DNA of 37,019 bases from an uncultured Lachnospiraceae bacterium. Its GTDB lineage: Bacteria; Bacillota; Clostridia; Lachnospirales; Lachnospiraceae. Shown in pieces: positions 1 through 37,019 of this stretch. Position numbers and translations under genes: made by a program. Below the pieces are notes generated by a model. It was not told the origin of the DNA. It saw only the letters and a program-made list of their open reading frames with translations, and searched no databases. The first letter of the stretch is position 1. Each line of letters opens with the position of its first letter. Where the stretch lies: positions 1-37,019 of the forward strand of contig CATNCF010000028.1 in NCBI GenBank assembly GCA_950097145.1, in the 5' to 3' direction.

Positions 1-127
1 CAATTGGATCATCTTCTTTCGTCTTTTTATCTTAACTTTACCATAAATACCCAAAAATAAGGATAAAGAAAAAGCAGATATTTTTATATCTGCCTTTTCT
101 ATCAATACCCAAAGTTCAGAAAGAACC
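1..127. repeat. Left copy of 127-bp terminal inverted repeat
   Basis: Bases 1-127 are the exact reverse complement of 36893-37019; identity stops at 128 (g versus the expected t). The repeat contains a terminator-like hairpin (69-98) and a short open frame ending in a stop at about 58-60, which could be the tail of a gene lying outside the window. Read outward from the window, the repeat starts GGTTCTTTCTGAAC, which resembles ISL3-type insertion-sequence ends; that is a resemblance only. The length equals a common assembly k-mer (127), so the true repeat probably continues outside. Confidence 0.95.
69..98 (+). terminator. Terminator-like hairpin in left repeat
   Basis: An 8-bp stem (GCAGATAT with ATATCTGC) around a 4-nt loop is flanked by A-tract and T-tract arms, so it can act in either direction. 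Here it would end transcription of a gene lying to the left, before agrC. Confidence 0.6.
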
Positions 128-174
128 GTTTTGCTTTTGCAACCTTTTTTTTAGTGAATACAGGAAGTTATCTC

Positions 175-1296
175 ATGTTTCATTCTGCATGGGTGAATCT
201 GATAGTAAATTTATTTGGAATTATTCTTCTTACATGTATGTATCTAAAATCTTTGAAAACTAGCTTTTTTATTGGCTGCTCTATTTATTTAATTAATATG
301 ATATGTGATACGGCGGCTACATTGCCCTTTATAGAATACAAGTATGGACAAGAAACCAATAATTTTTCTTCAGTAATTATGGTTTTTCTTTTTTTTATAT
401 GCGAGCTGCTGGCAGAAAAAATTGTGGTTTACAAAAAGGACAAAGATATGGTACAGAATCTGCCTTTAGCGATGATGCTGGTTCCAATATCCAGTATTGT
501 TACGTTTAGTTTGCTGATGTATGTAGAAAGTAGTTCCCAGACTGTTCTTTTAATTGTAACCATAGGATTTTTATTTATTAACTTTTTGCTTTTGTATTTG
601 TACAATATGCTGTTGAGGTTATTTACCCAACATTATGAGAACGAGACTCTAAAACAGAAGGTTAAAATCTATGCAAACCAGATAAAAATTATACTTGAAA
701 GTGAAGAAAAACTGAAACTATTAAAACATGATATGAAACATCATCTGAATGAATTAAAACTGTTAGCAATGAAAGGCAATACATCTTCTATACTGGAATA
801 TATTGAAGATATGGAAATATTTATGAAGAATCCAAATGAGCTCATATCATCTGGAAATATAGAAATAGACAGTGTCATAAATTATATGGTACAACGGGCA
901 AAAACATCTTTGTTAAATGTTAATGTTAAAATACAAATTCCGGAAGAAATTAGTCATTCTTTTGATATTAATATTGTTTTGGGAAATCTTTTGGAAAATG
1001 CAATTGAAGCAGCAGTAAAGACAGAAGAGAAAACTTTAAATGCTATCATTCGGTTAAGTCAGGGAATCTTAAGAATTGAAATAGAAAACAGTTATTCAGA
1101 AGCGGGAGTTCCGCAAGAATTTTTCAAAAATGGACAGGTTTATACTACAAAGAAAGCTCAAGAAAATCATGGCTACGGATTAAAAAGTGTGAGAAAAGTT
1201 GTTGAAAAATATCATGGTATTTTAGAAATTTATCCGAAAGAAGGGCGTTTCTGTGTAAAAGTCATTCTATATCTGGTACAAGCTGATAAAGTTTAA
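175..1296 (+). CDS. agrC: AgrC-like quorum-sensing histidine kinase (GHKL family)
   Basis: Membrane sensor kinase expected to detect a cyclic peptide and phosphorylate a LytTR-type regulator. The first ~150 residues form five or six hydrophobic segments, followed by a helical linker and the dimerisation motif KHDMKHHLNEL with the phospho-acceptor His, as in AgrC. The GHKL ATPase domain shows GNLLENAIEA (N box) and GYGLKSVRKVVEKYHG (G box). I chose ATG 175 because AGGAAG lies 7 nt upstream; the frame is open from GTG 154. No agrA is visible; it may lie left of the repeat. An agrD-like gene and an agrB remnant follow on the same strand. AT-rich compared with the chromosome beyond 4.8 kb. Confidence 0.85.
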   Translation: MFHSAWVNLIVNLFGIILLTCMYLKSLKTSFFIGCSIYLINMICDTAATLPFIEYKYGQETNNFSSVIMVFLFFICELLAEKIVVYKKDKDMVQNLPLAMMLVPISSIVTFSLLMYVESSSQTVLLIVTIGFLFINFLLLYLYNMLLRLFTQHYENETLKQKVKIYANQIKIILESEEKLKLLKHDMKHHLNELKLLAMKGNTSSILEYIEDMEIFMKNPNELISSGNIEIDSVINYMVQRAKTSLLNVNVKIQIPEEISHSFDINIVLGNLLENAIEAAVKTEEKTLNAIIRLSQGILRIEIENSYSEAGVPQEFFKNGQVYTTKKAQENHGYGLKSVRKVVEKYHGILEIYPKEGRFCVKVILYLVQADKV

Positions 1297-1409
1297 AAGG
1301 GAAAATTAAGTTTATAGGTTAATTATGACATTTTTATATCCCATTTTTTACAACAATCGGCATAGAAGAAATATATATGATAATATATTGCGGAGAAAGG
1401 AGGGGCGCA

Positions 1410-1565
1410 ATGAAAGCATCAGTTGCAATAAAAATTAAAAAAGTAATTGCAAAAATTGCAAAGAAATCTGCTAGTATAGAAGCGAATACTGCTTGCCCAT
1501 TATGGAATTATCAGCCAAAAGAGCCGGATGAACTTAATTTCTTTTGTTATCTTTTTTCAATTTGA
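1410..1565 (+). CDS. agrD: AgrD-like cyclic lactone autoinducer precursor
   Basis: A 51-residue peptide precursor. It has an amphipathic Lys/Ala-rich leader (MKASVAIKIKKVIAKIAKK), then NTACPLWNYQPKEPDEL. The Cys followed by aromatic residues and a QPKxP-type acidic tail is the hallmark of clostridial AgrD peptides, where the Cys forms a thiolactone and AgrB cuts the precursor. The ring is probably CPLWN or CPLWNY; the sequence alone cannot decide. The start is well supported by AAAGGAGGGG about 5 nt upstream of ATG 1410. The last residues (NFFCYLFSI) are hydrophobic and unlike normal AgrD ends, and their bases overlap the agrB remnant in another frame, suggesting a deletion fused the two genes. 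Confidence 0.8.
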   Translation: MKASVAIKIKKVIAKIAKKSASIEANTACPLWNYQPKEPDELNFFCYLFSI

Positions 1566-1572
1566 ATGGGAA

Positions 1573-1854
1573 ATGATGACAATATTTTTGATTGCATTAG
1601 CCTTTTCAATAATTATATTTTTTTTAGCACCTGTAGGTAACCCTAATAAGCCTTTAGATGAACTAGAGCATAAAATGTATCAAATGAAATCAAGGGGGTT
1701 TTTGTTGGTGGAAGGAATGGTGTTGTGTTTTGCTTTATGTTTTAAGCAAGAAAGAATGGTTATTGCAATTACTATATGCTTTTTTAGGGCAGTGATTTCT
1801 CGAATAATAAATTTTTTAAATCATAGGAGAGAAAGATTATGGATATTAGTATAA
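1573..1854 (+). pseudogene. agrB: AgrB C-terminal fragment (N-terminal catalytic part missing)
   Basis: AgrB is the membrane cysteine protease that matures AgrD. This frame (open from 1528, ATG codons at 1573 and 1576) encodes a hydrophobic segment followed by FFLAPVGNPNKPLDELEHK, a typical AgrB motif, and two more membrane segments. A full AgrB is about 190-210 residues. Only the C-terminal ~93 are present, so the region carrying the catalytic His and Cys is absent. No good Shine-Dalgarno precedes the fragment, and its upstream frame runs into the agrD tail, consistent with a deletion. The end overlaps the next gene (start 1839). Processing of the AgrD peptide would need an AgrB from elsewhere. 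Confidence 0.8.
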
Positions 1855-2441
1855 ATAATGTAATCGGCAATCCGTTTGCAGAAATGGTTTATGATGATCA
1901 AAAAAATGTTAGAGAGCCATTTCAAATGCAGATGGAAAACAAAGACAGCATGGAAAAGGTGGAAGAAGTATCAGAAGGTGAAGTATTAGGTATCGGCTTT
2001 CTGAAAGATTCAGACAGCGATATTTCTTATGGCATGGCAGCAAGATATGCAGAGGAATTCACAAAAGATCATCCCATTGTTCAAGTTCTGCTTCGTAAAC
2101 CAAATAACGAAGTGGAGTATTATAATGTGGATATTACCAAAGTAAATCCAGCCAATGCTACGGAATTAGAAATGTTTGCGCTTTGCAATTACATGGATGA
2201 TAAAAATCCAGGGGCAAGAGGAAAATTTGGAAGCTGGCAAACTTTGAAGTGTATTGACATAAACGCTTGTTCCAATGGGTATACATTTGATACCGGATTA
2301 TTAGAAAACTTTGCATCTTCCAAAAAAAATTGGATTGGAATATGTAGGATGATGATGGATGAATATTTGGGGGCTGGGATTTTCAAACAATACAAAGATT
2401 GTATTAATTTGAGTAGTGAATTTTCTAAATTTATTTCATAA
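1839..2441 (+). CDS. Unrecognised cytoplasmic protein downstream of agr
   Basis: I do not recognise this 200-residue protein. It has no signal peptide or membrane segment and looks soluble, mixed alpha/beta. The N-terminus MDISINNVIGNPFAEM is followed by an acidic linker (residues ~25-50) and a compact domain with WQTLKCIDINACSNGYTFDTG near residue 135. AGGAGAG lies 7 nt before ATG 1839, so it is probably translated. It overlaps the agrB fragment by 16 bases and precedes another unknown with a similar short N-terminal style (MNITGIGSV). The position suggests cargo or output of the agr locus; that is inference from neighbourhood only. Confidence 0.6.
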   Translation: MDISINNVIGNPFAEMVYDDQKNVREPFQMQMENKDSMEKVEEVSEGEVLGIGFLKDSDSDISYGMAARYAEEFTKDHPIVQVLLRKPNNEVEYYNVDITKVNPANATELEMFALCNYMDDKNPGARGKFGSWQTLKCIDINACSNGYTFDTGLLENFASSKKNWIGICRMMMDEYLGAGIFKQYKDCINLSSEFSKFIS

Positions 2442-2486
2442 TCATAATTTGCACCATATTTATGTAGCAGTAGAAGGAGGAAATGA

Positions 2487-3317
2487 ATGAATATTACCGG
2501 AATTGGGTCTGTCCAGACTTATATTTATAATTCACAGACAGGAAAATTGTCAAGCAAAGATGGTTCTCCCGATGAATTTGTGGATTATTTCAACGGAACA
2601 TTGTCTGCAGAATCTTCAACCATCCTCAATGGGTATGATATAGCGAAAAGATCAGGAATAAAAAATGTAATTGAGATGGCATATGCCAAAGGGTCATTTC
2701 AGGGAAACAGTGCATGGGTTGCTTCTGACACAACAGAATGTGAGATTACTTGCAAGATTGTTAGTGGAGAGGAGTTCACATACACTGTAAATGGGGATAA
2801 AGTATTGACGTGTTATGCGCCAGCTACGCTTTCGTTGGAAGAAATGGAGGGCTGGGGAAAAAATATTCCATTTAAGACACATCAGTCAAAGGCTTGTGAT
2901 TTTGCAACAAACAGTATGAATTTTGCAGTGGGTGATGTGTTTGATTTGGGAAATGGTTATAAATTAAAGGTAGGGGAGAAGTGTGTGGAGGCTGATGGTT
3001 ATGGTAACGGGAATGCAGCCGATGATGAAAAAGTCCGTCATTTGGAATATGGTTTGAATGCACTTATTCATTTTGCGGATCAACAGTGGCCAGCTGCCTT
3101 AATTTGGAAGGAACATACGCCTATGCTGTTAAGTTTGCTTGAAGAATTGGGAATAGATACAAGTAGAGAATTTTCTCTAAATGGAACGAAGTGTATTGTG
3201 GAAAATGGAAGAATTGGGGAGGCAGGGAATAAATGGTTCATTCCAAGTGTTGCTCATGATAATGCATTAAAGCGCAATGAAGAATTGCTTTCCAAATTGT
3301 TGTCTACTCAGAAATAA
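2487..3317 (+). CDS. Unrecognised soluble protein, agr-linked
   Basis: A 276-residue soluble protein without signal peptide. The N-terminal stretch MNITGIGSVQTYIYNSQTGK and the following KDGSPDEFVDYFNGTLSAES look like a conserved module. I have the impression of similar unnamed proteins in Lachnospiraceae but cannot name a family. The middle is beta-rich (ITCKIVSGEEFTYTVNGDKV) and the C-terminal half contains a helical EWxEHTPMLLSLLEELGI-like stretch. AAGGAGG sits about 7 nt before ATG 2487; an overlapping ATG at 2483 is in another frame. The 45-nt gap from the previous gene suggests one operon. A promoter-like site and a terminator follow at 3346 and 3428. Confidence 0.6.
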   Translation: MNITGIGSVQTYIYNSQTGKLSSKDGSPDEFVDYFNGTLSAESSTILNGYDIAKRSGIKNVIEMAYAKGSFQGNSAWVASDTTECEITCKIVSGEEFTYTVNGDKVLTCYAPATLSLEEMEGWGKNIPFKTHQSKACDFATNSMNFAVGDVFDLGNGYKLKVGEKCVEADGYGNGNAADDEKVRHLEYGLNALIHFADQQWPAALIWKEHTPMLLSLLEELGIDTSREFSLNGTKCIVENGRIGEAGNKWFIPSVAHDNALKRNEELLSKLLSTQK

Positions 3318-3356
3318 TGGTTTAAAAGTATAAAAGCTATTTTGTTATAATTTATT

Positions 3357-3474
3357 CGCTTGGACCTAAACGGAGAGCGATTTCAGTTCTGAACGATAGA
3401 GGAACTGTAGAGGATAAGGAATTTATGGAAGTGGCGCAGCTATGCTTTAAAATGGCAGCACCACTTCTTTTTTA
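3357..3474 (+). ncRNA. Candidate small RNA or structured 3' UTR
   Basis: A TATAAT box lies at 3346-3351 with a weak -35 (TTAAAA, about 18 nt upstream). About 115 nt later there is a strong intrinsic terminator. Between them CAGTTC pairs with GAACTG to form an internal hairpin. This layout fits a short independent transcript, or simply the 3' end of the upstream gene. An open frame without a start codon also crosses this stretch, so a gene remnant is another possibility. Confidence 0.3.
3428..3473 (+). terminator. Intrinsic terminator
   Basis: GAAGTGG (3428-3434) pairs with CCACTTC (3461-3467), followed by a T-run. It ends either the preceding gene or the candidate small RNA. Confidence 0.7.
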
Positions 3475-3750
3475 CACATATTTAGAGGAAAATTATATTA
3501 AGAAGCATTTTTTGATGAAAAACAGTGCAATAGCGACTATTGCTATTCAAATTATATTAGTTATGCGGGTAAAGATATGAAAAAGCTTGAAAATATCCTT
3601 GCTATTTTATAAGAAGAAAGTTTTATAAGGATTTGGCAAAATTTCTCTCAAATAGTTTTATTTTTATATGATGTTCTGTTTTTATTAAGGGAAGTAGAGC
3701 TTTACGTTAGAAAAGGTGAAAAGTCCATATATTTGGAAGTTAAATAATGT
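3474..3750. other. Gene-poor AT-rich stretch
   Basis: Between the two terminators at 3428-3473 and 3751-3782 I see no credible gene. An open frame without a start codon covers about 3370-3580 and ends VMRVKI before a stop; it may be a decayed gene but matches nothing I know. Near 3596-3634 there is a weak inverted repeat (ATCCTT and AAGGAT). Confidence 0.5.
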
Positions 3751-3782
3751 AGGCGAGTCGGTGATGGCTCGTCTTTTTTTTG
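3751..3782 (+). terminator. Intrinsic terminator upstream of sigma leader
   Basis: AGGCGAGTC pairs with GGCTCGTCT (two G-T wobbles) around a 6-nt loop, followed by eight T residues. It lies 165 nt before the sigma-factor gene and insulates or attenuates transcription into it. Confidence 0.7.
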
Positions 3783-3902
3783 ATACCAAAAATTGGAATA
3801 TTATGACGAATCCCATATTTTTTATGTGTGGACAGCATAAAGAACAGGTTATATTTGTTGAAATATATCAACAAAGGCTATTTCACAGAATACGTTCCCC
3901 AC

Positions 3903-3939
3903 CCTCCAATCTGGATTTTTAAAAATTTCAGATTGGAGG
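3903..3939 (+). promoter_or_regulatory. Hairpin sequestering the ribosome binding site
   Basis: CCTCCAATCTG (3903-3913) is perfectly complementary to CAGATTGGAGG (3929-3939). The second arm contains the GGAGG Shine-Dalgarno of the gene starting at 3947. The 11-bp stem would block translation unless it is opened, for example by a factor, a second RNA or ongoing transcription from upstream. Confidence 0.75.
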
Positions 3940-3946
3940 AAAGGAC

Positions 3947-4729
3947 ATGGAGAATAAACGTCCAAAGAGAAGGAAAGATAAATACAATCCTTATAGCTTA
4001 AGGGAAACAGCGGGGCATTATTATGTTTCTTTTAAGGATGGGCAAAATATCTTGCAAGAAATTGAAATCAGTGAACATATTTTCCAGGCTTTTAATGACT
4101 TTGAATTGGAAGATTTAGTTTATCTGAACGTATGGGACAGGCATCTGGAACAGTCCGAAGTATGTGAGCAGACATTGAACCAAAGGGCATTTCAGAAACC
4201 AGAGGGCATAGAGGAGAGTGTGTTGGACATGCTTGAGATGGAGCAGTTACATAAGGCAATTGTAAATTTGCCGGAGTTTCAGAGGCGCAGGATTGTTCAG
4301 TATTATTTTGAAGGATTGACATATCAGCAGATTGCCAGGAAAGAGCTTATCAGGGTAAAAGCTGAATTAGAGCGGGTGCTGAAATTAAAGAAATCAGTCT
4401 ATGAAGATTATAAAGAGGGGATGATTTCAAAAGAAGAATTTTTTACTTACCGCGAAGATTACCTGAAAAAAGAAGAGCTTTATAAAAAACAGACAGAAAC
4501 ATTGGAAGAAAAAATGAAAGAAAGCGTTACGGAGGATGTATTTCAGACGCCGTGGCTGAAAAGGCTGCTGGAAATGAGAGACATTGAAAAACTGGATAGA
4601 GAAGTGATTGTAGAGATGGTAGATCAGATTGTTGTGTATGAGAATCGCAAAATTAAAATCAGTTACAATTTTGGAAACGAATTGGAACATTTGTTTTCTA
4701 GTGTATATCAGGAAAGTAAAGTGGTTTAA
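3947..4729 (+). pseudogene. Chimera: sigma-70-like factor N-part fused to serine recombinase C-part
   Basis: Residues 1 to ~132 match the small sigma-70-family factors of clostridial conjugative elements: KRRKDKYNPYSLRE start, FELEDLVYLNVWDRHLEQSE, then region 4 with LPEFQRRRIVQYYFEGLTYQQIARKE. Region 4 stops before the DNA-recognition helix. From ~134 the sequence changes to the coiled-coil tail of a large serine recombinase (RVKAELERVLKLKKSVYEDYKEGMISKEEF ... TPWLKRLLEMRDIEKLDREVIVEMVDQIVVYE ... LEHLFSS). The frame is intact (260 residues), so the chimera could be translated. Both parts are incomplete: no recombinase catalytic or DNA-binding domain, and no complete sigma helix-turn-helix. 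The simplest explanation is an internal deletion of an integrated element that joined two genes near its right end. Confidence 0.8.
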
Positions 4730-4797
4730 ATATAGCACATATGAAAATCCCCAAAACAAGGGATTTTGAGAAGAACAAGAAATATTTGCGCATATAA

Positions 4798-5535
4798 CAT
4801 CCGGCACATGGCGGTTATGACAATGGGGCTTCTTTTCAGGGCAGAAAAGAGAAGGATGATACACTTCAGGTAACTCTTGCAGTTGGACAGAAACTGAAAG
4901 ACGCCGGATATAATGTGTTGTATACAAGAACTACCGACCGTTATGATTCTCCTTTCGAAAAGGCACAGATTGCCAATCGTTCCGGTGCAGATTATTTCAT
5001 TTCTTTCCACAGAAATTCAGGAACAAATCCCAATACTTATAATGGAACCCAGGCTTTGGTGTATGCAGCGGACACAGAAGCAGAACGCATTGGAGAGATG
5101 ATCAACCAGGAATTGGTGGACTTTGGATTTCAAGATCTGGGGGTGGTAGAACGTCCGGGACTGGTAGTGCTGAGACGGACACAAATGCCGGCGGTGCTGA
5201 TGGAACTTGGTTTTATCAACAATGATATGGATAATCAGATGTTTGATCAGCGTTTTGATGAAATGGTAGACGCCATTGTAACTGGAGTGGAACAGGCTAT
5301 TCCCTTGGATAGTTCAGCGGATCGTTACGGAGTTCAGGTGGGATTATTCCGCCATGAATCCAATGCAGAATATCTGAAAGAGCAGTTGGAGAGCCAGGGA
5401 TATTTTGTGACTGTGCGCAGAGATGAACCCTATTATGCAGTAGTGGTGGGAAGAGAAAATACCTTGGAAGATGCGAAAGCGCTTCAGGATCAGCTCCGGC
5501 AGGACGGTTACGATACCCTTGTAGTCAGAGCCTGA
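4798..5535 (+). pseudogene. 5'-truncated N-acetylmuramoyl-L-alanine amidase with SPOR domain
   Basis: Zinc amidase (Amidase_3) that cleaves peptide side chains from peptidoglycan. The remaining frame begins HPAHGGYDNGAS, where DPxHGG is expected, so the Asp codon GAT reads CAT directly after an in-frame stop (4795-4797). Metal and catalytic residues remain visible: His in AHGG, Glu in GRKEKDDT, His in SFHRNS and Glu in VLMELGFINND. A SPOR peptidoglycan-binding domain covers the last ~75 residues (YGVQVGLFRHESNAEYL to DTLVVRA). Signal or anchor and the first beta strands are missing, and no 5' half is seen in the window. The break coincides with the end of the mobile-element remnant, so insertion there is likely. 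Internal starts (e.g. ATG 4915) would omit zinc ligands. Confidence 0.85.
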
Positions 5536-5571
5536 AATTGGCAGGATTGCCAAAGATTATTGAAAAAGGTC

Positions 5572-5600
5572 TTTACAATGCCAGGGATGTCTTGTATAAT
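5572..5600 (+). promoter_or_regulatory. Sigma-A-type promoter for TadZ-like gene
   Basis: TTTACA (5572-5577) and TATAAT (5595-5600) are separated by exactly 17 nt. The leader to ATG 5761 would be about 150 nt; I see no recognisable riboswitch in it. Confidence 0.75.
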
Positions 5601-5760
5601 AGTCGCATCTTTTGTTGAATAGAAGTCTTAAATTGCCAATGAGTTCAGCACGTAATCTGTGCAGCCATCCCAAAATGATTATGAACAATCTAAATATCTC
5701 TTACAAAAACAGCCGGATAGAATTGATATTCCTCCGATAAGAATTTAAGGAGAGGTATGA

Positions 5761-6612
5761 ATGAAAATTGCATTTTGGAGTGAACAGCCAGAGGCAGGGA
5801 CTACGTTTAATCTTGCGGTAACAGCATGTGCGGCGGTATTGATGCATCCCTTGTCAATTGCAGTGGTTTCCGGAGGATACCATGATGAGATGCTGGAGAA
5901 AAAATTTTTTGGGAAGACAGATTGTTTTTCATGGGAAGCGGAGCGCCAACATGATTTAGAGATGGAATCCATTCTGGCGGCAGAATCTGAAGAATATTTT
6001 GCCGTAAGGGGACTGGACTGCCTTCTTCGCAAAGAGCGCCGTGAAGAGCTGACAGAACTAGCAGTGAAAGCGAATATGCGCCAGGTCATCAGAGATAAAA
6101 TGTACTGTCTGCCTTCCAGTGTAAAACCAGAACAGGAATGGTGGCATCAGGACAGTTTGTTTCTGCGTATGGGCAGGGTTATGGATGCTGTGGAGTCTTA
6201 TTTTGATTTGGTATTTATTGACTGTGGAAACAGGCGGGATGATTATGCCCAGGAAGTCTTACAGAGGGCAGATGTCTGTGTCTTGAATATGAGGCAGGAC
6301 AGGGAGCATATCGGTGATTTTTATCAGAATCCTCCCAGATACCGGGGAGAGACATTCTTTCTGTTAGGAAAATATTTTGAAGATGCTCTGTATAACCGGG
6401 AAAATCTCCAGAGGCTTTACCGGATGGAAGAGAACAGGCTTGGGGCCATTCCCTATAATCTTCGTCTTCAGACGGCAGGCCAGATGGGGAAGATTAAGAA
6501 TGGAGTAATAAATTGCATGGGCGGCGGAGCAGGGTGCCGGCAGGGGGAATTTGCCAGAGAACTGGTAAGGACCACGAATCTGATTTTGAAACTTGCTGGG
6601 ATGCTTGCCTGA
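5761..6612 (+). CDS. TadZ/MinD-like protein with degenerate nucleotide site
   Basis: A 283-residue protein with the start expected of a ParA/MinD/TadZ ATPase (MKIAFWSEQPEAGTTFNLAV) but lacking the deviant Walker A signature: the loop reads SEQPEAGTT, without the usual GGxGKT lysines. A Walker-B-like strand remains (FDLVFIDCGNRRDDYAQEVLQRADVCVLNMRQD). Such degenerate proteins occur with Tad/Flp pilus or related secretion clusters as localisation factors. Here no pilus or secretion gene is nearby, so the gene is an orphan in this window. GGAGAGG lies before ATG 5761. Expressed alone from its promoter and closed by a strong terminator. Function beyond a possible scaffolding role is unknown. Confidence 0.6.
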   Translation: MKIAFWSEQPEAGTTFNLAVTACAAVLMHPLSIAVVSGGYHDEMLEKKFFGKTDCFSWEAERQHDLEMESILAAESEEYFAVRGLDCLLRKERREELTELAVKANMRQVIRDKMYCLPSSVKPEQEWWHQDSLFLRMGRVMDAVESYFDLVFIDCGNRRDDYAQEVLQRADVCVLNMRQDREHIGDFYQNPPRYRGETFFLLGKYFEDALYNRENLQRLYRMEENRLGAIPYNLRLQTAGQMGKIKNGVINCMGGGAGCRQGEFARELVRTTNLILKLAGMLA

Positions 6613-6626
6613 GACAGTAAGATACC

Positions 6627-6649
6627 AAAAGGGTGCGCTGCACCCTTTT
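6627..6649. terminator. Bidirectional terminator
   Basis: AAAAGGGTGC and GCACCCTTTT form a perfect 10-bp stem with a 3-nt loop between the convergent TadZ-like gene and cyclophilin. Confidence 0.9.
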
Positions 6650-6660
6650 CGTATACACTG

Positions 6661-7182
6661 TCAGCATGTTTCAGGTTCGGGATAACTTTCGCCAAAGGTT
6701 TCTACCGTCACTTTTTTCAATACCTGGGGTTCCAGGGGGCGGTCAGAATAATCTGTAGCAGTTTCCGCGATGTTGTTCACATACTCCATACCCTCTGTAA
6801 TTTTGCCGAAGGCCGCATAAGCGCCGTCTAAATGAGGAGAGTCCTGGTGCATAATGAAGAACTGGGAACCGGCAGAGTCCGGAACCATGGTACGTGCCAT
6901 AGAGAGTACGCCAGCACTGTGTTTTAAGTTATTTGTAAATCCGTTTTGGGAGAATTCACCAGGGATGCAGTAGCCGGGGCCTCCGGTTCCTGTGCCCTCA
7001 GGACATCCGCCCTGAATCATAAATCCACGGATAACACGGTGAAAACACAGGCCGTCGTAATAACCCTTGGCGATAAGGCTTATGAAGTTATTCACGGTGT
7101 TTGGGGCGATCTCAGGATAGAGCTCAGCTTTCATAGTGTTGCCGTTTTCCATTTCAAATGTTACAATTGGGTTCTGTGCCAT
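6661..7182 (-). CDS. ppiB: Peptidyl-prolyl cis-trans isomerase, cyclophilin type
   Basis: Cytoplasmic cyclophilin that isomerises Xaa-Pro bonds. Clear family motifs are present: FHRVIRGFMIQGG (catalytic Arg in FHRV), GTGTGGPGYCIPGEF, SAGVLSMARTMVPDSAGSQFFIM and the substrate-binding region LDGAYAAFGKITEGMEYV. No signal peptide; length typical for PpiB. I place the start at 7182 (MAQNPIV), where AGAGG is about 9 nt upstream; the ATG two codons earlier (7188) is too close to it. Monocistronic and convergent with the TadZ-like gene. Its own promoter lies at 7216-7244. Confidence 0.95.
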   Translation of the reverse strand: MAQNPIVTFEMENGNTMKAELYPEIAPNTVNNFISLIAKGYYDGLCFHRVIRGFMIQGGCPEGTGTGGPGYCIPGEFSQNGFTNNLKHSAGVLSMARTMVPDSAGSQFFIMHQDSPHLDGAYAAFGKITEGMEYVNNIAETATDYSDRPLEPQVLKKVTVETFGESYPEPETC

Positions 7183-7215
7183 ATTCATTTACCTCTTTTC
7201 TTAGAATCATGTACT

Positions 7216-7244
7216 ATTATACATGTAACCGCGAATTTCGTAAA
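7216..7244 (-). promoter_or_regulatory. Promoter for ppiB
   Basis: On the minus strand, TTTACG (7244-7239) and TATAAT (7221-7216) are separated by 17 nt, about 30 nt upstream of the start codon. Confidence 0.7.
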
Positions 7245-7358
7245 GGCAGAATACTGTCGACAGGAATTGCGTATATTTTTGGAGGGTCAATGATATTCTT
7301 TTAGAAAAATTTTACTTCATCGATGTGCCATCGATATACGAAAGGGGAACTAACATTC

Positions 7359-7985
7359 ATGGCAGATAAAATATTTGAAAACAACCAGGTTACTATTACA
7401 GGGGAAATTGTTTCCGATTTCCAGTACAGCCACGAAGTATTCGGAGAAGGGTTTTATATGGTGGAAGTATCCGTAAACCGCCTGAGCAGCTTCGCAGACA
7501 TTATTCCTATGATGATTTCGGAACGTCTGATTGATACCCAGAGCAGCTATATTGGACAATATATCCGGGTCGATGGGCAGTTTCGTTCTTATAACCGGCA
7601 TGAAGAGAAGAAGAACCGTCTGGTTCTGTCTGTTTTTGTGCGGGAGCTGGAATTTGTAGATGAGATTCCAGAAGGGGAAAAAAGCAATCAGATTTTCTTG
7701 GACGGCTATATCTGTAAAGAGCCTATCTACCGTAAAACTCCGCTGGGACGGGAAATAGCAGATTTGCTGATAGCAGTAAACCGTTCTTATGGAAAATCAG
7801 ATTACATACCCTGCATCTGCTGGGGCAGAAATGCAAGATATGCTTCCGGGTTTGACGTGGGAGGGCATGTGCAGGTTTACGGGAGAATCCAGAGCAGGGA
7901 ATATGTAAAGAAATTATCCGAGACGGAAGTGGAACACAGGGTTGCTTATGAGGTATCTGTAAGCAAGATTGAATATCTGGAATAA
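7359..7985 (+). CDS. Single-stranded DNA-binding-like protein, two OB folds
   Basis: A 208-residue protein containing an SSB-type OB fold in its C-terminal half (LDGYICKEPIYRKTPLGREIADLLIAVNRSYGKSDYIPCICWGRNA). A more divergent OB-like unit in the N-terminal half (NNQVTITGEIVSDFQYSHEVFGEGFYMVEVSVNRLS) suggests an internal duplication. It lacks the acidic C-terminal tip (DDIPF type) of replicative SSB, so it is probably an accessory, PriB-like or regulatory relative. ATG 7359 is chosen because AAAGGGG lies upstream; the open frame begins earlier. The start follows two ATCGAT palindromes at 7320-7336. It stands alone, divergent from ppiB. Confidence 0.75.
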   Translation: MADKIFENNQVTITGEIVSDFQYSHEVFGEGFYMVEVSVNRLSSFADIIPMMISERLIDTQSSYIGQYIRVDGQFRSYNRHEEKKNRLVLSVFVRELEFVDEIPEGEKSNQIFLDGYICKEPIYRKTPLGREIADLLIAVNRSYGKSDYIPCICWGRNARYASGFDVGGHVQVYGRIQSREYVKKLSETEVEHRVAYEVSVSKIEYLE

Positions 7986-8109
7986 TAGAATAGTAGAACT
8001 TTAAAGTCAGGAAACCGCGATTTCAGACAGCATTTGGACAAAAATTTGCATTTTCCGGAGGTTTGTGGTATTTTTAAAGAAGGTTTTGTGAAAGAGAAAG
8101 GAAAACAGC

Positions 8110-8592
8110 ATGCGTAAGGAAAAGGTTACTGTTTATTGCGGAGAGGGAAAAGGTAAGACAACAGCAGCATTTGAATGTGCAGTTCAATCAGCAAGCCAGG
8201 GGGGCAGTGTCATTATAATTCAGTTCCTGAAGGGGAAAAAAGAAGAGGAACTGGAATTTTTGCGCAGACTGGAGCCGGAACTGAAAGTTTTTAGCTTTGC
8301 CAGATCAGGAAAGAATTTTGCAGAATTATCCCAGGAAGAGCAGCAGGAAGAGGAAATGAACATCCGCAATGGATTTAATTTTGCTAGGAAAGTACTGGTG
8401 ACAGGAGAGTGCAGCCTTCTGATTTTGGATGGTTTTCTGGGGCTTTTGGATAACCATATGGTTTCTGCAGAGGATTTAGAATCTCTGATGAATGCTGGAT
8501 CGGAAGATACAGAGATGGTGCTGACAGGAAGGAATATGAGTGATGTGTTGAGAAAATATGCCGGAAAAATTTATAGAATCCATGAAGAATAG
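8110..8592 (+). CDS. CobO/BtuR-like corrinoid adenosyltransferase homologue, shortened
   Basis: A 160-residue P-loop protein with the ATP site of CobA/CobO/BtuR adenosyltransferases (VYCGEGKGKTTAA), a VIIIQFLKGKK strand and a LVLTGR-like segment (EMVLTGRNMSDVL). These enzymes transfer adenosyl from ATP to cobalt of corrinoids. Two departures are visible. The acidic Walker-B-like motif normally ILDE reads ILDG. The protein ends at GKIYRIHEE, without the ~20-residue C-terminal tail (HPY/F ... GIxARxGIE) of typical members. It could be a divergent ATPase rather than an active transferase. GAAAGGAAAA lies before ATG 8110. A bidirectional terminator follows. Confidence 0.7.
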   Translation: MRKEKVTVYCGEGKGKTTAAFECAVQSASQGGSVIIIQFLKGKKEEELEFLRRLEPELKVFSFARSGKNFAELSQEEQQEEEMNIRNGFNFARKVLVTGECSLLILDGFLGLLDNHMVSAEDLESLMNAGSEDTEMVLTGRNMSDVLRKYAGKIYRIHEE

Positions 8593-8624
8593 TATACTGC
8601 TTTGGTAATATAAATCTGTATTAT

Positions 8625-8667
8625 AAAATCCCCTGGGAAGATTTTAACAATCTGCAGGGGATTTTTT
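8625..8667. terminator. Bidirectional terminator
   Basis: AAAATCCCCTG pairs with CAGGGGATTTT and is followed by T residues; it separates two convergent genes (8110-8592 plus and 8681-9070 minus). Confidence 0.9.
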
Positions 8668-8680
8668 GAATTCTGGAATA

Positions 8681-9070
8681 CTATTTTTCAAAGACAAATG
8701 TTACGCCGCCTTCAACACCGATGGTAGCTTCATCCAGTTCCATGGTCAATTTATCGTCTTTGTATTCACATGTTACAGTTTCATCACTCTTGAGGGTAAG
8801 TGTCGGCTCTTTGTACTCCCAATTTCCGTTTGCTGTCTCTCCAGCAAGCGCCATTTCGAATGTTCCGTCACTTTTTACGGAAATGTCAAAACTCATATCT
8901 CCGCCTACAAGCTCTGCATACTCATCCACATCCATGGTAACTCCCATAGTCTCAGCCGTAGCCAGCTTCCAGTCTCCAACTACAGGGCTGTCTGCCTGGC
9001 TTTTGCCGCCGCATCCGGCCAGAACCATCATCATTACTGCAAATAAAAGTACTGCTACACGTTTTCTCAT
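8681..9070 (-). CDS. Small secreted lipoprotein, lipocalin-like
   Basis: A 129-residue lipoprotein. The N-terminus MRKRVAVLLFAVMMMVLAGCGG has a basic start, hydrophobic core and lipobox LAGC, so it should be lipid-anchored on the outer face of the membrane. The mature part begins VVGDWKLATAETMG and continues as a series of beta strands with repeated signatures (GTFEMALAG, NGNWEYKEPTLTLKSDE), as in small lipocalin-like or META-like domains. Function is unknown. GGAGGAG precedes the start on the minus strand. No partner genes; it is bounded by a terminator and by the divergent lysine-riboswitch promoter. Confidence 0.75.
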   Translation of the reverse strand: MRKRVAVLLFAVMMMVLAGCGGKSQADSPVVGDWKLATAETMGVTMDVDEYAELVGGDMSFDISVKSDGTFEMALAGETANGNWEYKEPTLTLKSDETVTCEYKDDKLTMELDEATIGVEGGVTFVFEK

Positions 9071-9179
9071 TTCGAACTCCTCCGTTTTCTTTTTGATTTT
9101 AACAATTTGTCATAAATGAGTCTAACACCTTTTTACAAAAAATGCAATAGCGCCAGGTTTTTTTGGAATACAAATATTA

Positions 9180-9208
9180 TTGACTTTGAGGATGTAACAT
9201 GCTATATT
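9180..9208 (+). promoter_or_regulatory. Promoter of dapA leader
   Basis: TTGACT (9180-9185), a 17-nt spacer and TATATT (9203-9208), preceded by TGC as an extended -10. Transcription would begin about 15 nt before the lysine aptamer. Confidence 0.8.
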
Positions 9209-9230
9209 AATCATGATTAGGAATATAATA

Positions 9231-9397
9231 GGATAGAGGTTGCGTGATTCATAAGTAGATTATCCGATGTGACAGGCACAGAAGAAGATAACCGAAAGGG
9301 AAGAGCGCCGAAAGGATTTGTTTCCTGTAAATGGATTCTTGGGCATATAATGAATAATTATATGACTGTCATCTTACATTTGGATGGTGAGCTATCG
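9231..9397 (+). promoter_or_regulatory. Lysine riboswitch (L box) aptamer
   Basis: The leader contains the conserved lysine-riboswitch segments in order: GATAGAGGTTGCG, AGTAGA, GAAAGGGAAGAGCGCCGAA, GGGCAT, GACTGTCA and GGTGAGCTATC. P1 forms between GATAG (9232-9236) and CTATC (9392-9396). Lysine binding should favour the downstream terminator and reduce dapA-dapB transcription, matching their role in lysine and diaminopimelate synthesis. Confidence 0.9.
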
Positions 9398-9420
9398 AAG
9401 AGTTATCAGAGTATCTTTAG

Positions 9421-9446
9421 GCCGACATCCCGTCGGCTTTTATTTT
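9421..9446 (+). terminator. Riboswitch-controlled terminator
   Basis: GCCGAC (9421-9426) and GTCGGC (9432-9437) form a stem around ATCCC, followed by TTTTATTTT. It sits directly after the lysine aptamer. Confidence 0.85.
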
Positions 9447-9580
9447 CATATAGGAAAGTCCTTCGGTTTTCCTATATGATAAAAAAGCCCTCCGGGCAGG
9501 AGCGCACTGCGGTGGAGGGGAATTGTATCGCTAAAGCGATCCGCCGCAGGCGGAGAATCCTGCAAAGCAGGATTCTTTTT
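9447..9580 (+). repeat. Run of five adjacent hairpins between riboswitch and dapA
   Basis: Successive inverted repeats lie almost end to end: CATATAGGAAA with TTTCCTATATG (9447-9478), CCCTCC with GGAGGG (9488-9519), ATCGCT with AGCGAT (9527-9540), CCGCC with GGCGG (9541-9553), and GAATCCTGC with GCAGGATTC (9555-9575) followed by five T residues. The last has terminator form only about 15 nt before the dapA ribosome binding site. It may be a mobile palindromic repeat or a second control layer. Confidence 0.8.
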
Positions 9581-9601
9581 AATTAGATAGGAGGAAAGAA
9601 G

Positions 9602-10501
9602 ATGGCGCTTTTTAAAGGAGCTGGTGTTGCACTGGTAACACCTATGAAAGAAAATCTGGAAGTAGACTACGATAAACTGGCAGAGCTTCTGGAAGACCAG
9701 ATTAAAAATCAAACGGATAGCATTATTATTACAGGAACCACAGGGGAGGCCTCTACACTGACAGAGGAAGAGCATCTTGAGGTGATTCGTGCGGCTGTCT
9801 CCATTGTAAATAAACGGATTCCGGTCATCGCTGGAACAGGTTCTAACTGTACCAGGACGGCGGTTGATTTATCACGCAGGGCACAGGAAGCTGGTGCAGA
9901 TGGGTTATTGGTGGTGACGCCTTACTATAATAAGGCGACTCAGAAGGGGCTTATCAGCCATTATACCCAAATTGCAGGAAGTGTGGATCTGCCTGTTATT
10001 CTTTATAATGTACCAGGAAGGACTGGCTGCAAGATTGCCGTGGAAACAGCGGCAGCCCTGGCAAGAGAGGTAGAGAACATTGTAGGTATGAAGGATGCGG
10101 TGGGGGATATTTCATACACCTTAAGGCTGATGGAACAGACACAGGGAGATTTCGAGCTGTATTCCGGAGAGGACGGGCAGGTAATTCCGCTTCTTGCGTG
10201 CGGCGGAATCGGTGTAATTTCTGTGCTGTCCAATGTGGCGCCTAAATTCATGCATGACATGGTAATGAATTATCTGGAAGGACGGCAGCAGGAAGCCCTT
10301 TCCATGCAGTGGAAGGCGATCCCAATGGTGGATGCACTGTTCTGTGAGGTGAATCCCATTCCAGTGAAGGCGGCCCTGAATCTTATGGGCTGGCAGGTGG
10401 GTTCTCTGCGTGCGCCTCTCAGCGATATGGAGCCGGAGAATGTAAAACGCCTGGCAAAAGCCATGCAGGAGTTTGGAATTTCTGTAACGATACCAAACTA
10501 A
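9602..10501 (+). CDS. dapA: 4-hydroxy-tetrahydrodipicolinate synthase
   Basis: Condenses pyruvate with aspartate semialdehyde, the first committed step of diaminopimelate and lysine synthesis. Full length (299 residues) TIM barrel with GTTGE near residue 44, YNVPGRTG with Tyr135, and the Schiff-base lysine in GMKDA (Lys164). AGGAGGAAAG lies upstream of ATG 9602. It is the first gene of a dapA-dapB pair and is preceded by a lysine riboswitch, so it should be repressed by lysine. Confidence 0.97.
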   Translation: MALFKGAGVALVTPMKENLEVDYDKLAELLEDQIKNQTDSIIITGTTGEASTLTEEEHLEVIRAAVSIVNKRIPVIAGTGSNCTRTAVDLSRRAQEAGADGLLVVTPYYNKATQKGLISHYTQIAGSVDLPVILYNVPGRTGCKIAVETAAALAREVENIVGMKDAVGDISYTLRLMEQTQGDFELYSGEDGQVIPLLACGGIGVISVLSNVAPKFMHDMVMNYLEGRQQEALSMQWKAIPMVDALFCEVNPIPVKAALNLMGWQVGSLRAPLSDMEPENVKRLAKAMQEFGISVTIPN

Positions 10502-10573
10502 TATTTGTGCCGGCATATGAGTTCTGCCAGGTATCATAGAGCCGCACATCTGCACATACAGGAGGAAGAGAAC

Positions 10574-11335
10574 ATGATAAAAATGATTATGCACGGCTGC
10601 AACGGAAAAATGGGGCAGGTTATTACAGGCATCTGTAAAGAAGACCATGAAATTGAAATTGCAGCAGGGATAGATCCATATACGGGAGTCCAAAATGACT
10701 ATCCAGTATTTGCCAATATTGCAGAGTGTAATGTGGAGGCGGATGTGGTGGTTGATTTTGCATCAGCAGGGGCAGTGGACGATCTATTAGATTATTGTAT
10801 CAGCCATAAGCTTCCGGTGGTTCTCTGTACCACTGGATTAAGCCAGGAACAGCTTGCGCGGGTGGAAGAGGCCGGCAGACAGACAGCGGTGCTGAGATCT
10901 GCCAATATGTCTCTGGGCATCAATATGCTCATGGATTTACTGCAGAAGGCGGCAAAGACGTTAGCTCCGGCAGGTTTTGATATGGAAATTGTGGAAAAGC
11001 ACCATAATCAAAAGGTGGATGCTCCCAGCGGTACAGCTCTTGCCCTTGCAGATTCCCTGAATGATGCGCTGGAGAATGCCTATGCCTATAATTATGACAG
11101 GACTTTGGACAGAAAAAAGCGTGAGAAATACGAAATTGGAATCCAGGCTGTCCGGGGAGGTAACATTGTGGGAGAGCATGAGGTTATTTTTGCCGGGGTG
11201 GATGAAGTTATTGAATTTAAACATACGGCATATTCTAAGGCTGTTTTTGCAAAAGGCGCAGTGGAAGCGGCAAAATTTCTGGCGGGCAGGGCCCCAGGCA
11301 GATATGAGATGAGCGATGTGATTGCACAAGTATAG
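10574..11335 (+). CDS. dapB: 4-hydroxy-tetrahydrodipicolinate reductase
   Basis: NAD(P)H-dependent reductase acting directly after DapA. The N-terminal Rossmann motif is HGCNGKMGQVI, followed by VVDFASAGAV, CTTGLS, and the C-terminal catalytic region EKHHNQKVDAPSGTALALAD with the His-His-Asn and Lys expected of DapB. The tail RGGNIVGEHEVIFAG and the FAKGAVEAAKFLAG helix are also typical. 253 residues from ATG 10574, which has GGAGGAAGAG upstream; the open frame starts 23 codons earlier, but that stretch has no similarity to DapB. A strong terminator follows, so the operon is dapA-dapB only. Confidence 0.96.
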   Translation: MIKMIMHGCNGKMGQVITGICKEDHEIEIAAGIDPYTGVQNDYPVFANIAECNVEADVVVDFASAGAVDDLLDYCISHKLPVVLCTTGLSQEQLARVEEAGRQTAVLRSANMSLGINMLMDLLQKAAKTLAPAGFDMEIVEKHHNQKVDAPSGTALALADSLNDALENAYAYNYDRTLDRKKREKYEIGIQAVRGGNIVGEHEVIFAGVDEVIEFKHTAYSKAVFAKGAVEAAKFLAGRAPGRYEMSDVIAQV

Positions 11336-11340
11336 ACGAG

Positions 11341-11380
11341 AGGTGTAAAGTCTTTTTGGGTGAAGGCTTTACACCTTTTG
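11341..11380 (+). terminator. Terminator of dapAB operon
   Basis: AGGTGTAAAG (11341-11350) pairs perfectly with CTTTACACCT (11367-11376), followed by T residues. Confidence 0.88.
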
Positions 11381-11394
11381 TTCGTAAATAAAGT

Positions 11395-14300
11395 ATGGAG
11401 GAGCTGGAACAGACGGATCTATTTTTGTCCTTGAATCAAAAATTTGTGCGTGTTAAAATAAAAGAAAGCGTAAAAAGGATAGGGTGTGGTAGTATCACAG
11501 TAAAAAGGAAATGTAATTGGAAAAATTTACTGGCATATATCTTGGGGGCTACAATGCTTTTTGGCATTGGGGGATTCTTTTTGCCGGAACGGCCAGAGGC
11601 GGCGGAAAAGCGGACGGTGCGTGTGGCATTTTTTCCCATGGATGGCTATCATATGAAAGATGATAAGGGAGATTATGACGGCATGGATGTCCAGTACCTG
11701 AAAGCGCTGTGCGAGTATGCCGACTGGAAGGTGGAGTATGTGGAATGTGGAAGCTGGGACGAGGCGCTGTCTCTTTTGTCAGAACAAAAGGTGGATTTAG
11801 TGGGTTCTGCGCAGTTTTCAGAGGAGCGGTCTGAAATTTATCAATATGCATCCCTTCCAAGCGGGTATACTTTTGGAGTGATTGCAGCTAAGGGGGACAG
11901 CAGGCTTGCCTATGAAGACTTTGAAGCCATGAAGGGGATCACCTTTGGAATGGTAAAGACTTATGTCCGCAAGACGGAATTCCTGCAGTATCTGCAGGAT
12001 AATGAGGTGAATCATCCAAAACTGATAACTTATGATTCTACAGCAGAGCTTCAGGATGCGCTGGAACAGGGGAAAATTGACGCATACATACATACTTTTA
12101 CGGAAATCAGGGAAGGGCAGCGGCTTCTTGGACGATTTGCCCCCATGCCTTTTTATTATATTTCATATCCCGGCAATGATGATGTGATGCGGGAGCTGAA
12201 TCAGGCAATTGCAGATTTAAAAATCAGCCATCCGGAACTGGAAACGGAGCTGATGAATCAATATTATCAGAGCAGGCTGGACAAGACGGTAGTATTTACC
12301 ACGGAGGAAAAGGCTTATATTGCAGACAAAGGGACTGTGACGGTGGGGTATCTTGACGGTTACTATCCTTTTTCTTATGAGGAGGACGGCGAATGCAAAG
12401 GACTCACCAGGGGATTGCTGGACCATGGGCTGGAGTCTACAGGACTGAAATTAAAGTATCAGAAATTTGACAGTGAGAAAGAGGCAAAGAAGGCCCTTGA
12501 GGAAGGAACAGTGGACATTCTTTCCTATTGTACGGATACCAAAGAGGAATTAAATGGGTATGGATTTACCATGATCAGGGAATATGCAGAGATTCCAGTT
12601 GTTGTTTCTATGAAAGAAGGCGGAAAACTCAGCGAGGTGAAGAAACTTGCAACGGTATCTTATTTATCAGACGCTGCGGGCCTTGCCTTTGATCCTGATT
12701 CTGTGGAACTGGAAATTTATGATACCCAGCAGCAGTGTTTAGACGCCATGGTAAAAGGGAAAGCAGACGCTGTGCTGTGCGACGGTTATCTTTCTGAATA
12801 CCTGATGGGAACAGAGATCTCTTACAGCAGTCTGGAAGTTAAGAGCGTTCTGAGTAAAGAACATTATATTTCCATAGCAGTGAGAAATGACAGCATACAG
12901 CTTGCCAGGATTTTAAGCAAGATCACTGAGACCATAGACGCCAGGCAGATCAGCGAATATATTTTGGAGACAAATGTCTATTCTCTGATGAGTTTCGACC
13001 GCTTTCTGCGCAGCCACAGCCTTGAAATTATTGTGTTTTTGCTGGCAGTGGTTGTGGTTGTGGTGGTTACGGCATATTACATGATTCATAACAGCAGAAA
13101 GATCCAGAAGCTGATGTACAAGGATATGGGGATGGATATCTGGAATCTGAATTATCTCATTTATCATGGAAAATCAAAACTTCTGCCGGAACGCAGGGAA
13201 GAGCAGTATGCTGCAGTATGTCTGAATATTTCACAATTCCGCCGTTATAATATTATTTATGGCTGGAGTGCAGGACAGAAGCTTTTAGAAACTGTTGCAA
13301 AGCATTTAAAAGAAAATATAGATACCCAAAAGGAGATCTGTGCAAGAAACCAGGGCGATCGGTTTGTACTTCTGCTCAGCTATAAGGACAGAGAAGAATT
13401 TCTCCAGCGGTTAATGCAGATGGAAGAACGGATCGAACACTATATTTACAAGGATACAGAGAACCATATGGCGCTTCAGATGGGCGTATATCTGCTGCCT
13501 TTAAACAGTGACGATCTTCAGACGGCAGTGAACAATGCCACACAGGCTCTGGAATTTATGAAGGACAGCCGGCTCAGCGACGTTATATTTTATGATGAAG
13601 CGTTAGAATTAATGCTGAAGCAGCGTCATGAGCGGGAAAAACTGCTGGAGTCTGTGGATATTGATGAGAATTTTGTGACATATTATCAGGCGAAGGTGGA
13701 TATCCGCAGCGAAAAAGTGATCGGTGCAGAGGCTCTGATAAGATTTCTGGATCCCACGGCTGATGGAATGGTGAGATCTCCAGGATTTTTTGTGCCCTAT
13801 TATGAACAGACTGGAAGGGTGACAGAGATTGATTTCTTTGTGCTGAACAGTGTCTGCCGGATGCTGCAGAGGAGAATAAAAGCAGGAAAGCCGGTAGTCA
13901 CAGTGTCCTGTAATTTTTCCAGGGTACATTTTATCCGGCCGGATTTTCCAGAACGATTTGAAGAGGCGCTCCATAAATATGAGATTCCCAAGGAGCTGAT
14001 TGAGGTGGAGATTACAGAGACCATTGTTGTAGAAGAGCTGCAGCAGCAGATGGTGAAGCAGACATTGGATTCACTGCGTGATAAAGGCGTGCGCCTTTCC
14101 ATTGATGATTTTGGCTCTGGATATTCTTCCCTGGGAATCTTTGAGCAGATTCCGGCGTCGGTGATTAAGCTGGACCGTTCATTTCTGCTGAATCAAAAAG
14201 ACAGGGGCCGCCAGGTAAAAATCATGAAAGGGATTGTGAACCTGGCGCAGGAGCTGGACGCACAGATCGTATGCGAAGGTGTGGAGACAGACAGCGATGT

Positions 14301-14406
14301 GGAACTGATGCAGGAGATTGGAGCTTATGTGGCGCAGGGATACCGCTATGCAAGACCAGTGCCGGAAGCAGAGTTTGAAAAGAGGCTGGATGAGAGCCTG
14401 ACATAA
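11395..14406 (+). CDS. Membrane c-di-GMP phosphodiesterase with two SBP-type sensor domains
   Basis: A 1003-residue receptor. After an N-terminal membrane or signal segment (~46-66) come two extracellular solute-binding (SBP_bac_3) domains, roughly 75-295 (VRVAFFPMDGYHMKDD) and 310-540 (TVTVGYLDGYYPFSYEEDG). A transmembrane helix (~545-565) leads to a GGDEF domain whose signature reads QGDRF, so cyclase activity is unlikely, and then an EAL domain. EAL active-site motifs are intact: GAEALIRF, SCNFS, EVEITET, DDFGSG, KLDRS, CEGVET and QGYRYARP. It should hydrolyse c-di-GMP in response to an extracellular small ligand, possibly an amino acid. The start codon lacks a clear Shine-Dalgarno, so the first ~45 residues are uncertain. 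Confidence 0.88.
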   Translation: MEELEQTDLFLSLNQKFVRVKIKESVKRIGCGSITVKRKCNWKNLLAYILGATMLFGIGGFFLPERPEAAEKRTVRVAFFPMDGYHMKDDKGDYDGMDVQYLKALCEYADWKVEYVECGSWDEALSLLSEQKVDLVGSAQFSEERSEIYQYASLPSGYTFGVIAAKGDSRLAYEDFEAMKGITFGMVKTYVRKTEFLQYLQDNEVNHPKLITYDSTAELQDALEQGKIDAYIHTFTEIREGQRLLGRFAPMPFYYISYPGNDDVMRELNQAIADLKISHPELETELMNQYYQSRLDKTVVFTTEEKAYIADKGTVTVGYLDGYYPFSYEEDGECKGLTRGLLDHGLESTGLKLKYQKFDSEKEAKKALEEGTVDILSYCTDTKEELNGYGFTMIREYAEIPVVVSMKEGGKLSEVKKLATVSYLSDAAGLAFDPDSVELEIYDTQQQCLDAMVKGKADAVLCDGYLSEYLMGTEISYSSLEVKSVLSKEHYISIAVRNDSIQLARILSKITETIDARQISEYILETNVYSLMSFDRFLRSHSLEIIVFLLAVVVVVVVTAYYMIHNSRKIQKLMYKDMGMDIWNLNYLIYHGKSKLLPERREEQYAAVCLNISQFRRYNIIYGWSAGQKLLETVAKHLKENIDTQKEICARNQGDRFVLLLSYKDREEFLQRLMQMEERIEHYIYKDTENHMALQMGVYLLPLNSDDLQTAVNNATQALEFMKDSRLSDVIFYDEALELMLKQRHEREKLLESVDIDENFVTYYQAKVDIRSEKVIGAEALIRFLDPTADGMVRSPGFFVPYYEQTGRVTEIDFFVLNSVCRMLQRRIKAGKPVVTVSCNFSRVHFIRPDFPERFEEALHKYEIPKELIEVEITETIVVEELQQQMVKQTLDSLRDKGVRLSIDDFGSGYSSLGIFEQIPASVIKLDRSFLLNQKDRGRQVKIMKGIVNLAQELDAQIVCEGVETDSDVELMQEIGAYVAQGYRYARPVPEAEFEKRLDESLT

Positions 14407-14422
14407 GTAGAAAGGAAACCCT

Positions 14423-14668
14423 ATGGAATCACGCGTGGCAATTATCGGCATTATTGTAGAAGAAGAATCATCCGTGGAAGAATTGAATCAGATTCTCCAT
14501 CAATACGGGCAGTATATCATTGGAAGAATGGGCATTCCATATTCCCAAAAGGGGATCAATATTATCAGCATCGCTGTGGACGCCCCTCAGAATATCATCA
14601 GCGCCCTATCTGGAAAAGTAGGTAAACTGCCAGGCATCAGCAGTAAGACAGCTTATTCAAAAGTGTAG
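14423..14668 (+). CDS. TM1266-type iron-only hydrogenase system regulator
   Basis: An 81-residue ACT/ferredoxin-like-fold protein (SRVAIIGIIVEEESSVEELNQILHQYGQYIIGRMGIPY ... ISIAVDAPQNIISALSGKVGKLPGI). This matches the TM1266 family commonly encoded beside hydrogenase maturation genes and proposed to be a regulator; its molecular action is not established. GAAAGGAAA precedes ATG 14423. hydF begins 32 nt later, supporting a shared transcript. Confidence 0.85.
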   Translation: MESRVAIIGIIVEEESSVEELNQILHQYGQYIIGRMGIPYSQKGINIISIAVDAPQNIISALSGKVGKLPGISSKTAYSKV

Positions 14669-14700
14669 GACGTAGTTTGCTCTGTAGAAAGGAGAACATT

Positions 14701-15927
14701 ATGAGTTTGAATCATACGCCTAGTGCAGACCGTGTGCATATCGGCTTTTTTGGGAGAAGAAATGCAGGAAAATCCAGTGTTGTCAATGCAGTAACAGGGC
14801 AGAATCTGGCTGTGGTTTCCCAGGTAAAGGGAACCACCACGGACCCAGTGCAGAAAGCAATGGAGCTGCTGCCTATGGGGCCGGTGGTAATTATAGATAC
14901 ACCGGGGATTGATGATGAAGGGACGCTGGGAGAACTGCGGGTGCAGAAAACCAGGCAGATTTTAAATAAAACAGATATTGCAGTTCTGGTAATTGATGGA
15001 ACGGAAGGGAAAACTCCCCAGGATCAGCAGTTGATCGATATTTTTCGGGAAAAAGAAATTCCTTATATTCTCGCATGTAACAAGGAGGATCTGAGAGAAC
15101 AACAGAATTCTGCCAGCCTGTTCCCGGGGGAAGAAGAGGAACATATCATAAGAATCAGCGCCAAAACCGGGTTTCAGATCCAGGAATTAAAAGAAAAAAT
15201 AGCAAATCTTGCTGTGACAGAAGAGAATGAAAACAGGATTGTAGGGGACTTACTGCAGCCCTCTGATTTTGTGGTACTGGTAGTGCCCATCGATACGGCG
15301 GCTCCTAAGGGAAGGCTGATCCTGCCCCAGCAGCAGACGATCCGGGATATCCTGGAATCTAATGCAGTGTCCATTGTGGTGAAAGAGCATGAATTGAGCC
15401 GTACGCTTTGCCAGCTTGGAAAGAAGCCGGCAATGGTGATTACAGACAGTCAGGTATTTGCCAGGGTGAGTGCGGACACGCCTTCCGAAATTCCACTGAC
15501 CTCTTTTTCTATTTTATTTGCCAGATATAAAGGAAATCTGGAGACGGCAGTCCAGGGAGCGGCGGCAATTGGGAAGCTTAAGGATGGAGATAAAGTACTG
15601 ATTTCAGAAGGATGTACCCATCACCGTCAGTGTGATGATATTGGCTCTGTGAAGATTCCACGGTGGATGAAGGAATATACCGGAAAACAGATTGAGATTC
15701 AATTGTCTTCCGGCACAGAGTTTCCAGAAGACTTGTCAGAATACAGCCTGATTATCCATTGCGGCGGCTGTATGCTGAATGAACGGGAGATGAAATACCG
15801 ACAGAACTGTGCAAAAGATCAGAAAGTTCCCATCACAAATTATGGCATTGCCATCGCTTATATGCAGGGGATTTTGAGGCGCAGTGTGGAATTATTCCCA
15901 CAAGCGCTTGTTTATCTTTCTGAGTAA
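14701..15927 (+). CDS. hydF: [FeFe]-hydrogenase H-cluster maturation GTPase
   Basis: Scaffold that receives the di-iron subcluster made by HydE and HydG and delivers it to [FeFe]-hydrogenase. The N-terminal GTPase domain has GRRNAGKSS (P loop), GTTTD, DTPG and NKED. The C-terminal FeS domain has the CxH...HCxxC pattern: EGCTHH and IIHCGGCMLNE. 408 residues from ATG 14701, with AAAGGAGAA upstream; the open frame begins 8 codons earlier. hydE, hydG and the hydrogenase are not in this window, so the maturation genes are split in the genome. Confidence 0.96.
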   Translation: MSLNHTPSADRVHIGFFGRRNAGKSSVVNAVTGQNLAVVSQVKGTTTDPVQKAMELLPMGPVVIIDTPGIDDEGTLGELRVQKTRQILNKTDIAVLVIDGTEGKTPQDQQLIDIFREKEIPYILACNKEDLREQQNSASLFPGEEEEHIIRISAKTGFQIQELKEKIANLAVTEENENRIVGDLLQPSDFVVLVVPIDTAAPKGRLILPQQQTIRDILESNAVSIVVKEHELSRTLCQLGKKPAMVITDSQVFARVSADTPSEIPLTSFSILFARYKGNLETAVQGAAAIGKLKDGDKVLISEGCTHHRQCDDIGSVKIPRWMKEYTGKQIEIQLSSGTEFPEDLSEYSLIIHCGGCMLNEREMKYRQNCAKDQKVPITNYGIAIAYMQGILRRSVELFPQALVYLSE

Positions 15928-15959
15928 TTTAGAAATATTATGTGAGAACGGAGGAGGCA

Positions 15960-16664
15960 ATGGCAGAAAGGATACTGGTGGTAGATGATGAGAGAGAGGT
16001 AGCAGATTTGCTGGAATTGTACCTGGTAAACGAAGGCTATCAGGTGTTTAAATTTTATCAGGGGATGGAAGCGCTGGAGTGTGTAGAACAAGAGAAAATC
16101 GACCTGGCTTTGCTGGATATTATGCTGCCGGATGTGGATGGATTTCAGATTTGCCAGAAGATACGGAAAAGATACTATTTTCCAATTATTATGCTGACAG
16201 CAAAGGTGGAAGATGTAGATAAAATTAACGGCCTGATGCTGGGGGCCGATGACTATATCACAAAACCTTTTAACCCTTTGGAGGTGGTGGCGCGGATTAA
16301 GACACAACTTCGCCGTTATCATCATTATAATGAGGCTGGGCAGGACAGGAGTTCTGATGATGGGGAAGAACTTGAAATTAGGGGGCTGGTGATTAACAGC
16401 AGAACCCATGAGAGTACTTTGTATGGGAAAAAGCTTGATTTGACGCCTTTGGAATTTGCAATCTTGTGGGTTCTGTGCAGCCGACAGGGAGAAGTAGTTC
16501 CTTCAGAAGAATTGTTTGAGGCGGTCTGGAAGGAGAAATATCTGGACAGCAATAATACGGTGATGGCTCATGTGGCAAGAATCCGGGAAAAAATGAATGA
16601 TTCTTACCGGAACCATAAGTTTATTAAAACAGTCTGGGGCGTGGGGTATACCATTGAGAAATAA
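15960..16664 (+). CDS. OmpR/VanR-like response regulator
   Basis: Receiver domain (RILVVDDEREVADLLELYL; phospho-Asp in LLDIMLPDVDGF; Thr in MLTAK; Lys in TKPFNP) joined to a winged-helix DNA-binding domain (LDLTPLEFAILWVLC ... VMAHVARIREKM ... IKTVWGVGYTIEK). 234 residues from ATG 15960, with GGAGGAGG directly upstream. hydF ends only 32 nt before, so read-through from that operon is possible. The partner kinase follows after 19 nt. It resembles VanR, but no resistance genes accompany it, so a role in envelope homeostasis is more likely. Confidence 0.92.
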   Translation: MAERILVVDDEREVADLLELYLVNEGYQVFKFYQGMEALECVEQEKIDLALLDIMLPDVDGFQICQKIRKRYYFPIIMLTAKVEDVDKINGLMLGADDYITKPFNPLEVVARIKTQLRRYHHYNEAGQDRSSDDGEELEIRGLVINSRTHESTLYGKKLDLTPLEFAILWVLCSRQGEVVPSEELFEAVWKEKYLDSNNTVMAHVARIREKMNDSYRNHKFIKTVWGVGYTIEK

Positions 16665-16683
16665 TCTGAAAACGGAGGAATCC

Positions 16684-17775
16684 ATGAGGGCGCAAAAACA
16701 TATTAAATCCATTATTTTGAAGCGTTTTTTTGGAAAAATGCTGTTTGCAGGTCTGGTCTGCATGGCAGGACTTATCGTGTGCCTTCTCATAGGGAAGGCT
16801 TTGTTCGGTTCCGTTATCTGGTATGGGAATGAAGGGATGTATCCTCTTCTCCACTGGATCTCGGATAATCAGGAACTCTTTGTGGCAGCATGTTTTGCAG
16901 CAGGGCTTTTTTTTATTTGTATTTTTTTCTGGGTAAAACTTTTGAATTATTTTCAGGAGGTCATGGACGCCATGGAGGAGCTTGCAGGGGAAGAGCGTTT
17001 CATCCGGCTGCGGCCAGAACTTCGTGAAGTAGAGCAGCATATGACGCAGGTGCAGTTTCAGATACACGAGAATGAGCGGCTGGCAAAAGAGGCAGAGCAG
17101 AGGAAAAATGATTTGGTGGTGTATCTTGCCCACGATCTGAAAACACCTTTGACTTCTGTGATTGGCTATCTTACGCTGCTGCGGGAAGAAGGGCAGATTT
17201 CGCCGGAACTCCGGGAAAAATATCTTTCGATTGCATTGGAAAAAGCAGAACGGCTGGAAGAACTTATCAACGAATTTTTTGAGATTACCAGATTTAATCT
17301 GACCCAGTTAGAACTGGAAAAAGTGACGGTTTCTTTCAAACGGATGCTGGAGCAGATTATCTATGAGTTTCATCCAATGTTTGAGGAGAAGAATATGGTA
17401 TGCCGGCTGGAATTGGAACCGGAGGAACTTAAAATTACATGCGATACAGATAAAATGCAACGGGTTTTTGATAATCTGCTGCGTAATGCGCTGTTGTATG
17501 GATATGAGGGAAGTTCCATATGGATTCGGGCCAAAGAAACACAGGGGACGCTGCGTATCCAGGTAGAAAACAGCGGGACTGCCATACCAGAGGAAAAGCT
17601 TTCACGGATTTTCCAGCAGTTTTTCCGGCTGGATGCGGCACGGCAGAGCCGGACAGGAGGCGCCGGGCTGGGCCTTGCCATTGCAAAGGAGATTGTAGAG
17701 CGTCATGGAGGAACGATTGGGGCTGAGAGCAGAGAAGAGAAGACAATTTTTACGGTTGAAATTCCTGTAAAATAA
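16684..17775 (+). CDS. VanS-like sensor histidine kinase
   Basis: Two N-terminal membrane helices (about residues 18-40 and 66-88) enclose a short external loop, then comes a coiled linker. Catalytic motifs: H box LAHDLKTPLTSVIGYL, N box DNLLRNAL, G1 near ENSGTAIPEE, and G2 GGAGLGLAIAKEIVERHGG. 363 residues from ATG 16684, preceded by GGAGGAA; the open frame starts upstream but inside the regulator gene. With the response regulator it forms a complete two-component pair. The signal is unknown; the very short external region resembles VanS-type sensors of envelope state. Confidence 0.92.
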   Translation: MRAQKHIKSIILKRFFGKMLFAGLVCMAGLIVCLLIGKALFGSVIWYGNEGMYPLLHWISDNQELFVAACFAAGLFFICIFFWVKLLNYFQEVMDAMEELAGEERFIRLRPELREVEQHMTQVQFQIHENERLAKEAEQRKNDLVVYLAHDLKTPLTSVIGYLTLLREEGQISPELREKYLSIALEKAERLEELINEFFEITRFNLTQLELEKVTVSFKRMLEQIIYEFHPMFEEKNMVCRLELEPEELKITCDTDKMQRVFDNLLRNALLYGYEGSSIWIRAKETQGTLRIQVENSGTAIPEEKLSRIFQQFFRLDAARQSRTGGAGLGLAIAKEIVERHGGTIGAESREEKTIFTVEIPVK

Positions 17776-17791
17776 GAAAGGCAAAATTCAT

Positions 17792-17808
17792 AAAATCTTA
17801 AAAAATCT
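17792..17808 (+). promoter_or_regulatory. Direct repeat, possible response-regulator site
   Basis: AAAATCT occurs twice (17792-17798 and 17802-17808), one helical turn apart, between the VanRS-like pair and the peptidase gene. OmpR-family regulators often bind direct repeats with 10-11-bp spacing. Weak evidence; no clear promoter is attached. Confidence 0.3.
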
Positions 17809-17900
17809 GCGAGAAAAAACGGAAAAATCATATTCACTTTTTGTCTATACTGATATTAAAATAAGCCGGAGAAATCCGAAACAGAAAGGACAGAAGGGTT

Positions 17901-18734
17901 ATGGAATATTATGCAGGTGCAGAACGGGAACATTTATGTGGCAGAAGGAAAAGAACTTCTTTGAGAAAGAAAAGAGCGGCCCAGCGCAGACGGCGGAGGC
18001 TCTTGTCAGTTATGTTTTTGCTATTAGCGGCAGGTCTTTTTTTCTATGGCAAAACCTTATTTCCATTGATTTTTCAGGCAGGGGGGAGCAGAGCCGCGCA
18101 GTTTTTAAGTTCCATAAGGCGGGAAGAGTATCCAAAGGAACTGATAGAAATGCTGGAAAAGAATGATGAGACTTATGATTTTGTGACAAATTATCCCAAA
18201 CGGGAAGAATATCTTGGACAGGAAATTGATATTTCCGGGATTTGCAAAGAAGGAGAGGCTCCATTGCTGATGCAGTGGGACTTACGCTGGGGATATGATA
18301 AATATGGAAACAGCATGATTGGACCTTCTGGCTGCGGCCCTACTTGTATGACCATGGCATATCTTTGCCTTACGGGGGACACACAGATGAATCCCCGGAA
18401 TATGGCAGAATATGCACAGGAACATGGATATAATACAGAGGCTGGGACAAGCTGGAACTTTTTTACAGAGGGGGCAGAGGGTCTGGGACTTTTCGGCCAA
18501 GAGCTGCCTTTAAGTGAATCTGTAATGAAGCAGGCGCTGGATCAGGGAAGCGTAATTATCTGCAGTATGCGGCCGGGTGATTTTACTACAACAGGGCATT
18601 TTATCCTGCTGCGGGGCTATGATGAAAACGGATTCCTGGTCAATGACCCCAACAGCAGGAAGAACAGTGAAAAGCAATGGAATTATGACGCCTTAAGCGG
18701 TCAGATAAAATGTTTATGGGAGATTGGAACATGA
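17901..18734 (+). CDS. Membrane-anchored C39-like cysteine peptidase
   Basis: A 277-residue protein with a highly basic N-terminus (RRKRTSLRKKRAAQRRRRRL) and one hydrophobic anchor (~35-55), so the body should face outside. The C-terminal domain fits Peptidase_C39_2: LLMQWDLRWGYDKYG, catalytic Cys in GPSGCGPTCMTM, His in TTTGHFILLRGY and Asp in FLVNDPNS. No ABC transporter is fused or adjacent, so this is not a bacteriocin exporter; cell-wall or surface-protein cleavage is more likely. GAAAGGA precedes ATG 17901. It follows the VanRS-like pair by 125 nt and overlaps the next gene by 4 nt. Confidence 0.8.
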   Translation: MEYYAGAEREHLCGRRKRTSLRKKRAAQRRRRRLLSVMFLLLAAGLFFYGKTLFPLIFQAGGSRAAQFLSSIRREEYPKELIEMLEKNDETYDFVTNYPKREEYLGQEIDISGICKEGEAPLLMQWDLRWGYDKYGNSMIGPSGCGPTCMTMAYLCLTGDTQMNPRNMAEYAQEHGYNTEAGTSWNFFTEGAEGLGLFGQELPLSESVMKQALDQGSVIICSMRPGDFTTTGHFILLRGYDENGFLVNDPNSRKNSEKQWNYDALSGQIKCLWEIGT

Positions 18735-19378
18735 AATACAAAGGATTAGTTTTTGATTTTGACTATACTCTGGGAGATTCTACAGAGGGCATTGTGATAA
18801 GTGTAAATTATGCATTGGAACGGCTGGGGTATGCTGTGGCAGAGCGGGAGGCAGTTCGAAAAACCATTGGCCTGCATTTAGAGGAGACCTACCGGGTATT
18901 GACGCAGGATGAGAGGGAGGAGCAGGCGGCAGAGTTTTCCAGATTGTTTGTGGAGAAGGCCGATCAGGTGATGACAGAATTTACCCAGCTTTTTCAGGGA
19001 GTGCCGGAGCGATTGGAAAAATGGAAACAGCAGGATTATAAGATTGGAATTGTCACCACGAAATATCATTACCGCATTGATGAGATTTTAAAAAAGTATC
19101 AGGCGGGACATTTGGTGGATCTTATTATTGGCGGGGATGATGTAAAGCGTCCGAAACCGGACCCGGAGGGCGTTTTACAGGTGCTGGATGCATGGCATAT
19201 GGATATAACAGAGATCTTGTATGTGGGGGACAGCCTGGTAGATGCAAAGACGGCACAGAACGCAGGGGTAGATTTTGCGGGAGTAACCACAGGCGCCACA
19301 AGTAAGGAAGAACTTGAAAATTACCCGGGGGTTGGGGTGTTTCCGGGGCTTATGGAACTGGAACGTTTCATAGGGTGA
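18731..19378 (+). CDS. HAD-family phosphatase, phosphoglycolate phosphatase-like
   Basis: HAD hydrolase with nucleophile motif VFDFDYTLGDS, a helical cap, Thr in IVTTKYHYR, Lys in KRPKPDP and metal-binding GDSLVDAKTAQNAG. 215 residues from ATG 18731, which overlaps the peptidase stop codon (ATGA), indicating translational coupling. Substrate cannot be told from sequence; phosphoglycolate or nucleotide-type small phosphates are typical of this group. Confidence 0.88.
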   Translation: MKYKGLVFDFDYTLGDSTEGIVISVNYALERLGYAVAEREAVRKTIGLHLEETYRVLTQDEREEQAAEFSRLFVEKADQVMTEFTQLFQGVPERLEKWKQQDYKIGIVTTKYHYRIDEILKKYQAGHLVDLIIGGDDVKRPKPDPEGVLQVLDAWHMDITEILYVGDSLVDAKTAQNAGVDFAGVTTGATSKEELENYPGVGVFPGLMELERFIG

Positions 19379-19531
19379 AATATGGGCGTTTGTGCGTTCT
19401 GACAGGAAGAATTTTTAGACGATTGGTAAAAGTGTACAAATTCAATGCGCATTATTGGTAAATATGCAGCATTGACATTAATAAAAAAATAATATAATAT
19501 ATGATTACAATATAAATAATAAGCAAAACGC
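19379..19531 (+). promoter_or_regulatory. Promoter region of nucleoside operon
   Basis: TTGACA at 19472-19477 is followed after 17 nt by TAATAT (a TATAAT overlaps it with a 15-nt spacer). Transcription would begin about 25 nt before the aptamer. The rest of the stretch after the HAD gene shows no gene. Confidence 0.7.
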
Positions 19532-19598
19532 AAATTTATGTATGTTCACGATTGGGTGAATGTTTCTACAAACCACCGTAATGGTTGACCATGAATTT
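19532..19598 (+). promoter_or_regulatory. Purine riboswitch aptamer, guanine type (C74)
   Basis: A three-way junction is visible. P1: AAATTTATG (19532-19540) with CATGAATTT (19590-19598), 9 bp with one wobble. P2: GTTCAC with GTGAAT, loop GATTGG. J2/3: the invariant GTTTCTAC (19562-19569). P3: AACCA with TGGTT, loop CCGTAA. J3/1 reads GAC, giving C at the specificity position (19589), as in guanine-sensing members. The usual A21-U75 pair is replaced by G-C (19540-19590), a compensated change. Both kissing loops are one base shorter than in the xpt aptamer, and the first P3 pair is an A-G mismatch. Confidence 0.88.
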
Positions 19599-19646
19599 CA
19601 GGAAAAAATAATTCTGATATTTACGATCGTCCATTACGGTTTTTTT
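19576..19646 (+). terminator. Terminator that uses the aptamer P3 arm
   Basis: CCGTAATGG (19576-19584, loop and 3' arm of P3) is perfectly complementary to CCATTACGG (19631-19639), followed by seven T residues. Forming this hairpin destroys P3, so a ligand-stabilised aptamer should prevent termination. Confidence 0.8.
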
Positions 19647-19666
19647 ATTATCGGCAGACTATCATA

Positions 19667-19690
19667 AAAATCACCCCAAAGGGGGATTTT
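19667..19690 (+). terminator. Second hairpin after the riboswitch
   Basis: AAAATC-CCCC pairs with GGGGGATTTT around AAA, with one bulged A, followed by ATATAAT. It is terminator-like but lacks a clean T-run; it may insulate or add control before the ribosome binding site at 19753. Confidence 0.5.
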
Positions 19691-19765
19691 ATATAATGGA
19701 ATCCAGGCAGGCAGAAGCAGGCAGAGGATTACCAGACAAAATTATATTTACAAGGAGGAAAAGAA

Positions 19766-21010
19766 ATGAAAAGAAGAATCATGGCAATGTTACTTGCCTG
19801 CACAATGATATTCTCATTGACAGGCTGCGGAGGGAATGGAGATTCCAAGAGTGAGAGCGGCACCAAGAGTGAAACGCAGACAGATGCAGAGGGTGAAAAA
19901 GGTGATGCGGCAGATGATACAGCAGAAGCCACAGATATGCAAGTGGCAATGATCACCGACTCTGGAGACATCACAGACCAGAGTTTTAACCAGACAACAT
20001 ATGAAGCATGTAAAGCATGGACGGAAAGCAATGGCGTTACTTTTGAGTATTTTAAACCAGAGAGTGACTCCGATGAAGCCCGCAGCGCAAGCGTGGATCA
20101 GGCGATAGCAGCTGGATACAACGTAATTGTAATGCCGGGATATATGTTTGCGGCAGCTATCGTAGAGAAAGCGGCGGATTATCCTGACGTAAAGTTTATT
20201 GGTATTGACGTTGGCGCTGGAGATATTTTGGAAAAAGGCGTAGGAGAGGGTTATGATTACAATCCTGACAATTGGAATGTAGAGGAATACTACAATAAAG
20301 ATAATGTATACTGCTGTACTTACCAGGAAGAGATTTCCGGCTACATGGCAGGATACGCAGCAGTTAAGATGGGCTACAAGCACTTAGGTTTCTTAGGCGG
20401 CATGGCAGTTCCTGCTGTTACAAAATTTGGATATGGTTATGTGCAGGGAGCAGATGCAGCGGCAAAAGAGATGGGTATTGAAAAAGACGTTCAGGTAGAA
20501 TTTGTATATGGCGGACAGTTCTATGGCGACGCAGATATTACAGGAACAATGGATACCTGGTACAGCAGCAACGGTGTAGAAGTAGTATTTGCCTGCGGAG
20601 GCGGAATTTATACTTCAGCAGCAGAGGCAGCAAAGAAGGTAGGAGGCAAAGTAATCGGTGTTGACTCTGACCAGTCTGGAATTATCAACGAGTATGGCGA
20701 CGGCATGACAATTACTTCCGCTATGAAGGGTCTTACTCCTACTGTAATGAATCTGCTTGAAGAAATTAAGGCAGGAAACTGGGGAAATTATGCAGGAAAG
20801 ATTGATCTTCTTGGAATGGTATCTGAGAACCCAGAAGAAAATTATGTACAGCTTCCTATAGATACCACCGTATGGAACGATGGATTTAGCGAAGATGACT
20901 ATAAGAACCTTGTAAAGTCTATCTTTACTGGTGAGGTTCAGGTTTCCAACGATATTTCCAAAGAACCGGAAACTGCAATTAAATTAACAATTTCCCCGAA
21001 TATCAAATAA
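19766..21010 (+). CDS. nupN: BMP-family nucleoside-binding lipoprotein
   Basis: Extracellular solute receptor of a nucleoside ABC importer. Lipoprotein signal MKRRIMAMLLACTMIFSLTGCGG with lipobox LTGC, an acidic Ser/Glu/Asp-rich linker (residues 20-55), then a PnrA/BMP domain: VAMITDSGDITDQSFNQTTYEA, SVDQAIAAGYNVIVMPGYMF, GFLGGMAVPAVTKFGYGYVQGADA, VVFACGGGIYTSAAEA and VIGVDSDQSG. BMP proteins of this type bind purine and other nucleosides. AAGGAGG precedes ATG 19766. It is the first gene of the operon under the purine riboswitch, and a stable hairpin follows it, a common way to keep receptor mRNA more abundant. Confidence 0.92.
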   Translation: MKRRIMAMLLACTMIFSLTGCGGNGDSKSESGTKSETQTDAEGEKGDAADDTAEATDMQVAMITDSGDITDQSFNQTTYEACKAWTESNGVTFEYFKPESDSDEARSASVDQAIAAGYNVIVMPGYMFAAAIVEKAADYPDVKFIGIDVGAGDILEKGVGEGYDYNPDNWNVEEYYNKDNVYCCTYQEEISGYMAGYAAVKMGYKHLGFLGGMAVPAVTKFGYGYVQGADAAAKEMGIEKDVQVEFVYGGQFYGDADITGTMDTWYSSNGVEVVFACGGGIYTSAAEAAKKVGGKVIGVDSDQSGIINEYGDGMTITSAMKGLTPTVMNLLEEIKAGNWGNYAGKIDLLGMVSENPEENYVQLPIDTTVWNDGFSEDDYKNLVKSIFTGEVQVSNDISKEPETAIKLTISPNIK

Positions 21011-21027
21011 GAATTTTGGGGGCTGAG

Positions 21028-21048
21028 GGAATGGGCTTTGCCCATTCC
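21028..21048 (+). promoter_or_regulatory. Intercistronic hairpin between receptor and ATPase genes
   Basis: GGAATGGGC and GCCCATTCC form a 9-bp stem around TTT without a T-run, so it probably stabilises the upstream mRNA rather than terminating. A second palindrome, GCTTTTAATTTTAAAAGC, follows at about 21058-21075. Confidence 0.6.
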
Positions 21049-21096
21049 TTCCACTAAGCTTTTAATTTTAAAAGCAAAGAAAAGGAGAGTGGTATC

Positions 21097-22626
21097 GTGG
21101 CAGATTATGCAATTGAAATGCTGAACATTACGAAGAGATTTCCGGGCATTATAGCAAATGACAATATCACCCTGCAGCTTAAAAAAGGTGAAATCCATGC
21201 ACTGCTTGGCGAGAATGGTGCAGGAAAATCCACGTTGATGAGTGTGCTTTTTGGATTGTACCAGCCAGAGGAAGGCGAAATCCATAAGGACGGCAGGAAA
21301 GTGGAAATCAACAACCCAAATGATGCTGATGCATTGGGGATCGGAATGGTACACCAGCACTTTAAGCTGGTAGAATGTTTTAGCGTATTGGATAATATTA
21401 TTCTTGGAGTGGAAACCACAAAGGGCGGGATATTACAGAAAGATGAAGCCAGGAAAAAAGTGCTGGCCCTTTCTGAAAAATATGGATTCCAGGTGGATCC
21501 AAATGCTCTGATTGAAGACATAACGGTGGGAATGCAGCAGAGAACTGAGATCTTGAAAATGCTCTACCGGGATAACGAGATACTTATTTTTGACGAACCT
21601 ACGGCAGTTTTAACGCCTCAGGAAATACAGGAATTGATGACAATCATGAAGAATCTTGCCGCAGAGGGCAAGAGCATCCTGTTTATTACACATAAACTTG
21701 CAGAGATTATGCAGGTGGCCGATCGCTGCAGCGTCCTTCGAAAAGGAAAATATATCGGGACTGTGGATATCAAAGATACCACGCCGGAAAAACTTTCTGC
21801 CATGATGGTAGGACGCGACGTCAATTTTGTTGTGGAAAAGAAGCCTGTAAAGCCTGGCAAGGTGATTCTGGATGTACAGAATATGACAGTGGCATCCAAG
21901 CGGCATAAAAATAATGCAGTCAACGGTGTGTCCCTGAACGTACGAGAAGGAGAGATTGTTTGTATTGCAGGAATTGACGGGAACGGCCAGACAGAGTTTG
22001 TATATGGACTTACCGGGTTAGAACCCTTAAAGGAAGGAAAAATCACACTGCATGGAGAGGATTTCACACAGATGCCTATCCGCAAACGTTCCATAAAGGG
22101 AATGAGCCATATCCCGGAGGACAGACATAAACACGGCCTGGTATTGGATTATTCTCTGGAAAATAATATTGTGCTTCAGAGGTATTTTGAACCTCAGTTT
22201 ACCAATAAATTTGGGTTCCTTAAGAAAAAAGAGATTCGGGACTATGCAAACCGCTTGATCGAACAGTATGATGTAAGATCTGGGCAGGGGCCAATCACAA
22301 AAGCCCGCAGTATGTCCGGCGGTAACCAGCAGAAGGCGATTATTGCCAGAGAGATTGATAAGAATCCGGAACTTCTGGTTGCAGTCCAGCCTACCCGTGG
22401 ACTGGATGTAGGGGCAATCGAATATATTCATAAACAGCTTGTGGCACAGAGGGATGCTGGAAAGGGTGTATTGCTGGTAAGTCTGGAACTGGATGAAGTT
22501 ATGAATGTGTCCGACCGGATTCTTGTTATGTACGAAGGAGAAATCGTAGGTGAATTTGATCCGAAAGAAGTTACCGTGGAAGAACTTGGCCTTTACATGG
22601 CTGGCTCTAAGAGAAAGGGGGCGTAA
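21097..22626 (+). CDS. nupO: Nucleoside ABC transporter ATP-binding protein (two ABC domains)
   Basis: Tandem ATPase of the NupO type. First domain: Walker A GENGAGKST, signature VGMQQR, Walker B ILIFDEPTAVLTPQE. Second domain: degenerate P loop IAGIDGNGQTE, signature MSGGNQQKAIIAREI, and VQPTRGLDVGAIEYI in place of a full Walker B-Glu. One good and one degenerate site is usual for sugar/nucleoside CUT2-like ATPases. Start is GTG 21097 with AAAAGGAGAG upstream. 509 residues. Followed after 5 nt by the first permease. Confidence 0.94.
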   Translation: MADYAIEMLNITKRFPGIIANDNITLQLKKGEIHALLGENGAGKSTLMSVLFGLYQPEEGEIHKDGRKVEINNPNDADALGIGMVHQHFKLVECFSVLDNIILGVETTKGGILQKDEARKKVLALSEKYGFQVDPNALIEDITVGMQQRTEILKMLYRDNEILIFDEPTAVLTPQEIQELMTIMKNLAAEGKSILFITHKLAEIMQVADRCSVLRKGKYIGTVDIKDTTPEKLSAMMVGRDVNFVVEKKPVKPGKVILDVQNMTVASKRHKNNAVNGVSLNVREGEIVCIAGIDGNGQTEFVYGLTGLEPLKEGKITLHGEDFTQMPIRKRSIKGMSHIPEDRHKHGLVLDYSLENNIVLQRYFEPQFTNKFGFLKKKEIRDYANRLIEQYDVRSGQGPITKARSMSGGNQQKAIIAREIDKNPELLVAVQPTRGLDVGAIEYIHKQLVAQRDAGKGVLLVSLELDEVMNVSDRILVMYEGEIVGEFDPKEVTVEELGLYMAGSKRKGA

Positions 22627-22631
22627 GCGGC

Positions 22632-23771
22632 ATGAATAAGAAAAATAATACCAGAGACAGTATTTTGAGAAATGATGGATTTCAGACGATTATTGCTTCT
22701 CTGCTTTGCATTTTGCTGGGACTGCTGGTAGGTTATATCGTTCTTTTGATTATCAATCCTTCAGGAGCTGCAGGAGCGATTTCTTCTATTCTCAAGAACT
22801 TTCTGTATTATCCCAGTGCGGCTGCGGCAACGAAATATCTGGGCACTACGCTGGTAAAAGCATCGGCGCTGCTGATGTGTTCCCTTTCCGTTTTGTTTGC
22901 CTATAAAGTTGGATTGTTCAATATCGGTGCGGCAGGCCAGTATGTGGTAGGAGCCGGCGCGTGTCTCTATTGCGCAATCGCATTGCATCTGCCCTGGATT
23001 GTATGTCTCTTGGCTGCAGTTCTTGCATCTGCAATTGTTGGTGGAATTTCTGGAGCGTTGAAAGCTTATTTCAATGTAAATGAAGTTATTTCCTGTATTA
23101 TGCTGAACTGGATTGGACTATATGCAGTGAATATGCTGCTGACTACAGTGAAAGAGGAGACGACGCCTTACACAAAACCTCTTAGTTCAGCCAACAGCAG
23201 TGCGATTCTGCCTACGCTTGGACTGGATAAACTGTTTTCCAACAATAAGTTTGTGGGCCTGGGATTAATTATCTCGATTGTGATGGCAGTTTTAGTATGG
23301 ATTATCCTGGAAAAAACGAAATTTGGATTTGAATTGAAAGCGACGGGTATGAATAAGCTGGCGGCAAAATACTGCGGTATGCGCGAGAAAACCAACATCA
23401 TTCTTACCATGATGATTTCAGGAGCTCTCGCAGGATTAGGAGCAGCCTGCTTTTATCTGACCGGCGTGGAGCAGTGGATGGTTCAGCAGACCAGCGTTCC
23501 CAGCATGGGATTTAACGGAATAGCTTCTGCCTTTCTGGGTGGCTTAAATCCCATTGGAGCAATTTTTTCATCTTACTTTATCCAGCATATTACCAGCGGA
23601 GGTTCTTATGTGGATAAAACCATGTACTGTGCACAGATTTCAGATTTAATCTCTGCATTTATCATTTACCTTTGTGGTTTTGTACTCTTCTTCAAGCTCT
23701 GGCTCAACAGATACCTGGATAAGAGAGAGGAAAAACAAGGGATGAAAGCTCAGAAAGGAGGCGAAGCATAA
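22632..23771 (+). CDS. nupP: Nucleoside ABC transporter permease 1
   Basis: A 379-residue membrane protein of the branched-chain-amino-acid/ribose permease superfamily with about nine or ten hydrophobic segments. It shows GLFNIGAAGQYVVGAGA near residue 95 and FNVNEVISCIMLNWIG near 140, typical of NupP/YufP. It forms the heteromeric channel with NupQ. It follows nupO by 5 nt, and its stop overlaps the start of the next permease by one base (TAATG), so translation is coupled. Confidence 0.93.
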   Translation: MNKKNNTRDSILRNDGFQTIIASLLCILLGLLVGYIVLLIINPSGAAGAISSILKNFLYYPSAAAATKYLGTTLVKASALLMCSLSVLFAYKVGLFNIGAAGQYVVGAGACLYCAIALHLPWIVCLLAAVLASAIVGGISGALKAYFNVNEVISCIMLNWIGLYAVNMLLTTVKEETTPYTKPLSSANSSAILPTLGLDKLFSNNKFVGLGLIISIVMAVLVWIILEKTKFGFELKATGMNKLAAKYCGMREKTNIILTMMISGALAGLGAACFYLTGVEQWMVQQTSVPSMGFNGIASAFLGGLNPIGAIFSSYFIQHITSGGSYVDKTMYCAQISDLISAFIIYLCGFVLFFKLWLNRYLDKREEKQGMKAQKGGEA

Positions 23772-24712
23772 TGCTGTTGTTGATTCAATATACATTGATA
23801 TTTGCTTCTGTTCTGCTGCTGGTGGCATTGGGCGGCTGTTTTTCTGAACACAGCGGCGTCATCAATATCGGTTTGGAAGGCATTATGGTAATGGGTGCGT
23901 TAGGCGGCGCTCTGATGATGAAATTTCTTCCAGGCGGAACTCCTGCAGTGGCGGTAATTCTGATGGTAATAGTAGCAAGCGTGCTTCTGGGAATCTTGTT
24001 TTCCCTGCTGCTGGGGGTGGCAGCAATCCAGTTTAAGGCGGACCAGACACTGGTTGGAACAGCGCTGAATCTGCTAGGAACAGCAGCAGCCGTTGTAGTT
24101 GTTAGAGCTATCAATATGGCAGAAAATCCAGATAATGTATCCACCACTGTCTCTTATATGAAGGAAAAAGAAGCCTTTCTATTGAAGATAGGAAAATTTG
24201 AGTTTAACTGGTTTATGCTGATTGCCCTTCTTCTGTTGATTGCAGCTTATGTAGTATTATATAAAACACGGTTCGGCCTGCGCCTTTGCGCCTGCGGGGA
24301 ACATCCACAGGCAGCGGATTCTGTGGGAATTAACGTTTACAAAATGCGTTATGCGGGCGTGATTATTTCCGGGGCCCTTGGGGGACTTGGAGGCGTTGTA
24401 TACATTACTGCGGGCGTTAGCGAGTGGAAGTTTGAAAATGGTGTGGCAGGTTTTGGATTCCTGGCTCTGGCCGTTATGATTTTTGGACAATGGAAACCGG
24501 TTAATATCGGTTTGGCAGCATTGCTCTTTGGATTGTTCCGTGCACTTTCCAACGTCTACACAGGATTTGATTTCTTGATGAAACTGAATATTCCTGGTAC
24601 ACTTTATAATATGTTCCCATACATTATTTCACTGATCGTCCTGATCTTTGTTTCTAAGAAATCCAGGGCGCCAAAAGCGGAAGGAATTCCGTATGACAAG
24701 GGACAGCGGTAA
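23771..24712 (+). CDS. nupQ: Nucleoside ABC transporter permease 2
   Basis: A 313-residue partner permease with about eight hydrophobic segments. The family motif near the start is EHSGVINIGLEGIMVMGALGGAL, and RFGLRLCACGEHPQAADSVGINVYKMRYAG marks the loop that contacts the ATPase (EAA-like). With NupN, NupO and NupP it completes an importer related to the guanosine transporter of Bacillus subtilis; exact substrate range is inferred. AAAGGAGG precedes ATG 23771. Confidence 0.93.
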   Translation: MLLLIQYTLIFASVLLLVALGGCFSEHSGVINIGLEGIMVMGALGGALMMKFLPGGTPAVAVILMVIVASVLLGILFSLLLGVAAIQFKADQTLVGTALNLLGTAAAVVVVRAINMAENPDNVSTTVSYMKEKEAFLLKIGKFEFNWFMLIALLLLIAAYVVLYKTRFGLRLCACGEHPQAADSVGINVYKMRYAGVIISGALGGLGGVVYITAGVSEWKFENGVAGFGFLALAVMIFGQWKPVNIGLAALLFGLFRALSNVYTGFDFLMKLNIPGTLYNMFPYIISLIVLIFVSKKSRAPKAEGIPYDKGQR

Positions 24713-24774
24713 CATCAGTAATAATTTTCTGATATTACTCTGCCAAAGTAATACAATTAGGAGGAGGTTTGAAC

Positions 24775-25551
24775 ATGAAGAATTATTCAGAGGATGCCAG
24801 CAGGCAGTACCATATCCAGGTGGCAGAAGGAGAAGTTGGACGTTATGTGATTCTTCCTGGTGATCCAAAACGGTGTGAGAAAATCGCGAAATATTTTGAT
24901 GATCCAGTGCTGATTGCAGATAACCGGGAGTATGTTACGTATACAGGAACCCTGGAGGGGGTGAAAGTCAGCGTAACTTCTACTGGAATCGGCGGACCGT
25001 CGGCTTCTATTGCCATGGAAGAACTGTACCGCTGCGGTGCAGATACTTTTATCAGGATTGGCACCTGCGGCGGCATGCAGAAAGATATTAAGAGCGGCGA
25101 CGTGGTAGTTGCAACAGGTGCAATCCGTATGGAAGGAACCAGCCGGGAATATGCGCCTATGGAATTTCCAGCCGTGGCAGATTTGACGGTTACAAATGCT
25201 TTAACGGCAGCCGCAAAGAAAAAGGGTGTGGCATTCCATACTGGTGTAGTACAGTGCAAGGACGCCTTTTATGGGCAGCATGAGCCAGAGACAAAACCAG
25301 TAAGCTATGATTTAATGAATAAATGGGAGGCATGGAAGCGGATGGGGTGTCTGGCTTCTGAAATGGAATCTGCTGCGTTGTTTATCGTGGCAAGTTACCT
25401 GAGAGTCCGGGCAGGTTCCTGTTTCCTTGTGGTGGCAAACCAGGAAAGAGAGAAACTTGGTCTGGAGAACCCTGTGGTTCATGATACAGATACGGCAATC
25501 CAGGTAGCGGTAGAAGCTATCCGGGATTTGATACTGCAGGAGAAACGCTAA
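24775..25551 (+). CDS. udp: Uridine phosphorylase
   Basis: Splits (deoxy)uridine with phosphate into uracil and (deoxy)ribose-1-phosphate. NP-I family, hexameric type: [18 protein letters not shown] near residue 22, [42 protein letters not shown] and [12 protein letters not shown] (the nucleoside-binding EMES motif). 258 residues from ATG 24775, with AGGAGGAGG upstream; an in-frame TTG 24769 is less likely. Immediately after the transporter, linking uptake to phosphorolysis. Confidence 0.93.
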
Positions 25552-25577
25552 GGCAGCCCAGAAAGGAAGTAGAAAAA

Positions 25578-26243
25578 ATGGAAGTAAAAGAAATGATGAA
25601 ACATGTGGATCATACATTACTGACCCAGACAGCTACCTGGGAGGAAATTAAACAGATATGCGACGACGCCATGGAATATGGAACAGCATCCGTATGCATT
25701 CCTCCCAGCTATGTGAAACAGGCAAAGGAATATGTAAAGGATCGGATGGAAGTCTGCACAGTCATTGGATTTCCCAATGGGTATTCCACTACGGCAGTCA
25801 AAGAGTTTGAGACAAAAGATGCCATCCAGAGCGGAGCGTCAGAAATTGATATGGTAATCAATATTGGATGGCTGAAAGATAAGAAATATGATTTGGTGCT
25901 GGAGGAAATCCATACGCTGAAAAAAGCCTGCGGGGATAAAATACTGAAGGTAATTATTGAGACCTGCCTTTTAACAGAAGAGGAGAAGGTGAAAATGTGC
26001 GAACTTGTAACGGAGGCAGGGGCAGATTATATCAAAACTTCTACGGGATTTTCTACGGCAGGCGCGACATTTGCGGACATTGAATTATTTGCAAAAAATA
26101 TTGGAGCCAATGTAAAAATGAAGGCGGCAGGCGGAATTTCTACTTTAGAGGATGCAGAAAAATTCCTTTCTCTGGGGGCAGACCGCCTGGGGACCAGCAG
26201 GATGATTAAATTGGTAAAAGGACAGAGCGCTTCTGGATATTAA
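25578..26243 (+). CDS. deoC: Deoxyribose-phosphate aldolase
   Basis: Converts 2-deoxyribose-5-phosphate to acetaldehyde and glyceraldehyde-3-phosphate. Full-length (221 residues) class I aldolase: VDHTLL near the start, the Schiff-base lysine in YIKTSTGFS (Lys153), and a second lysine in [18 protein letters not shown] lies upstream. It is the final step for sugars released from deoxynucleosides by the phosphorylases of this operon. Confidence 0.96.
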
Positions 26244-26282
26244 GGAACATTGTATCGTTAGCCTAGAATATGGAGGGTTATG

Positions 26283-26702
26283 ATGTTAGACGAAAAAATC
26301 ACAGAAAAATTAATTGTAACGGCAATCGAACAGCTTGATTACTCCTATACGCCCTATTCTAATTTCAAGGTAGGCGCTGCGCTGCTGGCGGAAAATGGCA
26401 ATATATACAAAGGCTGCAATATTGAAAATGCAGCCTATACGCCCACCAACTGCGCGGAGCGGACGGCTTTTTTCAAAGCAGTCAGCGAAGGAGTAAAAGA
26501 GTTTAAGGCAATTTGTGTGGTTGGCGGAAAAAATGGAGAATTGACAGAATATGCGCCTCCCTGCGGTGTATGCAGGCAGGTCATGATGGAATTTTGTAAT
26601 CCAGATAAATTTCAGATAATCCTGGCGGTGAGTCCGGAACAATATAAAATTTTTACCCTTAGGGAAATACTTCCATTAGGATTCGGTCCGGGAAATCTGT
26701 AA
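26283..26702 (+). CDS. cdd: Cytidine deaminase
   Basis: Deaminates (deoxy)cytidine to (deoxy)uridine, which Udp then cleaves. Homotetramer-type, about 139 residues. Zinc site: CAE in NCAERTAF and PCGVC in APPCGVCRQVMMEF; substrate motif YSNFKVGAALL. Two adjacent ATG codons (26280 and 26283) follow GGAGGG; the second has the better spacing. Confidence 0.96.
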   Translation: MLDEKITEKLIVTAIEQLDYSYTPYSNFKVGAALLAENGNIYKGCNIENAAYTPTNCAERTAFFKAVSEGVKEFKAICVVGGKNGELTEYAPPCGVCRQVMMEFCNPDKFQIILAVSPEQYKIFTLREILPLGFGPGNL

Positions 26703-26746
26703 TTTATTATTTTTGAGAAATACGGAATAGAAAGGGTTTGGTGGCT

Positions 26747-27727
26747 ATGACGACAGAGCAGCTGAAAAAATTACCGAAAATAGAGCTGCACTGCCATTTG
26801 GATGGTTCTCTGAGCATGGAATTTATCCAGAAAAAACTTGGAAAGAGTGTTTCATGCCAGGAGGTTCAGGTTTCCAAAAACTGTGGCAGTTTAGCAGAGT
26901 ATCTGGAAAAGTTTGAACTGCCTTGCCAGTGCCTGCAGGATGCAGAAGGACTGAGAGAGGCGGGATACGATTTCCTGAGAACTGCCAGCCGTGAAAATGT
27001 AGTTTATACAGAGGTAAGGTTTGCTCCCTTACTATCTGTGGGCCTTGGCTTAAATACAGAACAGGTCATTTCCAGCCTGCTAAAAGGTCTTGCCGAAGGA
27101 AAGCGGGATTTTGGCGTGGAATATAACGTTATCACTTGCGCCATGCGCCACCATAGCCCGGAAGACAATTTAGAGATGCTGAAAGCAGCCCGGGAATTTT
27201 TAGGAGAAGGCGTATGCGGGGCAGATTTGGCAGGGGCAGAGGCATCCTATCCAATGAGTAATTTTATTGGACTGTTTGAGAAGGTAAAAAAGATAGGGAT
27301 GCCCTTTACAATACATGCAGGGGAATGTGGAAATGCCTGGAATATTGTCCAGGCAGCAGAAGCAGGGGCAAAGCGGATCGGTCATGGGATTGCTATGGCC
27401 GGGAAGCCGCAAATCCGGCAGATGTGCAGGGAACGGCAGATTGGAATTGAAATGTGTCCGGTCAGTAATCTGCAGACGAAGGCGGCGGAAAGCATGAACA
27501 ATTATCCACTGCGTGAATTTTTGGATATGGGGCTGCTGGTTTCTGTGAATACGGATAACCGGACGGTCAGCGGAACTTCATTGACAGAGGAACTGGAGCT
27601 TGTGCAAAAGGGCTGCGGTGTCAGTGATGAAGAAATACGGCTGCTTCAGAGAAACGCTCTGGAGACAGCTTTTGCAGAAGAATCAGTAAAACACAAGATG
27701 CTGAAACGGCTGACTCAGGCATTTTGA
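26747..27727 (+). CDS. add: Adenosine deaminase
   Basis: Converts (deoxy)adenosine to (deoxy)inosine, the substrate for the purine nucleoside phosphorylase at the operon end. Metal and catalytic residues: HCHLDGS near residue 15, HAGECGN, IGHGIAM and VNTDNRTVSGTS. The second Asp of the more familiar TDDP motif is Asn here; I recall this variant in other Gram-positive members, so it need not mean loss of activity. 326 residues from ATG 26747; an earlier GTG (26741) is close and possible. Ribosome site GAAAGGG. Confidence 0.93.
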   Translation: MTTEQLKKLPKIELHCHLDGSLSMEFIQKKLGKSVSCQEVQVSKNCGSLAEYLEKFELPCQCLQDAEGLREAGYDFLRTASRENVVYTEVRFAPLLSVGLGLNTEQVISSLLKGLAEGKRDFGVEYNVITCAMRHHSPEDNLEMLKAAREFLGEGVCGADLAGAEASYPMSNFIGLFEKVKKIGMPFTIHAGECGNAWNIVQAAEAGAKRIGHGIAMAGKPQIRQMCRERQIGIEMCPVSNLQTKAAESMNNYPLREFLDMGLLVSVNTDNRTVSGTSLTEELELVQKGCGVSDEEIRLLQRNALETAFAEESVKHKMLKRLTQAF

Positions 27728-27785
27728 AAGAGCAGGCAGTGAGGCATCTGTATGATAGAAAGCAGAGAAAGAGAGGTGAAAAAGG

Positions 27786-28973
27786 ATGGGAAAGTATAAT
27801 AGAATTTTTGTGATCGTGTTGGATTCTCTGGGGATCGGCGCAATGCCGGACTCTGAAAAATTTGGCGATACAGGGGTTGATACCTTTGGCCATATTGCAG
27901 AACGGCTGGGGACTCTGGAAATTCCAAATCTTAAGAGACTTGGCATGTTGAACCTCCATCCTACAGGGAACATGGAAGCAGAGGATCATCCGGCAGGATG
28001 TTACATGCGTCTGGGAGAGGCCAGCAATGGGAAAGATACCATGACCGGACACTGGGAAATGATGGGAATCAAGACAGAAAAGCCTTTCCAGACCTTTACC
28101 GATACAGGCTTCCCGCCGGAACTGATAGCAGAACTGGAGAAACGCTGCGGCAAACGGGTGATAGGGAATAAAAGTGCAAGCGGGACAGAAATTTTAGAGG
28201 AACTTGCAGAGGAAGAAATCCGCACAGGAGCTATGATCGTATATACTTCTGCGGATTCAGTCCTTCAGATTTGCGGAAATGAAGAAACGTTTGATCTGGA
28301 GAACTTATACCGCTGCTGTGAGATCGCAAGGGAGATTACCCTGAAAGACGAGTGGAGAGTAGGGCGTGTCATTGCAAGACCATATGTCGGGAAGAAAAAA
28401 GGTGAATTTAAACGGACCAGCAACCGTCATGATTATGCTTTGAAGCCTACCGGACCTACGGTGTTAAATGCATTGAAAGATGCTGGCATGGACGTCATTG
28501 GAATAGGTAAAATTAATGATATTTTCTGCGGAGAAGGTATTACAGAAACCCATCACTCTGACAGTTCCGTGCATGGAATGGAGCAGACAATTGCTATCTG
28601 CAAAGAAGATTTCCATGGCCTTTGTTTTGTGAACCTTGTGGATTTTGACGCATTGTGGGGGCATCGGAGAGATCCGCAGGGATATGGAAAAGAGATTGAG
28701 AAGTTTGATAAAAATCTTGGAGTTTTACTTGAGGAACTGAGAGATGATGATCTTCTGATTCTCACAGCAGATCATGGAAACGACCCCACTTATACCGGGA
28801 CGGATCATACCAGGGAATACGTGCCGTTTCTGGCATATGCAAAAGGAATGAAAGGAGGGGCTCTCGCTCCGGAAGATACTTTTGCTGTTATTGGGGCGTC
28901 CGTTGCAGATAATTTTGGGATTGCAATGCCAGAGGGGACAATTGGGTTCTCTATTTTGGATAAGCTGGTGTAA
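27786..28973 (+). CDS. deoB: Phosphopentomutase
   Basis: Moves phosphate between C1 and C5 of (deoxy)ribose, linking phosphorylase products to DeoC and the pentose phosphate pathway. Alkaline-phosphatase superfamily: metal motif [14 protein letters not shown] at the start, [28 protein letters not shown] and [22 protein letters not shown]. 395 residues, full length. GAGAGGTG upstream. Only 3 nt separate it from the next gene. Confidence 0.96.
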
Positions 28974-28976
28974 AGG

Positions 28977-29618
28977 ATGAAGGGAAAGGATAAAAGAGAG
29001 CAGATTGCAAGAATTTTTTTGGCATTAGCAGGCATTTTGCTGGTTGGGGTGGGCATAAGCTTCAACGCAGCAGCTCTATTGGGAAATGATCCAATTGGAA
29101 TTGTATACGATGGAATTAGAAATGCGGCTGGGCTTTCTTCAAAGCAATTGGGAGCTGCATCTAACATTACTAATATTCTGCTGCTTGTGGTAGTGTTTTT
29201 TACAGGCAGACGATATGTTAATATCGGAACTTTAATTTACCTGCTTCCTTATGGCCTGGTGGTAAGTCTCGGGAGTAAATTATATCCCTTGATATTCAGA
29301 ACACAGACGCTGTTTTCCCAAATATGCGGCGCTGCTATAGGGTGTATGCTGCTGTATACAGGTGTTGCAATGTTTATTGTGGCAGATATCGGGCTGGATC
29401 CGTTTACAGGTTTTGTAATGGTAATCCAGGATGCCGTCAAGAAGGAATACCGGGTGGTAAAAATTGGCTTTGATGTTTGCTGTGTTATCCTTGGATTCTT
29501 GCTGGGGGGAAAATTGGGGATTATTACAATTATCACAGCTTTAGCAGCGGGACCTTTGATACAACTGCAGGCTGAGATGATAAAAAAAATAATAGGAAGG
29601 AGAATGGAATTTCAATGA
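28977..29618 (+). CDS. YczE/YitT-like membrane protein inside the nucleoside operon
   Basis: A 213-residue integral membrane protein with about five or six hydrophobic helices. Sequence features such as GISFNAAALLGNDPIGIVYDGI, NIGTLIYLLPYGLVVSLG and ADIGLDPFTGFVMVIQDAV repeat the pattern of the YczE/YyaS/YitT family, which has no established transport function. It is tightly embedded: 3 nt after deoB and overlapping pnp by 4 nt (ATGA). Position suggests a role with nucleosides, bases or phosphate sugars, for example base export, but the sequence does not show it. Confidence 0.75.
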   Translation: MKGKDKREQIARIFLALAGILLVGVGISFNAAALLGNDPIGIVYDGIRNAAGLSSKQLGAASNITNILLLVVVFFTGRRYVNIGTLIYLLPYGLVVSLGSKLYPLIFRTQTLFSQICGAAIGCMLLYTGVAMFIVADIGLDPFTGFVMVIQDAVKKEYRVVKIGFDVCCVILGFLLGGKLGIITIITALAAGPLIQLQAEMIKKIIGRRMEFQ

Positions 29619-30436
29619 ACCAGATTTATGAGAAGACAATGAAATGTGCTGAAATTGTGAAGTCAAAGGTGGATTTTAAGCCAGAAGCGGCGCTGATTCT
29701 TGGCTCAGGATTGGGAGAATATGCAAAGAATATGGATGTAAAAGCAGAGCTGTCCTATTCTGAGATTGAAGGGTTTCCAGTGTCAACGGTGGCAGGCCAC
29801 GACGGACGTTTTCTGTTTGGCTATGTGGAGGGCGTGCCCGTTGTATTGATGAAAGGAAGGGTTCATTACTATGAAGGATATGAGATGTCAGACGTAGTAA
29901 TGCCTACCAGAATCATGGGACTTCTGGGCGCTAAAAAATTAATTCTTACCAACGCTGCAGGCGGTGTGAATCTTTCTTATAAGCCTGGAGATCTGATGAT
30001 GATCACAGATCATATTTCCGCTTTTGTGAAGAGTCCGCTGATTGGTCCGAACTTGGAGGAATTGGGAACCAGATTTCCTGATATGAGCAATGTCTATGAC
30101 ACAGAGTTGTGTGATAAGATCCGGAACGCAGCAGACAAACTTAAGGTTCAAATCCAGGAAGGTGTTTATGTCCAATGCAGCGGTCCGAATTATGAGACGC
30201 CTGCAGAGATTCGGATGTACCGGACCTTAGGGGCAGATGCTGTGGGAATGAGTACCGTGTGTGAGGCAATGACTGCTGCACATATGGGAATGAAAGTCTG
30301 CGGTATTTCCTGTATTACCAATATGGCGGCAGGAATTTTGGATCAGCCTTTGGATCATAAAGAGGTTCAGGAGGTAGCAGACCGGGTAAAAGATACCTTT
30401 GAAAAATTAGTAACGGAAATTATTAAGACCATATAA
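29615..30436 (+). CDS. pnp: Purine nucleoside phosphorylase (trimeric type)
   Basis: Cleaves (deoxy)inosine and (deoxy)guanosine with phosphate to base and sugar-1-phosphate. Class II NP family: ILGSGLGEYA phosphate loop, AGHDGRFLFG, GRVHYYEGYEM, LTNAAGGVN, SGPNYETPAEIR, VGMSTVCEAMTA (Glu) and SCITNMAAGI (Asn). That Glu and Asn pair favours 6-oxopurines over adenosine, which fits adenosine deaminase being upstream. 273 residues. Start overlaps the preceding stop. Last gene of the operon. Confidence 0.95.
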   Translation: MNQIYEKTMKCAEIVKSKVDFKPEAALILGSGLGEYAKNMDVKAELSYSEIEGFPVSTVAGHDGRFLFGYVEGVPVVLMKGRVHYYEGYEMSDVVMPTRIMGLLGAKKLILTNAAGGVNLSYKPGDLMMITDHISAFVKSPLIGPNLEELGTRFPDMSNVYDTELCDKIRNAADKLKVQIQEGVYVQCSGPNYETPAEIRMYRTLGADAVGMSTVCEAMTAAHMGMKVCGISCITNMAAGILDQPLDHKEVQEVADRVKDTFEKLVTEIIKTI

Positions 30437-30441
30437 TAGTC

Positions 30442-30493
30442 CGGGTAAACTTTTCTGGATGATAACCCCAGATCATGCTTATCCCGTATTTTT
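30442..30493 (+). terminator. Operon terminator after pnp
   Basis: CGGGTAA (30442-30448) pairs with TTATCCCG (30479-30486, one bulge), with an inner stem TCTGG/CCAGA, followed by TATTTTT. Confidence 0.7.
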
Positions 30494-30527
30494 AGAGGTT
30501 GTCTATTTTTTTTACCCTTTTTTAAGG

Positions 30528-30569
30528 ATTTTTACTAATTTTTTGGAGATTTTTACTGAAATTTTTACT
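30528..30569 (+). repeat. Triple ATTTTTACT repeat upstream of surface-protein gene
   Basis: ATTTTTACT occurs at 30528-30536, 30549-30557 and 30561-30569 (spacings of 21 and 12 nt) in a T-rich leader. A regulator-binding role is possible; simple low-complexity sequence is an alternative. Confidence 0.6.
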
Positions 30570-30570
30570 A

Positions 30571-30591
30571 GCCGCCGCGTGCTGCGGCGGC
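30571..30591 (+). promoter_or_regulatory. GC-rich hairpin before ribosome binding site
   Basis: GCCGCCGC and GCGGCGGC form a perfect 8-bp GC stem with a 5-nt loop, 8 nt before AAAGGAG. It stands out in the surrounding AT-rich leader and could protect the long mRNA's 5' end or affect translation. No T-run follows, so it is not a terminator. Confidence 0.7.
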
Positions 30592-30611
30592 AGGATGAAA
30601 GGAGAATTTGA

Positions 30612-33600
30612 ATGGAAAAGAAAAGGCAGAGAAGAAGACTATATGCTTTACTGATGGCGTTTTTCATGCTTGTGACGTCTGTTGCAGGTAATGGCAGTCT
30701 TACCGTCCAGGCTGGCACAAATCCAGACGATAATACGTCTGCTTTGGCGGCAGGGGATACGGAAGCCGCACTGGCTGTCTCCGTAGATGACCTGAAACAG
30801 GCGGCTCAAGACGGAAAGAAAATAGTCCTGTATAACACCGGGCAGCAGTCTGTTCTTACAAAAGAAGCGTGGCAGTACACAAATAAAGAGGTAAATTATA
30901 ATGTCGTGCTTAGCGGAGTGGCAACTCCTTCTGATGGCAAGATGGATGTTCCTGACAAGGCAGTACAGCTCGATGTGACTGTATCTCCTTCCGATGGTAC
31001 AGAGAACGCAGTAGATAATTACATATTCAGTTATACTGATGGGGGTAAGACTTATTATCTTACATCAGGTGAAACAGGAAGCAACCTGACGTTTGAAGAG
31101 CAGAGCAGCCAGTACAGCTTATGGCAGCTTGAGGATGCAAAAAACAATGATGCGAATCTGGATGGTTTGTATAACATCAAAAATGCAAATGCGGTATATG
31201 GAACCGGAAAAACACCTCAATATCTGGAAACTTATACCAGAACCGTAGATGATGTGGCTTACAAGTATTTTACTACATACAGTTATGGTTCCAAAGTGAC
31301 CGATCATGGGATTTACCAGTTCCAGTTTTATATCGTGGGCGGAGCAGTAAAACCTGCCCAGCCAGTGGGCTATGTGCTTTATAATAACGCAAACAAGAAA
31401 GCGTTTTCAGCCAATATATCGGAGTCTAACAAGAACTATAACGCTGGCGTTACGCTGGAGAAAAACGCTGCAGGCAGTTTTGATAAGGTAAAAGATACCG
31501 AGGTATGGAAAATCAGTGAGGAAAATACAAATGGAAATGTAGAAATTACTGATTATAAGCAGAACAGAAAGCTCTCTATGGGCGCTAAGTTTGCTAGTAC
31601 GCCTTTCGATGATGTAAATACGGAATGGAAGCTTACGAAACAGGATGACGGTACTTATTATATTGACAATGCAGGCAGAGAAGACAATTTCAGGCTTCAA
31701 TGGCGTGCAAGCGACGATAAGAATACCTATGATTATTTCAGTGCTTACAAAGGAGAAGGGGATAATTTCAAGATGGAACTGGTTCCAGTAACCAGAAGCC
31801 AAATTGAGGATACCCAGGAACCAGAGCCGGGACCAGAACCAGAAGATCCAATTGTCAGCACAAAGAATTATGTGATTTATAATCCGGAGAATAAGGTGGC
31901 TTTTTCATCAGTATATAGTGGCTTCTATGCTACCGGCGTGGCAATGGAGAGCACCTTTGAAAAAGTAATGGAAACCGAGGTATGGAAAGTCAATACCCAT
32001 GAATCCGGGAATGTAAGTCTCAGCCCTTATGCAGGCGGGGAGAACCTTGCCATGGGTGAGCAGTATACCAGTACGCCTCTGGGTGAAAAATATGATAAAT
32101 GGAAACTGGTAGAGCAGGCGGATAAAACTTATTATATTGAAAATGTAGGAAGGGCAGGATACACCCTGCAGTACCAGGCAGAGAAGAAAACTTACAGCGC
32201 ATACAATAAAATTGAGGCGGGTAAAGAAGGATTCTTTAAGATGCAGCTGATTGAAGTGCAGGACAGCCAGATTGAGAAACTTCCAGAGGAGCCGACCCGC
32301 GAGCCAGTTATGGAAGATGGAGCTTACTTCATATACAGCAAAGAAGCAAAAGGCGTTATGTGCTATATCCTTACAGGCGGAGCTGCGAACAAGGTAGATG
32401 CAGAGCCGACAGCAGATAAAAAAGCTGATTTTGGAGAAGGAGATGGAACAGGCGCAGCCGTATTCACTTTTGAATGGCAGAAAGATACTCAGACATATTT
32501 GATCAAGTGCGGAAGTGAATATCTCAGCCTTGATACAACGAATGGCAGGACGCTTTATCGCGCTGCACAGCCGCAGAAAACAGCCAAAAACGGAAGCTAT
32601 TGGATTATCCAGAAGAATGAAGAATTTGGCGGTTATACCATCAAGAACAGCACTGCAAAATCCGGCAGCTCAGACGTATATCTGGAATACTATCCCAGCA
32701 GCGGATTCTGTGCCTATACAGTAAAAGATGCTATCACAAGCATTTACGTATTTGATTTCCTGGATGCAGCAGGCGTAGCCAATGAGGACGGGTATGTGGG
32801 TACTAAGCCTTCACCGAAGCCTTTGCCAGAAGCAGGAAAGTCTTATGTAATTTATAATGAAAGCGGCGCAAGCATTGTAGGAGGTCCGGCAGAAGTTGTG
32901 GATGGTTCTGCGAGAACATTAAGCGCGGCAGTTACCACAAAGGGAGAAGATGGAACACTTTCTCTTGGAAACGGCGGATTCATCTTTGAACTGATCAAAG
33001 AGGGAGATTATTATCTTCTGAAAAACAAAGACAAATATCTGGTAACGAATGCCAAAGAAGAACTGTACTATATGACAAAGGAAGAGGCAGAAGCTGAAAA
33101 AGATACAGAATATGAAGCAGGCAAAAAGTTCAATACAGACTATAAGTGGGAATTGACGCCTACGGAAGACGGTCTTGGATTTACCATTCGGAGCGCTACT
33201 GTAAAATGGGGAAGCTCACCGATCCTGGTAGAATATTTCTCAGGCGGATTCTCAGGTTATACGTTCAAGGCTGGACAGCCGGAAATCTTTACCTTCCAGT
33301 TTATTGAGTGTGAAGATGACCATGGATTCGGCTACGTGTTAAATCCTAAGGTGATCTTTAATTCCCTGACAGAGGCAAATCAGGATATAGACTTTGACGC
33401 AACCTTTACGCTGGATGATATGGGAAAACCTTCTGATTTAAAAGCAGAAGTTACATTTGAAGACAGCAGTAAAAAGACTTATACCCCGGCTATGGATGAA
33501 CCAAAAGAAGAGGGAGAAGTTGTAAAGACTGGTAAAGTGACTGTTCCAAAAGAAGATCTGGTGGGACATACAGAGATGACAATTGTTGTTTCTGCAGTTA

Positions 33601-36600
33601 GTAAAATGGAAGGGAATGTATCAATTCCTTACAGTGGAACAAGAAAATCTGCAATCCATGACGAACCTATGATTCTGGCTGTTTCTCCAGCTCCTAACAG
33701 CGGCACAGGCACAGACAAACAGCCAAAGATCAGCGTTACCTATGCAAACGTAAAAGAAGAGGCAGAAGCAAAGCTGAACTTCAACGGCCAGGAAGGGTTG
33801 GCAATGACAGAGGATACTGCTGCTAAAACTTACAACTATACACCAGCAGCAGCTTTGGAAGACGGAAAATATACAGCAGAGGTTATCATTACTAGAAAAG
33901 ATGGCAAGAAGGTTAGCAGAAGCTGGTCCTTCTATGTAGGAGAAGCTGGCTATAAGGCAAAATTCGGTCAGATTCACTCTCATACAGCAGAATATTCTGA
34001 TGGTTCTGGAACATTGGAAAATGCATATGAACATGCAAAAAATAATGCAGATAATATGGATTACCTGATTGTAACAGATCATTCAAACTATTTTGATTCT
34101 ACAGCTACAGCAACCAAGGACAGCATTTATGATGATGCTGCACCATCCATCAACAAAGGAACAGGCAGCTATCCGGAGGCAGATCCTTCCAAGAATCTGA
34201 ATCAGTGGCAGGAAGCAAAAGCAACTGCAGCTTATTATGACAAACAGAGTACAGATTTTGTGGCAGGCTTCGGATATGAGATGACATGGTCTGGCGGCCC
34301 CGGACATATTAACGTATTTAACTCCAAAGGTATTGTTTCCAGAAATAATAATGAGTTGAATAATAAGACAGATAATGCAGGAATGCTGGCATTCTATGAT
34401 TTGGTTGTAGATGCAGACCAGAAGAAGGCTACGTCTACAGGAAATGGAAATATCAGCGCAATGTTCAACCATCCGGGCACAACCTTTGGGTACTTTGACA
34501 GCTTTACTGGTTTAACACCAGAACGCGACAATATTATGAATCTGATTGAGGTAGGAAACGGCGACGGCGCAGTTGGCGGAACCGGTTACTTCCCAAGTTA
34601 TGAATACTATGATATGTGTCTGTCACTGGGCTGGCATGTGGCTCCTACCAATGGACAGGATAACCACAAGGGCGGCTGGGGAAGCATCAGCCCCACAAGA
34701 ACGGTGGCATTAACAGAAACCTTTAGTGAGGATGGAGTTTATGAAGCTATGAATCAGAGGCGGATTTACTCCACAGAAGATCAGAACCTGACCATGATTT
34801 ATACTTTGGATGATCATCCTCAGGGAAGCATTATCGAGAACTATGACAAAGAAACTGTAACCTTAAATGTGAGTCTCAGCGATGAAGACCAGGAAGCTTT
34901 GGGCAAAGTGTATGTAGTTGGTGAAGGCGGAAAGATTTTGAATGAGGCAAATCCAGAAGAAGTTAGCGGCAATACTGCAGATCTTACCATTACTCTGGAT
35001 AACACAAGTGCATACTATTATATTAAAGTAGTTCAGGCAGACGGAGACATCGCAGTTTCTGCACCGATCTGGGTGGCAGAAGCAGGCGCAAGCAAGGTAA
35101 AAGTCAAAGCAGCTATTACTGACGTTGTCAATGCAGACAAGAGCAAACCAGTAGAAAAGAAAGAGACAGTGATTAAGAGCACGCTCACCAATGGAGAGGG
35201 AAGTGCTGTAACACTGGTGAATTATTCTGTAGTGGTTGACGAAAAAGAAGTAAAAGCAGAAACTGTGAACGCTTCTGTGGCTGCTGGAGCTGAATATCAG
35301 CTTGATTGCCCATGGACGCCTGAGAAGTATGGTTCTCATAAGATATCTATAAACTATGTGGTGAAAGCAGGAGACGAACAGTATAATGTGACAGCCAGCA
35401 AAAATGTCCATGTACAGGGTGAGAATTACAATACCATATCTAAGGTCAGCGCTACTAAGGCAGCAGCAGAAGGAGAAGAATTTACCGTAGAAGGTATTCT
35501 GACAGCAAATACTTCTGGATTTGACAAGGATTCTGCATTCTTTGACTGTACTTATGTCCAGGATGAGACAGGCGGTATCAACATCTTCCCGCTTTCCGGC
35601 GATTATCAGGCAGGCCAGAAGGTGCGCGTACATGGTGGAATCACCTATTACTGTGGAGAGATCGAGCTGAATCTTTCTGAGGACTACGGCGGATATGTGG
35701 AAGTTCTTGATGAAACGCCTAAACCTGTGGAGCCTGCAAAAGTAAGCAGCAAGGATGCAATGGATGATAAGAACATTGGTCTGCTGATGCAGGTATCTGG
35801 TACGGTAAGCAGAGTACATGAAGCATCTGGCATTATTGACAGAATTTATGTAAAAGATGAGGCCGGAGATGAAGCATGTGTATATATCAACGGTTACATC
35901 AAGAATTCTAAAACTAAGAGCTCCAAAGAAACAGAGTATCTGTTTGGTGAAAAGGGAACAACTGTCCAGGTTGGAGACAAAGTAACTGCCATCGGTATTG
36001 GTTCCAGAGATATTGATGAACTTGGCGAAGTTCCTGAAGGAGAATATCTGCGCCGTCTGCGCGTCCGCGACAGAGCAGAAATTAATGTCGTAACAGATGA
36101 AATACAAGTAACAGGAGTTCAGTTAAATACCAACGCTCTTTCTCTTAAGGTAGGAGCTACTTCACAATTGACAGCAACAGTATTACCAGCAGGGGCAGAT
36201 AATAGACTCACTTGGACATCATCCAATACAGCAGTGGCAACTGTTACGAATGGTCTGGTCAAAGCAGTGAAAGCCGGAACATCTGTGATTACTGTTAAGA
36301 CTGTAAATGGAAAGACAGCAAGCTGCCAGGTGACTGTAACAGCGCCAGCGCCTACAAAAGTTTCAGTAAAGAGTGTGGGACTGAATAAGACAAAACTGAC
36401 TCTTGGCGTGAAAGAAACCTTTAAATTGACAGCAACCGTGAAACCTTCAAATGCTACGAATAAAAAAGTAACCTGGAAGACCAGCAAGAAGAGTGTGGCT
36501 ACTGTCAAGAATGGCAAGATTACTGCAAAGAAGAAGGGAACCGCTACAATTACCGCAACTGTGGATGGTAAGAAGAAAACATGTAAGGTAACTGTAAAAG

Positions 36601-36848
36601 CAGCGCCTAAGAAGATTCAGAAGCTGAATAAGACAAAGGTTACCATCAAGAGAAAGAAGACCTTTAAAATTAGAGTGACGCTTCCTAAGAACACGGCAAG
36701 CAATAAGATTACGTATTCTGTAAAGAATAAGAAGATTGCTACAGTATCTTCTAAGGGTGTGATTACAGGCAAGAAGAAAGGTAATACAACTGTTACAGTT
36801 AAGACCTTCAATGGTAAGAAGAAGACCATAAAAGTAACTGTAAAATAG
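30612..36848 (+). CDS. Giant secreted PHP-domain protein with Big_2 tail
   Basis: 2078 residues with a Sec signal (MEKKRQRRRLYALLMAFFML..., cleavage near residue 35). Residues ~59-900 hold five related beta-rich modules (about 59-243, 247-393, 419-550, 570-718, 743-902), recognised by recurrent YVIYN starts, YYIxN and YxLxxx-YSAY-like strands; a beta-trefoil-like binding role is possible. Ig-like strands follow (~905-1110). A PHP/CehA-type metallo-hydrolase domain spans ~1117-1410: HSHTAEYSDG (His1122, His1124), VTDHSN (Asp1156, His1157), FNHPG (His1287) and NGQDNHKGGWG (His1352). Then a CARDB-like region (~1490-1600), OB-fold-like stretches (~1603-1830) and three Big_2 domains (~1836-2078) very rich in Lys. 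No LPXTG or SLH motif; the basic tail may bind the wall. AAAGGAG lies 7 nt before ATG 30612. PHP proteins hydrolyse phosphoesters, so extracellular nucleotide or nucleic-acid processing is plausible but unproven. Confidence 0.85.
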   Translation: MEKKRQRRRLYALLMAFFMLVTSVAGNGSLTVQAGTNPDDNTSALAAGDTEAALAVSVDDLKQAAQDGKKIVLYNTGQQSVLTKEAWQYTNKEVNYNVVLSGVATPSDGKMDVPDKAVQLDVTVSPSDGTENAVDNYIFSYTDGGKTYYLTSGETGSNLTFEEQSSQYSLWQLEDAKNNDANLDGLYNIKNANAVYGTGKTPQYLETYTRTVDDVAYKYFTTYSYGSKVTDHGIYQFQFYIVGGAVKPAQPVGYVLYNNANKKAFSANISESNKNYNAGVTLEKNAAGSFDKVKDTEVWKISEENTNGNVEITDYKQNRKLSMGAKFASTPFDDVNTEWKLTKQDDGTYYIDNAGREDNFRLQWRASDDKNTYDYFSAYKGEGDNFKMELVPVTRSQIEDTQEPEPGPEPEDPIVSTKNYVIYNPENKVAFSSVYSGFYATGVAMESTFEKVMETEVWKVNTHESGNVSLSPYAGGENLAMGEQYTSTPLGEKYDKWKLVEQADKTYYIENVGRAGYTLQYQAEKKTYSAYNKIEAGKEGFFKMQLIEVQDSQIEKLPEEPTREPVMEDGAYFIYSKEAKGVMCYILTGGAANKVDAEPTADKKADFGEGDGTGAAVFTFEWQKDTQTYLIKCGSEYLSLDTTNGRTLYRAAQPQKTAKNGSYWIIQKNEEFGGYTIKNSTAKSGSSDVYLEYYPSSGFCAYTVKDAITSIYVFDFLDAAGVANEDGYVGTKPSPKPLPEAGKSYVIYNESGASIVGGPAEVVDGSARTLSAAVTTKGEDGTLSLGNGGFIFELIKEGDYYLLKNKDKYLVTNAKEELYYMTKEEAEAEKDTEYEAGKKFNTDYKWELTPTEDGLGFTIRSATVKWGSSPILVEYFSGGFSGYTFKAGQPEIFTFQFIECEDDHGFGYVLNPKVIFNSLTEANQDIDFDATFTLDDMGKPSDLKAEVTFEDSSKKTYTPAMDEPKEEGEVVKTGKVTVPKEDLVGHTEMTIVVSAVSKMEGNVSIPYSGTRKSAIHDEPMILAVSPAPNSGTGTDKQPKISVTYANVKEEAEAKLNFNGQEGLAMTEDTAAKTYNYTPAAALEDGKYTAEVIITRKDGKKVSRSWSFYVGEAGYKAKFGQIHSHTAEYSDGSGTLENAYEHAKNNADNMDYLIVTDHSNYFDSTATATKDSIYDDAAPSINKGTGSYPEADPSKNLNQWQEAKATAAYYDKQSTDFVAGFGYEMTWSGGPGHINVFNSKGIVSRNNNELNNKTDNAGMLAFYDLVVDADQKKATSTGNGNISAMFNHPGTTFGYFDSFTGLTPERDNIMNLIEVGNGDGAVGGTGYFPSYEYYDMCLSLGWHVAPTNGQDNHKGGWGSISPTRTVALTETFSEDGVYEAMNQRRIYSTEDQNLTMIYTLDDHPQGSIIENYDKETVTLNVSLSDEDQEALGKVYVVGEGGKILNEANPEEVSGNTADLTITLDNTSAYYYIKVVQADGDIAVSAPIWVAEAGASKVKVKAAITDVVNADKSKPVEKKETVIKSTLTNGEGSAVTLVNYSVVVDEKEVKAETVNASVAAGAEYQLDCPWTPEKYGSHKISINYVVKAGDEQYNVTASKNVHVQGENYNTISKVSATKAAAEGEEFTVEGILTANTSGFDKDSAFFDCTYVQDETGGINIFPLSGDYQAGQKVRVHGGITYYCGEIELNLSEDYGGYVEVLDETPKPVEPAKVSSKDAMDDKNIGLLMQVSGTVSRVHEASGIIDRIYVKDEAGDEACVYINGYIKNSKTKSSKETEYLFGEKGTTVQVGDKVTAIGIGSRDIDELGEVPEGEYLRRLRVRDRAEINVVTDEIQVTGVQLNTNALSLKVGATSQLTATVLPAGADNRLTWTSSNTAVATVTNGLVKAVKAGTSVITVKTVNGKTASCQVTVTAPAPTKVSVKSVGLNKTKLTLGVKETFKLTATVKPSNATNKKVTWKTSKKSVATVKNGKITAKKKGTATITATVDGKKKTCKVTVKAAPKKIQKLNKTKVTIKRKKTFKIRVTLPKNTASNKITYSVKNKKIATVSSKGVITGKKKGNTTVTVKTFNGKKKTIKVTVK

Positions 36849-36892
36849 TAAGCCTTAAAACAGAAATAAGAAAGGGAGTACCATTCGTTTGA

Positions 36893-37019
36893 GGTTCTTT
36901 CTGAACTTTGGGTATTGATAGAAAAGGCAGATATAAAAATATCTGCTTTTTCTTTATCCTTATTTTTGGGTATTTATGGTAAAGTTAAGATAAAAAGACG
37001 AAAGAAGATGATCCAATTG
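36893..37019. repeat. Right copy of 127-bp terminal inverted repeat
   Basis: Exact reverse complement of bases 1-127; identity ends at 36892. It begins 44 nt after the surface-protein stop codon and contains that gene's probable terminator. The repeat carries two near-identical TTTGGGTATT segments flanking its hairpin (around 36907 and 36966). Confidence 0.95.
36922..36951 (+). terminator. Terminator within right repeat
   Basis: GCAGATAT (36927-36934) and ATATCTGC (36939-36946) around AAAA, extended by an A-tract and followed by TTTTT. The likely end of the giant surface-protein transcript. Confidence 0.75.

Follow-up and report, generated by a model that had tools for sequence, protein, structure and literature searches.

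The DNA analyzed here (the window) is a stretch of 37,019 nucleotides from an uncultured Lachnospiraceae bacterium (assembly GCA_950097145.1, contig CATNCF010000028.1). A leader at 19529–19646 sits between a HAD-family gene (18710–19378) and the gene for a Bmp-type lipoprotein (Table 1). The latter opens an operon (19766–30436) whose intergenic gaps are all <100 bases, and a sister species of the same genus carries all eleven operon genes in the same order. Profile models assign to these genes the import and breakdown of nucleosides, in agreement with the catabolic role that a first-pass annotation of this DNA had given them. Because no guanine deaminase model match over cut-off was found in the window's genome (82.8% complete) or in the sister genome, while hypoxanthine-guanine phosphoribosyltransferase was found in both, it is probably the pentose that the operon harvests, with the guanine from its purine nucleoside phosphorylase left for salvage. 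Guanine from this enzyme would be a reasonable inducer.

Table 1. Features of the leader and of the operon behind it (positions are those of the window).
Feature	Positions	Strand	Basis or detail
Promoter-like site, TTGACA - 17 nt - TAATAT	19472–19500	+	Consensus scan, 10/12
Purine riboswitch aptamer, P1 to P1	19532–19598	+	RF00167, 50.6 bits
P1 5' strand	19532–19540	+	Partner strand 19590–19598; G21 (19540) with C75 (19590)
P2 hairpin, 18 nt	19544–19561	+	Loop L2 GAUUGG, 19550–19555
J2/3, GUUUCUAC	19562–19569	+	U47 at 19563, U51 at 19567
P3 hairpin, 18 nt	19570–19587	+	Loop L3 CCGUAA, 19576–19581; A-G mismatch 19570/19587
J3/1	19588–19589	+	A73, C74 (guanine-type specificity base)
Terminator hairpin, 19575–19603 / 19612–19640, 8-nt loop	19575–19640	+	Minimum free energy fold of leader; overlaps L3, P3 3' strand, J3/1, P1 3' strand
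Run of 7 T after terminator hairpin	19640–19646	+	Sequence
Second hairpin, A/U-rich outer stem, terminator-like	19667–19690	+	-10.7 kcal/mol
Bmp/PnrA-type nucleoside-binding lipoprotein	19766–21010	+	PF02608, 110.5 bits
ABC ATPase and two permeases (21097–22626, 22632–23771, 23771–24712)	21097–24712	+	PF00005, PF02653
Uridine phosphorylase	24769–25551	+	TIGR01718, 343.8 bits (cut-off 280.3)
deoC, deoxyribose-phosphate aldolase	25578–26243	+	TIGR00126 over cut-off
Cytidine deaminase	26280–26702	+	TIGR01354 over cut-off
Adenosine deaminase	26738–27727	+	TIGR01430 over cut-off
deoB, phosphopentomutase	27786–28973	+	NF003766, TIGR01696 over cut-off
YczE-like membrane protein	28977–29618	+	NF052291, 67.7 bits, below cut-off 205
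Purine nucleoside phosphorylase, inosine/guanosine type	29615–30436	+	NF006054, TIGR01700 over cut-off

Within 1.4 kb, six promoter-like sites such as that in Table 1 were found where 3.2 are expected, so that taken singly each is weak evidence. The second hairpin (AAAATCACCCC-AAA-GGGGGATTTT) is nearly identical in the sister species despite a preceding spacer of different length, and may serve as a terminator (for either direction) or as an RNA processing site. Next after the nucleoside operon lies a gene for a 2078-aa protein with Ig-like domains (30612–36848; weak CehA/McbA match, 63.4 bits, cut-off 80), which is possibly related to the protein encoded behind the second purine riboswitch of this genome (L001, below). 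Directly before its ribosome-binding site, past an unusually T-rich stretch, is a perfect GC-rich hairpin (30571–30591; GCCGCCGC...GCGGCGGC), and an Rfam search of 30420–30640 gave no match. Elsewhere in the window, a lysine riboswitch (RF00168, 119.1 bits) occupies 9226–9402, ~200 bases before dapA (9602–10501) and dapB (10505–11335).

In a covariance search, the Rfam Purine riboswitch model RF00167 covered 19516–19611 over its full length (model positions 1–102) with a score above the gathering cut-off of 37 bits. This confirmed 19532–19598 as a genuine purine riboswitch element, and with it the guanine-type C at 19589 that the first-pass annotation had pointed out. Pocket positions are numbered here by the xpt scheme, fitted via the Rfam alignment. 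All of the pocket bases of guanine riboswitches, U22, U47, U51, and C74, are present, which predicts guanine as the ligand. The departures from the usual consensus are a G21-C75 pair (G19540–C19590) in place of the nearly invariant A21-U75, an A54-G72 mismatch as the first pair of P3, an 18-nt P2 hairpin, and L2 and L3 loops of 6 nt each against 7 nt in the Rfam consensus. The mismatch and the short loops had been noted before; G21-C75, the most unusual change in the core, had not. Pair 21-75 flanks the pocket and makes no ligand contact that defines C74-type specificity. The element is distinct from adenine riboswitches (C in place of U74), from Guanine-II (J2/3 passes into P3 with no insertion against the Rfam model), and from 2'-dG-II in its U51 and its J3/1 of AC that lacks a two-base insertion, though it shares with 2'-dG-II the G-C pair at the junction-proximal end of P1. 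Over the aptamer stretch, the native fold (-13.9 kcal/mol) is not the ViennaRNA minimum (-16.6 kcal/mol).

The minimum-energy fold of the whole leader (-32.9 kcal/mol) keeps P2 and replaces P1 and P3 with one long hairpin of -23.5 kcal/mol, whose 5' arm takes up, in order, L3 (19576–19581), the P3 3' strand (19582–19586), J3/1, and the P1 3' strand. The terminator had been described earlier as built from the P3 arm (19576–19584 with 19631–19639); that pairing exists, but it is part of a longer hairpin whose base includes L3 and not simply the P3 arm. When the downstream part was dinucleotide-shuffled 1000 times, no shuffle was as stable as the observed hairpin (best shuffle, -19.7 kcal/mol), and the same result (0/1000 each) was obtained for all four copies found in the genus. 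Because the terminator is built from the aptamer's own strands, the folded aptamer and the terminator are mutually exclusive, as the first-pass annotation had argued in predicting the ON direction. The best leader structure that keeps the aptamer was -21.2 kcal/mol, computed without tertiary contacts or ligand; the terminator is thus favoured by 11.7 kcal/mol at equilibrium, so that switching would have to be kinetic and decided during RNA synthesis. With a 5' arm drawn from L3, P3, J3/1, and the P1 3' strand and with no separate terminator, the platform is of the pbuE type, and the best reading of the leader is a predicted transcriptional ON switch like that of pbuE.

Guanine riboswitches are textbook OFF switches. 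It is therefore necessary to consider that this leader is an ordinary OFF switch whose terminator and antiterminator have been misread, as would fit the OFF direction of the characterized guanine riboswitches in the available portions of the respective papers, namely yxjA (PMC9756952), four of C. difficile (PMC11477304), and nupR of B. thuringiensis (PMC9430930), and the OFF calls at five other Bmp loci in Lachnospiraceae. Against this reading, the best hairpin running from past P1 up to the same T-run is +0.1 kcal/mol, alternative pairing between the P1 3' region and downstream sequence reaches just -3.1 kcal/mol at best, and the terminator arm lies within the aptamer in 4/4 genus copies. The competing terminator/antiterminator pair on the P1 3' strand, named beforehand as one result that would overturn the ON prediction, was thus not found in this leader, and we rejected the OFF reading as very improbable.

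Two RF00167 matches are present in the window's genome, the one described above and L001 (G000:C23:17809-17904; terminator, -41.4 kcal/mol), and likewise two in the sister species (L032 and L083). Purine riboswitches occur in only 2 of the 29 genomes of the genus, and a Bmp protein (E 1e-30 or better) occurs in the same two, both of which show a further, lower-scoring PF02608 match at another place. G21-C75 is common to all four copies, which also share the type of terminator whose 5' arm lies inside the aptamer. Across the family and class sets described below, 211 of the 213 aptamers were parsed, with only C or T allowed at position 75; C75 was found in 4 of these 211, all from the two species of this genus and all with G21. 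(The parse of position 74 read L080 as U74, though its sequence shows GAC.) The four stand before the nucleoside uptake and catabolism operon or before a giant surface protein: L001 and L032 precede giant secreted proteins with Ig-like domains (2512 and 2433 aa), and a scan of the L001 protein alone found a CehA/McbA metallohydrolase domain over cut-off. Solved structures searched with a portion of the giant surface protein L096 yielded nothing useful. The class, the core bases, the mutual exclusion, the absence of a competing terminator, and the conservation in the sister species and the paralogous leader are computed results; the four copies are few and closely related.

These copies also bear on whether the leader is degraded or mainly constitutive, that is, a poorly binding aptamer (G21-C75, A-G mismatch, short loops) with the hairpin a mere attenuator. 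The score is low for the class (50.6 bits, where the class scan reached 98.8), the core departs from consensus at several points, and L083 scores only 40.1 bits. Against this, G21-C75 is a two-sided change retained by four copies from two species, the copies barely differ over the 42 columns between J2/3 and the P1 3' strand while P2 varies with its pairing kept, and the 3' arm still matches the aptamer in every copy. We regard degradation as improbable. A viral source of the G21-C75 aptamers was also considered and rejected, since a pattern search of viral contigs gave 0 matches; the pattern is short, and two of its four matches in genome contigs (Chitinophaga and Acinetobacter) were taken as chance.

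The wider distribution was surveyed by scanning 299 Lachnospiraceae genomes, which gave 83 RF00167 matches in 65 genomes (all 83 loci examined), and 245 genomes of the class, which gave 137 matches, 131 of them outside Lachnospiraceae (130 examined; G420:C23 left out). Under loose criteria, the Lachnospiraceae loci comprised 57 ON, 17 OFF, and 9 undecided (n = 83), and those outside comprised 39, 67, and 24 (n = 130). Strict criteria, set after the loose result because ON had been assigned to loci in which a good hairpin follows P1, gave 38 ON, 23 OFF, and 22 undecided in Lachnospiraceae (n = 83), and 7, 70, and 53 outside (n = 130). Four of these 7 ON loci are adenine-type, and they are every U74 locus outside Lachnospiraceae, which agrees with the known pbuE switch; this 4/4 control is not fully independent, because the strict limit for the start of the 5' arm (22 nt from the core) was chosen once the adenine-type loci were known to lie at 21–22. 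The C74 loci outside Lachnospiraceae (n = 125) gave 3 ON, 70 OFF, and 52 undecided. In a swap test of 37 Lachnospiraceae ON loci, the own 3' arm paired with its own L3/P3 better than foreign arms did (mean, -16.7 vs -11.6 kcal/mol; median rank 3/36, worst 29/36), although some loci did no better than with foreign arms. One locus outside Lachnospiraceae, L213 (G392:C77:340790-340885), is of adenine type (U74) and has both the short loops seen here and an ON layout.

The first large downstream proteins of the 83 Lachnospiraceae loci were 25 amidohydrolases, 13 FAD-dependent proteins, 8 xanthine/uracil-type permeases, 7 Bmp proteins, 4 xanthine dehydrogenases, 3 MATE transporters, 2 giant surface proteins, and 7 others, with none found at 14. 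One member in each of five groups was named by models: the amidohydrolase matched a guanine deaminase model (349.7 bits, below the cut-off of 375.4), the xanthine dehydrogenase matched XdhA (705.1 bits, below the cut-off of 780, piece only), and the others were the FAD-dependent protein, the permease, and the MATE transporter. Judging from these layout calls, the ON layout seems to accompany purine breakdown genes in Lachnospiraceae. The five Bmp loci of other Lachnospiraceae genera were OFF in both the loose and the strict pass; an antiterminator overlapping the terminator arm was clear in L006 and L023, was suggested by eye only in L005, and was not seen in L007 and L077. Only transporter genes, and no deo-type genes, were found behind them, which suggests from these few loci that the direction at Bmp loci follows the task of the operon, OFF for transport only and ON for catabolism. 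Two to four purine riboswitches are present in several Lachnospiraceae genomes, upstream of differing genes for purine breakdown (L020, L033, L034, L013, and similar loci), the genes behind them being of guanine deaminase type, xanthine dehydrogenase, and permease; this looks like an RNA-controlled purine regulon.

Loop length goes along with direction. When both sets were pooled under strict criteria, P2 hairpins of ≤19 nt had 37 ON and 18 OFF calls and longer ones 8 and 75 (Fisher p = 1.3e-12, kinship ignored; one unparsed P2 counted as long). With the loose calls in Lachnospiraceae, the figures were 51 ON and 6 OFF against 6 and 11 for P2 (p = 2e-5), and 39 ON and 6 OFF for L3 of ≤6 bases against 18 and 11 for longer L3 (p = 0.02), kinship again ignored in both. 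According to the accessible part of PMC7707468, the L2-L3 contact of xpt is too stable for invasion by the pbuE terminator, and weakening it in xpt/pbuE chimeras restores switching. By analogy, the shorter kissing loops may be an adaptation to ON wiring that eases invasion of L3. The short loops and the A-G pair had been offered as a hint of a nucleoside ligand; since short P2 hairpins accompany the ON layout also in relatives with an ordinary core, and since L032 has C54-G72 in place of the A-G pair, we rejected this argument.

We consider it probable that this leader is a guanine-class purine riboswitch acting as a transcriptional ON switch of the nucleoside operon. The nascent RNA would first fold the three-way-junction aptamer. 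With guanine bound (perhaps hypoxanthine or xanthine at higher levels), P1, P3, and the L2-L3 contact would hold, the 3' arm (19612–19640) would be blocked from invading, and the polymerase would continue into the operon. With no ligand, the 3' arm would displace P1, J3/1, P3, and L3 in turn, forming the terminator and stopping transcription at the T-run. The operon's purine nucleoside phosphorylase would free guanine inside the cell from imported guanosine or deoxyguanosine, and guanine would thereby report the nucleoside supply and drive a positive loop. We infer the ligand, direction, kinetics, and physiology of the switch.

In the portion of PMC8872408 available to us, the junction-proximal A-U pair (21-75) is described as nearly invariant, G-C there marks 2'-dG-II together with C51 and two extra J3/1 bases, and C51 is critical as the main determinant of nucleoside selectivity, guanine and adenine classes having U51. 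G21-C75 could alter the affinity or the ligand. It could have shifted the pocket so that the natural ligand of this ON switch is guanosine or 2'-deoxyguanosine, which would agree with the G-C mark of 2'-dG-II, whose downstream genes include DNA-acting ones in the same text, with an operon that handles nucleosides and deoxynucleosides, and with the ON prediction for 2'-dG-III riboswitches on nucleoside hydrolase genes in the available text of PMC9295807. Set against this, U51 is kept and J3/1 lacks the two-base insertion, both unlike 2'-dG-II as far as PMC8872408 was available, and the short loops and A54 are common to loci with an ordinary core. A nucleoside ligand is in our view unlikely. It is likewise unlikely that the four G21-C75 aptamers form a separate specificity subclass, built on the guanine scaffold, which senses guanosine, 2'-deoxyguanosine, or a pool of guanine compounds and induces in the ON direction the uptake and breakdown of nucleosides freed from nucleic acids by surface enzymes. 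With U51 present and the C51 and J3/1 marks of 2'-dG-II absent, we expect guanine as the ligand of the present switch, but see an appreciable chance that its selectivity has changed.

Should the calls hold, one gut bacterial family mostly uses the guanine-type aptamer the other way round, inducing the breakdown of purines and nucleosides, and several relatives of this bacterium seem to share the wiring for purine breakdown genes. This wider picture of guanine-type ON switches linked to the breakdown of purines and nucleosides matters more than the one locus by itself. The ON group makes the rewiring of one aptamer testable, with shorter kissing loops letting the terminator invade L3, and the G21-C75 copies are a natural test of how far the pair flanking the pocket sets ligand choice. 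No report of ON guanine riboswitches in Lachnospiraceae was found in open-licence full text; most subscription papers, including a 2017 variant survey, lie outside this, and the absence is weak evidence.

Among known systems, the element resembles Guanine-I (xpt and yxjA type; RF00167) in its three-way junction, C74, U51, U47, and U22, and differs in its ON layout, G21-C75, and 6-nt loops, Guanine-I riboswitches being OFF where characterized in the sources available to us, with A21-U75 and 7-nt loops. An ON layout is less exceptional for a guanine-binding RNA than the first-pass annotation supposed, since many Lachnospiraceae loci look ON and since PMC9295807, in its accessible text, already predicts as ON the guanine-II, xanthine-II, and 2'-dG-III riboswitches, with guanine-I in Paenibacillus OFF. 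Like the Paenibacillus Guanine-II of that text, the present aptamer is of guanine class and predicted ON; unlike it, J2/3 has no insertion, whereas Guanine-II has one and stands mostly on phosphoribosyltransferase genes. With 2'-dG-II it shares, by the available description, the G-C pair at the junction-proximal end of P1 and the link to DNA or nucleoside use, and not the C51 and the two extra J3/1 bases. 2'-dG-III is likewise predicted ON before nucleoside breakdown genes and deviates from the guanine consensus in each of its three joining regions, a comparison made by description in the accessible text only. The closest parallel in layout is pbuE, whose gene product is an efflux pump. Its expression platform overlaps the aptamer through P3 (PMC9756952) and its terminator has to invade L3 (PMC7707468), as described in the parts available of both papers. 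Like the B. subtilis pbuE switch, the leader described here has a transcriptional ON layout with a terminator that overlaps the aptamer through P3 and needs to invade L3; unlike that adenine riboswitch (U74), it combines this layout with C74, kissing loops one base shorter, G21-C75, and a catabolic operon.
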